Below, piece after piece: positions 1 to 64,000 of a stretch of 64,000 nt of DNA. A model generated the notes under the pieces. That model was given only the letters and a program-made list of their open reading frames with translations, had not been told where the DNA came from and ran no database searches. Position 1 is the first letter of the stretch. Each line of letters starts with the position of its first letter. A program made the position numbers and the translations under genes. This stretch comes from Ptychodera flava (Eukaryota > Hemichordata > Enteropneusta > Ptychoderidae), in the NCBI RefSeq assembly GCF_041260155.1, contig NC_091935.1, positions 6,129,501-6,193,500 of the forward strand, given 5' to 3'.

Positions 1-2
1 GC

Positions 3-1755
3 TTTTTCAGGTCTTGATGAAGTGGCAATACATGAAATTACTTTCATCAAAGCTAGAACATACTCTTTCACTTTTCAATATCTATCTACTTAATTATGTG
101 ATTACAATTTATTACAAAAGAGTTTAATGGATAATCTTCCAGGCTGGCTATATCAACAGAAATGAATCATCACACAAACAATGTTTTATCTTGGATATGC
201 ACACAAATTACTTCCATTCTACCAAGGAACTGACTCGCCACTATTGCATAATCTTCTTCTGTCTCCAACACCAATTCAGAAATATTCTTGTTTAGCATTG
301 AAAACTTCCTTTCCATTATATCAAAACCAGCAGCTACACTCATTTTCTATAGAAATTGTAAGCTATTTCTCTGACTTGTTTATCATCAATATAGAGATCT
401 GGTTTGGTTGTCTTATCTGGTCAAGATGACAACACTTGACATTGCAGCCATAACGGCATGGTTCATTATATTTTTTTCTTATGAATTCCTTTCTCTTAAA
501 ATTTACACCATTAGAGTCTGTTTGACCTTGACACCTAAACATCTTGAAAGCAGTAATTCTTCACCAAACATATGAAATGTTTATGAGCTCTGAGAGACTG
601 CTGTGTGTTTATGCCCGTTTGATTCACACACTTTGGGGATGGACTGGTGGATTTTGGAAAGGGGTGGTCACACCGCCATCATGCTAGTTGATCATGCTTT
701 TTCTATTTTGCATGGAACGCATTTTCCACAAAAAAATTCTCAATGGTTTCTGCAGACCATACATTTTTTTCAGGAAGGTTTGCTGTGCCATTTTTTGGCC
801 ATACCCCTGGCAAGATCTAATGGTTGATCCCATTCAATCTGTCAGTGTGAGGACTATATTTTGCTAGTGCAGAAAGCCTGATAATGATACACCTTGGGAA
901 AAGATATAAATGAAATCGTTGATGAGGGCATAGCAGAAAAGAAAGACAAATGAGACAAAATTCAAAATACATCATAAATCTTGTCATGTACATGTATGAT
1001 AATAATCAAGGAGTCCGTGTACTGAATTTAATTCATTAACCGAGTCTCCCCAACATCTAGTTGAGTCAGGAGCTTATTACTAAGGTTTTCCTAAAAAGGG
1101 CATACTACTTATTGTTTTAATAATGACTTGCATGATTTATCATTACAGGTGTACCTTTGGCCATGACTTTTGGTGTTTTTAGAAATTTATGAATTTTTAT
1201 AACTGGTTGTCCTAAATCCTCTGAAGTTCAATGCAATTATGTCCAAGATACTTACGTTTAGCATCTAACCTTCGAACAAGAGTGTTGCTATGGCAACAAA
1301 GTGGAATCTATTCCAAATTAATTTTTTCAATTAAGATACGTGTTGCTGTTGCTCTATAGCAAATTAGTAGTATTAAATTTTAACACATTACGCTTCTGAA
1401 CGAAATCAAAACATTCAATTAATTTCCTAGATACACTGGAATAAGTTCAAGGAGGGAAACACACTGTCCTGGTGGCAATGACCTCAGCTCCATAATACCA
1501 ATAAATAAGGCTGAAGTTTCATGTTATCAACACGAAAACTTGCCAGTTGAATTCTTTTTTGACACTTTCTTGTTGGTTGTCCCTGAGGCTGGCATTTTCC
1601 TTCAAAAGATTATTTTTGCTTCTTTTTTTTCTATTAAAGTTCTAGAAGCCTCACCGTAATGTTTTTAATTGCTACATGTAAGGGTCAAGCTTTGCTTCGG
1701 CAACTTGAACTTTGCAAGACTTTGTAAAAGCAAACACTATTTGCAAATGTATGCC
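3..1755. repeat. Upstream copy of a diverged tandem duplication
   Basis: This stretch and 3578-5485 run in parallel. Both open with the word GTCTTGATGAAGTGGCAATA and share many later blocks in the same order, including CTTTGGGGATGGACTGGTGG and the ATTGCTACATG/ATTGCAATTAG region near the end. The copies differ by many substitutions and small indels, so the duplication is not recent. The open frames inside are short, differ between copies and show no recognisable domain. I read it as non-coding. Confidence 0.8.
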
Positions 1756-2731
1756 GCTAAAACGGGTCATCCATTGCTGCATGCTACTGCACATGCCTAT
1801 TTAAAAGCAGAAGTATTGGACACTATTCAACGCCATGGCAATATGCTCCACACGTTTCTTCACGGAACAATAAGGAACAACGGATATTGTCAGGAGCCAG
1901 TGCTGTGTATGCAAAAAAAAAAAGCCCTGCAGAAACACAAATACAGTCCATTAGAAGAACATTGTGTGTTCTATATTGAACAACTGAACCTTTATAGATC
2001 AAAAGATTCTGTTCCAAAGTGGAGCTACTGAATGTAGAAAATACAGCATTAGGAGCCTCTACATGTATCTACAGACCTGAATCACTCAGATACAGAAATT
2101 TTGACTGTCTTTGTACTTGATGATTTCAAGACATATGGTATACACTACTAGTACTTTATTCTTATCCCTTCTACTGCTTAATTGACAGACGGCCGTTCAC
2201 ACGACAAAACATCCAACGAATGCTTTCAGTTTGTGCAGATACAGTATACAGGTAAGATTTGTGAACAGTGATAATACTCCACAAATGAAGATGTCCTTCA
2301 CCACACTAAACGACTTTTCATAATACAATGCAGCTGCAGAACATGTCCCCCAGATGACAAATTACCCTTTTGAATGCCATAATGACTGAGGCACAGATTA
2401 CGAGCTTCATAGACATTATTTATCGGTATCCATGACAACTAGTCAAACAAATTTCACTATCACTGCAAACTGTAAAACCTAGTGAACTGGGTCATGAAAA
2501 ACATGCAATCTGTCAAAGAAACACATCTTTGGATGTGTTACATATAACTATATAATAAAAGTCACGGATCAGTTCTATCAACGAAATACAATTGGTTCAA
2601 CATTTCGCATTTGGTGCTTTTCACCAACATTTCAAATAATGCATCTTCTCTGGGACTGCCCTTGCATTACTGTTGGATGATAAAATTTCCCAACACAAGA
2701 ACAGAAATGTTTCCCACCTCCCCAGTCTGCC

Positions 2732-3493
2732 CACAGGTGTACGGAGTTGCCGGTGTACATGCATAGAGAGAATGGGAAGGTTTGACACGATTTTGCCCTC
2801 CGGAATCCTGTAGACAATAAAAATCCACGTATATCACCGCATGCAGTCAAAAAACTACCTTCCTCCGACAGATAAATACCTTTGACGTTTAATGTCCAAC
2901 CCTGAGACGTGTTAATTGTTATTTAGTCTCTCTTTTGGCCCTAAATTCCTGGTTACGTACATCCTCAGGCTGTTACGTACGTCAGCCATTTTTAACGGGA
3001 CAAATTACCCATGGTTCAGCGCGCATAAGTGATGAACTCGTGACCTTTGCACGATCAAAACAAACGTAACAATGGTAAACTTTCCCATGACTTGAGTTTG
3101 TGCAAAACGCAAAGCTGGACGTTGTGTGCACCAATACTTGTAGCCCGTTTGATAGTGGATTTAAATTTAGCGGTTGCGGGGTCACGGGTTCATGTCGAAT
3201 GCTAATGACCCGCACTGCACTATGGGAAAGAATCTGGTTATTAAAATGGCTGCCGTACGTAACAGCCTGATGTACGGGGTTACCAGAGAGTTTTGGGCCG
3301 ATATTGAGACTAAATGCTAGTTTGCCCACTTGAAACTTGAGCGTTAAAGGCAAGAGGTATTTAGCTATCGGCGTAGACCTTTTATTTGACTCTAAACTCC
3401 TTATTTGTTTGGATTCACGGTCCGGCGGGCAAAATCGTGTCAAACCTTCCCATTCTCTCTATGCATGTACACCGGCAACTCCGTACACCTGTG
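2732..3493. mobile_element. Fold-back hAT-like element with 8-bp target duplication
   Basis: The element starts CACAGGTGTACGG and ends with its reverse complement. The outer 70 bp of the two ends are nearly perfect inverted repeats, and diverged inverted similarity continues inward for over 250 bp to a block containing GGCTGTTACGTACG. AGTCTGCC flanks it at 2724-2731 and 3494-3501 as a perfect 8-bp target duplication, the length made by hAT transposases. No transposase is encoded, so it is non-autonomous. Open frames inside it are by-products of the arms. Confidence 0.85.
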
Positions 3494-3577
3494 AGTCTGC
3501 CTGATAATGCTGCATTCAACTCAAAAATGAGTCTAATATTTTACTCCCTATAGATTCAAAAATAAATTTGTTTTTTC

Positions 3578-5485
3578 CAGGTCTTGATGAAGTGGCAATA
3601 AATGTAGATCACTTTCATCAAAGTTAGAACATCCCCCTTTCACTTTCAATATTTATCTACTTAAAGGGACAAAGTCGGCCATTTTTCATGAATTTTGTTT
3701 GATACAAGATACTGCTTACATGTATATTGTTTGACATGTTGAAAGATACTGAATGAATGGGTGACAATGCATATATTTAACTCCAGTTTTAGACACGATA
3801 CATGAAACCATCGCGAAAATTAATTATAGAAGAGTTTAAACTATAATCAATGTTTTATCTTGGATATGCACACAAATTACTTCCATTCTTCAACGGAACT
3901 GACTTTCCAGGATTGCATAATCTTCTCCTGTCTTATGAATCAACACCGATTCAGAAATATCCTTATTCAGCATTAATTTAAACACAGTTAAACTTGCCTA
4001 CTTTCCATCATATCAAAACCGGCTGCCACATTCGGAGATTTTTCTATAGAAACTGTAAACTACATGTATGTCTCCAACAAGACATGTTTATCATCAATAT
4101 AGAGACCTGGTTTGGTTGTCTTTAATATCAGGTCATGATGACAACACTTGACATTGCAGCCATTACGGCCTGATTCATTACATTTATTCCCTAGGCTATG
4201 AATTCCTTTCTCTTAAATTTTACTTCATAAAAGTCTGTTTGACCTTGACACATCAACATCATTTCTGGAAAGTGTTTACTCTTCAGAACATGAAATGTTT
4301 ATGAGCTCTGAGAGACTGTCCTGTGTTTATGCCCCTGTTTGATTCACACACTTTGGGGATGGACTGGTGGTTTTTGGAAAAGGGTGGTCAGACTACAATC
4401 ATGCTAAATTATATTGATCCTAAATTTGAAAACTTTTTCTTTTTTGAATGGAATGCACATTTTGCACAAAAAATTTGCCAAATGTTTGGCTTAGCAAAGT
4501 TTATTGAGCCATTTTTGGCCACCCTCACAAGACCTAATGGTTGACCCTGTTCATTCTGTCAGTGTGAGAGACTATTATGTGTGGAAAGCCTGATAATGAT
4601 ATACCTTGGGAAAAGATATAAATAAAATCACTGACGATGGCATTGCAGAAAGACTAATGAGACAAAATTCAAAATACATCATAAATCTTGTCATGTAAAT
4701 ATATGACAATAATCAAGGAGTCTGTGTACTGAATTTAAAAGTCTCCCCACATCTCATTGAGTCAGGAGCTTGTTCTCACGGTATCTTAAGAAGGTCATAC
4801 TACTTAATTTTTGCAATAATAACTTGAATGATTTATCTTTGCAGGTGTACCATTGACGTTTACTGGCCATAGTCTTACTAGATATTTTTCAGATCAACTT
4901 GTTGTCCTGAATTCATTTGAAGTTCAAAGCAATTGTCTCCAATGAATTATGTCTAACATCTAACCTTCAAACAAGACTGTTGCTATGGCAACAAAGTAGA
5001 ATCTATTGCAAAATTAAATTTTTCAATTAAGATAGTTGTTGCTGTTGCATGGGAGCAAATTGCCAGAATTCAATTTTGACATAATGCTTCTCAACAAAAT
5101 CAAAACATTCAATTATTTTCCTAAATACACTGGAATAAATTCAAGGAGCCCCCCCCCCCAAACCAGCACACTAACCTGGAGGCAATGACCTCACTCCATG
5201 TGAATAAATATGGCTGAATTTTCATCCTACCAACAATAAAACTTGCCAGTTGAATGCTTTTGATACTTTCATGTTGGTTGTCCCTGAGGCTGACATTTTC
5301 CTTCAAAAAATATTCTTTTTTTTTTACATAACAGTTTACTTTAAAGCCTCACACTAACAGAGTTAGACTACCTGTATATTTTTAATTGCAATTAGGGTGA
5401 AACTTTTTTTACCCACGTACCACAGTACATCCATGGTTTACCCAAGTTGAACTTTGCAATATGTTGTAAAAAAAAACAATTTGCA
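3578..5485. repeat. Downstream copy of a diverged tandem duplication
   Basis: This is the second copy of the 3-1755 unit, in direct orientation about 3.57 kb further on. It carries a 155-bp insertion near its start (3665-3819) that the first copy lacks. A run of nine or more C residues lies near 5150. No coding signal is recognised. Confidence 0.8.
3665..3819. mobile_element. 155-bp insertion flanked by TTAA
   Basis: Comparison with the sister copy near 95 shows an uninterrupted CTACTTAATTAT where this copy has CTAC-TTAA, then 155 bp, then TTAATTAT. The TTAA at 3661-3664 and 3820-3823 is therefore duplicated on both sides. TTAA duplication is the known signature of piggyBac-type insertion. 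The ends show no clear inverted repeat, so the family is not certain. Confidence 0.55.
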
Positions 5486-8400
5486 TATCAATTACACTTG
5501 TCTTTGCTGATCATGTTTTATCATGTAAATGATACTTTTTCACTGAGTGCAGCCAATTTTTTTTATTGATGGTTTGAAAGTATGAGAAACCACACGCCAT
5601 GCGCGCCATATGGGCATATCAAGCTTCCATAAATCTTCAGATTATTTGATTTTTTTTTGCAAACGTTCGACTGATAAAGTGACACAGATGACATGTTTAT
5701 GCGACATTTTTTTTCTGTTGCGTTCAGTAGACCATGGAGGTAGCATGAGTAGACCATGGAGGTAAACAAATTTTTACCTCCAGGAGTAGACCAACTCTTC
5801 CCCATCAAAACACTGGTGAGGAAAGGTGCTATAGTGCTATCGCAGCAACTTGCGATAACACACAGAACTGTAAACCGCATAACAGCGGTGGAGGAACTGT
5901 GACTGTGTATTGTTGAGTGAACAAACACATAGTAAAAATCAACACTTCACCAGGGCATAGGGAAGGTAAACCCATACGGCAGCCACAAATCCTGTCACGC
6001 TTTTACTGAAGCTCATCCTGTGCTAGTGCAGTCCGAGGCGACACGCCGTGGTACGGTACTGTCGCTTGTGGTTTTGATACACTGCAAGGGAGGGTGCAGC
6101 CCCAGCAGTCTAACTAAGCTTCGCCTTGTCGAACCACAGACGACTGAGCGACACATGTTTACTGGAGACGGAGTGCACGGTCATTCATTTAGGGAGTGGC
6201 CGTGGCTAGTTGTCGTTACCAGTACTTCGAAGCCGAACCCGTAGTTTGTGTGTCATCGTCATTTGTGACGGTGCGTAAAGGTACAACTGAATATATTGTT
6301 ACACAGGCTTGGGTTATCGGGTGTGGTACTAGCAACAGTTCAGATCTAGGACACAATCACACAGCAAACGAGAGATGACCATTTCAATTGAATGGGTCAG
6401 TTAAACAATTTGCTACTGAAAAGAATAAGCGGGATGCTCATTGTTGTCCCGGAGAGAACTAACAGTAAGAGACTATTCTTGTGCACCAATTCTGGCACAA
6501 ATCATCCCCTCTGGACTATCCTAGTAATCTCAGACCAGGGTATATCAAACAACATTTACTTTCCGAGTACAAGTTTAACGACTGTTGGCACTGCGCTGCA
6601 GCAGACGGAACACACTGAAACAATGCACATTTCGGGTTTCAAAGCCACACAGGATTGTGGGCAAAACCTACTCGTCTATAAATATAAGTATATTCCATGA
6701 TAAACTAGTACTCACCAACACCGTTGAGAGTTTATCGGCAGCTACACTGCACTGAGTGTGAACTGAGCGATCACTGGTTTGATTTATGAAAGAGGAAAAC
6801 CAATAACACAATGTTGCGCATGTCTAATAGGAGTGAGAGTTGTCAGGTAGCTCCCGCTGTCCGACGGGGCGTTCGGGTCATCTTCGACTGCTGTCGTTCA
6901 CCCGAAGAGACTACCTTCTTTAGGGATGAAACAACCAGGGGGAGGGGTTCGTGTAAAGGTGCAAATGACATGTCTGCATAATTCACCATAAAGCTTATCT
7001 TCATAGATTTTAAGAAGCATGAAAAAATAATTCCGAAAAAAATAGAATACATTGGTGGGCGTGTTTTGTTTTTTTAATACCTGCTGAATTTGTAAAAACA
7101 CGTGAGCAGAACATTTTTTTTAAGCCATTTGTTTACAGGTAATATTTAAAACATGCTGCTGTATAAGACAATAACCATCAGCTGGTGTGTCCATTCACAT
7201 TTATGTAGTACCGGTAACAGCATATGTCAAGACTTTTTGTATTTAGAATTGTAAAGTATGCAATTACTATGTTGATCTAAGACATAGTAACTGCCATTCT
7301 CGCTTGCCAGAGCAATGATTTCCGCTCCGCTGACTACGTCTCTTGACGGGTAGTGCTGAGCTGTTGCCGTAAAGAGGCGCGTGGTTTACAACGATGAGTA
7401 ACTGCACACTTTACAATTATAGATTATTTAGATTATTACTTTACAATTATAGATCATCTAGATTATTATTTCTTAAAAAAATTAATTTGCGCACCTCAAC
7501 TGGAAAGTATGCATTTAGCTGCCATGAGTACTAAGGACAAATTAGTATACAAAAGGAGTAAAATGCTGATAATTTACCGTGAAGTATTGTCTTTCAGAAA
7601 CTTTTAATACACTTTACTGTAAAAATTTCATCATGGATGACAATGTCATTTAAAGTTTCCTGTAAAGTTTCTATTTGACAAATTGATTTCTTTTAACATT
7701 TAATGTTACTTGAATAACAGAGGTCAATTTTAGACCTTGTGATCGTAACTCTGATGACTAGACCATGGTATTTCCAAAGAAGTTATAGTATTATATGAAT
7801 CAGCATGAAAACATATTTGTAGAGCGTACATTGTATATCTGATTAAAATAGTGATCACATGTCAGATGCACCAAAAAAACCCAGTACTTTCCTCTTTAAT
7901 TTAATGGTGCCACAAATTTGGGGTCAAATATTGACCTTGGAATTTAAAAAAGATATCTAATATGAAGTGTACAAAAATACAATGCCATTGTAACATTGCA
8001 CTTTGTACAACAGATTGTTGAATAAGGCCAAGGGAATGAAGCATTAACATTAAAATTGACATTTTAGCAAACACTCTGTGGGAAACCACTATCAAATTTC
8101 CGTTGATTTTTTTTCCTTTTCAATGTGAATGTTTTCAGTCATTTGATGATCACACTTGTGAGAATGGGACTTGAAACATGCTCTGAGCCACCACTTTGAG
8201 TATCATGCTGTCATAAACGTCACTGTCTCTTGACAATTACCTGACAAATTACTTGATTAACAATATCATAAGTCAAAAGGCTGTCACACTGCACACTGCA
8301 CAAAGGATAACGCAAAGTCATGTTGTGACATGCGCAGTAACTTCAAGCAATGCTACGAGTACGTTGAAGGCTCATCATGAGTCGGCAAATTTTTAACACA

Positions 8401-10056
8401 TTCATCCTGCCTACCAAGGGCACTGACCTTAAGTTTGCACACAAAGACCTCACAAACCAGTGTACAGTAGCTGCACTTCAACGAAACTGGTTAATTGCCC
8501 TATACACTTCAAGCACTGAAAAGAACAATAGCCACTTTTCAAGTACCAATTACAATTCTCAAAGTAAAGTACCACTTTTACAATTACTTTGAACAATTGC
8601 AAGGGCCTTTAATCTTACCGCAATGGAGTTAATTCAAGGTTGAAGTTGATAAGCATTTGGGATTTTCAAGAGTAGTCTTTCGATCTCAATTCTCCTAAAT
8701 TCCATTGTTGACTTTCACACAGAGTTCACATCAAACAACTTGAGATGTCTTAAATTGCTACATGAAACTTTATACCCTATTTTTATATCATATTATCATA
8801 TGACCCCGATACCTCATAAATCATAATTGCCAAACATGACAAGACAGAATCAAGATAAAAGATGGTGGAGAGTCTGACAATTCAGCTCAGTAACCAATTA
8901 AATGAATAGTTCACAGCCTGGTGATATTCTAAATGTTAACGTAGCCGGGTGACAGGGTGGTATGCAATGACAGATTAAAATTTCAAAAGTAATATTTTAT
9001 GAAATATTATTCATGATTTTCTTTTCTGAAACAAAGTGGACATGTAAAAATCATTTCCTTTGTTTCTACTCTTTAAAACTTTTCTTTTCCACACATATTC
9101 TTCACTTATATTCCATTTGGTATTCAAAAAATTGTGAGCATCCGTTAATTACATTTTTGTACGGCTAATATCAAAAGAGGGTTGACCTGATAAACTCATG
9201 TAGAGTATTAATATAATGTAATTTCTAATCTTATTGTGACCCTTGACATAAGTAATGATAGCTGCTATCAAATAATCTAATACATTTCATCCAAAAAAGA
9301 TTGGTGTCTTTTATCTTTACAGTTTTCATAGTAACTTTACAATTTTATTGCTTGCAAATCTTGATTACAGTTAAAAGATATTGAAGCTGGGACGAGAAGT
9401 ATGATGACGCACTCAGGGGCATTGTGGGATTGCAATGGTTGTAACTATGTGTGTCGCAGAAAACAAGTGTTGTTGTGAGTTGATGCATGTGTATCAGTGA
9501 GATACTTTTGGCTGCCTTTGGCATTTCACTGTGCAAGCTTTAAGTCCGAACATATCATCATAGTTTACATAAATTCATTCACATGCTGTATTAGGCCAAT
9601 AGAAAGAATAAGCATTGTGATCTTTGTAGGTTTTACTTTGAAGCCTCCTATCATACCTTAGAAACTTGAGCTGCTGATACAAACTAGAACATTATTTCCA
9701 ATAATTTGAAAAATAAAATAATTTTTTTCAGTTGTGACCTATAGTGGGTCTTTCTGCGACTGAAACTATTGAGTATCTTGCGTTAATCTTTTCATAGAAT
9801 TTGAGAATCACTATCTTATAAAATAACAGAGTACTAGTATTCTAAGAGGTGAATTTAAAGTGTAGACACTACTGAAAAAGATTGAAAGGACATTTCATCA
9901 TGGAAACTAAAAAATACATTTTTCAGAGAATAAACTCTGTTTTAATTTAATGATCCTAGATTTAATCTTTCAGGACTTTTTTCCTTTCAGGACTTTTTTC
10001 TCACACTGCATAGGATACATGTACTTCTACCTCTTTTCCGAGCGAATTATGAGAAA
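5486..10056. other. Intergenic stretch without a recognised gene
   Basis: All open frames here are under about 120 codons, show no domain I recognise and no consistent splice structure. The stretch is mostly AT-rich with a slightly GC-richer patch near 5900-6900. I see no tRNA-like fold or clear transposon end. Confidence 0.5.
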
Positions 10057-10458
10057 AATATTGAAGGCATTGATTTTTTACATAGTACAGTCTGAGTGAA
10101 AGTGACCTGAGTCTGTATAGTTTCAATGCTTATTCAGTGTGATCAGTCAGTGTGGAAGACGTAACGGCTTTTTGGTTTACTGCAGGTCAATTTCCAAAGC
10201 TGGTCATACCAAGGAGACTTGCCAGGGATTGCACACAGACAACAAAGTACACAATTATTGATTTGTAAAGGTGCTTTTATTTCTAACTTCTGTTTTCCTC
10301 ACTCTGTGGCAAGGGTAGCTCCAACATGGGTCATGAAATAGGTCACCCCTGTGGGGGACAAAAACAACCTTGGGTTAAAACTATTCCAAGTCATTCAAAC
10401 CATGATGCACATTCTAGTTTCTTAAATAAAACGATATCAGATTATCTTTTCCCAAGGA

Positions 10459-13400
10459 TCACCTTTTCTTGCCTTTCTTTTTACTCTTAGTTTCATTTGT
10501 TAAAATCCTTGATGAGCCTGGTTCAACGCGCACAGCATGCCCTGTTTTCTTGATGTGATCAAAAAGTTTATTTCTGGATTGAAACTCTCCCTTGCAGACA
10601 TTACAGACAGTTGATGATTGGTCACTTGATCCACCCTGTGCCAAAAAAAGAATTCACCCAGAGTTAAAAAGGTAAGGTGCCATTTTCCACCGTGAAAGTT
10701 TACTACTGTGTTAGGTTCTATAAAAGGTTAAACACTGGTTTTATTTTATCAGTAATTGTCGTAATAGATGAATGTGTCACCACTTTTTTTCAAATTCATG
10801 ATGATTGTTTTGTTTGACTTGTGTCAAATAAAAAATAAATAATGGACATAGATCAGTTTCAACACTCAGAAACCCCACGCAGGGATATAAAGTCTGTGCA
10901 AGCAAAACATATTCACAATGGAACCATGGTTCAAAGACTTCACAGCAACCATGAGAGATCGTACAATGGAAGTGCTGAGTCATTCAGCCTTTTTCACCCA
11001 CACCATCTGTGCGACCTATATAGTTTAATTTATATTTTGTTGGCTCCAGCTCACCATTGAACATTCTTCACTACATGGGAAAGCAACCTCACAACTGCAT
11101 TTTTTCTGAGGGGCCATGTAATTGTGTGACTGGCATGCACTGGACAAAATATGTTTGTTTAGATGAAACATTGAACCTCTTTCCCTTCACAAAGCTTCAA
11201 AATGTACAAAGTGAGTTTAAAATACCCCACAAGTCTTCATTAAGCAATCCATATGATCATCAAAATTACGGACTGCTTGTCAGTATAAAGGTCAGTGGTA
11301 ATAACTAAACATAAACTGCTTGCTGTACAACAAATTTTACGTTAAATAAAAATATTACTTCGAACATGAAATGAAGCCCACTACATGTACATCACTCACA
11401 AACATTCCTCCCTTGAATGATCAAATTTCACGTTTAGAGTACATGCAGAAATTTGAGACATTGCCTCTGACTGCATTACAGGGTCATCATGGAGCCTGCC
11501 CTCACTTTTATTTCAGTTCAAAGGTCAGTCTGTAAATCGAGGTGTTACTCATCGCTGAGGTATGCTTCATAGACACACATAGTATTTATGATGCTGTACA
11601 CAAGGTATACATACCTGTGACCCATGCATTGATTGCAATTGTGTGTTGGTTTTCCCTCCAGGACCTTTATCCTTTCCTTTCTTCGACTTCGATTTTGAGG
11701 ATCTGTGTATTTCAAAGGAAGTGCAACCAGTACTTTGTCATGTAGAATGCTCAGACTCAATCAAAACACAACAGAAAAAAACTCAAATGAAAATGTTGAC
11801 ATACTGAGATGATATAACTTTGTATATCAGTGTTTCACTGTCAAGTATATAAGTGCCTTGAATTTACAATTATTTAACATGTAACTAAAAACACTTACCA
11901 AATCATAATTAGATTCTGAAATTTAGTGTCTAAATGTATTTCTACCGAACATAATTTATCTACATAAAGGTAAATGCATAGTTTCATGGATAGACACTTA
12001 TTTCAATAATTTTGTTCTGAGTAAACATACTGAAAAAGCACAAATTATCCACTGGGATTTAATCTTACTATTTTTGCTGACAGCTGAAATTTGATAAAAA
12101 TAAATCAAAGTGAAAACATTAAATAACAATGGATTCTATTTTAATACTGGCAAAGTCATTGAATTTAAATCCACATGAAAATGTCTAAAATATCAGAATG
12201 GTTACTGAATAAGAAAGAATTCTTACTTTATTTCCGTCACTTCCTCTTGTGACAAGTTTTTGCCATCAGCTTTGTTTTCAGCCTCTGTATCTTGTGACAG
12301 CTTTGCATCTTTTGAGAAACGTTCTGACAGATCAGAAACATCATCATTATCACCTTCAGTTGTATCATCCCTCTTTGCAGTTTCACTTTCTGTAGTTTCC
12401 TCCTGTTAGAAAGTGAGTAAGCTTGATAATAGATTTTTTCAAACATTGCAAAAAATAAATGGCAAACATGAGAAACTTACAAACATTCAAAGAATTCTTG
12501 GGTTTTAAACAAATATTCCAACACATTTGTAATTAGTAGACAGACCATGGAAAATTTGTTGTAATTCCTAGTTCAAAATATGTCAACTGGAGAAAAGAAA
12601 AATATTTACTAGTGTGTGTGTATGAGCATATGATAGGCCATAGCAATTTATAACAAATAACAAAAACAGCAAGAAATTCGCTCAACAAACTGTTTCGTGC
12701 ACACAGCTACTCTTTCTTGTTTTGAAAGAATTTGAGAGATATGGCAAAGGAAGATTTTTGAAGTGCGATGAAGAAATGTTTTGATTGGCGTACAGATATT
12801 GCCTTGACATAAAATAATGTGACATACCAAAATTTCATCATACATGTCGTCCAACTGCTGCTGCTGTCTCCGTCTTTTCTTCTGTTTTTTAGAAAGTCTG
12901 TAACACAACATCAAACAATAAACTATGGCTTTTCTGGATAACTGGGACTTTTCAGTGTTTAATTTTTGAAGCACCTACAGCGATTTTAAGTTCTTTGGAG
13001 TAAAGGGACATGGCATTTTATGAGAACAATATGCAAATGACGGAAATGTCAAATTCACAATCATCCATCTGTATTCTGAGAGCTGTGAACCAGATGGGAG
13101 TCACACAACTGAAAGACATATTGCCAGTATTTTTCAAGAGCAATAAACTTTTCAAACGTCCCTTAATAATTTTCCAAGAGTATGAAACCCTTCAAATAAA
13201 GTAATGAAATTGAAAAGAAGACAAATTTAACTTTCACACTGCGTCATTAGCAGAAATTAAAGCTACATAATTATTTGCATGATAAGCCAACATTTAAAGA
13301 AATAGGACATTCTTAGCTTCAAATGTCTTACTTAGATTTTGGTTTGTCTGAAGTGTCTTCTAACAAATCCTGGTATGTTTCATGATCCTCTTCAAGGATA

Positions 13401-15135
13401 TCCTCCAGGTCAACCTCATCATCTTCCTCTGGAACATCTTCTCTGATATCTTCATTACTTCCATCATCATTTTCTGCTGAATCATCCTGCTTCATCTGCT
13501 CTCTCAAGATGGCGATGTTCTTTTTATGCTTCTTGGACCGTTCATGGTTTGCAAATCTGTGCATGAGATGATTTCTTACAGTCAATATTGTTTTCAAACA
13601 TCATCTGCATACTTTCCTCCTTTTGACGCAAACTTTCAAAGATAAAAGGCAATTTAATTTACTTGCATCAAAGAAAGTTTGTGCAAATCATTGACAGTAC
13701 CTGCAGGTACAGTGTCATCTAAATTGCACACTGTCAGGCAATATTTACCTGGAGGTGAACCAGATCACATGGTTGAAGCTATGTCAGAATCATTTTGTCA
13801 TAAACCTACACATTGTAAATTCCATTTGTCAGTATGATACGTTATAAATTAAGTTTTGCATATATCACAATGACAAAAGTTTCTAACTCTGTTTGATAAG
13901 TATGAGAAAATGCACATACTCCAACTGTACCATTCCAGAGGCAATGCAACCTCAATGTTTACACTAACAGTATGATGATTCACAAGACTAGGTCACCTCT
14001 AAGCAGACATATCAACGTTGTGAGTTCAAATCTGATAGACATATTTTTGTATTAGTCCCTTCTCCCCGTGCAGAGTTTTGCGTTGACTGAACTGACATAC
14101 AGTCCACAGTACACCAAAAGTCATTATTACAAAAATTTCACATGGAATATCAGTGCTATGATATTTTGAAATTTTTCAGTGATTTAGATCCAGATTTACA
14201 CTATAATACCACTCAAGTTACACACAGCAACTATGCAGAAAGGAACATGGAAGGCTTGATGTACGTATCTTGAGATGTCCTTGGGATAAAAAAATGTATC
14301 AAAAGCAAATACATGACTTCATATCAACCATGGATTGATATAACTTAACAAGCGCGACCTTTGACATCGTTAAAATTCCCATAAATCAACCCTGCCACAT
14401 TTTGCAACTGCCACAGATTATGTATTTCAATGTCAACATAGGGAATATTTGAACATACGCTTTGTCATTTGTAAATGTTTTGTTACAAGCCACACAGTAC
14501 AAGTCTGTATAGAGATCTTCGTCACTGCCCTCGGCTTCATCACCTGGAAATTAAACAAAGACACACATCAATCATTCATCGACACTTCTCTAGGTGTAAA
14601 ATTATGAAGCAAATCTTTTTCCAGCTCTAAGTTCAGTTTACTTTTGTCGTTTACATCAATAAAACATTGATAAAGAAACTGTACAGTCCCCATTGGACAC
14701 CGTAAAAACAAATGGTTTTTGTATTTAGCCGTAGAGGGCAGTGTCCTCTAACTTACCCGATCTGCTTTGATCCTCTGCTCCGAACTCTTCATCGAGGCAC
14801 CGTCCCTCCACCCACGGTGATCGAGGTGAGCTTCCGAATTTGACAAATCTCTTTCTAATGATGCCCATTCTTGTTCGACAAAGTTTTCTAGCATTCTAAA
14901 ACTAGAAACGATAACATAAAAAAGTTTATCTCATAAAACAACATGGCGATATCTCAACACATGGCATCTATAGGCTAAAGACTAAATATAGGTGTACAGG
15001 ATCTAGGAACTAACACAAACAGTATGTTCACATCACTTTCACAAATTGTGCTTACTTTAATTTTTCAAGTTTCTCTTTTCCTCGTTTTTCTTCAATTTTT
15101 TTCTGTCTTTCTTCAGCTTTCAACTTCTGCAGCAT
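10459..15135 (-). pseudogene. DNAJC21: Truncated DNAJC21 copy (exons 7-14)
   Basis: Eight exons match exons 7-14 of the complete gene at 30102-41856: 15135-15056, 14895-14757, 14543-14459, 13556-13332, 12897-12828, 12402-12227, 11702-11615 and 10635-10459, which ends in TGA. All splice sites look usable. Both C2H2 zinc fingers are present: CVACNK... in exons 9-10 and CNVCKGEF... in the last exon. Exons 1-6, including the J domain, are absent, and exon 6 is missing even though homology extends past its position. The second exon here (14895-14757) has a 9-bp in-frame deletion and a 29-bp insertion that shifts the frame; read through, the shifted frame hits a stop inside the 13556-13332 exon. 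I infer a non-functional partial duplicate. Most remaining exons stay open and nearly identical to the intact copy. Confidence 0.85.
14775..14810 (-). other. 29-bp frame-shifting insertion in exon 8 copy
   Basis: Relative to the intact exon at 34960-34842, this copy carries an extra 29 bp containing ACCGTCCCTCCACCCACGGT, bordered by near-identical ATCGAGG words. It looks like a small imperfect duplication at the break. Since 29 is not a multiple of three, the downstream reading frame changes. Confidence 0.75.
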
Positions 15136-15765
15136 CTGTAGCAAATAAAATCGGGCCACAGAGTCAATGATGCATGTAACGTATATAAATTATCAACACA
15201 GTAACAGTGCTGATCAATAAAGTACGTTTGTGAAATATAAGTATAGCAATCAGGGGCCAGAAAGTCCATTTATTAATTGGTGGTCCCCTGAACAGCAGCA
15301 GTGTTTTCTCTGCATTTTTACTGAAAAGGGCAATGGCTGCCCAATTCATCAAAATCAGGGGGCAGACTTGACATTATAAGGGAGAGAAACAACAGCAAAT
15401 TCACAGGTCACTGTCAGGATGATTTAAATTTTTAATGACAAGGGACAAAATCTTAATGATTAAGCCATCCATGAGTCCAAAAGAGAACCTCTGCCTTCTT
15501 GAGGCGAACATTCAGAGACACAACTACATCTTTACTACAAAAAACAGTATTTGAAATGGCTCATTTTAATGAAGATGTATGACTCTACTCGCTTGTTTTT
15601 TTTCAATACCAACTTGTTTTTTTTCAGTAGATGCTTGATTGAACCACATCTGTTCACGAATTAAAATAACATTTCACTGTGTAGGATGAATGCTGTATTT
15701 GACAATTAGAGATCTAGAAATCAAATAGGCAGACCCCAACTTGTGACCACAAATATACCAGGAAG

Positions 15766-18180
15766 TAGGTACTCAAAGAAAGCACACTGAAGAGACAAAT
15801 GTTTGTAACTTAAGAAGTTCAAGGTTATCAAAAACATTAAAAAGAATGATGTACGAATTTCATTGCACAGTTTACACAGTTTGCATAATCGCCATAAATA
15901 CACATGAGGCATCCTATAGTCCAGATTTACTGTAAAAACCCTATCACTTTGACCACTCTTTTAATTGACCAACCTAATTTTCCTCAAAACGTAATTTTAT
16001 TTTGTCCCTATCAATTTGACCAAAGATGGAAATTGGGACTTTCTCAATCTCTTAATTCGACTAACCTATCATGACAAACTGTCTACATATACAGAACAAT
16101 ACAATGTACAGTACAAAAATAAGTCTAAGTCGCGACAGGAAAGTTGCCTTCGGCGTATGTTTTAATCATCAAGGATAGTAAGTATATTAATTATGAACTG
16201 TAAAAAAGTGAAAATCTCTAATATAAATTCGACAATAAAATTATTTCAGCTTTGTTAATTTCCTAATTATTCAATTATTTTAATCATAGTTATCTTTTCT
16301 GGTAAAATTGATAGGGTTGCAAAGTCCATGAGTTACATACAATGTAAGTCACATTCAGTTAAAATATCATTACCTCAAAAAGCTTATAGAATTGCATCAT
16401 TCCTGTAGATAATATCTCAGCCTGAGATAGCAAAATCAGACTCTTCTCATAACAAAACCAATCACACAGGCAGTACTTGATTTTGGATGAATGACCTACT
16501 ACATTTTACCTGTGTACTAAATTTGAAAGCATGGCAAAAAGTACCCCCAAAATATGCAAGTTTCATCTTAAGTTCACCTAGTCATCTTCAGGTCACTCCT
16601 AGGAACATGCGCACCCACTATGAAAGAAATACAATATACAGTTTCAAAGATGATTTTCTGACGAAAAATGGCACAAATTACCCCAAATATACACATTTCA
16701 CCATAATATCAATGAATCCTACTTTGGTCATCACAAGGAACACGCAATCGGACCAGTGGTTTCAGAGAAAGAGATTTTTTTTACTAAAATAGAAAATAAT
16801 AGAGGAAAAAATCATTTCAAATAGAAAGCTGTCAATATTGACATCAAATCAATATGGCTAAACAAGAAATGAGTGTAGATGAATAGGTCCTGTATACTTG
16901 ATTTTTGACCATTTCCGCCCTTCTTCTACTCCATTTGCATACAATGTGTAATAAAACTTGTATGCATTGTCTATGAAGACTTTATTACGTATTTGGTTAC
17001 CTTATTGTGTTGTAAACGGGAATAGCTTTCATTCATGCAGGTGTAAGTCTCTACTAACCACGGCACATGGCAAATCTTCTGCATTGAGAGCTAAAGAAAT
17101 CAAAAAGTGTACGTAGTGTGGATTTCGTTCACTTGTATGAAAAATGTCGTTGTAACATGAAATGATCAGGAGAAACTTGCGATTTATAGAACCAAGAAAA
17201 TAAACATAGAGTCACATGGTTGGTTGAATGGTAGAGTGGCTATAGTCAATTAGTCTTTGTTTGGAAAAGATGAAGACATTCATCACATGTGAGGACATTC
17301 ACGCAGAGGCGTGATAAAACACCTGTGACGGGTTTTGCATTGTCTTTTGTTCAGAGTCGTAAATATGCAAATACGCATGTCTTTCGGCGGCTGAACACAA
17401 AGACTGTTGGTAGAAGACTTACCACAACCATAGACAGTTTCTGTACTGTTTATGCCACAACTGACAAGTTCTAAAATAGGACGTTACACAAGCGTATGGA
17501 ATAATCATAGTTGAGCTACACATAGCTGTTGTTATGATGTGCGAGAATATGGGTAGAACCAAGAAAGTAATATCAAATGTCACGTTGCTTAAGAAATGCC
17601 TAATTGCATTTTGCATGACACTGTACATGTCCGGCCAGACTTTACAAAGGAAATGGCGAATGTGGTAATTATTTTGTCTATGGTTTCTTGTCTTTTAAAT
17701 TATTACCAAAGGGTAGAATCATAATAGAGTTTCTCTACAGTCTATGGTAGAATCAAGTCAAAAGATCACAGTTCACATGAGAATTGATAATGTTTATTGG
17801 CATTTTTACAGGAATTAACAGATACTAATCCCAGCGACGAATACCAATGACTGGAATGACTGATTACAAATGTACTAAATCATACAAAAAACCTCGAGCA
17901 GAAAGTTCATGTGGCAAACGGAAGCGCAGTTGCGAGATCACACAGATCGGCCGCATTGCAAGAGTTATCGCATTGCATGACTTCTCTATTTAGAAAAAGA
18001 GTGTAGTTTCAGAAAGTTCGTAAGCAAATGTTGAAAATGTAATTTAAAAAAAAATCAGAAAATACACTTACGAATTGTATGTCACCTCATTCGGCGTGTG
18101 CAAGCGTGAATGATGATTGTATAAGTTTGCAGGCAAGGCAAAAATTAATACGGAAAAAATGCAATGTTTTTGCATTAATA
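15766..18180. other. Intergenic stretch without a recognised gene
   Basis: AT-rich sequence lies upstream of the truncated DNAJC21 copy, where exons 1-6 would be expected. I searched by eye for the J-domain and central exons on the minus strand and did not find them. Short hairpin words around CATAGACAGT (near 17430 and 17670-17750) recur and resemble ones at 37995-38035. Confidence 0.5.
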
Positions 18181-18189
18181 AAATTGATA

Positions 18190-18540
18190 AGAAAATAGCT
18201 GATAGCCAGCTAATAGCACGCTAACATTGGCTAATAGCGACTAGATACGGCCATCAGCTTGAACAGCTGAATAGCCAGTCATTTCAGCATCAAAGCAGAA
18301 TAGCTGAATAACTGCTCAATATCCCCGAAGAAGATATCATTGTTTCCATCATGAGGTCCCGAACATAATAGCTGAATAGCTAATTAATCCTCGAGTCATT
18401 GCTGTAAACCCTCTTAGCTGAATAGCTACTAAATATGTCAAAGTAAACTATTTTGGTGATCCAACTATAATGGCTGAATAGCTGAATAGCTGAGTGTCGA
18501 GGCTGTAAAACCTTGTAGCTGAATAGCTGCTAAACATCTC
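18190..18540. repeat. Degenerate GCTGAATA satellite
   Basis: The words AGCTGAATAGCTG and GAATAGCTGAATAGC recur many times across about 350 bp, separated by irregular spacers. Two longer sub-blocks, each ending in CTAAATATGTCAAAGT or CTAAACATCTCAAAGT, suggest a higher-order unit of roughly 100 bp. It is non-coding. Confidence 0.7.
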
Positions 18541-18669
18541 AAAGTTGGCTACTTTGGCAATCATGCAATCCCGCACCTTTATGGTCTTTCGCACATACAA
18601 CAGTGTGGGATCGCAAGCGCAGGGTGACGCCGAAGTCACGAGCTGGGCATTCCGAAAGAAGCTGTGAGT

Positions 18670-18755
18670 CACAGGTGCCTGGAGTTACCAGTGTAGTATA
18701 CATCAAGAAGTGCCTCTCTTTCCATTTGCTACACTGGCAAGTCCAGGCACCTGTG
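18670..18755. mobile_element. 86-bp inverted-repeat element, hAT-like
   Basis: It begins CACAGGTGCCTGGA and ends TCCAGGCACCTGTG. The arms are about 27 bp with two or three mismatches, around a spacer of about 30 nt. It is flanked by CTGTGAGT and CTGCGAGT, an 8-bp target duplication with one difference. The CACAGGT terminus is shared with the elements at 2732 and 55586. Confidence 0.7.
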
Positions 18756-19189
18756 CTGCGAGTGCCGAAAGTATGGGGACTGTCCTCGAACGCTGTGCCC
18801 TCAACGACAACAACAGGGAAACCCTGTTGTAATCTAATGCAGAGGAAATGATTGAGAGGTGAATCGGGTTGTAGGCCAGCTTGTCACGGATTTTCAGCTG
18901 GAAACAGTACGAGCTCGAAACAGTACCAACGTAACATGACGACAGCAATGGATCTTTACTACGGCAAAGCCTTTGTGGAACTCGGATATTTGCACTGCAA
19001 AGACTTTCAGAGACAAGTTGTTGACGGTTATGTTGCCGGAAAAGATGTCTGATTACTGTCGACGCTAATAAGATTGGCGCAGGATCGGGCCTGCGCTATT
19101 TTACGTTGTGTTTGTCTGAAAGAATCTCAGATGACGTCCAAACAAAATAAAGCGGGAAATTTTCAAGTTTTCACTGAATTACATGTATA

Positions 19190-19685
19190 CATTAGTTGAT
19201 ACTGTGCGCATCTAAGTTTGGTTTAGAGAATTACTTAATGGATATTAAGAACTTACGCTGTAGAAAATTGGTCACAAAACTTCGTATTTCTGATCACTGT
19301 TTACAAATCGAGTTGGGCAGAAGGTCAAAACCAAGAATTCCACCTGAATCCAGATTTTGTAAGTTTTGTAAGTCTTCCGTCGAGGATGAATTTCACTAGT
19401 GTCAAAAATATAATAGTGATAGAGAAGTTCTCTTTTCTGCAATGAAGTTGTATTATCCTATATTTGATAGTTTAAATGAAAGAGATAAGTTTTTGTACAT
19501 TTTAACTTCAGATGATACGCTGTCTCTCATGAAATATATTACAAACACTATGTTTCCCCCAGCAGCTGCAGGTAAAGACATAGACAACAATGTTTTATGC
19601 AATGTTTAGTTTTGTTCTTGCTATACTGCACTTTCCGAAGTGTGTTGTTATGCAATAAAGTGATTTAAAGTGATTTAATACAGCC
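19190..19685 (+). mobile_element. 3' end of a LINE (non-LTR retrotransposon)
   Basis: The open frame from 19196 reads CRKLVTKLRISDHCLQIELG followed by a Cys-rich CKFCKSSVEDEFH motif. This is the C-terminal region that follows the reverse transcriptase in many invertebrate LINE ORF2 proteins. After one in-frame stop the same frame continues CQKYNSDREVLF... to about 19605. The element closes with a short repeat, AAAGTGATTTAAAGTGATTTA, consistent with a LINE 3' tail. The reverse transcriptase and endonuclease parts are absent, so this is a typical 5'-truncated insertion. Confidence 0.75.
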
Positions 19686-19689
19686 ACTG

Positions 19690-21071
19690 TTCTCAGACTC
19701 AAGACAAATCGACAAACTGTATCAGCTCACTTGCACTTATGAACTCTAAGCAAATTATTCCTTTGCCCTGTTCTTGACGTGTATTCATGAATAATTAATA
19801 GCAACCCAAGTCCTGCAACAGATTACAGTCCCTTGTGTCAATGTATGTTTTGCTTGCGATTCCCCACCATCGTATGTGTGAGAGACTACACTAATAATAA
19901 GAGACAGAAAAGTTACAAGGGACTGTCGACAGTCTATGCTTGGCCTTGCATTACCAGATATTTTGTTTTGCTCGATCGGCATTTAGTTAAGATGGTCAGT
20001 ATGGCAAACATGTCGATGAAGCTGCCAACTTGTTTCTTGCTTCTGGGAAAACTTTCGGAAATCAAAACCAAAGATCGAGGAATATTTTGTGAAATGTGAA
20101 GTTTGTTAGGGAAAGTTGTTACTGTGGATAACCTACCAAAGTCTCCGCTGCATTACTTCTTCCAGTGTTGTACGAATGAGATAAGGACAATAGAACCACC
20201 ATCATTTACACAGCCCCACACATCATCATCTCCCTACAAGAAAATATGTTGGATTCCTCTATTAAAATCATTAGTAATGACTTTTATTTCATGCAGTTCT
20301 CAAAAAAAAAATGAAAAACCACTCGTCTTTTTTTATGAGAATACAACTTGTAAAAGGAGACTTGATCAGTTAAGTTGCCTACTCCAGGATTGTGGCTACA
20401 GTATAATCAATAGACATGGAGGCCTGGATACGTACACGTAGGGTATGTAATTACTAATAGCATTTGTTGGAAATATTATCCAATATAATAAAGTCTGTGT
20501 TTTGTGCTCTGTAATGCCATAGTACTTGTACTTAATGGTCTGCGAGACCAGAAGATTTGGAAATTCACTGTGGTCCCTAAAAAGTTAATTGACAGTCAGT
20601 GTCCTGGAAAGCTATACTGGAGCCCACTCCATTTACTCCAACCCATCCTCCCAATCCTATCACTGATCTAGTATCCCCATTTCCCTGCTTAACAGCCTTA
20701 AACTCAGAAAATATTACAATAAATTTACCTGATGGTAAAAGACACATTTTCAAAGCCTCGGAATGAAACAAGGACATGTGATACGTTTTCCGGTAATCTG
20801 ACCATCCCTAGTAACACATGCCGACCCTAGACATTTTTTTTCTCATTTTCAAAAACAATTGTGTAAATTCTCTCTACGTTTTGAAATATTTTACGGATCC
20901 GACTTACATACTAGTACCCTAATTTCCAGAGGCATGTTACTGGAAACACACACATCTTTTATTTGGCCTCAATAAAGGTTTCAAAAGGTCACTCAATTAC
21001 ATACAAATTCTATGATTACGAACATACCAATAAACATATAGCACAAAGGTGTACACAATATGGCGGCTTAC
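19690..21071. other. Gene-free stretch where FRRS1-like 3' exons are expected
   Basis: The minus-strand FRRS1-like gene should continue here with the rest of the DOMON and a cytochrome b561 region. I see no matching exon. The open frames at 19833-20441 have no recognised domain. A 34-bp word near 19942-19975 (GGCCTTGCATTACCAGATAT and onward) recurs with three changes near 46708. Confidence 0.45.
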
Positions 21072-24000
21072 CATACTCTGGTCATTTGAAAACCCGATAG
21101 CAACATACTCATTTCCAGGCCGCTCCATCTTTCCTAAAAGCTGGAAGATGATATTATCTCCATCTTCTTGCCAAGTTATCAAGATATTGCAGTCTGATCT
21201 ATCTGAACAGCCAGCTGGGTCTCGGTAACAACCTTTTGTGGTTCCACATCCACCGCTTGTGACCAGATCACTCGGTCCTGTCGCAGCCTAGATGAAGTGG
21301 TATGTACGATAGTTGTAATTCAAAGCAAATAACCGTTCACAAAAGTAGCAGTCACTGAACTGATCTGGTGACACTGCACCTAATTGTGGCATGTTGATCG
21401 GACTTTTCCTTCATTCAGTTGATAAACAAAACTGGCACGCTGTTGAAAGTTCAGATCAACACACTGGCAATTGTTTTAAGTTTAATTGCTTTCCCTAAAC
21501 AGGAATTCGTATCAAATTAAGCTGACTCATCCAGCTGTAGCTGTAACTCTTGAAATTTGTTGACTTGGAAAAGGCTTTTTATTTTCTCTGGTTTTCTTTA
21601 AAATCTACAAATTTCAAGGATATTTTCTTTCACTACTGAAAAATTGGACAAGTAAATTTAAATTTTAAGCGTTATTTTGATTTCCCGCCATTTTTAAAAA
21701 CTGGTAATATTACAAAGAAAACAAAGCATAAGATATGTCTCAGAGGAAACCATTCAGCACTATATACTCCGTTGTTTCTGTGAAGATTCCAATGCATATA
21801 TGCACGATGTACAGTGTTTTTGCTTTATTTGCATGAGGGCGCCATTTTGAGTTTTGGCAAACGTTTATTATATCTTGCTCAAATTGCACATGCAGTCCCA
21901 GTGGACAGCTTATTATACTGGTATAAACACCCCTCAATGAGTACATTCCCAGAACTTGTTTTAGTTAAGAAGTAAAATCACAAAAATAATGCAAAAGATA
22001 CAGCTATTGGGCCTTTAAATTAAAATGTTCACCATTTTGTGAGATACCGGTATGTCACGGGTAACTTTGTTGCAAAGTAGCATGTTTGGGTCCATGACAA
22101 TGTCAGGAATTTTGTGGCAGATCACATCACTACAAACATGCAGATAATTTCACATAAAGCTCTTTAATCACAGTAGTTACAAATCGCGAATCACAAGACA
22201 AAAGTTTATCAATTTAAACACCCCAAAACTATTTTTAAAACATTAAACTTTTTGAGAAGTAGGGCCCTAATGAAAACAATATTACCCACTAGGGATATAT
22301 TTACAAATTATAGGGCAGTGGTCCACTGTGATGCAATTGTACACTAGTACTTTATGAAACTTTACATTTGAAAGCATACTATTTCTAAAGACGGATGATT
22401 TTTATTTAGTTTTGAATACTAATTGCTCCAAATCATGAGTAATTAATTGCAGAGCGATAAGTTCAATCCTGCATAAAAATGCTATGATTCTTGAGAAAAT
22501 CGTCAAAGGGTATTTTGCACCCTCTACAACACTACATATCTTGTGTTTTCTCACAGCTGTAACAACAACACACCTTGTTTTGTCTGTTAATATTGTTCAG
22601 AATAGAAACTAATTCATAGGATCAAACATTGAAAGTAACAACAACACACCTTGCTTTGTCCGTTAATAGTTTAGAATAAACACTAATTCACAGGATCACA
22701 TATAACTTAAAAACATGTCACAGAGAGAATTCAATACATGTTTCATTGTTCAAGGCTGCTACATGACAACTATTTTGAATTAAAAAGAAACGTCTCATAA
22801 AATTGGCCAACACTCACTACAAGGTTAGGTTGATGTTATGTTTTATTTAAAGTTTTAGGTACATAACGTATTTCCAAAACCACAAAAATAGTGTAAACTC
22901 ATAAAGCAGCAACACAAAGAATACGTTTTGATTTGTAGTATTTACGGAAGGTGGCGAAAAACCCCAAAATTTCTTCATCAACTTTCTTATGAACAGAAAA
23001 ATGTGTGCAAACATATTCTTATTTGTTGCTTTTTTAACAATGGATAATCTTTCAGTATGTAACTACAGTTGAATTGCTCCATGAACATACATCTTACATT
23101 CATGTGAGAGAGATAAGACTATTTTGAGCCATAATGTTTTGACTTCTTCATCTTCCAAACTTACCTCTGGTGGTGTTGGAGTTGGTCCAATTGTTGGAGC
23201 CGAGGGATCTTCTATGATTTCAGAGTAGATGTTTGTCCAAAATGTCATTTTACCCTCTGCAACAGTTGCTCTGTAAATAACAGACATGAAATAAAACGGT
23301 AAATAAAACATAACTTCAATTAAGATGGAGCTATTTCAGTGCTACAGACTTCATTAAATATGATTGGAACTAATTTGGGATAATTGGATGGTGAAGTAAT
23401 GTCTTTTTGATCTGCAAATGTACTCTCATTTGCTTTCCTTTTTAAGTTACACACTTGTTTTTATGAGTAATTTGTAATATTGCAACAATCAGCCAAAGAG
23501 CACCTAACACTTTTGAGAAATTTTAAAAACATGAAAATCCAATTATCCCAAATTAGTTAACGTTCCAATCATGTTTTATTACCAGACGGTCAGACGCAAG
23601 TGCCGGCAGAATGGTTCAGAATGGACTATGTACCCGTGAGAACGTGATAGCGGTACAAACCAACCTACGCGTGTACAAAAGCATATCAAAATACGAGTAT
23701 TCCTATGCAAGTCAACGGAGAGCGCAATGTTACCAAACCTTCATGGGTAGCATGAATGCTTCTACAGTCTTGGCAAACATAGATGACAATACTCCCAGTG
23801 ATAGCATGGAAGTGCAAAATTTGTGATGATATCAGGTAAAATATTATAAATCATCTAAGTTTACAAAGTATTCTGGGTAACATCCTCACCTAAACCTGAC
23901 ATGGCCAGCAGATGGAGATGGCGCAGTCCAAGTTACAGTCAAGAGATGTATGTGGTGTGATACCTGGTGTAACGCCCTTGTGAGACAATGTGTCCTATAA

Positions 24001-26384
24001 AGGAGCGCAACATTTTCTTAATCCCAATTCTAGAGACTTATTTCAACTTGTACCACTTCATTTAGTCCAGTTCTTATGGTTGTATTTTACAGTTCCATTG
24101 ATGATAAAAGCATTTAATGATTGCCTGCTTGTCTTTACATCCTTGGTGCATGATGAAATTCATGTTAAATCTTCTTTGCCAGACTGGTTTCCAGAGTAAA
24201 TGGAAAAGTTCGTTTACCGGAGTTAGTTCAACTTTGAAAATACTGTGATATCATTGTGTTTAATTTTCTAATAATCAAATGAAAATCAGAACAAATCTGC
24301 AGTTTGATGCAAACATTTTTATGTTTGGTAAATTTGACTTTGAATTTCTGTTCTCTTGTTGAGTAAAAAACAGCTAAAATTGGCGCACACTCACATCACT
24401 ATTACTGCATTGCTTTGTCTGTACATTGTCTATACTTGGTATATCTGTAAATGATCCAATCGGCTCATTTTGGTCCAATGACCAATCAGCTCTCCGTGCC
24501 TGGACCATGAATCCAAGGAAGTTACTACCCGACAGTGTGACTGTAAAATAAACCACAGTTCTTGATTTTTGACCATTTCACATTTCATAAACTTATTTCT
24601 ATATAAATTTTAAGAAAACTCAATTGAGAACTCATGATACTCCTTCACACAAAATACTCAGTGTACTATGCTTATAGAATGATACATAAAGAGCATTTCT
24701 TCAGGTTTTGAAGTGGACAGATCAAGATTACATACATACACACATACATGCACACAGAGTTGCACACAGACATACCGACTGTGACAACGAATGATCACTA
24801 TTGCTCCTCTGGTGTGCATTAAACTTGGAGCTGATAATAGTAATGATATTAATTGCATGTGAATTGCGGTCTGGAATATCAATTGTAACAATTTATATCT
24901 CTTCTGAGAGAAATAATGTGGAGGTGTCAGTTAAGAAAAAGAGAATACATTTCTTGAGAATAATAAATGATATAATACATTATGAAATTTCTTTTCCTGC
25001 TTTTTGTATTTGGTTAATCATCCAACAGAAATCAATAAACATCCGTTGTATCTGAACGAAAATTACAGATTCTGGTAAGTATAGTTTAGCCTGTCTTAGT
25101 GGTCACCGACACAGAGCGGTGACCTCTTTATAGTGGTCGGTCATCTTGCGGCAGTCCCATAGCTATTAAAATTGAGCCTTTTCTAAGCATATTTTGAATA
25201 TCATGACTTTTGAGGCCAGATATGAACTGAAAATGCTCACGTTTTTTATTATATATTACACTTGTGTGAAAATTTAAACTTTTGCTATAGTTCGCAACTT
25301 AATTGAAAGTCTTATGATCAAAAAATGAACAATATTTACCTAAGATTATTTCTATATATAATTAGCTGAAATAAAAATATGCTTTTAATTCTTTTTACTG
25401 CTGTTATTTTATCATCGCTACATATAGCAAGTGTCATTTCCTTTGGTCAGGTCCTTCAAGGTATGTATATGCCAAACTGTAAAGCAGCAGCTAATACGAC
25501 ATGCAAATTAATAAGGAAAGTTCATTAAATAGGCAAATTAGGAATTGGCTGAAATAAATGCTTAATGACTTTGAATAATGCTGTATCGAAGTATCTTCAA
25601 TGTACATATAGTTTCGTCAACTTTGATCAGGTCAATTCAGGTATATCCTTACTTAGGAAAGTTCATTAAGTATGCAAATTAGGAAATGGCTGAAGTAAAA
25701 ATTCTTATAATGACTTTCAAGAATGTTGTATCATAGAATATTCAATGTAAATAGCAAGTTTCATCAACTTTGGTCAAGTAATTTCAGATATATATCCCTT
25801 ATTAGAAAAGTTCATTAAATTTGCAAATTAGGAACTGGCTGAAGTGAAAATGCTTAATGACTTTGAATAATGTTTTATCATCGTATCTTCAATGTACGTA
25901 ATAAGTTTCATCACCTTTGGTCAAGTCAATTCAGATATATACCCCTAATTAGGAAAGTTCAATAAATATGCAAATTAGGAAATGGGCTGAAGTAAAAATG
26001 CTGAATGACTTTAAGAATGTTGTATAACATTATCTACAATATATGTAGCATGTTTCGTCAACTTTGGTCTAGTCAATTCAGATATATATCCCTAATTAGG
26101 AAAGTTCATTAAATATGCAAATTGCAATATCTTTCATGTCACCCCGAATACCTTCCACGACTGATATATCTGGGTGAGATCAACATTTGTAGCAATTCTA
26201 ATCAAATTGTATGCAGTCGTTCTGTATGTATATCCGTTTTTTCTAAAATCATTAATTATGAAATTAGACAAAAGTAAGCAAGCCACACCACTAAAAACGA
26301 ATCAGTTCTTGCAATTTGCAAACGGAATCTATGTACCAGATTTGATTCTGATTTGATGAGCCATTTTTGAGATATCTTGCCCAC

Positions 26385-26454
<70 letters not shown>

Positions 26455-26712
26455 CACACACAGACATCGCTGCGACATTAGCTCAGGTGTGTGAACACGT
26501 GAGCTAAAATGTTTAAAGTTCTTTACATACCACTGATTTCATCGCCAGCGCTGTATGAGGTATCACTGACTGTTAGTGAGTAGGGTGATGCTGATGTTTG
26601 AGCTGGAACAGATGACCGGGAAACATATGGTAATACAGGCAGCTGGAGGAACTCCATTTGGATAACCAGCGGCAGACCACACACTTGTCAACAGCAAAAT
26701 TAAACGGATCAT
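21072..26712 (-). CDS. FRRS1-like reeler/DOMON gene, 5' part, possibly broken
   Basis: Five exons can be joined in phase: 26712-26531, 24540-24395, 23963-23890, 23270-23165 and 21287-21072. The start gives a signal peptide (MIRLILLLTSVWSAAG) and the reeler-domain opening YPNGVPPAAC. The reeler core follows, with NFLGFMVQARRADWS, QCSNSD, LTVTWTAPSPSAGHVRFR and ATVAEGKMTFWTNIYSEI. A proline-rich linker and a Cys-rich DOMON opening (CGTTKGCYRDPAGC...YVAIGFSNDQSM) complete it. This order is known from ferric-chelate reductase 1 proteins, membrane redox proteins with a C-terminal cytochrome b561. Exon 1 contains two frame breaks between PPAAC and SPYSLTVSDTSYSAGDEIS, because the family-like sequence moves through all three frames. 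No b561 exons are visible downstream. It may be a pseudogene, a secreted short form, or a sequence with base errors. Confidence 0.8.
22558..22705. repeat. Short tandem duplication, about 75-80 bp
   Basis: Two adjacent blocks both read GTAACAACAACACACCTTG, then TTTGTC(T/C)GTTAATA, then AACTAATTC or ACTAATTC and AGGATCA. It lies in the intron between the DOMON and linker exons of the FRRS1-like gene. Confidence 0.75.
23360..23572. mobile_element. 213-bp inverted-repeat element (MITE-like)
   Basis: The left end ATGATTGGAAC, TAATTTGGGA, TAATTGGAT is mirrored at the right end, with about 30 bp of inverted repeat and a few extra bases. The interior is AT-rich and non-coding. I could not settle a target duplication. 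It sits in an intron of the FRRS1-like gene. Confidence 0.65.
25085..26512. mobile_element. Helentron-like non-autonomous element with tandem core
   Basis: The left end has TTTAGCCTGTC and a small inverted repeat, GGTCACCG...CGGTGACC. The core holds about four and a half units of roughly 146 bp, each with AGGAAAGTTCATTAAAT then GCAAATTAGGAA, at near 25532, 25673, 25822, 25970 and 26116. Then come a GA/GACA/CA microsatellite (26385-26465) and a terminal AGCTCAGGTG...CACGTGAGCTAAAA hairpin. End hairpins, a 150-bp-class tandem core and a microsatellite in this order are known from Helentron-associated (HINE/pearl-type) elements. The family name is inferred from structure only. Confidence 0.6.
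26385..26465. repeat. GA / GACA / CA microsatellite
   Basis: A near-continuous (GA)n run is interrupted once, then passes into (GACA)n and (CA)n. It belongs to the Helentron-like element around it. The leucine/serine-rich frames it produces are artefacts. Confidence 0.9.
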
Positions 26713-26801
26713 AGTGGCAACCTTTTAAACCTGCCGATGCAATATAGTAAACACATATTATCTGGCCATGAGGGCTATAGCGACCGTTCATTACCCAGAG
26801 G

Positions 26802-27413
26802 CAGGTGCCGCCAACTGGTAAATTTCATCAATTTCGCAAAATCATCACAAAACATGTTTTGAAGGCTGATATACCAATTTTACTTATTTTTCACCTTGAC
26901 CTAAAATTTGGAGGGGAAAGTAGAGCTGTTCGTAACTGCCCTCCCACTGGCATTCACGGAAAATGTGCCCTCCCACTGAATTTTGATGCCCACTGCCCTC
27001 CAGTATCTATGGTCTGCCCGCTCCCCTCTCCCCACAACAATTCAAGCTCCCCACTGCCCTCTCCCCACTACTGAAATTCCCCATTGCCCACTAGATGCCC
27101 ACTAGGTACCCTAGATCAACGCAAAACCGTGCGAGCAGCTAGCAGTATACCTTTGAACATTGCTCCCCTCTAAGTTAGGCGCTTACTCCCCCTCTAGTTC
27201 TATCAACCACGGTTTCCCCTCCCTCTACGTATTTTCCGGTACCCACTGTCAAAATTTTCTCCCCGCCCACTGAAAATAATGAAATTTCTTCCCCGCCCAC
27301 AGTAAATATCGATTTTTTCTCCCCGCCCGCTGATTAGTTTTGAAATTTGCCCGCCCGCTGAAAAACTGCGCACGAACACCTTTTTGCACGAACAGCTTAG
27401 TTGGCGGCACCTG
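26802..27413. mobile_element. 612-bp terminal-inverted-repeat element, pyrimidine-rich
   Basis: It starts CAGGTGCCGCCAACT and ends AGTTGGCGGCACCTG, a perfect 15-bp inverted repeat. CAGAGG flanks it at 26796-26801 and 27414-27419. The interior is built of loose repeats of CCCGCCCACTGAAAA and CTGCCCTCCCCAC type, strongly C-rich on the plus strand. It encodes no transposase. The superfamily is unclear: a 6-bp duplication does not fit the usual hAT length. Confidence 0.75.
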
Positions 27414-27419
27414 CAGAGG

Positions 27420-29290
27420 GGCAGTGCGTTACCAGAAAACACATCGCTATTCCCCGAGGCCCATACGCTCATATTGCATTATGTTATGGTTTTCAGCGTT
27501 TTGACATTATGCACCGCGACAATCCATTGTGACAAGTTCACTTGGTGATTTTTCCACAGCGGTAACAGTAGTACCACTTTCTTCCAAAAATATGCTTAGC
27601 ATACCTAGCAACACACCTGGTTGCACTTGAATTTTTGTCTTCGATGAGATGTTTAAGTACCTATGCTGTTTCAACATGTTCAATGGAAAATCTTGCTGTT
27701 GAAAGGCTCGTCTCAGGCATTCATTACCCACCGTTGTTTCAAAGGTGCAGACGACACTACGGGCACTTTTTCAAAAATTTGGTCAAAACTATTTTCTGAG
27801 GGATATACTCTTTCAAAAATATCCACTGACGTCATTTATGTCGATTCTATTGTGGGACTACACGTATCTATTTTCCCGTCAAGTGTCGTATACTGGCGAA
27901 TCGCAATTCGGAATGAGCATGTGGCATGTTATAATACGCACAGTCAATATTTTAAGTGAACTATACGCATGACATACAAATAAACTATAAAGCAGATGAA
28001 GCACTGAATGATATAAAAGAAATTGGTTTAAACTCAAGACATTAGAAAATTTAATTCGTTTTGTTAATACTTTTGTTGTTTGTTGTCGGCGTGTGGAAAT
28101 ACTCCGTACTGCACATTTTCGTCGGCAAACACAGTTGACCATATTTACATGTAGGGATGGTGTTTATTGTCGTGAACCTGGTGACGGCTGACAAATGAAA
28201 TATGGGGACATTTCAAATGCCTACCCATTTATTAGGACATACAATGATTGCCATCCATCTATATGTGTATGCTATAATGACACGAAGTATTTAAACATAC
28301 ATCAACATTAAAAAAAGTTCAAACTGTATCTACAGAACAAAGTAACCTACATAAAAACTGACAGAACTGAAAGTTACTATGTCCTGAAAGGGACATTTTC
28401 TTGCTTTCGCAAAAAGACGAACTTAATAGCATAATTGTAGAAATCCACACAATGTTGATGAAAGCTATCATTTTATGAAATCATATTTTAAAATTTCTAT
28501 GGGATTCCCATCTTACAAAGAGTACAACATAATGCACATGTTTCATTCCCAACTTCAATGGACCGAAAGAATTACATGTATACCCCGCAGGGTTCCCATG
28601 TCCAATTGCCAGCTTGCTAATCGCCACAATAGATTTCCACAAGGTTCATTTGGCAATCAAACTGCAATACCCACTAATAACAACTGATGCCGATTTAGAG
28701 TCTATCACTGATTGCTTTATGTACAAGAGACATTTAGTCTGTGTTAAATATAGACTTGTTTCGTTTGCTTCGTTTTGTTCGGCTTGTTTCTTTTCGTTTC
28801 GTTTTGTTCCTTTCCGTTTCGTTCCAACCCCATTATGGTTTATCCATTAAAGTCACGACTCACTTTAGCTATTCCCGACAAAGAGCAATCTTGTGTGGAA
28901 AAATATTATTTGTACAATACTCTGCTTAAATAATCATGTAGCTATTGCTTCCTAAAATCTTAGGGGGATCCCAGGCATGACCTTTGCCATCAAAGTGAAC
29001 AATTTAAGGTAGATCGCACTTAGGGGACAGATACTTTTACAATTCTTTTCTGATCTACCACTTGTTGGGGCTCATTTCGAAGCTCTTTGAGAAAGAAAAT
29101 CTTCGACCACCTTAGTTTTAGAAAATCGAAAATTTTAATTTTTTTCCATATAGTTAACACAGGGGTGGCGGCCATTTCGAATTTCAAATATCGGTAAATC
29201 TTGGGTAATTTGTTTGTTTGGTACTAATATTTGCACGGTGACTGATTTTGAAAGAGAACGGTTGGGTTAACAAAAAAGATATCATTGAAC
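27420..29290. other. Intergenic stretch without a recognised gene
   Basis: Only short open frames without domains are seen. A TTCGTTTYG-type simple repeat lies at 28755-28830. The segment 29000-29290 has the look of a dispersed repeat, but I could not define its ends. Confidence 0.45.
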
Positions 29291-29389
29291 TAAAATTATG
29301 CATGGGCTACCAGCCATTGTCACTGAGCTACCAACTTCAGAAAATGGTAGCCCAAGTGGACTACCAGGGAAAGAAGTTAATTTCGAGCC

Positions 29390-29695
29390 CTGCCTACTAT
29401 ACAAACATACACACATACATCTAATATACATACACACATACAGACACCACAAACTTCAGCTTATACAATAACCTCACATTGGTATACAAATTGTGAGCTA
29501 AAAATGCCCTCAAAATACAAATATGCAAATTTCACCATGATTTGAACAAACTTAAGTGAGGTCTCCCCAAGTGAACTGCATATCAAATTTCAAAGCAATC
29601 TGACTTACCGTTTCAGAGAAGGCAATTGTTGATGGACGACGACGACGGGAAATCAGCTTAGTTGATAAGCGCCGTTTCGCTGACAGCGGAGCTAA
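29390..29695. repeat. Repeat remnant ending in GAGCTAAAA
   Basis: A CA-rich simple stretch is followed by TGTGAGCTAAAAATG near 29488. The end, GCGGAGCTAAAA, falls immediately before the start of the duplicated DNAJC21 block. The GAGCTAAAA terminus matches the end of the 25085-26512 element, so this may be a relic of that family lying at the duplication edge. Confidence 0.5.
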
Positions 29696-30101
29696 AATAT
29701 ATTGAAGGTATTGATTCTCTTCGTGTTGTAAGCGTGGGAGTGAAGGTGACCTCAGTCTGTACAGTTTCAATGCTTGTTCTGCGTGATCAGTCAGTGTGGA
29801 AGATGTGACGGCTTTTTGGTTTACTGCTGGTCAATTTACAAAGCTGGTCATACCAAGGAGACTTGCAAGGGATTGCACACAGACAACAAAGTACACATTT
29901 ATTGATTTGTAAAGGTGCTTTTATTTCTAACTTCTGTTTTCCTCACTCTGTGACAAGGGTCATCCAACATGGGTCATGAAATAGGTCACCCCTGTGGGGG
30001 ACAAAAACAACCTTGGTTTAAAACTATTCCAAGTCATTCAAACCCAGATGCACATTCTTGTTTCTTAAGTGAAAAGATATCAGTTTATCTTTTCCCAAGG
30101 A

Positions 30102-32344
30102 TCACCTTTTCTTGCCTTTCTTTTTACTCTTAGTTTCACTTGTTAAAATCCTTGATGAGCCTGGTTCAACGCGCACAGCATGCCCCGTTTTCTTGATGTG
30201 GTCAAAAAGTTTATTTCTGGATTGAAACTCTCCCTTGCAGACGTTACAAACAGTTGATGATTGGTCACTTGGTCCACCCTGTGCCAAAATGAAAATTAAT
30301 AAACAGTTTAACAAGGGTAAAAAGGTGCCACTTTCTACCATGAAAGTTTACTGTGTTAGGTTCTATAAAAGCTTAAACATTGTGCTTTTATTTTATCAGA
30401 AATTGTCGTGTAGATGAAGGTGTCTCCGCTTTTTTTGAAATCACAATGGTTGTTTTATTTGACTTGTGTGAAATAGAAAATAAATAATGGACATAGATCA
30501 GTTTCAACACTCAGAAACCTCACTCAGGGATATAAGTCTGTGCAAGCAAAACATCATGATGGTACCAGGGTTCAAAGAGTTCACAGTAACCATGACAGAC
30601 ATACAATGGAAGTGCTGAGGAATTGAGCCATTTCACCCACACCATCTGTGCGACCTATATAGTTTAATTTATATTTTGTTGGCTCCAGCTCACCATTGAA
30701 CATTCTTCACTACATGGGAAAGCAACCTCACAACTGCATTTTTTCTGAGGGGCCATGTAATTGTGTGACTGGCATGCACTGGACAAAATATGTTTGTTTA
30801 GATGAAACATTGAACCTCTTTCCCTTCATCAAACTTGAAAATGTACATGGTGGTTTTGTCATATAGAGTAAAATGGCCTTGATCAGGACCAGAAGTCTTC
30901 ATTAAGCAATCCATGTGATCATCAAAGTTACGGACTGCTTGTCAGTGTAAAGGTCAATCAGTGCTAATAACTAAACCTAAAACTGCTTGCTATAAATGAA
31001 ATTTTACATTCAGTAATAAGCTCTTTTTGGTATTTATATAAAACCAAATATGAGCTAAAAACTCTTACTTTAAACTTGTAAATGAAGCCCACTACAAGTA
31101 AATCACTCACAAACATTCTTCCCTTGAATTATCAAATTTCATATTTAGAGTACATGCAGAAATTTGAGACTGCCCCTGACTGCATTAGGGTCATCATGGA
31201 GCCTGCCCTCACTTTCATTTCAGTTGAAAGGCCAGGCTGTAAATCAAGCCATTACTCACCACTGAGGTATGCTTCACACACAGTATTTATGACGTTGTAC
31301 ACACCCATAGTATACATACCTGTGACCCATGCATTGATTGCAATTGTGTGTTGGTTTTCCCTCCAGGACCTTTATCCATTCCTTTCTTCGACTTCGATTT
31401 TGACGATCTGTGTATTTCAAAGGAAGTACTCGATCAAAACACAATAGAGGAAAACTCAAATGTACATTGAAATGAAAATGTTGACATACTGAGATGATAT
31501 AACTTTGTATATCAGTGTTTCACTGTCAAGTATATAAGTGCCTTGAATTTACAATTATTTAACATGTAACTAAAAACACTTACCAAATCATAATTAGATT
31601 CTAAAATTTAGTTTCTAATTGCATTTTCTACCAAAGTAATTATTTACACTAGGGTAAATTTATAGATTTCATAAATAGACACTTTTTTCAATAATTTTGA
31701 TCTGAATTAATGTATTGTAAAAGCGCAAATTATCCAGTGAGATTTAATTTTGCCATTTTTCCCTGACAGTATAAATCTGATAAAATTAAATCTACATGAC
31801 TAGAGTAAATAACAATGGATTCTATTGTTTTATTGGCAAAGTCATTGAATTTCAATCCACATGAAATGTCTCAAATATCATAATGGTCACTGAATTCTTA
31901 CTTTATTTCCTTAACTTCCTCTTGTGACAAGCTTTTGCCATCAGCTTTGTTTTCAGCCTCTGTATCTTGTGACAGCTTTGCATCTTTTGAGAAACGTTCT
32001 GACAGATCAGAAACATCATCATTATCACCGTCAGTAGTATCATTCGCCTTTGTAGTTTCACTTTCTGTCTTTTCCTCCTGTTGGAAAGTGAGTAGGTTTA
32101 ATGATAGATTTTTTTAAAACATTGCAGAAAAAAAAAAATCAAACGCAAGTTCAATCTCAAACGACAGACATGAGAAACTTGAAACTTAAAAATACTGAAA
32201 GAATACTACGGTTTTAAGACAAAGGTCCCAAAACTTTTGTAATTGGTAGACAGACCATGGGAAATTTGTTACTTCTGTTTATGTTCACTCATTTGGAATG
32301 CCCTATTCAAAATATATGTCAACTGGAGAAAAAAATATTTACGC

Positions 32345-32379
<35 letters not shown>

Positions 32380-35300
32380 TGTTTGTGTGTATAAAGGCAT
32401 ATCACAATCTGTTGCAATTTCTTACAATGACAAAAAACAGCAAGAAGTTCACTAAACAAACGGTTTGTGAACACAGGTACTTTAACTTTTCCTTGTTTAG
32501 AAAGAGTTTGAGAGGTATGGTGAAGGAATACTTTTAAGCGCAATGAAGAAATGTTTTAATCGGTGCACAGATGTGGTCTTGACACAAAATAATGTGACTT
32601 ACCAAAATTTCATCGTACATGTCGTCCAACTGCTGCTGTTGTCTCCGTCTTTTCTTCTGTTTTTTAGAAAGTCTGTAACACAACATCAAACAACAAACTA
32701 TGGCTTTTCTGGATAAGTGGGACTATTTCAGTGTTGCAATTTTAAGTTCTGTGGATGGGAGGGACATAGCATTTCATGAGACCGATGTGAGAATGACTGA
32801 AATATCACATACAAAGTTATCCTCTTGTATTCCGGAAGCTGTGTACCAAATGGGAGTCACAAAACAGAAAGACCTATTGCCAGTAATTTTCAAGAGCAAT
32901 AAACTTCTCCAACATCCCGTGATAATTTTCCAAGTATGAAACCCTTCAAACAAAGTAATGAAATTGAAAGGAAGACAAATCTAACTTTCACGCTGGATCA
33001 CTAGCAGAAATGAAAGCTACAAAAGTAACTACTTGCATGAAAAGCCAACATTTCAAGAATTAGCACATTCTTAGTTCAAATGTCTTACTTAGATTTTGGT
33101 TTGTCTGAAGTGTCTTCTAACAAATCCTGGTATGTTTCATGATCCTCTTCAAGGATATCCTCCAGGTCAACCTCATCATCTTCCTCTGGAACATCTTCTC
33201 TGATATCTTCATTACTTCCATCATCATTTTCTGCTGAATCATCCTGCTTCATCTGCTCTCTCAAGATGGCGATGTTCTTTTTATGCTTCTTGGACCGTTC
33301 ATGGTTTGCAAATCTGTGTATGAGATGATTTCTTACAGTCAATATTGTTTTCAAACATCATCTGCATATTTTCCTGTTGTTAATGCAAACTTTCAGTAAA
33401 GTGAAGTGAAGGGCAAAGTCATTTACTTGCATAAGGAAAGCTTGTTCAAATCACTGACATATCACACGGTATCTGCAGGTACAGTGTCATCAAAATGACA
33501 GAGGCAATTTTTACCTGGAGGTGAAGCATCACATGGCTGAAGCTACATGTATGTTAGGAATCATTTTGTCATAAACCTACACATTCCATTTATCGATATG
33601 TTGCGGTATAAATTAATTTTTGCATAAGTTCACAATGACAGAAGTTTCTAACTCTGTGAGCTGCACCCACTGTAAACATTTTGGTAGTCTTATGGGTATA
33701 AACGATATTTTGATAATTTTTATTGTGTTTGACTTCTTTGCTTGGTCATTCATAGATTCTGCACATTTCTATCTTCAGAAATTCTAGTGTTTAGATCTGC
33801 ACATAGGGTTTCAGAACACAATTCAGAGCTGTGTAGTGAGACACAAGAGGCAGCACTTTTCTCTATAACCTTGGTTTATATGAATATTCATCATTATGGC
33901 ATGCATAGTGTATAATATTTGAAAATCACCTGGATTGTAACATAAATGTAGACAGTGTTGTCTGGCAGTGTTACAAACAGACAGACCTATGGCTTGTGTC
34001 TCGTTATGAAGTGTTCACATTCATACCATACTATTGTGGAAACAATGCAACCTCAATGTTTACACTAACAGTATGATTCACATAGGTACAACTTACAGAG
34101 TCACAAAATTAGGTCACCTCTGAGCAAGCAAGCAACATATTAGCAAGTTAAAATTTGATAGACATAGTTTTGTATTGTGCTAACTGATACACAGTCCACA
34201 GTACATCAAAAGTCATTATTACAAATGTTTCACATGGAATACCAATGCTATGATATTTTGAAATTTTAAGTGATTCACACTATACCATCACTCTAGTTAC
34301 ACACAGCATTTGTATGCTTAAAGGAACATGGAAGGCTTGATGTAGAGATCTTGAGATGTCCTTGGGATGAGACGTGTATCACAAGCAAATACATGACTTC
34401 ATATCAAGCATGGAACCAGGATTGATATAATTTGACAAGCGCGACCTTTGACATCTTAAAGTTCCCATAAATCCACTGTGCCACTTATTGAAAATGCCAC
34501 AGATTATGTATTTTAATATCAACATAGGGAATATTTGAACATACGCTTTGTCATTTGTAAATGTTTTGTTACAAGCCACACAGTACAAGTCTGTATAGAG
34601 ATCTTCGTCACTGCCCTCCACTTCATCACCTGAAAATTAAACAAAGACGCACATCAATCATTCATCGACACTTCTACAAGCGTAAAATTATGAAGCAAAT
34701 CTTTTTCCTACTCTAAATTCAGTTTACTTTGTTCTTTACATCAATAAAACATTGATAAAGAAACTGTACAGTCCCCATTGGACACCGTAAAAACAAATGG
34801 TTTTTATATTTAGCCATAGAGGGCAGTGTCCTCTAACTCACTCGATCTGCTTTGTTCCTCTGCTCCAAACTCTTCATCTAGGTGAGCTTCCAAATGTGAC
34901 AAATCTCTTTCCAACTCTGCAAATGATGCCCATTCTTGTTCGACAAAGTTTTCTAGCGTTCTAAAACAAGAAAAGACAACATGAAAAAGTTTATGTCATA
35001 AAACAACCTGGCGATATCTCAACACATGGCATATACAAAGACTGAATACAGTGTACAGGATCTAGGAACTAACACAAATGGTATGTTCACATCACTTTCA
35101 GCAATTGTACTTACTTTAATTTTTCAAGTTTCTCTTTTTCTCGTTTTTCTTCAAATTTTTTCTGTCTTTCTTCAGCTTTCAACTTCTGCAGCATCTGAAT
35201 AAAAATTGGGCCACGAGTCAATGGCACATGTCATATTTAAATTATCAACACAGAATCAGTGCTGTTCAATAAAGTACATTTGTGAAATATAAGCACAGTG

Positions 35301-38300
35301 ATCAGGGGCGAGCAAATCCACTTGTTAATTGGTGGTCCTCTGAGCGTATCGAATGTATCATCCAGTTGACCTGCAATATCATTTACAAATCCTTAATATA
35401 TCCTTCATTGTAAAAGAGCATCATGAATGAGTCACCAGGCTGGCTGGATTCATTCCACTCCTGATTGTTACATTCCAAACACTTACTTGATACTGTTGGA
35501 CTCTTTTATCTCGTTTCCTTACAAATGCTGTCAGCTCCTGGAAAAACAATAAGTGCAATGACATAAATGTCACACAAAATTATTCACTTTTAAAAGATGA
35601 TTTAATTTTTGATTCTTACAAGGGACAAAATCTTAATGATCAAGCTATCTGTGTGTCCAAAAAGGAACCTCACATTTCACTGTGTAGGATGAATGCTGTA
35701 TTTGACACTTAGAGATCTAGAAATCAAACTGGCAGACCCCAACTTGTGACCACAAGTACACTAAGATGTATGGTCATATGAAAATGGTCAATTGTGGAAA
35801 GTTTAACCTACCCTTATTTGTTCATTGTAACTTTTCTTCGCAGAGTCCCTCAATTTTTTATTTTCTTTTTCCATCAACTTTGATATCCTCCTGTTCTCTG
35901 CTTCTCTTGTGTCGTATTTCTCCGTCCAGACAAACGTTTTCGGTGTCAAATAGTTCAACCAATAGTCATAGAATGGCTTCACAACCTGCAGCCATTAAGA
36001 AATTATACAGCCATGTTTAGTGAATGTGGGTGTATGGTTAGGAATAAGTGCAACATTTCTCATCAGTCTCATATGACTGCTTTGAGGATTAACATCAATA
36101 CTTAACCCTTTCACCACTATGGTTTGGCCCAAACCCATTGTTATCAATGGTGATTGTGGACCTGTTTACGGGGAATTGGGGGTGAACAGGTTTAAGAAAC
36201 CTTACTATCAATCATTTCTGTTGGCAATACTTACTGGTTCCTACGTGACTGAATACTTCTAGTACTATCACACAATGTCAGGAAAGGATATAGCCACCGA
36301 CAGTTGGGATTTAAATAAGTTAAATATATCAACTGTCTTGCAACACCAAATGATTTTAGGTATTATTTTATTCAACATGAAAATGATTTTTGACAATATT
36401 TTGTTCAGAGAAACTTTGGTAGCAAATGTAGGCATAAGATTAGCAAAACCTTGGCAAATTTCAAAGATTTCTATCATCGATTCTTAAAATTTCATCAAAG
36501 CTTGGTTCTCTTGATTCTGTTGAATACTAAAAGATGAGAACAGAGTGCACACAACTTCATATCACAAAACCTGGAGAAATATTGTAACGTGATGTAAAAC
36601 ATCTCTTCCTAACCTCGTCATAAGAACTGTGGGCATTTCCAAACTCTGGGATCATAAAATCTGCAGCTCCTCCAGCACTGAGATCGATAAACTTCATATC
36701 TTCTTCTGAAATGGTCTGGAACAGCTTTCTGTAAACATTGTAAAAACCCTGCCCAGAAGTAAAAAAAAAGCAAAATACGAGAACTTAAATGTCATGGAAG
36801 GATTCCTATATTAATCCCAGACTTGTGACAGTACTGATCGATGCAACGGTGTCATCACACAGATACAAACTGACTACTCATGGAGTACATGTGTCGTCAA
36901 ACATACATATATGAACAAATGATAATGATACATATGTACATACATTTACAAACACCTTTTGTACATACAAGTAGACAGATGCAATTTCACAAATACATAT
37001 GAATATGCATAAAGGCATATACCTAACAGATATGGGTGCACAAAGAACCCAAATACTTCTTCTTACCATATTGTAGGAGACATAAACCTAACACTGGGAG
37101 AAAATAATTTCTTTACCTTTTTATTATCTTCATATCCTGAGTAGACCGTTGGTCTGAAATACGGCATCACATTGATGAAGTCATCTTGGTAATTGTCTAA
37201 GCCTGTAAACAAATCAATTACAAATTTGACGGATGTCTCCAATCAAAGAAAATAAATCCTATATTTTATGGAAAAAAAAATTTGTACTGAATGTCTTCGT
37301 TGTTTTTCAGAAAAGAAGAATCCTATCTTTCAACATTGATATAAAGTATGATTGTGTTTTAATCTTTATTGGTTGAAATGGAGCGGTACATTTCTGGCCA
37401 TGCACTTAAAAATAGTTCACATAGTGCCATTGTGTCATGACATTTACATATGCTGATAGAGAGTATGTAGAGAGTGTTATCAGTGTCAATGAAAGTGAAC
37501 AGCTGAGTTTGTGAAGTTTACCTCCTTTCAACAATACTTCGCGGTGTTTATCATACCACGCTCTCTCCTGTGGATCACTGAGTACATCATATGCTTTCTG
37601 CACGAGTCGAAACTTTTCTGTGGCTTCTTCTTCATTGTCTCTGTTTTTGTCTGAAACCGATATGCAGGAGTTCAACAACTATTGAGATACATCTACAAGC
37701 ATTTTTTTGGCATGAATTAAAGTGTGCAACCAGAGTTAGTGATCCGCAACTTCATGGTATAATCAATGTGTGCTTCGTATTTAAATGCCTTTGATGCTTT
37801 GAGTAACTGAAGTTTCAAACATGCCAAGTCAGACCAACTCTAGTCATTGCACTCTTGATGAAAAATGGAAGTCAGAGCTTGAGGTGGGCTTCCAAAGACT
37901 GCAATCAAAATCCTATATTTGACATTTCGATCCTTCACAGAGGAACTTCAACAGGAATGAACAAGGTGCATGGAAACTGCTCTCAAACTTAGAGCAACCA
38001 TAGACAGTAGAAAACATTTCTCTACTGTCCATCGCACAACACGATGTTTCACACACCTTTTATATTCCTGGTGAAGGTCCTTTGTAAAAGGCCCAAATGT
38101 GGAATAAACGATTTTTATTTTATCCTCTGGAAACAGACTCTTGTTTCATTATCAAATCTATAGCTGATATCCTGTGACAAATTATCATAACATCTACCTT
38201 TAATTTGGATAAATTCAAGTGTCTAGCAAGGTGTAGCTCACGGTTTTCCCGGCATATTTGTGTGGAACCTGAACAAGCAACTACAGTGTCAGTGAAAAGG

Positions 38301-41300
38301 GGAAAACAGCAATTTTCACACCATCATCAAACACTCTACATATTCACAGTACAATAATGATAATGGCGTGAGAAAGCTACATATTAATCAGAATTAAACA
38401 AATCTCCGGATTTTATATACTGTATGGTGCAAGCGATCGAGTAACTGTCTCGTTGAATGGTCAAATCGGAAAGAACGGGTTAGGATTTCTGGTATTTGTC
38501 TCTACAACCATGCTACCTCCTAGCTGCAAAATTGTAGCTCTACGGTGAGGTGGTCGGTGAGTTTTGGTTTTTGCGACCTCGCTCACCAGTAGAGCTACAA
38601 TGCCGAAGGCCCTGAAGCATACAAAACAAGTCATCGTTGATGACACAGTCCCCACTTGTTAATGGGTACTTTGATTACAGGTCCTCAGAGAGGATAGAGT
38701 CCTCTTCATTAGGTCTGTGATAAAAATACTTTTGAATAAATTCGCTTGATACATGTCTGAGTTGTAGTTCAGGACATGAAAAAATCGTAATAAAATGGCC
38801 ACATGGCGGCCATATTGGATCGTATCACAAAACAAATCGATGTGCATATGTATGACATAGGTCAATGTCCTTGTACCAAGTTTGAATAAAATCCGTTGAG
38901 ATATGCCTGAGTTATGGCTCTGTACATGAAAAAATCGTAACAAAATGGCCGCACGGCAGCCATATTGGATCGTATCACATGAAAAATTGACGTGCATATC
39001 TATGACATTGGTCAATGTCCTTGTACCAACTTTGAATAAAATCAGTTGAAACATGCCTGAGTAATGGCTCTGTACATGAAAAAATCGTAATAAAATGGCC
39101 GCCTGGCGGCCATATTGAATCGTATCACAAAATAAATCGATGTGAATATGTATGACATAGGTCAATGTCCTTGTACAAAGTTTGAATAAAATCGGTTGAG
39201 ATATGCCTGAATTATGGCTCTGTACATGAAAAAATCGTAACAAAATGGCCGCCTGGCGGCCATATTGGATCGTATCACAAAACAAATTGATGTGCATATC
39301 TATGACATTGGTCAATGTCCTTGTACCAGCTTTGAATAAAATCAGTTGAAACATGTCTGAGTTATGGCTCTGTACATGAAAAAATCATAATAAAATGGCC
39401 GCCTGGCAGCCATATTGGATCGTATCAAAAAACAAATTGACGTGCATCTGTATGACATATGAAGTAATCCTTGTACCAAGTTTGAATGAAATCGCTCCAG
39501 GCATCTCTGAGATATCTGCGTGAACGGACGGACGCACGCACGGACGGACGGACGCACGCACGCACGCACACACGCACGGACATGACCAAACCTATAAGTC
39601 CCCCCGGACGGTGTCCGTGGGGACTAATAAGCACGCTGCACATGGCACGGCATTTTGATGTAAAATCCCATATATTTACTGCATTTGGTCATACCGATTC
39701 AGGGTTTTACATCACTTTTAACTTTTGAGAGTCCCTGGGACTCCTGGTGTTAGAAAATGGGAGTCCTACATCAAAATATGGGGGTCCCAATTTATTTCAC
39801 AAAAATGTTTTATAGTTTATCAATGCCATGGTCTTCACTGTGTTCAATTAGTATTAATTTGCATACACAGAGACAACAAGGTTCCATATTGTACATGGAG
39901 GGGTAACTATTGTGCAACACATGCACACAACTATAGGGCATATTCAACTGACTCTGTATAGTTTGAACCGCCTGTATAACTATAATGAAGAGTTGAAGAC
40001 AAAAACACATTTCACTAACCTTTTTATCGATTAATTTTGGTGTTTGACCCAACTTACATTAGTTTAATTCACGTACGCGTGTGTAACTATCTGTGGCTTA
40101 TCGAGTCACGGACTCGTACTACCATACATACTAGTCAATCCGTTCGCCAAGTTTGATCACATTTTTTGACAAGCACGCCACAAAATCCGCCACAAAATGG
40201 AAAGAAACCACTAAGTATCGAGAAAAAAGTTTCATGTCCGGTTTATTTCAGTTAAAAAAATGCGTAACACGTAGGAAATGTCTCGCAATGTCAACAGTTC
40301 AGAACAACTACATTTCATTTACAAACCGGGTCGACTGTTATGGCCGTCTCGCTTCAGGACGGCCGGAGGTCAAATATCAAGAGTTTAAAGGGGCTTTTTG
40401 GCAGTCAAACGCTTGAAAATTCACAAAATACACTTCAATTTAACCGAATCCTTACAAATTTCTCAATCTTGCATGTTTTGGACTTCGAAAACCTTAACCT
40501 CGGGTTCCATGTCGAGAGTTAGGCATCACACAGTGCCGCCATCTTGGCCGCCGATACGTTCGAAGTTCACTATCGCGATCGATTTGGTCACCAAATCGCG
40601 TCATTTTTCCAAAAAATATTCTCAAAAAAACTGTAAAATCTATCATTTCTATCACCCAGAGGGCAGTAGCTTGGCATAATATAGTTGTCTTCCGTGTCTA
40701 CGGCATGGTAAAGCTTTCAAAACGTACGTACGTGTTTCGTTCAATGCACTGTGGCCGTATCCGCGTACGGGTGAAACTGCAGACCTGATTAAATATTCAT
40801 GAAAACCGCTGACCTCTTTTGAAGAAAGTTCGCATAAATTACTGGAATTTTCGATTGTTAGGCTGCATGATGTCATTATTTTAGTCCTTATATGGTACTA
40901 AACTGGGTTCAAAGGGTCAGGAATACCCTCCTTCTGGCTGAGTTCGGCAATGCATAGCTAAGTTAGGCATAAGCATAGAACGCAATCACTGTCGGTTTAT
41001 ATACCGACGTGGCGCTGAGAGCGAGAATGCCGTGTCGGTTTATAAACCGACGCGGCACTTTAAGGGTTAAAGTACGGGGTCGGTAAGGTTTACTGGGATG
41101 TGTTTTACGTGTTCAGCAGCTTCGCAAGGTGTACACCAGCAACAGATATTGCTGCGTCCCAAGGGACGCGTGGTTTAGTTTTTGAGGGGTCCTGCGTCCG
41201 GTTTTATGCGTAAAGGACGCAGAAATGCGCGTCATGTAAAACCCTGCGATTTATCACTACTGACGACTAAACAGTAGACTGCTCTAACCTTGTCGTTTAT

Positions 41301-41856
41301 GGGGTTTGGTATTTGTTCAAATACGTCGATCGCGTTCCAAAAACATTTCTTGGAGCCGCCATTACCAACTTCCGGTAATGGCAGCTCCCAGAATTTCGCT
41401 CAATGTTTATGGAACGCGATCGACGTGTTCGCGCTAATACTAAACCCCATAAACGACAAGGTTAGTGTAGTATAGTGTATAGTCACCAGTAGTGATAAAT
41501 CGGTACGACCAAATGCAGTTAATATGCGGGATTTTACATGAAAATGCCGCGCCATGTGTGGCGCGCCTATTTTGTATGCTACAGGGCCTTCGGCATTAGT
41601 ATAGCTGTACTGGTGAGCGATGTCGCAAAAACCAAAACTCACCGACCGCCTCACCGTAGAGCTACAATTTTGCAGCTAGCTACCTCCATGCTTCAACTAA
41701 GTACATGGCAGGTCAATGAATGTGACGATAACTGAAAATGAAATGATAGATGAATGTACCTGGATGCCATTTCAACGCTAATTTTCGATAGGACTTCTTA
41801 AGATCGTTATCGCCTGCGTCAAAGGGCACACCAAGAACTTCGTAATGACACTGCAT
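30102..41856 (-). CDS. DNAJC21: DNAJC21, J-domain and zinc-finger ribosome biogenesis factor
   Basis: Fourteen exons join in phase to 563 codons, close to the human 531: 41856-41760, 37650-37522, 37202-37117, 36748-36614, 35985-35812, 35537-35487, 35194-35115, 34960-34842, 34629-34545, 33313-33089, 32672-32603, 32077-31902, 31407-31320 and 30278-30102. The protein starts [20 protein letters not shown]. The J domain has its HPD with the Asp codon split by intron 1, then [36 protein letters not shown] region, a charged coiled coil, a U1-type C2H2 finger (C-x2-C...H-x5-H), acidic tracts, [10 protein letters not shown] and a second C2H2 finger near the C-terminus follow. Family knowledge: the homologue of yeast Jjj1 works with Hsp70 to release export factors from cytoplasmic pre-60S particles. 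I chose the internal ATG because the upstream in-frame Met lacks family similarity. AATAAA signals on this strand lie at 29898-29903 and 29920-29925. Confidence 0.95.
32341..32392. repeat. GT microsatellite
   Basis: This (GT)n run is expanded here compared with the short GTGTGTGTGT at the same intron position in the other DNAJC21 copy (near 12614). It is a useful marker of change after the duplication. Confidence 0.9.
33656..34032. other. Insertion of about 375 bp specific to this DNAJC21 copy
   Basis: The two DNAJC21 copies align up to GTTTCTAACTCTGT and resume at GGCAATGCAACCTCAATG / AACAATGCAACCTCAATG. The intervening sequence here has no counterpart at 13890-13940. I see no inverted repeat or clear target duplication. 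It could be an insertion here or a loss there. Confidence 0.55.
36108..36198. repeat. Dispersed repeat of about 90 bp, copy 1 of 3
   Basis: The core GGTTTGGCCCAAACCCATTG is followed by TTATCAATGGTGA and GGACCTGTTTAC. The ends TTAACCCTTTCACC and GGTGAACAGGTTTAA form a short imperfect inverted repeat. Related copies lie at about 56738-56822 and 57360-57443, both in the opposite orientation. Confidence 0.75.
38625..39629. mobile_element. Helentron-like element nested in the left terminal repeat
   Basis: It interrupts the left arm of the 38521-41678 element, whose sequence resumes after it. Its ends carry AGTCCCCAC (38647) and GTGGGGACT (39617-39625). Between them are five units of 150 bp, at 38797, 38947, 39097, 39247 and 39397, each with AAAATGGCCGCCTGGCGGCC. 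An ACGG/ACGC microsatellite and a terminal GTCCCCCCGGACGGTGTCCG hairpin follow. This is the layout known from HINE/pearl-type elements. The 231-codon minus-strand frame exists only because 150 is divisible by three. Confidence 0.65.
41248..41505. repeat. Long imperfect palindrome
   Basis: CGATTTATCACTACTG at the left is mirrored by CAGTAGTGATAAATCG at the right. The inner arms CTAACCTTGTCGTTTATGGG and CGTCGATCGCGTTCCA also pair with their complements. The centre contains CCATTACC...GGTAATGG. It is part of, or an insertion in, the right side of the 9-bp-duplication element. Confidence 0.7.
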
Positions 41857-41999
41857 CCTCGAATTTTTCAAAGCACACTGTATTTTGTGTGAAATAGGCT
41901 TCTCATTTCCTACCACATGCCAGATGAATTACCGGCGATTCTGCAATAACACAATCAAACACTTCCTGTTCCGGGTCAGTTTGTCCGCAACGCGCAAAG

Positions 42000-42549
42000 A
42001 ATGCCGGGTATAGATAACTGCGAAACTTTCACAGTGACAGCGCCGCCACCGCTGGTATTCTGAGTCACACACAGGTGCATGCAATCGACGTCGACGAGCT
42101 GAACGGCTTTCGTGGAGATCTAATCACGCCTATTATATCGCAGAGTGTACGTGCTACATGCCGTTCTGGTTTACATTTAGATTTTATTTACCGCTTTACT
42201 TAAAACAAAGAAACAAAGAAACAAACAAACATATACTAAAATACCAACCACACAAACAACAAGAACATTAATCACTGGTACCTAATCAAGTGATAACTTC
42301 CCAGTAGAGACTGGGTTCCCTATATGTTCTAACTTGCTGATGTATCAAGTCGACACAAAATTTGTTTCTTTACTTGATAAACTTAAAAAAAAGTCCCAAG
42401 CACTTCTACTCTCATCAGGTTGACCGGTGTACTATTGAAAGTCGCAAGAATTGTTTCACCTTCCATGCGGAAAAATCAAGAAGGAATGTATAGGATACAA
42501 GTAGATTAATTTTGTGCAATAAAAACCAAAAAACGTGTTTTCGATGTTT

Positions 42550-42604
<55 letters not shown>

Positions 42605-42618
42605 CTCTCTCTCTCTCG

Positions 42619-42694
<76 letters not shown>

Positions 42695-44161
42695 ACCTGA
42701 ACCATTTCGTAGTCACGAACCTTTAAATATACCATGGAAATACCTGACTCTACTTTTGAAGCGCAAGAACAAATATTTTTTTTCGCGGTTTTGATGTTGG
42801 TTTTGTTTTGGTTGGTGAAAATAAAATATTCAAATCACCATAGAAACTGAAGAAAGTACTGAATTCTGGCGTAAAAAGATAATTTGTGGACTTTGGAAAG
42901 ATTGTCAAATCTTAGAATTCAAAACAATGCATACCTCCAGAGTAACCCTACCTCTCTACTTCTAAATCAATCCCCACTTATTGGGTTTCACAACCGAGAC
43001 AGTCGGGTTCTTTATCTATCAATAATTTGCTGTGTAGTTTTCATCGAAATCTAAACAACAGACAAGTTGCATGCCTTATTTGGCTTTCTATGATATGAAG
43101 TTATATCATCATGAACTTTCAATTCTTAGCTTTTTCGACATCAATGCCTAATTTTCAGTAGGCCTATCTGTAATCATATCGTATATATTGAACGCGACTA
43201 GGACATCGTTTCTTTGCGCACCAAGGTCGTTATTTGAAATTTTCCCAAAGTCAAAAAACAACCACGAGTGTTTTATATGTCAACACAAATCTAATACATT
43301 TTTTTTAAAACGGCCGAATCGTATATAATTGAGCCTAGGAAATCTTTTCTTTGAGCGCAAAAGTTGTTATTTGAAATAGTTGTAACGAGAGACCAAGAAA
43401 GCATACAACCACAGTCAGTGAAGTCAAAGACTAAGCATACTTCCTACAAACTGTTTTACTCAAACAACGGCCTCGGTGAGCTGCTACAAGTAGTGGGTGA
43501 CAATTTTAATTTGACAAATCCAAGCTAAGTTGTTTAAGCTTTATTTTTAATTCGTTTCCGTTCCTCGGGCAATTACAATTTATATGGTTTCGATCGCGTT
43601 GATTGCAAGCTGTTCTTGTTAGAGTCGCTCAGTATAGGGAGTTTCGTATGTCGCAAAGACTAAAAAGAGAGAAAATTAAGTTACGGCTAAAATGGCGTCT
43701 TTTTTATCAATGAAGTAAGAATACCGAACCCTCTGAGTGAATTTGCGAACATTTATTTAGCGTCAAAGTGTATTGCATAGAAAAGCGTGCGATCAACATT
43801 CAACTTGTCAGAAAGTGAAGGTTGTCCAGTAGGGCCTACTAATAGTACTATGCGATGAAAAGCACATTGTCTCTGTCATTAGAAAAATACATAATTAACA
43901 TGAACTTTCAAAAAATTCCTCAAAAATACCTCAAACAAAGGTACATGCTTTCTCCTGCTTGGCAAACACGTTTTCATATGGCCTGGATCATACCCATTCA
44001 AAAGGTCAAATATTGTCACGGTCGATAACCTGTTCTGTTATTAATATTCAACACGACACAGAAACTGTCTCAGATGACCTACTTTTCAAAGTTCCGCAGC
44101 TGTCCATTTCGATCACGTGAATGAATTAACTCGGCGTCGCCTGAAAGGGAAACCAGGTCAC
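42000..44161. other. Intergenic stretch upstream of DNAJC21
   Basis: An ETS-like CACTTCCTG near 41961 could belong to the DNAJC21 promoter. A long CT microsatellite occupies 42553-42690. The rest is AT-rich with no recognised gene. Confidence 0.45.
42553..42690. repeat. CT microsatellite, about 138 bp
   Basis: A nearly pure (CT)n tract has a few CC or CG interruptions. All open frames over it are simple Leu/Ser or Arg/Glu repeats. Confidence 0.95.
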
Positions 44162-44168
44162 GATCTAC

Positions 44169-45605
44169 CATAGGGGGTCCAATCTCCGATGATGACGATG
44201 ATGATGATTAAATATTTAAAAATGAAGATAAATAAACATTATTTGGACTCAGTAAATTTGTTGTTATTGTTGTTGTTATTGTTGTTGTCGTTGTTGATAC
44301 TATTTGCAGAAAAGAACAAAGTATGCGCTGCAAATTTCAACACAGCCTAACTATACATGTGCGTCGCAAATTCAATACAGCCTAACTATACATGTGCGTT
44401 GCAAATTCAATACAGCCTAACTATACATGTGCGTTGCTGCCTAACTATACATGTGCGTTGCAAATTCAATACAGCCTAACATTACCCAAGGGGTGTCACT
44501 TCATTGCCACACACTTTTTTTCGATCGCCAAAAATGCACCTAGCATGCATCGAAATCGGTAAAATTCGACGTAGGGTCAAAGCACATTAGTCCTTCTCAA
44601 TAATACTCCAACATTTTTACCTCTTACCGATGAAAAGTCGAGAAATCAGCAAGTTTTTCAGCGTATCTGGACGTCTCTTACATTTCAGATTTAAAAGGCG
44701 CGGCAGTGTATTGAGTCACGTGGGCGCTTTTCAAATCGAACCAATAGCAGAGCTGAATGGACCAGCGTGAAACCCGGAGGCAACGTAAGTTTCTCACATC
44801 TTTGGAAAGAACGATCTCTTGCTGCGGGTGAACTGGAACTGTTAAAGTTACCAGAATTTCGTATGCAGACGCACGCAGACAGTGTCACCCATAGTCTTCC
44901 AAAGACGTGAGAAACTTACGTTACTGCTGGGTTTTCACGCTGGGCCCATTCGTTCAGTACGGGCTCTGACCCTACATCGAATTTTACCGCTCTCGATGCT
45001 TGCTGGGTGCATTTTGGCGAGCTCTGCTATTGGTTCGATTTGAAAAGCGCCCACGTGACTCAATACACTGCCTCGCCTTTTAAATCTGAAATGTAAGAGA
45101 CGTCCAGATACGCTGAAAAACTTGCTGATTTCTCGACTTTTCATCGGTAAGAGGTAAAAATGTTGGAGTATTATTGAGAAGGACTAATGTGCTTTGACCC
45201 TACGTCGAATTTTACCGATTTCGATGCATGCTAGGTGCATTTTTGGCGATCGAAAAAAAGTGTGTGGCAATGAAGTGACACCCCTTGGGTAATGTTAGGC
45301 TGTATTGAATTTGCAACGCACATGTATAGTTAGGCAGCAACGCACATGTATAGTTAGGCTGTATTGAATTTGCAACGCACATGTATAGTTAGGCTGTATT
45401 GAATTTGCGACGCACATGTATAGTTAGGCTGTGTTGAAATTTGCAGCGCATACTTTGTTCTTTTCTGCAAATAGTATCAACAACGACAACAACAATAACA
45501 ACAACAATAACAACAATTTACTGAGTCCAAATATATGTTTATTTATCTTCATTTTTAAATATTTAATCATCATCATCGTCATCATCGGAGATTGGACCCC
45601 CTATG
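44169..45605. mobile_element. 1.44-kb fold-back element with 7-bp target duplication
   Basis: The element starts CATAGGGGGTCCAATCTCC and ends with the reverse complement. Arms 44169-44811 and 44896-45605 are close to identical around a spacer of about 85 nt. The right arm has about 73 bp more than the left near its inner end. From the outside in, each arm has an ATG/ATC trinucleotide patch, a GTT-type repeat, a tandem block with CCTAACTATACATGTGCGTT, and a region with CACGTG, ATTGG and TTTTAAA. GATCTAC flanks it at 44162-44168 and 45606-45612. Long arms with inner tandem repeats resemble fold-back elements of the Galileo type, which also make 7-bp duplications. That kinship is inference. It lies 128 bp downstream of the ELOVL6-like stop codon. 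Confidence 0.85.
44330..44485. repeat. Tandem repeat in left fold-back arm
   Basis: About four copies of a unit near 37 bp occur, with the shared words CAAATTCAATACAGCC and TAACTATACATGTGCGTTG; one copy is shortened. A mirror set lies at about 45290-45450 in the other arm. Confidence 0.85.
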
Positions 45606-45733
45606 GATCTACATAACGAATACAAATGTTTCAGTCTTGGGTAAGTTTGTGACGGCCTAACACTGGAAACATTCTCGCGCGACGAACACAGGTCTTTGTC
45701 GCAAAAAATAAGTCTGTTGACAACGAAAATGTG

Positions 45734-46573
45734 TTAGTCCATTTTTGTGGTAATTTTCTTCGGTTTCTTCACGATGTACACTTGGAAAAAGAAATTGGCG
45801 AAGAGGACAAGGAAGCTGACGTACATGAGGGCTCCGACGCGCCACCTTGGGACGCTGATTTCGCAGTCGATACCCGCGCTGAACATCTTGTGGGCGTAGA
45901 AGTAGATGTAGGTACCTAGGACCATCTGAGTGATCTGCATAGTGGTGATAACCATCGCTATCTGCTTGGGAACTCTCACCCCAGCGGCTCGCAGAGCGTA
46001 ATAGGTGTACATAAGTGAATGCACGGTAAAATTCATGAGGGTACATAGAAAGGCAGTGCTGGCCCGCCCACTGTAACCCCAGCAGCAATAGCACATGGTA
46101 AAGATGTGGTGATACCAGTGCAGAAAGATAAGTTTGGATTTGCGGAACACCACAAAAACAGTATCACCGAGTTCAAGAAGCTTTGAGGAGGTGAAAACAA
46201 ATAACCAGAAACCGCTTATTCTCTCGGCGTCGAAGTGAACGTTGTCGCAGGCTGCCTTGTGCCAGCCACCTTCGCTCAGGATAGCCGATAACGCTGTGTA
46301 CATTCGCCAGGTACCAAGGATACTGAATATTGCTAAGGAAAGGTTCCAAATCACCAACAAGGAGCGAAATTCCTTCCGTTCACGATCTTCCATGAAGCTT
46401 CGAAGACCAAAGATGGCAATGACATACACGACCGATGCAGTGACCGCGATGGGCATTCCAGTTTCTTCCATCCATCGCACCCAGAAGTCATCGTCAAAAT
46501 TCTTCTCAAATTCAAACAACTTCGGCAGACGAACTTGTGGGTATGATGCATTTTCACTACTGGCTATTTTCAT
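45734..46573 (-). CDS. ELOVL6-like very-long-chain fatty acid elongase
   Basis: This is a single uninterrupted frame of 279 residues, typical in length for the ELOVL family. The catalytic histidine box HWYHH is at residues 152-156, preceded by KLLELGDTVFVVFRK, the conserved KxxExxDT region. Several hydrophobic membrane spans and a lysine-rich C-terminus (KKPKKITTKMD), of the kind that retains proteins in the ER, are present. The WVRWMEETG and WHKAACDN words resemble ELOVL6. The family condenses malonyl-CoA with saturated and monounsaturated acyl-CoA in the ER. Vertebrate ELOVL6 has introns while this copy has none, which fits a retrocopy ancestor or lineage-specific intron loss. No AATAAA is seen before the fold-back element; the nearest on this strand is inside its arm (45538-45543). 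Confidence 0.9.
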   Translation of the reverse strand: MKIASSENASYPQVRLPKLFEFEKNFDDDFWVRWMEETGMPIAVTASVVYVIAIFGLRSFMEDRERKEFRSLLVIWNLSLAIFSILGTWRMYTALSAILSEGGWHKAACDNVHFDAERISGFWLFVFTSSKLLELGDTVFVVFRKSKLIFLHWYHHIFTMCYCCWGYSGRASTAFLCTLMNFTVHSLMYTYYALRAAGVRVPKQIAMVITTMQITQMVLGTYIYFYAHKMFSAGIDCEISVPRWRVGALMYVSFLVLFANFFFQVYIVKKPKKITTKMD

Positions 46574-46742
46574 GCTGGCAGTAAAACCGGTTGTTCCTTC
46601 TTACACAGAAACGCGGTTTTCTTTTAACCTTAAGATGAAATTAGAGTAACACTGTTCGTATACGTACGAAGAAGTTGCCGGGTCGCTGTACCGAGTACTT
46701 ATTACCCGGCCTCGCATCACCAGATATTTTGTTTTGCTCGAC

Positions 46743-46781
46743 CACGTGATAACATCAGGCGATCTTGAAGTTCGAAGGTCA
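46743..46781 (-). promoter_or_regulatory. E-box and DR1-like motif upstream of ELOVL6-like gene
   Basis: CACGTG lies at 46743-46748, and AGTTCGAAGGTCA at 46769-46781, about 170-210 bp upstream of the start codon at 46573. The second is one base from a DR1 (AGTTCA-A-AGGTCA) bound by HNF4/PPAR-RXR-type receptors. This is motif reading only; no function is shown. Confidence 0.35.
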
Positions 46782-48312
46782 TCACATATATTTTCCAAGC
46801 GCGCAAAAATTACCATTAAGTTGGATTGGTAGATCCATGTCGAGGTGTATTTTAAAGCAAATTCCTGGTTAGTTTTGGAACAAGAAATTATTTTGCGAAT
46901 TTCTTTTGCGTTTTGAGGACAAATTAAAAAAGCTGAGTTTCCCGGATGCACTGGCAGTGACCACTGCACTGATAATTCACTGCGGCCGATTCGTCGTCGT
47001 CATGCATCAGGCATGCCACGCCGCAACTCAATATTCTGTGATGAGTTGTTTTTGCATGTAATAAACATTTTATGCTCATCGATACTATATTCGTTGATAT
47101 TTTCCAAATTAATGTCAGTGCGTTGATAATAGACGGCCGGATTTTTTTATAAAATAAAGCGTGGCTCGCCCTTGTGGCCTGACATGATCAAACAAACTAT
47201 ATAAATATATGTAGATAGTGTTCTGATCGACGCATGCAACAACTTGCGAAGTTTGCTGATAAGTGTGTTTGACATCCCGCCAAAATAAACCTTAGCATGT
47301 GCAGCAAGCAGTCACACACAACTTAACCAACGCTGTGTGCAGGCATCAGTGGCTAAGCGTGTTTGAATCTGTCTAGGTTTAATTTTAGTAGACGGTTTTA
47401 CATGTAAACCATCTCCGATGTTAACAGTTCATACGATCATAATCATTGTTAATTTTAATCAAGAGATGGCGTGAAACTGTGGTAGGCATACTTGTGTACT
47501 GGGCACAAAAAGGCAGCTTTATCGCGTGGATGAAAAACAAGACTGTTCCAATTTTGTTTCTACAACTTCGGCGTTTCCATCCCACATAGGGAATCTTCAT
47601 CAAGAATCGAAAAACAGAACAATTATACAGCAAAGATGGAAACTTGTGAACAAAGAAAATCAGCAATGTAGAGTAGAAACGGTAAAAAGTTTTAAAATCA
47701 GTGAAATGTTGGTCGATAAAACAAAACGGAGAGCTTAATGTGTAAACATGAACAAGAAAATTTTGAACTTGCAAGATGACGAATGGTTGCGCGCGTTGAA
47801 AGCAGCGATGTTGACTGTCCGGATCGCACAAAGTCAATGGCATGAAAGAGAAACAAAGGGATGGCTCCCCTCCCAAGACAAAAAGAGCAAGGATATGAAA
47901 GGAAGATGAGACTCTCTAGCGACTCTAAAGACCCAGTTTCACTTCTACTTGGCACCTAGCACTGTGGTTGGACTGACACTAATTTCCATAACAAACTCAT
48001 CATCAGATTGAGAGATCAATGAAATGCTGCCGGACAGACAGACATGAGTAAACAAATAATACGGCGATGGAAATGACATGGCAAAATGTTTCCATACGAA
48101 TGAGACTTAAATTGCACCTACTTATCACAAAAAATAGTGCATAAATCAAGTGACCGAAAACTCAAAATCTTGAACTCTTCGCGAGGTCACTGGGATAATT
48201 TTACTTGTAGAAGAATGAAAGGTACGGTTCTTTATGAGGTAACGCATCTTCTCAAAACGAGATAGGCATTGGATGATCGAATTTGTCAAAAAGAGCGATC
48301 TAGCTCTATCAG
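46782..48312. other. Intergenic stretch between the two elongases
   Basis: The opposite-strand frames at 47421-47876 and 47526-47738 show no recognised domain and no splice structure. I see no clear element ends here. Confidence 0.45.
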
Positions 48313-49637
48313 GCTGCGTTCACAAAAAACAGTTAGGGGGGCTAGAGGAATTCAGGGGGATTGGAAAATTTTTGGGGTAGTAGAGGGAGGGACTTGACAA
48401 TTTTGCTCTGCCTAAAAGGGGGACCTGAAATTTTTTTGGTTCCCTATTTTACGATTCCAGGGTTTGGTGGGTAATTCAATGAAATTTAATAACATTTTAA
48501 TGTCATCCAATTGTTCTAATGTTAGTTATAATTTAACAAGATGTAGAACCATTTTGTTGCATTTCATTATTTTTGTCTCGAAAAAATCTAAAAATGTTTG
48601 ATTTTTTGTAGAAAACCAAACAAGTAAGTCAAGTATCGCGGCAGAAGCTGCTACTGTTGAGAATTGTTTTCAATATTTCTATGCAGTATATCAAATACAA
48701 TTTCTTGCTGTCTCCCTACAGTTCCGTAACGCACTTCAGTATGTCGACAAAAGCCTGCATATGTGAATATTGGGTGATAATTGATTTAGAGACAAGAGTG
48801 AAGTCATTTGTCAATGGTACAAATGCGGGGTACATATTCACAGGCTGCGTTGGCAAGGTGAATACTGGACAGTTCAACACACTGTAGGGGTAGAGCGAGA
48901 ATGCACAGGCTGTATAAATTAAACACGATTATTGTCAAAATTATCAAAGTTTATACTGCTCCTGCTCTGCTGCTGCCTGTGGGCAGTGTCACTGTCACTT
49001 TATATCGGCAGTGACAGAGATAGCTCTGACTATGAAGTAGCTGAAGAAGAGATCGGATCATGTGACGGTCGACGTCGTAGCAGTGAAACATCCCTGTACA
49101 CAAGATCAGGCCAGAAAGCAACACATTGAAGACCAGGAGACTTGAAAGTTATCAGGGAGTTTTGAATTCTGGCATATGAGAATAATCGAATTTTAAAGAA
49201 AATAGATGGGGTCACCATGCTTGATTTTCTAAATTTTCACGCACTTTACAAAAGTAAAACTTTGTACAGTAAAGACTCTAATTTAAATGAAAAAAATGTG
49301 TGACTAAATGGAATTAGTTTAATTTTACAAACTTTACCATTATTACACGAAAATTTTCAGAGATTTAAACTCTCCAGTCACCTAGTGGAGAAGCAACGAA
49401 CTTGCCTTAGGAAAGTGGCTGTAAAAACTGCTAATAACAAGAGGTGTTAAACATCTGCGAGCAGAACAGCACAATATATGTTTATTATTTCTCTGCGTGC
49501 ATCCCTAAAAAATATGCGGCTGTATAATTTGTTTGGGGGACTTGAAAATTTTTGTGGGTATCGAGGGGGATCTGAAAAAATAAGATTTCAATCGTGATTC
49601 CTCCAGCCCCCCCCCCCCCGTTATTTGTGAACGCAGC
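48313..49637. mobile_element. 1.3-kb element with inverted ends, hAT-like
   Basis: The left end GCTGCGTTCACAAAAAAC, then a G-run and GGAGGAATT-type words, is mirrored at the right by a C-run, GTTATTTGTGAACGCAGC. The next inner 100 bp also pair loosely: GGGGGATTGGAAAATTTTTG against GGGACTTGAAAATTTTTGTG, in a repeated pattern. I could not find an exact target duplication. The inner frame at 48932-49129 starts with a signal-like hydrophobic stretch but has no family I know. Confidence 0.55.
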
Positions 49638-49914
49638 TTCAGTCGGCCACAATACAAAACAAACACAGGACACTCCGCATCGAGGCAACGTGAAAAGAGG
49701 GTTATTTATTACCCTGCGTTATCTTAATGGTCTATACTTCTGGAAAAAACATTGGCCAGGATTCATATCACGAATTATGATACCCTTTGAACTAGCTGAG
49801 GATAATTAAGTACAGGACTCACAGCCACCTACTAGCCCCCCCCCCCCCCGGACGATCAGCAGGTGAAATATGACGTAATACGTAAATGCAGGTACAGCTA
49901 TAGTATGCTATGAC

Positions 49915-50143
49915 TGAGGGATAAACCATTAGATCTTAGCGGGGTAGTCAGGAGGCCGACAAGTAATGTCATTCGCACTAAAAATTTGACAGTTTTGCTG
50001 ATCTGCATTGCATATTTTGGGGTCGATTTTCGTGTAAATATTCCTTTTTTCGAAAACAGCAAATCTGAATATTTTAGCAATTTTGATCGATAGATTTTTC
50101 ACCTTTTCTACCACCCCTCCAAGATCTTATGGTCCACCCCTAA
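49915..50143. mobile_element. 229-bp inverted-repeat element
   Basis: TGAGGGATAAACCATTAGATC at the left pairs with GATCTTATGGTCCACCCCTAA at the right, imperfect inverted ends of about 35 bp including GATCTTAGCGGGGTAG / CACCCCTCCAAGATC. No target duplication was found. Confidence 0.5.
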
Positions 50144-51049
50144 ATTGTGAGCCCTCTGGCGTCACGAGACACGCTGATGGGAAAAGAACATTTATTCGAT
50201 TGGCTGAGACACACTGAATTTATTCGTTCGTGTATTTTAAGAATATTGGGCGCCGTTTGTGACGGTGATCAAAAACAGTTAGATTTGTTAAGGATGGCCA
50301 GGATGAAGATGGTATTTGTTTTTCACTCTCCAAGTTTTGAAATATTATTGCGGTAGACACAACGTTTAATACAACTTATTTTTCTAAGAATTCTACATTC
50401 TTTTACTAGTTCATGCAGGCCTACATAAGTATAATTAAACACATTCGAGGTTGCCATTTGTCCTTTGCAACTTAAAAGCTGATATAACCTGTTGATTTTT
50501 CCGAGTATTTTTCGCCGCTAGCTGTTTTCAATTGTTGACCACGTCAGCTTCCATCAACAAACCATCACTTCGGAATCCCATATGCAAAACCGCCAAGCCG
50601 TCTGTTGGCAATCAAAGATACGACCGTCACGGATTTTAGAGATCCGCCACAGTGCACAGACCACAGAAAAATATTTTTTACGTATCATTTGCAAAAGTGT
50701 TTCCATGCATTATTCCTTTCGTAGGGACGATATTACGACCAGAACTGTGTCTCCACGTACGAACGGAAAAATATGAAAATTGAGCACTGACATTCATTGG
50801 ACAGGTGACAATATATGGGGGAGACAGGTCGAAAGCTTTCATTCTGGTGAGCCAGAGCTTTTAATTCTACTCCAAGAACCTTCGCAAAATATGCATGGCG
50901 TAAAAAGATGCGGCAGTAGCTATTGCCGTGAACAGGAAAGTGGCTTACGATTATCAGACGCTAGACGATGAGAGTTTTGTCACAAAGTTTGTGACATCAT
51001 TATGAGAGGCAGAAAAAGAGATCCTCCTTCTACCGCCAGGGTCACCTAC

Positions 51050-51094
51050 AGGGGTCAGTGACCTTTGAACCTCAGGGGTCAGTGACCTTTGAAC
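51050..51094 (+). promoter_or_regulatory. Two nuclear-receptor-like composite sites upstream of ELOVL6-like gene
   Basis: The 21-bp word starting AGGGGTCAGTGACCTTTGAA occurs twice, 24 bp apart, about 130-175 bp upstream of the start codon at 51226. Each holds GGGTCA-G-TGACCT, an inverted repeat with one spacer base, overlapping TGACCT-T-TGAAC(C/T), a DR1 on the other strand. IR1 and DR1 are known layouts for FXR/EcR-type and HNF4/PPAR-RXR-type receptors. A lipid enzyme is a plausible target. Function is inferred. Confidence 0.45.
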
Positions 51095-51225
51095 TATGTC
51101 TAAAGTCACCTGACATCTGGTTACTGTACTCGCGTGTACCACGTCAGTGTGTGCAAGGAGCCGCAGGAAGGATCACTATTTCGAGTCTTTACAACATATA
51201 TTGCGCGTCCTAAAACTGCTAGACC

Positions 51226-52050
51226 ATGGCTGTCGGATCTAAATCTCCCATCGCAACCAATATATTTGATTTCGAGAGGGACTTTGACGATGAATACTGG
51301 GTAACATGGATGCAACAGAAGGGATTTTCAATCGCTGTCGTGGCCTCTGTGGTGTACGTCGTTGTCATTTTCGGCGTCCAGGGCTGGATGAAAACGCGAG
51401 ATCGGTTTGAACTCCGTGGCGCGTTGATTGCCTGGAACGTTATCCTTGCAGTATTCAGCATCATCGGTTGCTGGAGAATGCTTATAGCTTTGATAAACAT
51501 TTTTCACCATGGAGATAGCTGGCACCAGGCAATCTGCGATGCCAATAATTACTCCAACACGACAGTCAGTGGGTTTTGGCTGTGGGCATGCACAATGTCC
51601 AAACTTCTTGAACTCGGGGACACGCTATTCGTCGTCTTAAGGAAGTCCAAGCTGATATTCTTACACTGGTATCACCATGTCGTTACACTTCTGAACGTCT
51701 GGTGGGGCTATGGTGGACGTATAAGCGTGGCATTCTTGTTCACGCTCATGAACCTCTTCATTCACGCGATCATGTACTCGTACTACGCCCTCAGAGCCGG
51801 ACATGTGAAAGTTCCCCGAGCTGGAGCCATGGTCATCACTGGGTTACAATTGTCACAGATGGGCCTTGGTGTGTGGCTTTGCTACTACGTCTATCAAGTT
51901 CAAAGCCACGGACAGAGCTGTGACGTCAGCGAATGGCAGTGGTGGGCAAGTGTCCTGATGTATATAAGCTATTTCATATTGTTTGGGAATTTCTTCTACC
52001 ATACGTACCTGAAGAAGCAGCCAAAACGGGACGGTAAGAAGAAACAATGA
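51226..52050 (+). CDS. ELOVL6-like very-long-chain fatty acid elongase
   Basis: This is a single-exon frame of 274 residues. HWYHH lies at residues 147-151, after KLLELGDTLFVVLRK (126-140). An N-terminal FDFERDFDDEYWVTWMQ, several membrane spans, a possible N-glycosylation patch (NYSNTT near 108) and a basic tail (KKQPKRDGKKKQ) are visible. It is paralogous to the gene at 45734-46573, sharing long stretches such as RKSKLIFLHWYHH and YYALRA, but is clearly diverged from it. The two are divergently oriented 4.65 kb apart. Expected role: the ER condensing enzyme of fatty-acid elongation, probably C16 to C18. The start was chosen as the first Met of the conserved frame. Candidate receptor sites lie just upstream. 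Confidence 0.92.
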   Translation: MAVGSKSPIATNIFDFERDFDDEYWVTWMQQKGFSIAVVASVVYVVVIFGVQGWMKTRDRFELRGALIAWNVILAVFSIIGCWRMLIALINIFHHGDSWHQAICDANNYSNTTVSGFWLWACTMSKLLELGDTLFVVLRKSKLIFLHWYHHVVTLLNVWWGYGGRISVAFLFTLMNLFIHAIMYSYYALRAGHVKVPRAGAMVITGLQLSQMGLGVWLCYYVYQVQSHGQSCDVSEWQWWASVLMYISYFILFGNFFYHTYLKKQPKRDGKKKQ

Positions 52051-53937
52051 AGATGCCAAATGGATCAACTTTTGCGATTGCCAAACGGGTCAGCTTTTGT
52101 GACTTTCAAATGTAACTGCTTGTGTGAGAAATTTTGTTTAAGTTAAATTTTGCACCTTGAAAATGAAGTTTTAAATTTTAGCTCATATTTTGCCTGCAGG
52201 GGACACAGTAAATGTTGCTCATCATGATATAACCCGCCAAGTATCTCTGTGCAAGATTTTTTTGTCAGATAAGAAAATCACCTGTACCTTAGATTTTTTA
52301 CTATTGTCAGTTCTAATTCCATTTGAAGATTTTGTGCATTTTCTTTCGGACAAATGTTGAAAACCTTATTCGTGCTGAATCAAAAACATTGAGGATGTAC
52401 CAAAGTCGCTACCTTGGTGATTTTATCAAGATTCAACATATCCGTTCATTTAATACTTTTCATCAGCTTCCACATACATCTCTAGAGAAGTACATTACTC
52501 CACTGTGCAGTGTTAATGTGTTGCTCATCCATTGCAAAAGTAACTCAGATTTCACTTCATTTTTTCCATCTATGATTCATAACAACAAATCACCACGAGT
52601 TTCAGTATCCTACGACAGAATCCAGGTCTAGATATTCAAGTCCCCTGTACACCTGACTCATCCAATTTATCCATCAGTCAATCTTGGAATGATTAGCTGC
52701 GTCAGATTCAATTGATAAGAGAAGAGTGTATGGAAAGGTAGAGTTAAAGATGATTTCAAACAAACAAACAAACAAACAAATAAAATCCAGTGCAAATTCA
52801 TAGTGCGAAACCAACACTTGTTACCTTTATGATGAACTTTTACCTGTAACCTGCATGATCATTGACTGTACAAACAAATCATGTGCAAGAACTTTCAATA
52901 TTTTTGCTACATTGTGTGGAGAGCGAACTGTAGACTATTTGAGAAATTGTATAATTTTGAGCCGTTTCCAACCATTTGACAAGATCAATGCAATGATGTA
53001 TCTGAAATAAACTAATTTTTTTCATGTTTAATTATTTACTGTGTTTTTTTAGTTATTCATTTTCGCACAAAGTTGAATTTTTATGGAAGGTTTTGTGCCC
53101 TTGACATTTAAAAGATGAGAAGTTCAAGTGCAAAGATCAATTAGTGTATTTTTGATATTTCAAAAGTAAGCATCCATATTCAGACTGTTGATGGACATTG
53201 AATACAGGAATTATCAAATCATACGGAAGCTATGAAAGTTAGCTTGATCTGTAAGCTCATCGAATATTCTACATTCAACAAAATTCAGTCAAGTGATTAT
53301 GAACTTGAACTGCTGGGGGGAACTGTTCAATGGTAATATGGGAGAGATATATAATTGTGAAAGGATGTATTTTTTGTATCTCTTATTACTGTGATAATAA
53401 ACATCAGTAAGTTTAACTTGATAAAGTTTGCATCATCCATTATTTATCAACCTAGTCAACATTTTATCTGAAGGCCTTATAAGCATCTTTATCACTTGTA
53501 TTAGAATTAACAACACTGAATATTATAATTCCACATTGGAAGGCCATAGATAGTAATCTCTAAAAGCTGTAATTATTCACTAGGTGACTTAAATCCCATT
53601 GAAATGCAGCCAACCCCAACCCCCCCCCCCCCCCCAACCATTGCTTTCACAGTATAACCATATTAAAATAATGATAAATAAAACATTAAAAATAGATCAT
53701 TTTAATAATTTTTTCTTGGCATGATTATGATAATAACTTAAACCATGGACAGTGGATTTTCCAATCCATTGTCTATACTTAAACAATTTTGATATCAATG
53801 TTTCAATGTAATGAGATTTGCATACACGAATCAATAGAGACTGATGACGTTCGTGAGGTAAAGGCAGCCATGGAAAAACAAAAGATTTACAATATGAGTG
53901 TATTGGCGGTGCTATGCGTTGTCAACAAAGCAGTATA
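52051..53937. other. 3' flank of elongase and intergenic stretch
   Basis: AATAAA-type signals are at about 52781, 53005 and 53394 and could end the elongase transcript. A CAAA run (52760-52790) and a C run (53619-53634) are present. No gene is recognised. Confidence 0.5.
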
Positions 53938-53948
53938 AAGATGGCGGC
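53938..53948 (+). promoter_or_regulatory. YY1-like AAGATGGCGGC upstream of NEK8
   Basis: AAGATGGCGGC is the known YY1 element found near starts of TATA-less promoters. It lies 115 bp before the NEK8 start codon in a small GC-richer patch and probably marks the core promoter or 5' leader. Confidence 0.45.
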
Positions 53949-54062
53949 CGAGGGGAGCAAATGGTAATGGCCATGGGTGTACTCATTCAGCTATTCATTC
54001 TTCCTGGGCTTCACCGGAAATGAGAAACAAAGCAGACCTTGGAGACGTACCATAGATCAGAC

Positions 54063-57000
54063 ATGGAAAATTACGATAAGATTCGGGTTGTCGGAAGGGG
54101 AGCTTACGGGTAAGGTTTATATTAAATGTACTCTCTTCGTTGCTGGCTACCGAACCCGAGTCAAACGGGCATCCGACTGTGATCAACTGTGATCTACTGT
54201 CTATGCTGTGATCACCGGCTGAACGTGACACTCGTAGTTATAGTCGGAGTCTTGTCTTAGGGTTGTATAACAGAGTCAGAATAGTTCGTTAAATTAGTCA
54301 TAGCATATGAAAATCACTGACTTCTCTGTCGAACGAGTGAAGAGCAAGCTCACGTTATTGATCGTCTTGTGTTCATCAGATGGCCAGCATCACATCCGCA
54401 TCACAAAGTAAATATTCGTGATCCTTGGAATGTAACTGCTGTCCAGTTCTTAAACCAAATGACGTATTTCTGGCTTGCTGGAGGCTGGTGCTCACAACAT
54501 TCTTCAACAAATTTGTGTGGGGAAAGGTGGTGTTCTGGCGTGAGAAGACAACTTTTAAGAAAAATCTCTCATTTTCACCTGTAGTCTACTTCTGAAACTC
54601 CAATCTCAGTGGTCAGGGGTACACAAAGCCCCAAATACTCTACATGGCAGAGTTGTGTGCTACCATGCTAGACATGGTAAACTTGTTTTCACCAATATCT
54701 TTTGATGTTTTCTGCTAATAAAGTGGTTAGAGGAAATACATTGTACAACAGTCGAAATTCTAAAATAATTGTTTACTACTTCTGCTTGTTGCATGTATGA
54801 TTAAAACCAGGGATGTAGTTTACAGTTGGCAAAAATGAAAGTACAGGTGGTTACAAGTAGTATATGTGCTCATAAAGTTTGTGCAAAATGTCTTGATTCT
54901 TTGAAACTAAAACTAAATTTTCACAGCCGGCAAATTGTAGCTGACAGCCAGTTGTTTTTACCGGCTGCCAGCTATTTTCTACATCCCTGTCCACACAAAA
55001 CCTTCATCCCAATGATATTTTAAAGTGGGTATTGTTATCACTTACCGGTCGTATTCAGAGTGACAGTGCAGTGTGCTTGCGATTTTCAGTTTTGTGTACA
55101 AATTCAACAGCATCTATATGTAATTCTGTATTTGGTCTTATTTGCACGTGGCATAAGTTCTCTCCATGGTCAAAGAAATGCCAGGATGCAAAGAAATGCC
55201 ATGTCAATTTCAAATTTTGTTAATAAATTCCAATGTTGTTAAAGCAATAATGTGTTACTGTATAACCATCCACGTCTTTATCTGTGCTGCCCTCTTGTGT
55301 TTGTTCAACTTTTTCCAATTGTTTTTCAGTGCTCATGAAAAACAAGAAGTATATATTAATCATCATGAAATCGAAATGCTGTTGCCCACAATATTCTGTC
55401 TGAGCTGTAAAATCAAGCAATCTTGCTGGAAGAGGTCAAAAACCTTGTATCAAAGCAGAGTTGGAGCAGCCAAATAATTCACTGTAATTGGCTTCATAGA
55501 AAAAGAAAAGAATACATATGTGTCCTTGTTGTCTTGCAAAGGTGGCGCCTTCCAGTCTTGCTGCCACCAATTAGCACCCCTGCCACACAGGTTATCGTAA
55601 CGTTGCTTGGATAGTCGTTCGAGGCGGGCGCGCCGCAGGTCGCCGTTTACTTGGAAAAAGAGAAAGGTCAGACATCGATTTCAGACAAGCAGCCAGAAAG
55701 AAACAAAAGAAACAATCTGGCGTCAAATAAATGATCCTCGACTATCACAAATACCTTCAAATGTTTATTGCTCCAGTATGGCAGATTCGGCACACTTGCC
55801 CTGTATCCGCCATACTGAATTCGAACTACCTTACCCACAATTCATGCGAAGTCCAATTAAGTCAGTATGGCGGATATAGGGCAAGTGTGCGGAATCCCCA
55901 GGAAGTGAATATTGCCAAATTTCGGCACATAGTAACGTTTCTAGGCCGGCCATACTGGAGCAATAAACATTTGAAGGTATTTGTGATAGTCGAGGATCAT
56001 TTATTTGACGCCAGATTGTTTCTTTTGTTTCTTTCTGGCTGCTTGTCTGAAATCGATGTCTGACCTTTCTTTTTTTTCCAAGTAAACGGCGACCTGCGGC
56101 CGCCCGCCTCGAACGACTATCCAGCAACGTTACGATAACCTGTGCCCTGCCATAATTAAAATAAAGTTTACTGAAGATCAGCTGGGTTGGTAGGCTATGC
56201 AGTCATCAACTGGTAAATAATTGTGTGTTCAGCACATCTATTTTGGTCATTTTGCTAGTGAATCACCCATTGCGCCAAATTTGAACAAAGCTGTCAGTTG
56301 TATGTGGACAGTAGAGGTACTTGTATATTTGCAGCACTGTGAAATTTGGTATTGTCAGTTGGCTATATCTAGGATGTGATCTCTGTACCAATCTCAATTT
56401 AAGGTCTCATATTTTGCAATTCGGCAAGACCAGGTCGTGCATTTATTTAGTGACAAGGGCAAACATGGGACATGGCCATGTTGACCTATTTCCTTGACTT
56501 AAATTATTGATCCAGGCTAGGATGGGATGGGAATCAATTTCTCAGCAAATGCCCAGTCACAGCTCACACTGTAACACTTGTGGACATGAATATATGATTT
56601 CAGGACTATTATTCCAGTCAGACCAGACTAGTCTGTCACTTTTTATGGTCAAGTATGGTGAATCATGACTACTTCTTGTCTGGATTGTATTTCAGTCAAA
56701 CTTAGGGATAACACTCATCAGCTAACAGCTGATCAACAAACAACCCCAAGTCCCAGTGAACAGGTCTACATTCACCACTGATAACAATGGGTTTGGGCCA
56801 AACCATAGCGATGAAAGGTTAAATTATGAGAAGGTTATTTGTATTTGAGATGCTGATCATACAGTACACCCACAAATTACAATAATGGAATTCATGGTTG
56901 ATGTTGGAAAGGTATTTCATTTTTCATGGAGGAGCTTTCCCAATATCTACAAGAGATAAAAAAACATCTGCCATCAGTTGCATCGCACGGATAATATCTG

Positions 57001-60000
57001 GATATTTATTACCATCAAAATTCCATTTTCTTTTCCAGAACTGTTCACCTATGTCGTAAGAAGAGCGACAACAAACTGGTGATAATCAAACAGATTCCAG
57101 TAGAACAGATGAACAAAGATGAAAGACAAGCAGCCATCAATGAAGTTAAAGTTTTATCCATGCTGGATCATCCCAACATCATTGAATATTATGAAAACTT
57201 CCTCGAAGACAAAGCCCTTATGATTGTTATGGAGTATGCAGAAGGTAGTTGATGTGGATGTGTCATTTTGGGTGGACAGGGAGATATTTACGCAGTCTAA
57301 CTGTAATATTAATCTAGACTGGTAATATTACTGCCATGGGCAAGACTTCCTTAACCTGCCCACCCCCATTACCTGTAAACAGGTCCATGTTCATAGTTGA
57401 TAACAATGTCTTTGGGCCAAACTATGGTGGTGAATGGGTTACGGCAACTGCACTCATGATTGTGGCAACCATTGTGTGCGATAGTTAAGGGTATCTGTGC
57501 ACATTGTAATAGGAAGACAAATCTAGCAGATGGCAAACACACAGACCAACCCTGTAGGTTACCTGACATTCTACTCAATCTTGCCAGATCACATTTTTAG
57601 CACAGATTAGCATTACTAAAATGTTTATTGTTTATTCTTTGACACCAGGAGGAACTCTGTTTGAATACATTCAGCAAAGAGGAGACAATTTATTGGAGGA
57701 AGAGGTAAGGAGTGATTTAGAAAGATACTCATTTACACATGGATACATGTATACATGTATTTTATGCCAGATAACGGTGTGTTCATATTGATTCGGCAAC
57801 ATTTACACATATAGACTGTGTACCAAGAACACCACATAGATTTAGTTGCATCACTGTCTTGTCCAAGTGTACTTTTTATGCAGTAAAATCCATTAGTTTG
57901 TCTACTTGTTGATAAGTACAAGTGACTATTCTGAAAAGAATAAAGAAGTTTCATTTACCTTACCCTGGAGAATCAAATAGATGTCAATGACTCTACAAGA
58001 TTCTTTTTTAAACCAAACTTCATATAGATTTGCAAAATAATCTCAAGCTATCTGTTTCCATTATTTAGCAATATGTGAATTGTTTTTTCCACACGTTCCA
58101 GGCACAACACAATGACAATGCTCATTTCTATAAGCAAATATTAAGTACCAAAAATACATACTAAGATACACACACACACATGAGACTTGCCTACATAACT
58201 AACCAAAATTTTGCCATTGTCACCTTTACAGGAAGTACTACGACTATTTGTCCAGACTTTGCTGGCTCTCCATCATGTACACTCAAAACAAATCCTGCAC
58301 AGAGATCTCAAAACTCAAAATATCTTGCTGAACAAGAGAAGGACGGTGGTGAAGATTGGTGACTTCGGAATTTCTAAAGTGTTAAGCAGTAAGAGTAAAG
58401 CCTATACAGTTGTAGGCACACCATGTTACATCTCCCCTGAACTCTGTGAGGGCAAACCGTATCCTTTACCAAGATTAATATTTATATCATCAATAGGGCT
58501 GAATTGTAATTTTCATAATTTATAACTTTATTTCAGAAGGTACCATATGCAAAAATAAAAGCATGTGTTGTCAGAAATATTTGACGTGACTTTCAGAGAT
58601 TATGCGTACTAGGAAAGTGGACATTGGTCCGTTATTTCCATCAAGGTCATGATTGAAATTATGAAAAAATCATGTGTCAAGGTCATGAACCAAAAGCCGT
58701 GGGAACAAACACAGTTGAACAACATAAGTAATTTATCAGAAATTTCTGCCCACAATAGTCAATGTCGCATGTAGGTAAACTGAAAGATCCGTCACTCGAG
58801 GGCGCTCTTTACAAGAGGGGGGGCGTAGGGAGCGTCCCAGAACGACGGATCTTTCAGTCTAGCATGTAGGATGCTATGTGGAGAAACGAATAAACAAGCC
58901 CAATCGGCGTCGATGACCTTGGATGTCCATTAAAACAGGACTCCGAATATCTAAATTGAGGAAAGCTCCATTAGCACAACTGATGTGTCTTTACAAATGA
59001 TACATGTAACATCGATCAACCCAAAACAACGTTTATCAATTTGATCATTGTTTTGCAGTGTTTAAAATTTGGCCATTGTAGGACACTTAGAATACTGAGA
59101 TTCTCTTCACAAGTAAAAGCAGTATCTCTCCCTTGATGACGGCAGTTCCACGGTTTTCAAACCAGTCACAAATGATTTTTCTGGGCATCTGTACACTATG
59201 TTGATAATCCTTGACTGATGCTGCAGTTACAACCAGAAGAGTGACATATGGGCATTAGGTTGTGTCTTGTATGAGTTAGCCAGCCTCAAGAGGGCGTTTG
59301 AAGCTGCGGTGAGATTCTCAGATACTCATACAGTCAAATTCAGTGCCTTGAATGGCTTCACTTGCCACAAACATTTACAGGTCACTTCTGACAGATAAAA
59401 TCTGTGTCACAGTTTTGTTGAGTGTTACCACAGATTGCCTGTCAGTCAAAGTTATATTCTGACCTACAGTCATGACCCCGGTGTCGGTTCCATTGGCAAG
59501 ACACAGACCGAGAACTTTAACGATGGCTTTATAGTTTACTTATGCTGCTCATTTTGATCAAGTACACATTTTGTTTGACATTGTTGAGTCTGTGTCACAG
59601 TCTCAGTTTACTTCTATAATCTGACTAGTATTACGTTACACTTTCTGAGGCCAAACACTGACACGTCAGTGCCCTCTGTGAAGATTTCAACCCAAAGTCA
59701 GAACAAATCTTCACCCAAACCTGGAGAAATTTCAGTGCAGAGCTGATATAGCTACACACTTTCTTGTTATATACAAGCTTTAATTGTTCCTCCATTGGTA
59801 ACTGTGACATACTTTCTGCTGTAATAATGTATACAGAAATGGCCCATATGGGGCAGCTCTATCTGACCTCAACTACCAATGACTTTATAGATGTGACCTT
59901 TTGACTGAAGAGTCATTAAAATATCAGTTACCAGTGTTGGACACATCTCAAGTTTTTATTTGTACAATTCCTCCTTGGTTTGTCTTCTTTCAGAACCTAC

Positions 60001-63000
60001 CAGCCTTAGTGTTGAAAATCATGCGTGGTACATTTTCTCCGATTTCGGATCACTACAGTGAAGACCTTCGGAAGCTAATTCTAAGTATGCTACACTTAGA
60101 TCCAAATAAACGACCCACTATCAACCAAATCATGGCAGAACACATAGTCATCAATGCACTCCTAGATTTACATACAGACATTGGAAGAGTACCCGTCGCT
60201 GCAAAGTAAGTTTTACATGTATGTTAAGTATTAAAATCAACCATTTAACCAAAAACTTGATTTAGAAAATTATTCAAGCAAGCAGTTTCAGTTTCTTATA
60301 ATTTTGTGCCAAGTCAGACTGATAATGTGAAAATCATTCCAATTTACTTCATGTACACAACTATTCTCAATGTCTGCATGCATGAAAATGTGATGGCATT
60401 GTTCACAATATGTGAGGGCCCCCGTCAGTCATCACCTATCAAACCCAAAATATTATGGTCTGTTCCCCCAATTGAAAACCAAAGGGTCAAGCCACAAAGC
60501 ATATTTCACATCGATGAACTTGGTAATTTCAAAATCTTGACCGTTTTCAGAGTACAGAGACCATTGTCCGGGTTACCGCATGGTGTGAGACACAGAGGTG
60601 GTAGACTTCACAGTGCAAGGTCACCGTCACACAAAGGTCAGCGAATTGATCTGGTATTTAAAATATCACTAACATGAGTAGCTTATATGATCAAAAATAA
60701 TTACAGAAGTACAGTGATCAAACAGAGAACTGGGTCATTGAATCACAGTGGATGGAGGGACTGTGATTAAATATTGTGAATTTCATTTACATAGTGATCA
60801 ATATTTATCACATCTTTGAGGAAATATTTACCAAGATGAATACACAACAAAAAACTTACATGTATCGTAGTTACATAATTTAAAATTTACCATTCCAACA
60901 ATGTGTCAAATACACCCATTGGGGAAAAAATGTATCTTTCACATCTCAACTACAAACTTTCTACAAAGTGTAAATTTTAAGTGAGAGGAAAGCTCTTTAC
61001 TTGAAATTTCGAACTGTGTGAAATCTTTGGTCAATAACAATGTCCTTACTTATTTCAACAGCAATTAAGTGGTTTTAACTTAGTATTAGAAGTTGTCAAA
61101 ACCATAGATATTGATGCAGAGATGGAACCAAAGGGACCATTGAGAGAGGGAAGATCTCAGCTCTACCATACAATCATTTGTTCATAATTTTGTTCAGTGC
61201 TGCACACAGCTTAAACTTCACCAAATTATTTTTTCTCAACCCTGCATAAAGGTTCAGCTAGCAATATAGTTCTAGATTCCAGCGGAGGTCTGTCCAAGCC
61301 GCCGGCCTTGTCATCAGTGTTTTGTTGGGGCAATGGTATCAACTCACCGGTGAAACTACCTCTACCACACAGTGACACACAAGTCGTACAGGTGTCTACG
61401 GGCAGAACACAGAAAGCTGGAGTCACCAAGAATGGCAGACTTATAATATGGGAGGTGAGAATTATGTTGTGATGGGTTATTGTCTTTTACTAATAATGTC
61501 AAGGCTGTTAAACTTTCTTATCGATACAAAATTCAGCATTGTAAACTTAACTGTTTCAATCAACAAACCGTAACTAACACAGTAACCTTTTATCAAAATG
61601 ATTAATTGTTATGGCTTAGAAAATTGTTTGAAAACCTGGTAGGAACTTACTTTTTAATAGCGATGGTAATAGTAATAAAACTGCTTTTATGAACAAGTGG
61701 GCTTGCTGTTCAGTACCTACAAGATATGAACCACCATTCCCTGAACTGATAAAGCATACACAGAGGAGTGGACGATTCTACGCACCATTTCCAGCATCTT
61801 GTGGGTATATTAATCCCGACCTTTGACCCCCTTTTTCGCCAGGCATCCTCTGTCAGTAATGACACAACTCTACCCGGTGCATTTGAACAACAAATCCCGA
61901 CATTTTCTGCAAGATTCTTAGAAGGCCAGTCTGGTGTGACTATAAGACACGTATCTTGTGGAGACCTTTTCACAGCTTGCCTGACAGGTAAGAATCCAGC
62001 AACCGGTCTAGATGACCTTATACATCTATTTAATTGTAAGGATGTATGTTTCTTTATAAGTATATGGGAGGGCAAACTTTCACCTGAAGCTCAGTCCCCC
62101 AACCAGTGGTTGGAGGGACTATAAGCACAATCCCCCCAAGCAGTGGTCAGAGGGACTAAAAGCATAGTCCCTCAAACCAGTGGTTGGAGGGACTATAAGC
62201 ACAGTCCCTCCAACCAGTGGTTGGAAGGGTGTAAGCACAGTCCCCCAACCAATGGATAAATGGACTATAAGCACAGTCCCTCCAACCAGTGGTTGGAGGA
62301 CTATAAGCAAAGTCCCTCCAACCAGTGGTTGGAGGACTATAAGCAAAGTCCCTCCAACCAGTGGTTGGAGGACTATAAGCAAAGTCCCTCCAACCAGTGG
62401 TGTGGAATGGACTATAAGCACAGTCCCTCCAACCAGTGGTGTGGAATGGACTATAAGCACAGTCCCTCCAACCAGTGGTGTGGAATGGACTATAAGCACC
62501 GTCCCTCAAACCAGTGGTGTGGAATGGACTATAAGCACAGTCCCTCCAACCAGTGGTGTGGAATGGACTATAAGCACAGTTCCTCCAACCAGTGGTGTGG
62601 AATGGACTATAAGCACCGTCCCTCCAACCAGTGGTGTGGAATGGACTATAAGCACAGTCCCTCCAACCAGTGGTGTGGAATGGACTATAAGCACCGTCCC
62701 TCAAACCAGTGGTGTGGAATGGACTATAAGCACAGTCCCTCCAACCAGTGGTGTGGAATGGACTATAAGCACAGTCCCTCCAACCAGTGGTGTGGAATGG
62801 ACTATAAGCACCGTCCCTCAAACCAGTGGTGTGGAATGGACTATAAGCACAGTCCCTCCAACCAGTGGTGTGGAATGGACTATAAGCACAGTCCCTCCAA
62901 CCAGTGGTGTGGAATGGACTATAAGCACCGTCCCTCAAACCAGTGGTGTGGAATGGACTATAAGCACAGTCCCTCCAACCAGTGGTGTGGAATGGACTAT

Positions 63001-64000
63001 AAGCACAGTCCCCCAACCAGTGGTGTGGAATGGACTATAAACACAGTCCCTCCAACCAGTGGTGTGGAATGGACTATAAGCACCGTCCCTCAAACCAGTG
63101 GTGTGGAATGGACTATAAGCACCGTCCCTCAAACCAGTGGTGTGGAATGGACTATAAGCACCGTCCCTCAAACCAGTGGTCAGAGGGACTAAAGCACAGT
63201 TCCCCAACCAGTGGTCAGAGGGACTATATGCACAGTCCCCCCAACCAGTAGTTGGAGGGACTATAAGCACAGTCCCCAACCAGTGGTTGGAGGGACTGTA
63301 CCTGAAGACAAGATATCCTCCCCTTCACCAAATGACCTGATCATCAAATTACACTGCACCTGACTGATTGGTGTGCAGACCAGATTTCTTGAATTGTCCT
63401 ACAGGATTACCAGTACATCAATTGTTCAGATGACGGTCGATCAAACATCAGGTTCAAAATAAATTTTTTATCCTTATGTTTTATCTGCTTGTGCAATTCT
63501 TGGAATAAATACACTTTGTGAAAGAAGATTTGTATCCAAATATTTTAATTCAGCAATTCTCTAACTTGAGCTGAACAAATTGTCAGACTTTTTATATTAT
63601 CTTCCTTGTGTCTAAGATTTGAAATTGTTAAATGCCGGGGACTTGATTCCAGGGATCAAGTTTGTTCTAGTCTGTAAGTGGATTATTTAGGTGCCATAGC
63701 CTTTTGTTTTCCATTGAAATTGTAATCTAGTTTGTAGATTTCCTGGCAAGACAAGACAATCTTATGCCTGACATAGGCCTTTAAGATTAAAATTACACTC
63801 ATAAAGTCAAAATTATAGTTGCAAATTTCAAATCATATTTGTATATAACAACTAAACCCAAAACAACCTATCTGTCAGTCTACGTCATTTACATTTTATT
63901 TTTGCTTCAGACAGGGGAATCTTGATGACCTACGGAAGTGGTGCCAACGGTTGCCTTGGACACGGCAATCACCATGACGTCACTCAAGCCAAAATCGTAG
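54063..64000 (+). CDS. NEK8: NEK8, NIMA-related ciliary kinase with RCC1 repeats (partial)
   Basis: Ten exons join in phase to about 451 codons before the window ends: 54063-54109, 57039-57244, 57649-57704, 58232-58458, 59227-59308, 59994-60205, 60551-60636, 61252-61454, 61843-61987 and 63911-64000. The protein starts [16 protein letters not shown] (glycine loop), then [12 protein letters not shown] (catalytic lysine), [43 protein letters not shown] and [21 protein letters not shown] linker and the first RCC1 repeats follow ([11 protein letters not shown]..., [29 protein letters not shown]). This word order is that of vertebrate NEK8, a kinase of the inversin zone of cilia needed for kidney and left-right development. 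The remaining RCC1 repeats lie beyond the window. Intron 4 is minor class; intron 1 holds a fold-back element and intron 9 a minisatellite. Confidence 0.95.
55586..56144. mobile_element. 559-bp fold-back hAT-like element with 8-bp target duplication
   Basis: The ends are CACAGGTTATCGTAACGTTG and its complement. The arms of about 210 bp are close to perfect, broken by small changes such as TGCTTGG/CCAGCA and GGGCGCGCCG/CGGCCGCCC. An inner palindrome (GGCACACTTGCCCTGT... against ...ATAGGGCAAGTGTGC) fills much of the centre. CCCTGCCA flanks it at 55578-55585 and 56145-56152. It is non-autonomous and shares the CACAGGT terminus with the elements at 2732 and 18670. Confidence 0.85.
56738..56822. 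repeat. Dispersed repeat of about 90 bp, copy 2 of 3
   Basis: It reads GTGAACAGGTCTACATTCAC, then CACTGATAACAATGGGTTTG and GGCCAAACCATAG, ending AAAGGTTAA. It is the reverse complement of the repeat at 36108-36198. Confidence 0.75.
57360..57443. repeat. Dispersed repeat of about 90 bp, copy 3 of 3
   Basis: It reads CTGTAAACAGGTCCATG, then TTGATAACAATGTCTTTGGG and CCAAACTATGGTGGTGAA, ending GGGTTA. It has the same orientation as the copy at 56738 and lies in NEK8 intron 2. Confidence 0.75.
58459..59226 (+). other. Minor-class (U12-type) intron in NEK8
   Basis: The donor is CC|GTATCCTTTACC, an exact match to the known U12 5' consensus GTATCCTTT. Just before the acceptor, AATCCTTGACTG closely matches the U12 branch-point consensus TTCCTTRAC, about ten bases from GCAG|T. 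Splicing here joins AAA-CC to T-TAC and restores [10 protein letters not shown] in phase. The other visible NEK8 introns have ordinary GTAAG/GTGAG-like donors. Confidence 0.85.
58776..58861. mobile_element. 86-bp MITE with perfect 9-bp target duplication
   Basis: The ends TAAACTGAAAGATCCGTC and GACGGATCTTTCAGTCTA pair with one mismatch. GCATGTAGG flanks it on both sides (58767-58775 and 58862-58870). Nine-base duplications are typical of Mutator-like transposition. It sits inside the U12-type intron. Confidence 0.85.
62090..63300. repeat. 39-bp minisatellite in NEK8 intron 9
   Basis: About thirty units are present, mostly 39 bp: GGACTATAAGCACAGTCCCT, CCAACCAGTGGTGTGGAAT. Outer units are shorter (about 36 bp) and contain AGTCCCTCCAACC-AGT-GGTTGGAGGGACT, a near-perfect hairpin. 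Two alternating subtypes (CACAGTCCCTCC and CACCGTCCCTCA) recur in a regular order, suggesting a higher-order unit of three repeats. The long open frames on both strands arise because 39 is divisible by three. Confidence 0.95.

Follow-up and report, generated by a model that had tools for sequence, protein, structure and literature searches.

A 1.4-kb fold-back element beside an ELO-family reading frame in Ptychodera flava, probably a non-autonomous DNA transposon with layered arms

We identified an element of 1,437 bp (44169-45605) in a window of 64,000 nucleotides of Ptychodera flava DNA, the whole stretch that was analyzed. Long inverted repeats make up most of its length, and it lies between direct copies of the heptamer GATCTAC. 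Very probably, it is a non-autonomous fold-back DNA transposon whose transposase is encoded elsewhere and in which one outer arm was recently copied onto the other. The features of the element and its surroundings, with their strands, are as follows.

44162-44168, plus strand: left target-site duplication, GATCTAC
44169-44754, plus strand: left outer arm of 586 bp, starting with CATAGGGGGTCC
44345-44485, plus strand: minisatellite-like array of the left arm, 35-bp units and one truncated 24-bp unit
44531-44583, minus strand: left copy of unit A, the GACCCTACGTCGAATTTTACC word, read outward
44690-44745, minus strand: outward cluster of ATTGG, CACGTG, and TTTTAAA in the left arm (motif match only)
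44755-44807, plus strand: left inner, older arm segment, ~85% alike to its partner
44808-44896, no strand: central loop of 89 bp
44897-44951, minus strand: right inner, older arm segment
44952-45019, minus strand: 68 bp found in the right arm only, with nearly all of a diverged copy, B, of unit A
45020-45605, minus strand: right outer arm of 586 bp
45029-45084, plus strand: outward cluster of ATTGG, CACGTG, and TTTTAAA in the right arm (motif match only)
45191-45243, plus strand: right copy of unit A
45289-45429, minus strand: mirror copy of the minisatellite-like array in the right arm
45538-45543, minus strand: AATAAA hexamer in the right arm, on the coding strand of the ELO frame (motif match only)
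45606-45612, plus strand: right target-site duplication, GATCTAC
45734-46573, minus strand: neighboring ELO-family (GNS1/SUR4) open reading frame outside the element (PF01151, E 6.2e-67)

The earlier note, made from the letters of this DNA, had proposed a complete fold-back element with a target duplication, and the ends, the GATCTAC pair, and the arms support this as far as a single copy permits. The span proposed there (44162-45612) does hold the complete element but counts in both duplications, which lie outside the element proper. Direct matches of 7 bp at the spacing of the element occur at 10 of 62,548 positions in the window, the GATCTAC pair included, and this pair directly abuts the inverted ends. 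GATCTAC starts and ends with bases that can pair with each other, so the bounds could also be drawn at 44168-45606, giving ends one base longer and a 5-bp duplication, ATCTA. The 7-bp reading is favored about fourfold by hand reasoning on base matching, prior aside, since it needs one chance match and the 5-bp reading needs two. The ends and the duplication of this one copy suggest that the element has been mobile, and no second copy was found elsewhere in the 64,000-nt window. The observed/expected CpG ratio of the element is 1.08, against a median of 0.52 over 298 overlapping windows of the same size, 13 of which were equally high; such a value is compatible with a recent arrival, and other causes can raise CpG as well.

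Aligned with each other, the outer arms gave 584 identities, 1 mismatch, and 2 gaps of 1 bp (a difference of ~0.5%), and a perfect inverted repeat of 500 bases lies within the element. The inner segments are 85.5% alike over 55 columns, and their inclusion brings the arms to 639 and 709 bp. The arms of 640-710 bp had been described as almost identical, which holds for the outer 586 bp only, because the full length takes in the older inner part. Substitutions affect 1 of 585 paired bases in the outer arms versus 4 of 52 in the inner segments (Fisher p = 0.0002), a contrast that argues for homogenization of the outer part only. The simplest reading, based on the four inner substitutions, would be that one outer arm was recently copied onto the other. 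As single-stranded DNA, the 265-bp core folds much better than shuffled versions of it (z -7.8, 0 of 200). For the complete element as RNA, the prediction, which has no shuffle control, is a single long hairpin.

Each arm contains short-unit repeats, the 35-bp array with its one truncated unit, the ~58-bp unit A, and a ~170-bp block with the motifs. The inner tandem array reported previously was confirmed in both arms, with four copies of GCCTAACTATACATGTGCGT per arm, spaced at 35, 35, and 24 and at equal positions in the two; since the positions of the units and the variant unit match, the simplest account is that the array already existed when one arm was copied from the other. Also confirmed were the counts of the word of about 50 bp, present once in the left arm (44531-44583, minus strand) and twice in the right arm (44963-45015 and 45191-45243). 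The added copy, B (44963-45020), is 88% identical to unit A. It had been said to show how the arm grew, a claim of recent growth of the right arm that is weakened by the ~12% divergence of B from its partner against 0.5% between the arms; because the former is far above the latter, copy B does not look like a recent step of growth. The homology between A and B starts within one base of one edge of the 68-bp block, which fits an insertion, and loss from the left arm is equally possible. The near-identical part of the arms stops where this block starts, and the block may have halted the arm copying.

On this evidence, a transposase encoded elsewhere in the genome would recognize the inverted CATAGGGGGTCC ends and excise the element, if it moves by cut-and-paste with an enzyme acting in trans. 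The element would have been joined at a staggered cut ~0.1 kb past the stop codon of the ELO frame, producing the 7-bp duplication. Recently, one outer arm would have been copied onto the other, for example, by hairpin-primed repair or intramolecular gene conversion, the copied tract stopping close to where the arms come to differ through the 68-bp block.

Among the fold-back systems compared, the two-arm form of Galileo comes nearest in architecture, as far as the excerpted text of the Galileo papers describes it. Galileo, Newton, and Kepler, of the P superfamily in Drosophila, are similar to our element in having two-arm forms of ~1.5 kb with arms of ~600 bp, 7-bp duplications, and tandem repeats in some arms, and in recruiting inner sequence to lengthen the arms. 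GalileoN copies are given in the excerpted text of PMC2775673 as 1,541 bp with arms of 575 and 610 bp and 1,533 bp with arms of 606 and 580 bp, with 7-bp duplications, the length found in most Galileo copies; in size and arm lengths the element is near them. Their arms lengthen through tandem repeats and recruited inner sequence (PMC3573991, in excerpt). The same excerpt has the Galileo authors hold that long arms are convergent and arm length is unreliable for classification, which speaks against drawing kinship from this likeness. For Galileo targets, the excerpted text of PMC4168063 gives the consensus GTANTAC over six Drosophila genomes, a 15-bp palindrome in D. willistoni, and a conserved terminal 40 bp. 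Our comparison, by contrast, is one of architecture and of the target site of one insertion. Here, of the 6 fixed positions of GTANTAC, GATCTAC agrees with 4 whichever way it is read (counted by hand). This counts weakly in favor, at least 4 of 6 being expected by chance at ~4% in a simple binomial, yet it leaves the consensus incomplete. The 15-bp site TCACGATCTACATAA is identical to its own reverse complement at 6 of 15 positions, or 3 of 7 pairs where 1.75 are expected, and is not clearly palindromic. Kinship with Galileo had been put forward in the earlier note; the duplication length and general shape agree with it, and beyond these it finds no support here. With 4 of 6 consensus positions and 3 of 7 pairs, membership in Galileo is not supported from this single insertion, and no transposase was found among the frames scanned. 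A P-superfamily member related to Galileo and moved by a P-type transposase is, in our estimate, unlikely. Just short of an even chance is given to another cut-and-paste superfamily, for example, hAT-like, or one with 5-bp duplications if the 5-bp reading is real. The ends, starting with CATAGGGG or CCATAGGGG, and the self-consistency of the 5-bp bounds agree with this, as do two further elements in the window, at 2732-3493 (8-bp duplication) and 38520-41679 (7-bp duplication), whose different ends indicate that several transposon families are present there. Against it stand the lack of a transposase among the frames scanned and of a second copy in the window and, for a 5-bp superfamily, the fourfold preference for 7 bp.

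Two explanations dispense with transposition. Fold-back priming at breaks is known to give inverted duplications (PMC10622511, in excerpt), and the structure could be such a product of repair, flanked by a repeat that arose by chance. We consider this highly improbable: the arms stop precisely where the 7-bp duplication lies, the layered arms (array, units A and B, and older inner segments) are unlike the product of one event, and no arm sequence turned up outside the element when it was compared with the window by BLAST at E 0.001. Long near-perfect palindromes are generally error-prone in assembly, so a mirrored join might be suspected. Such a join would create neither differences between the arms, which here comprise three positions and the 68-bp block in the right arm, nor GATCTAC on each of two otherwise unrelated flanks, and we find an assembly artefact scarcely credible. 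A non-autonomous fold-back transposon remains our preferred reading.

Other repeats were noted in the window. The 3,160-bp element at 38520-41679 has ends CTAGCTGCAAAA, 78-nt arms that are 96% complementary, and the 7-bp duplication CTACCTC. Inside this element are a 150-bp tandem array (38731-39493) and, nested, a palindrome of 256 bp (41247-41502). The 762-bp element at 2732-3493, with ends CACAGGTGTACG, 73-nt arms that are 99% complementary, and the 8-bp duplication AGTCTGCC, is one that we take to be hAT-like from the length of its duplication. A large palindrome spans 55586-56144, with core arms at 55655-55782 and 55949-56076 that are 99% complementary and separated by 166 nt. Further, a stretch of ~5 kb is duplicated at 10054-15291 and 29695-35343, ~20 kb apart and 82-83% identical, with conserved minus-strand frames that presumably resemble DNAJC21; the two of these frames that were scanned had no Pfam match above the cut-off. 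A 39-bp minisatellite of ~32 units, open in several frames, lies at 62087-63291.

We searched for relatives of the element in sequence collections and in the literature. No exact match in viral_contigs was found for one end word and three inner words, and phages and plasmids had no similarity to the element at E 0.001; these absences say little, because the collections, as described, are not of animal genomes. Bacterial and archaeal genomes gave one exact 19-bp match to the end, in a Balneola MAG, and otherwise short similarity at chance level. Since ~1.9 such 19-bp matches are expected by chance (a hand estimate for 257 billion bases and both strands), the Balneola match was rejected as a relative. 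Rfam gave 0 matches in the window at the gathering score. Literature searches with the end words and transposon terms returned nothing, and those with end and array words alone returned only off-topic titles. A literature search for fold-back elements in marine animals or for TU elements gave only Tetris among the matches listed. TU elements, the subject of a 1983 study, reportedly have long terminal inverted repeats in a marine animal; they have 8-bp duplications and 15-bp repeats. The element concerned in a 2004 study is said to be Kepler, a relative of Galileo. Tetris of Drosophila virilis, as described in the excerpted text of PMC4079207, is likewise non-autonomous, with flanking, tandem-repeat, and inner domains in its arms, whereas its duplications are of 8-9 bp (9-10 bp in rearranged copies) and its units of ~220 bp, against 7 (or 5) bp and 35-bp units here. 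Tm1 of root-knot nematodes (Mutator/Foldback; PMC3169594, in excerpt) shares the fold-back architecture, but it is put in Mutator by its title, and the likeness drawn here is by description only. The superfamilies in the excerpted text of PMC10045372 were of no help in placing the element.

The arms also carry promoter-like words. Outward ATTGG, CACGTG, and TTTTAAA were present in both arms, as had been noted, starting in the right arm at 45029, 45052, and 45078 and mirrored in the left. We defined a strict cluster as these three words in order with gaps of 5-60 bases, counted on both strands, and found 1 match per 2,000 shuffled arms and 8 per 200 shuffled windows; the real window has one independent place, seen twice as the arms are copies. 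Looser TATA-like words raised the matches to 5 among 2,000 shuffled arms and to 45 among 200 shuffled windows, and this looser cluster also occurs in the real window at 7051, outside the element. The shuffle figures flatter the promoter claim, because the motifs were picked after the sequence was seen. CACGTG alone was rejected as a promoter sign: 268 of 2,000 shuffled arms contain it, and its 7 occurrences in the window compare with an average of 8.8 in 200 shuffled versions; one of the seven is at 44114, in the left flank outside the element. TTTTAAA is non-canonical as a TATA box. Near its end, each arm carries one more CCAAT and one more TTTTAAA, which lie on opposite strands, and a splice-donor-like CGGTAAGA lies ~65 bp downstream of the motif cluster. 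A scan for bacterial promoters and terminators, irrelevant to a eukaryote, counted 5 and 2, where shuffles average 4.4 and 1.5, respectively. The outward promoter activity suggested by the earlier note was not demonstrated: the strict cluster is rarer in shuffles but was chosen post hoc, and its looser form also occurs elsewhere in the window. We treat the cluster as a lead, not as evidence of transcription. A bolder proposal, that the arms carry a complete outward start (CCAAT box, E-box, and TTTTAAA, spaced as in a promoter, followed by CGGTAAGA) together with AATAAA on the inward-reading strand, is in our view decidedly unlikely. If it were true, each insertion would give outward promoters to both neighbors and end incoming transcripts, and at this locus it would supply a poly(A) signal for the ELO gene and an antisense transcript against it.

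The nearest identified frame to the element is the ELO frame, which is fatty-acid-elongase-like and securely assigned to its family; 128 bp separate its stop codon from the element, the duplication included. From 44101 to 45740, the ELO coding strand has just two hexamers of the AATAAA or ATTAAA type, both in the right arm: the AATAAA listed above and an ATTAAA at 45562-45567. None lies between the stop codon and the element. Because these sole hexamers are in the right arm, the insertion may sit in, or may now define, the 3' untranslated region of the ELO gene. The element might affect this neighbor through a poly(A) signal carried by the arm, a hairpin formed upon read-through, or outward transcription. 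The window holds two uninterrupted ELO-family frames (45734-46573 and 51226-52050) in opposite orientation, with ~65% DNA identity over 587 columns. The protein of the frame at 45734-46573 had no match in solved structures at E 1e-5. Inside the element, the longest stop-to-stop frame is at most 82 aa, and 3 of its 41 listed frames of at least 30 aa, two of them spanning the loop, were compared with Pfam at E 0.1 and had no match. The window has 25 stop-to-stop frames of at least 110 aa, 4 of which were scanned in Pfam, giving two of the ELO family and two without a match above the cut-off. No transposase was found among the 3 frames scanned in the element or among these 4 of 25 scanned frames.

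Fold-back elements are able to drive chromosome inversions and perturb nearby genes. With its long inverted repeats, the 35-bp tandem array inside the arms, and GATCTAC at the inverted ends, the element described here very probably adds to the fold-back transposons, a long-known class. Its arms are layered, with an apparently freshly homogenized outer part over an older inner part and a boundary at the 68-bp length difference. Aligned across the genome, further copies would turn this pattern into a test of the way in which long inverted arms are kept identical.
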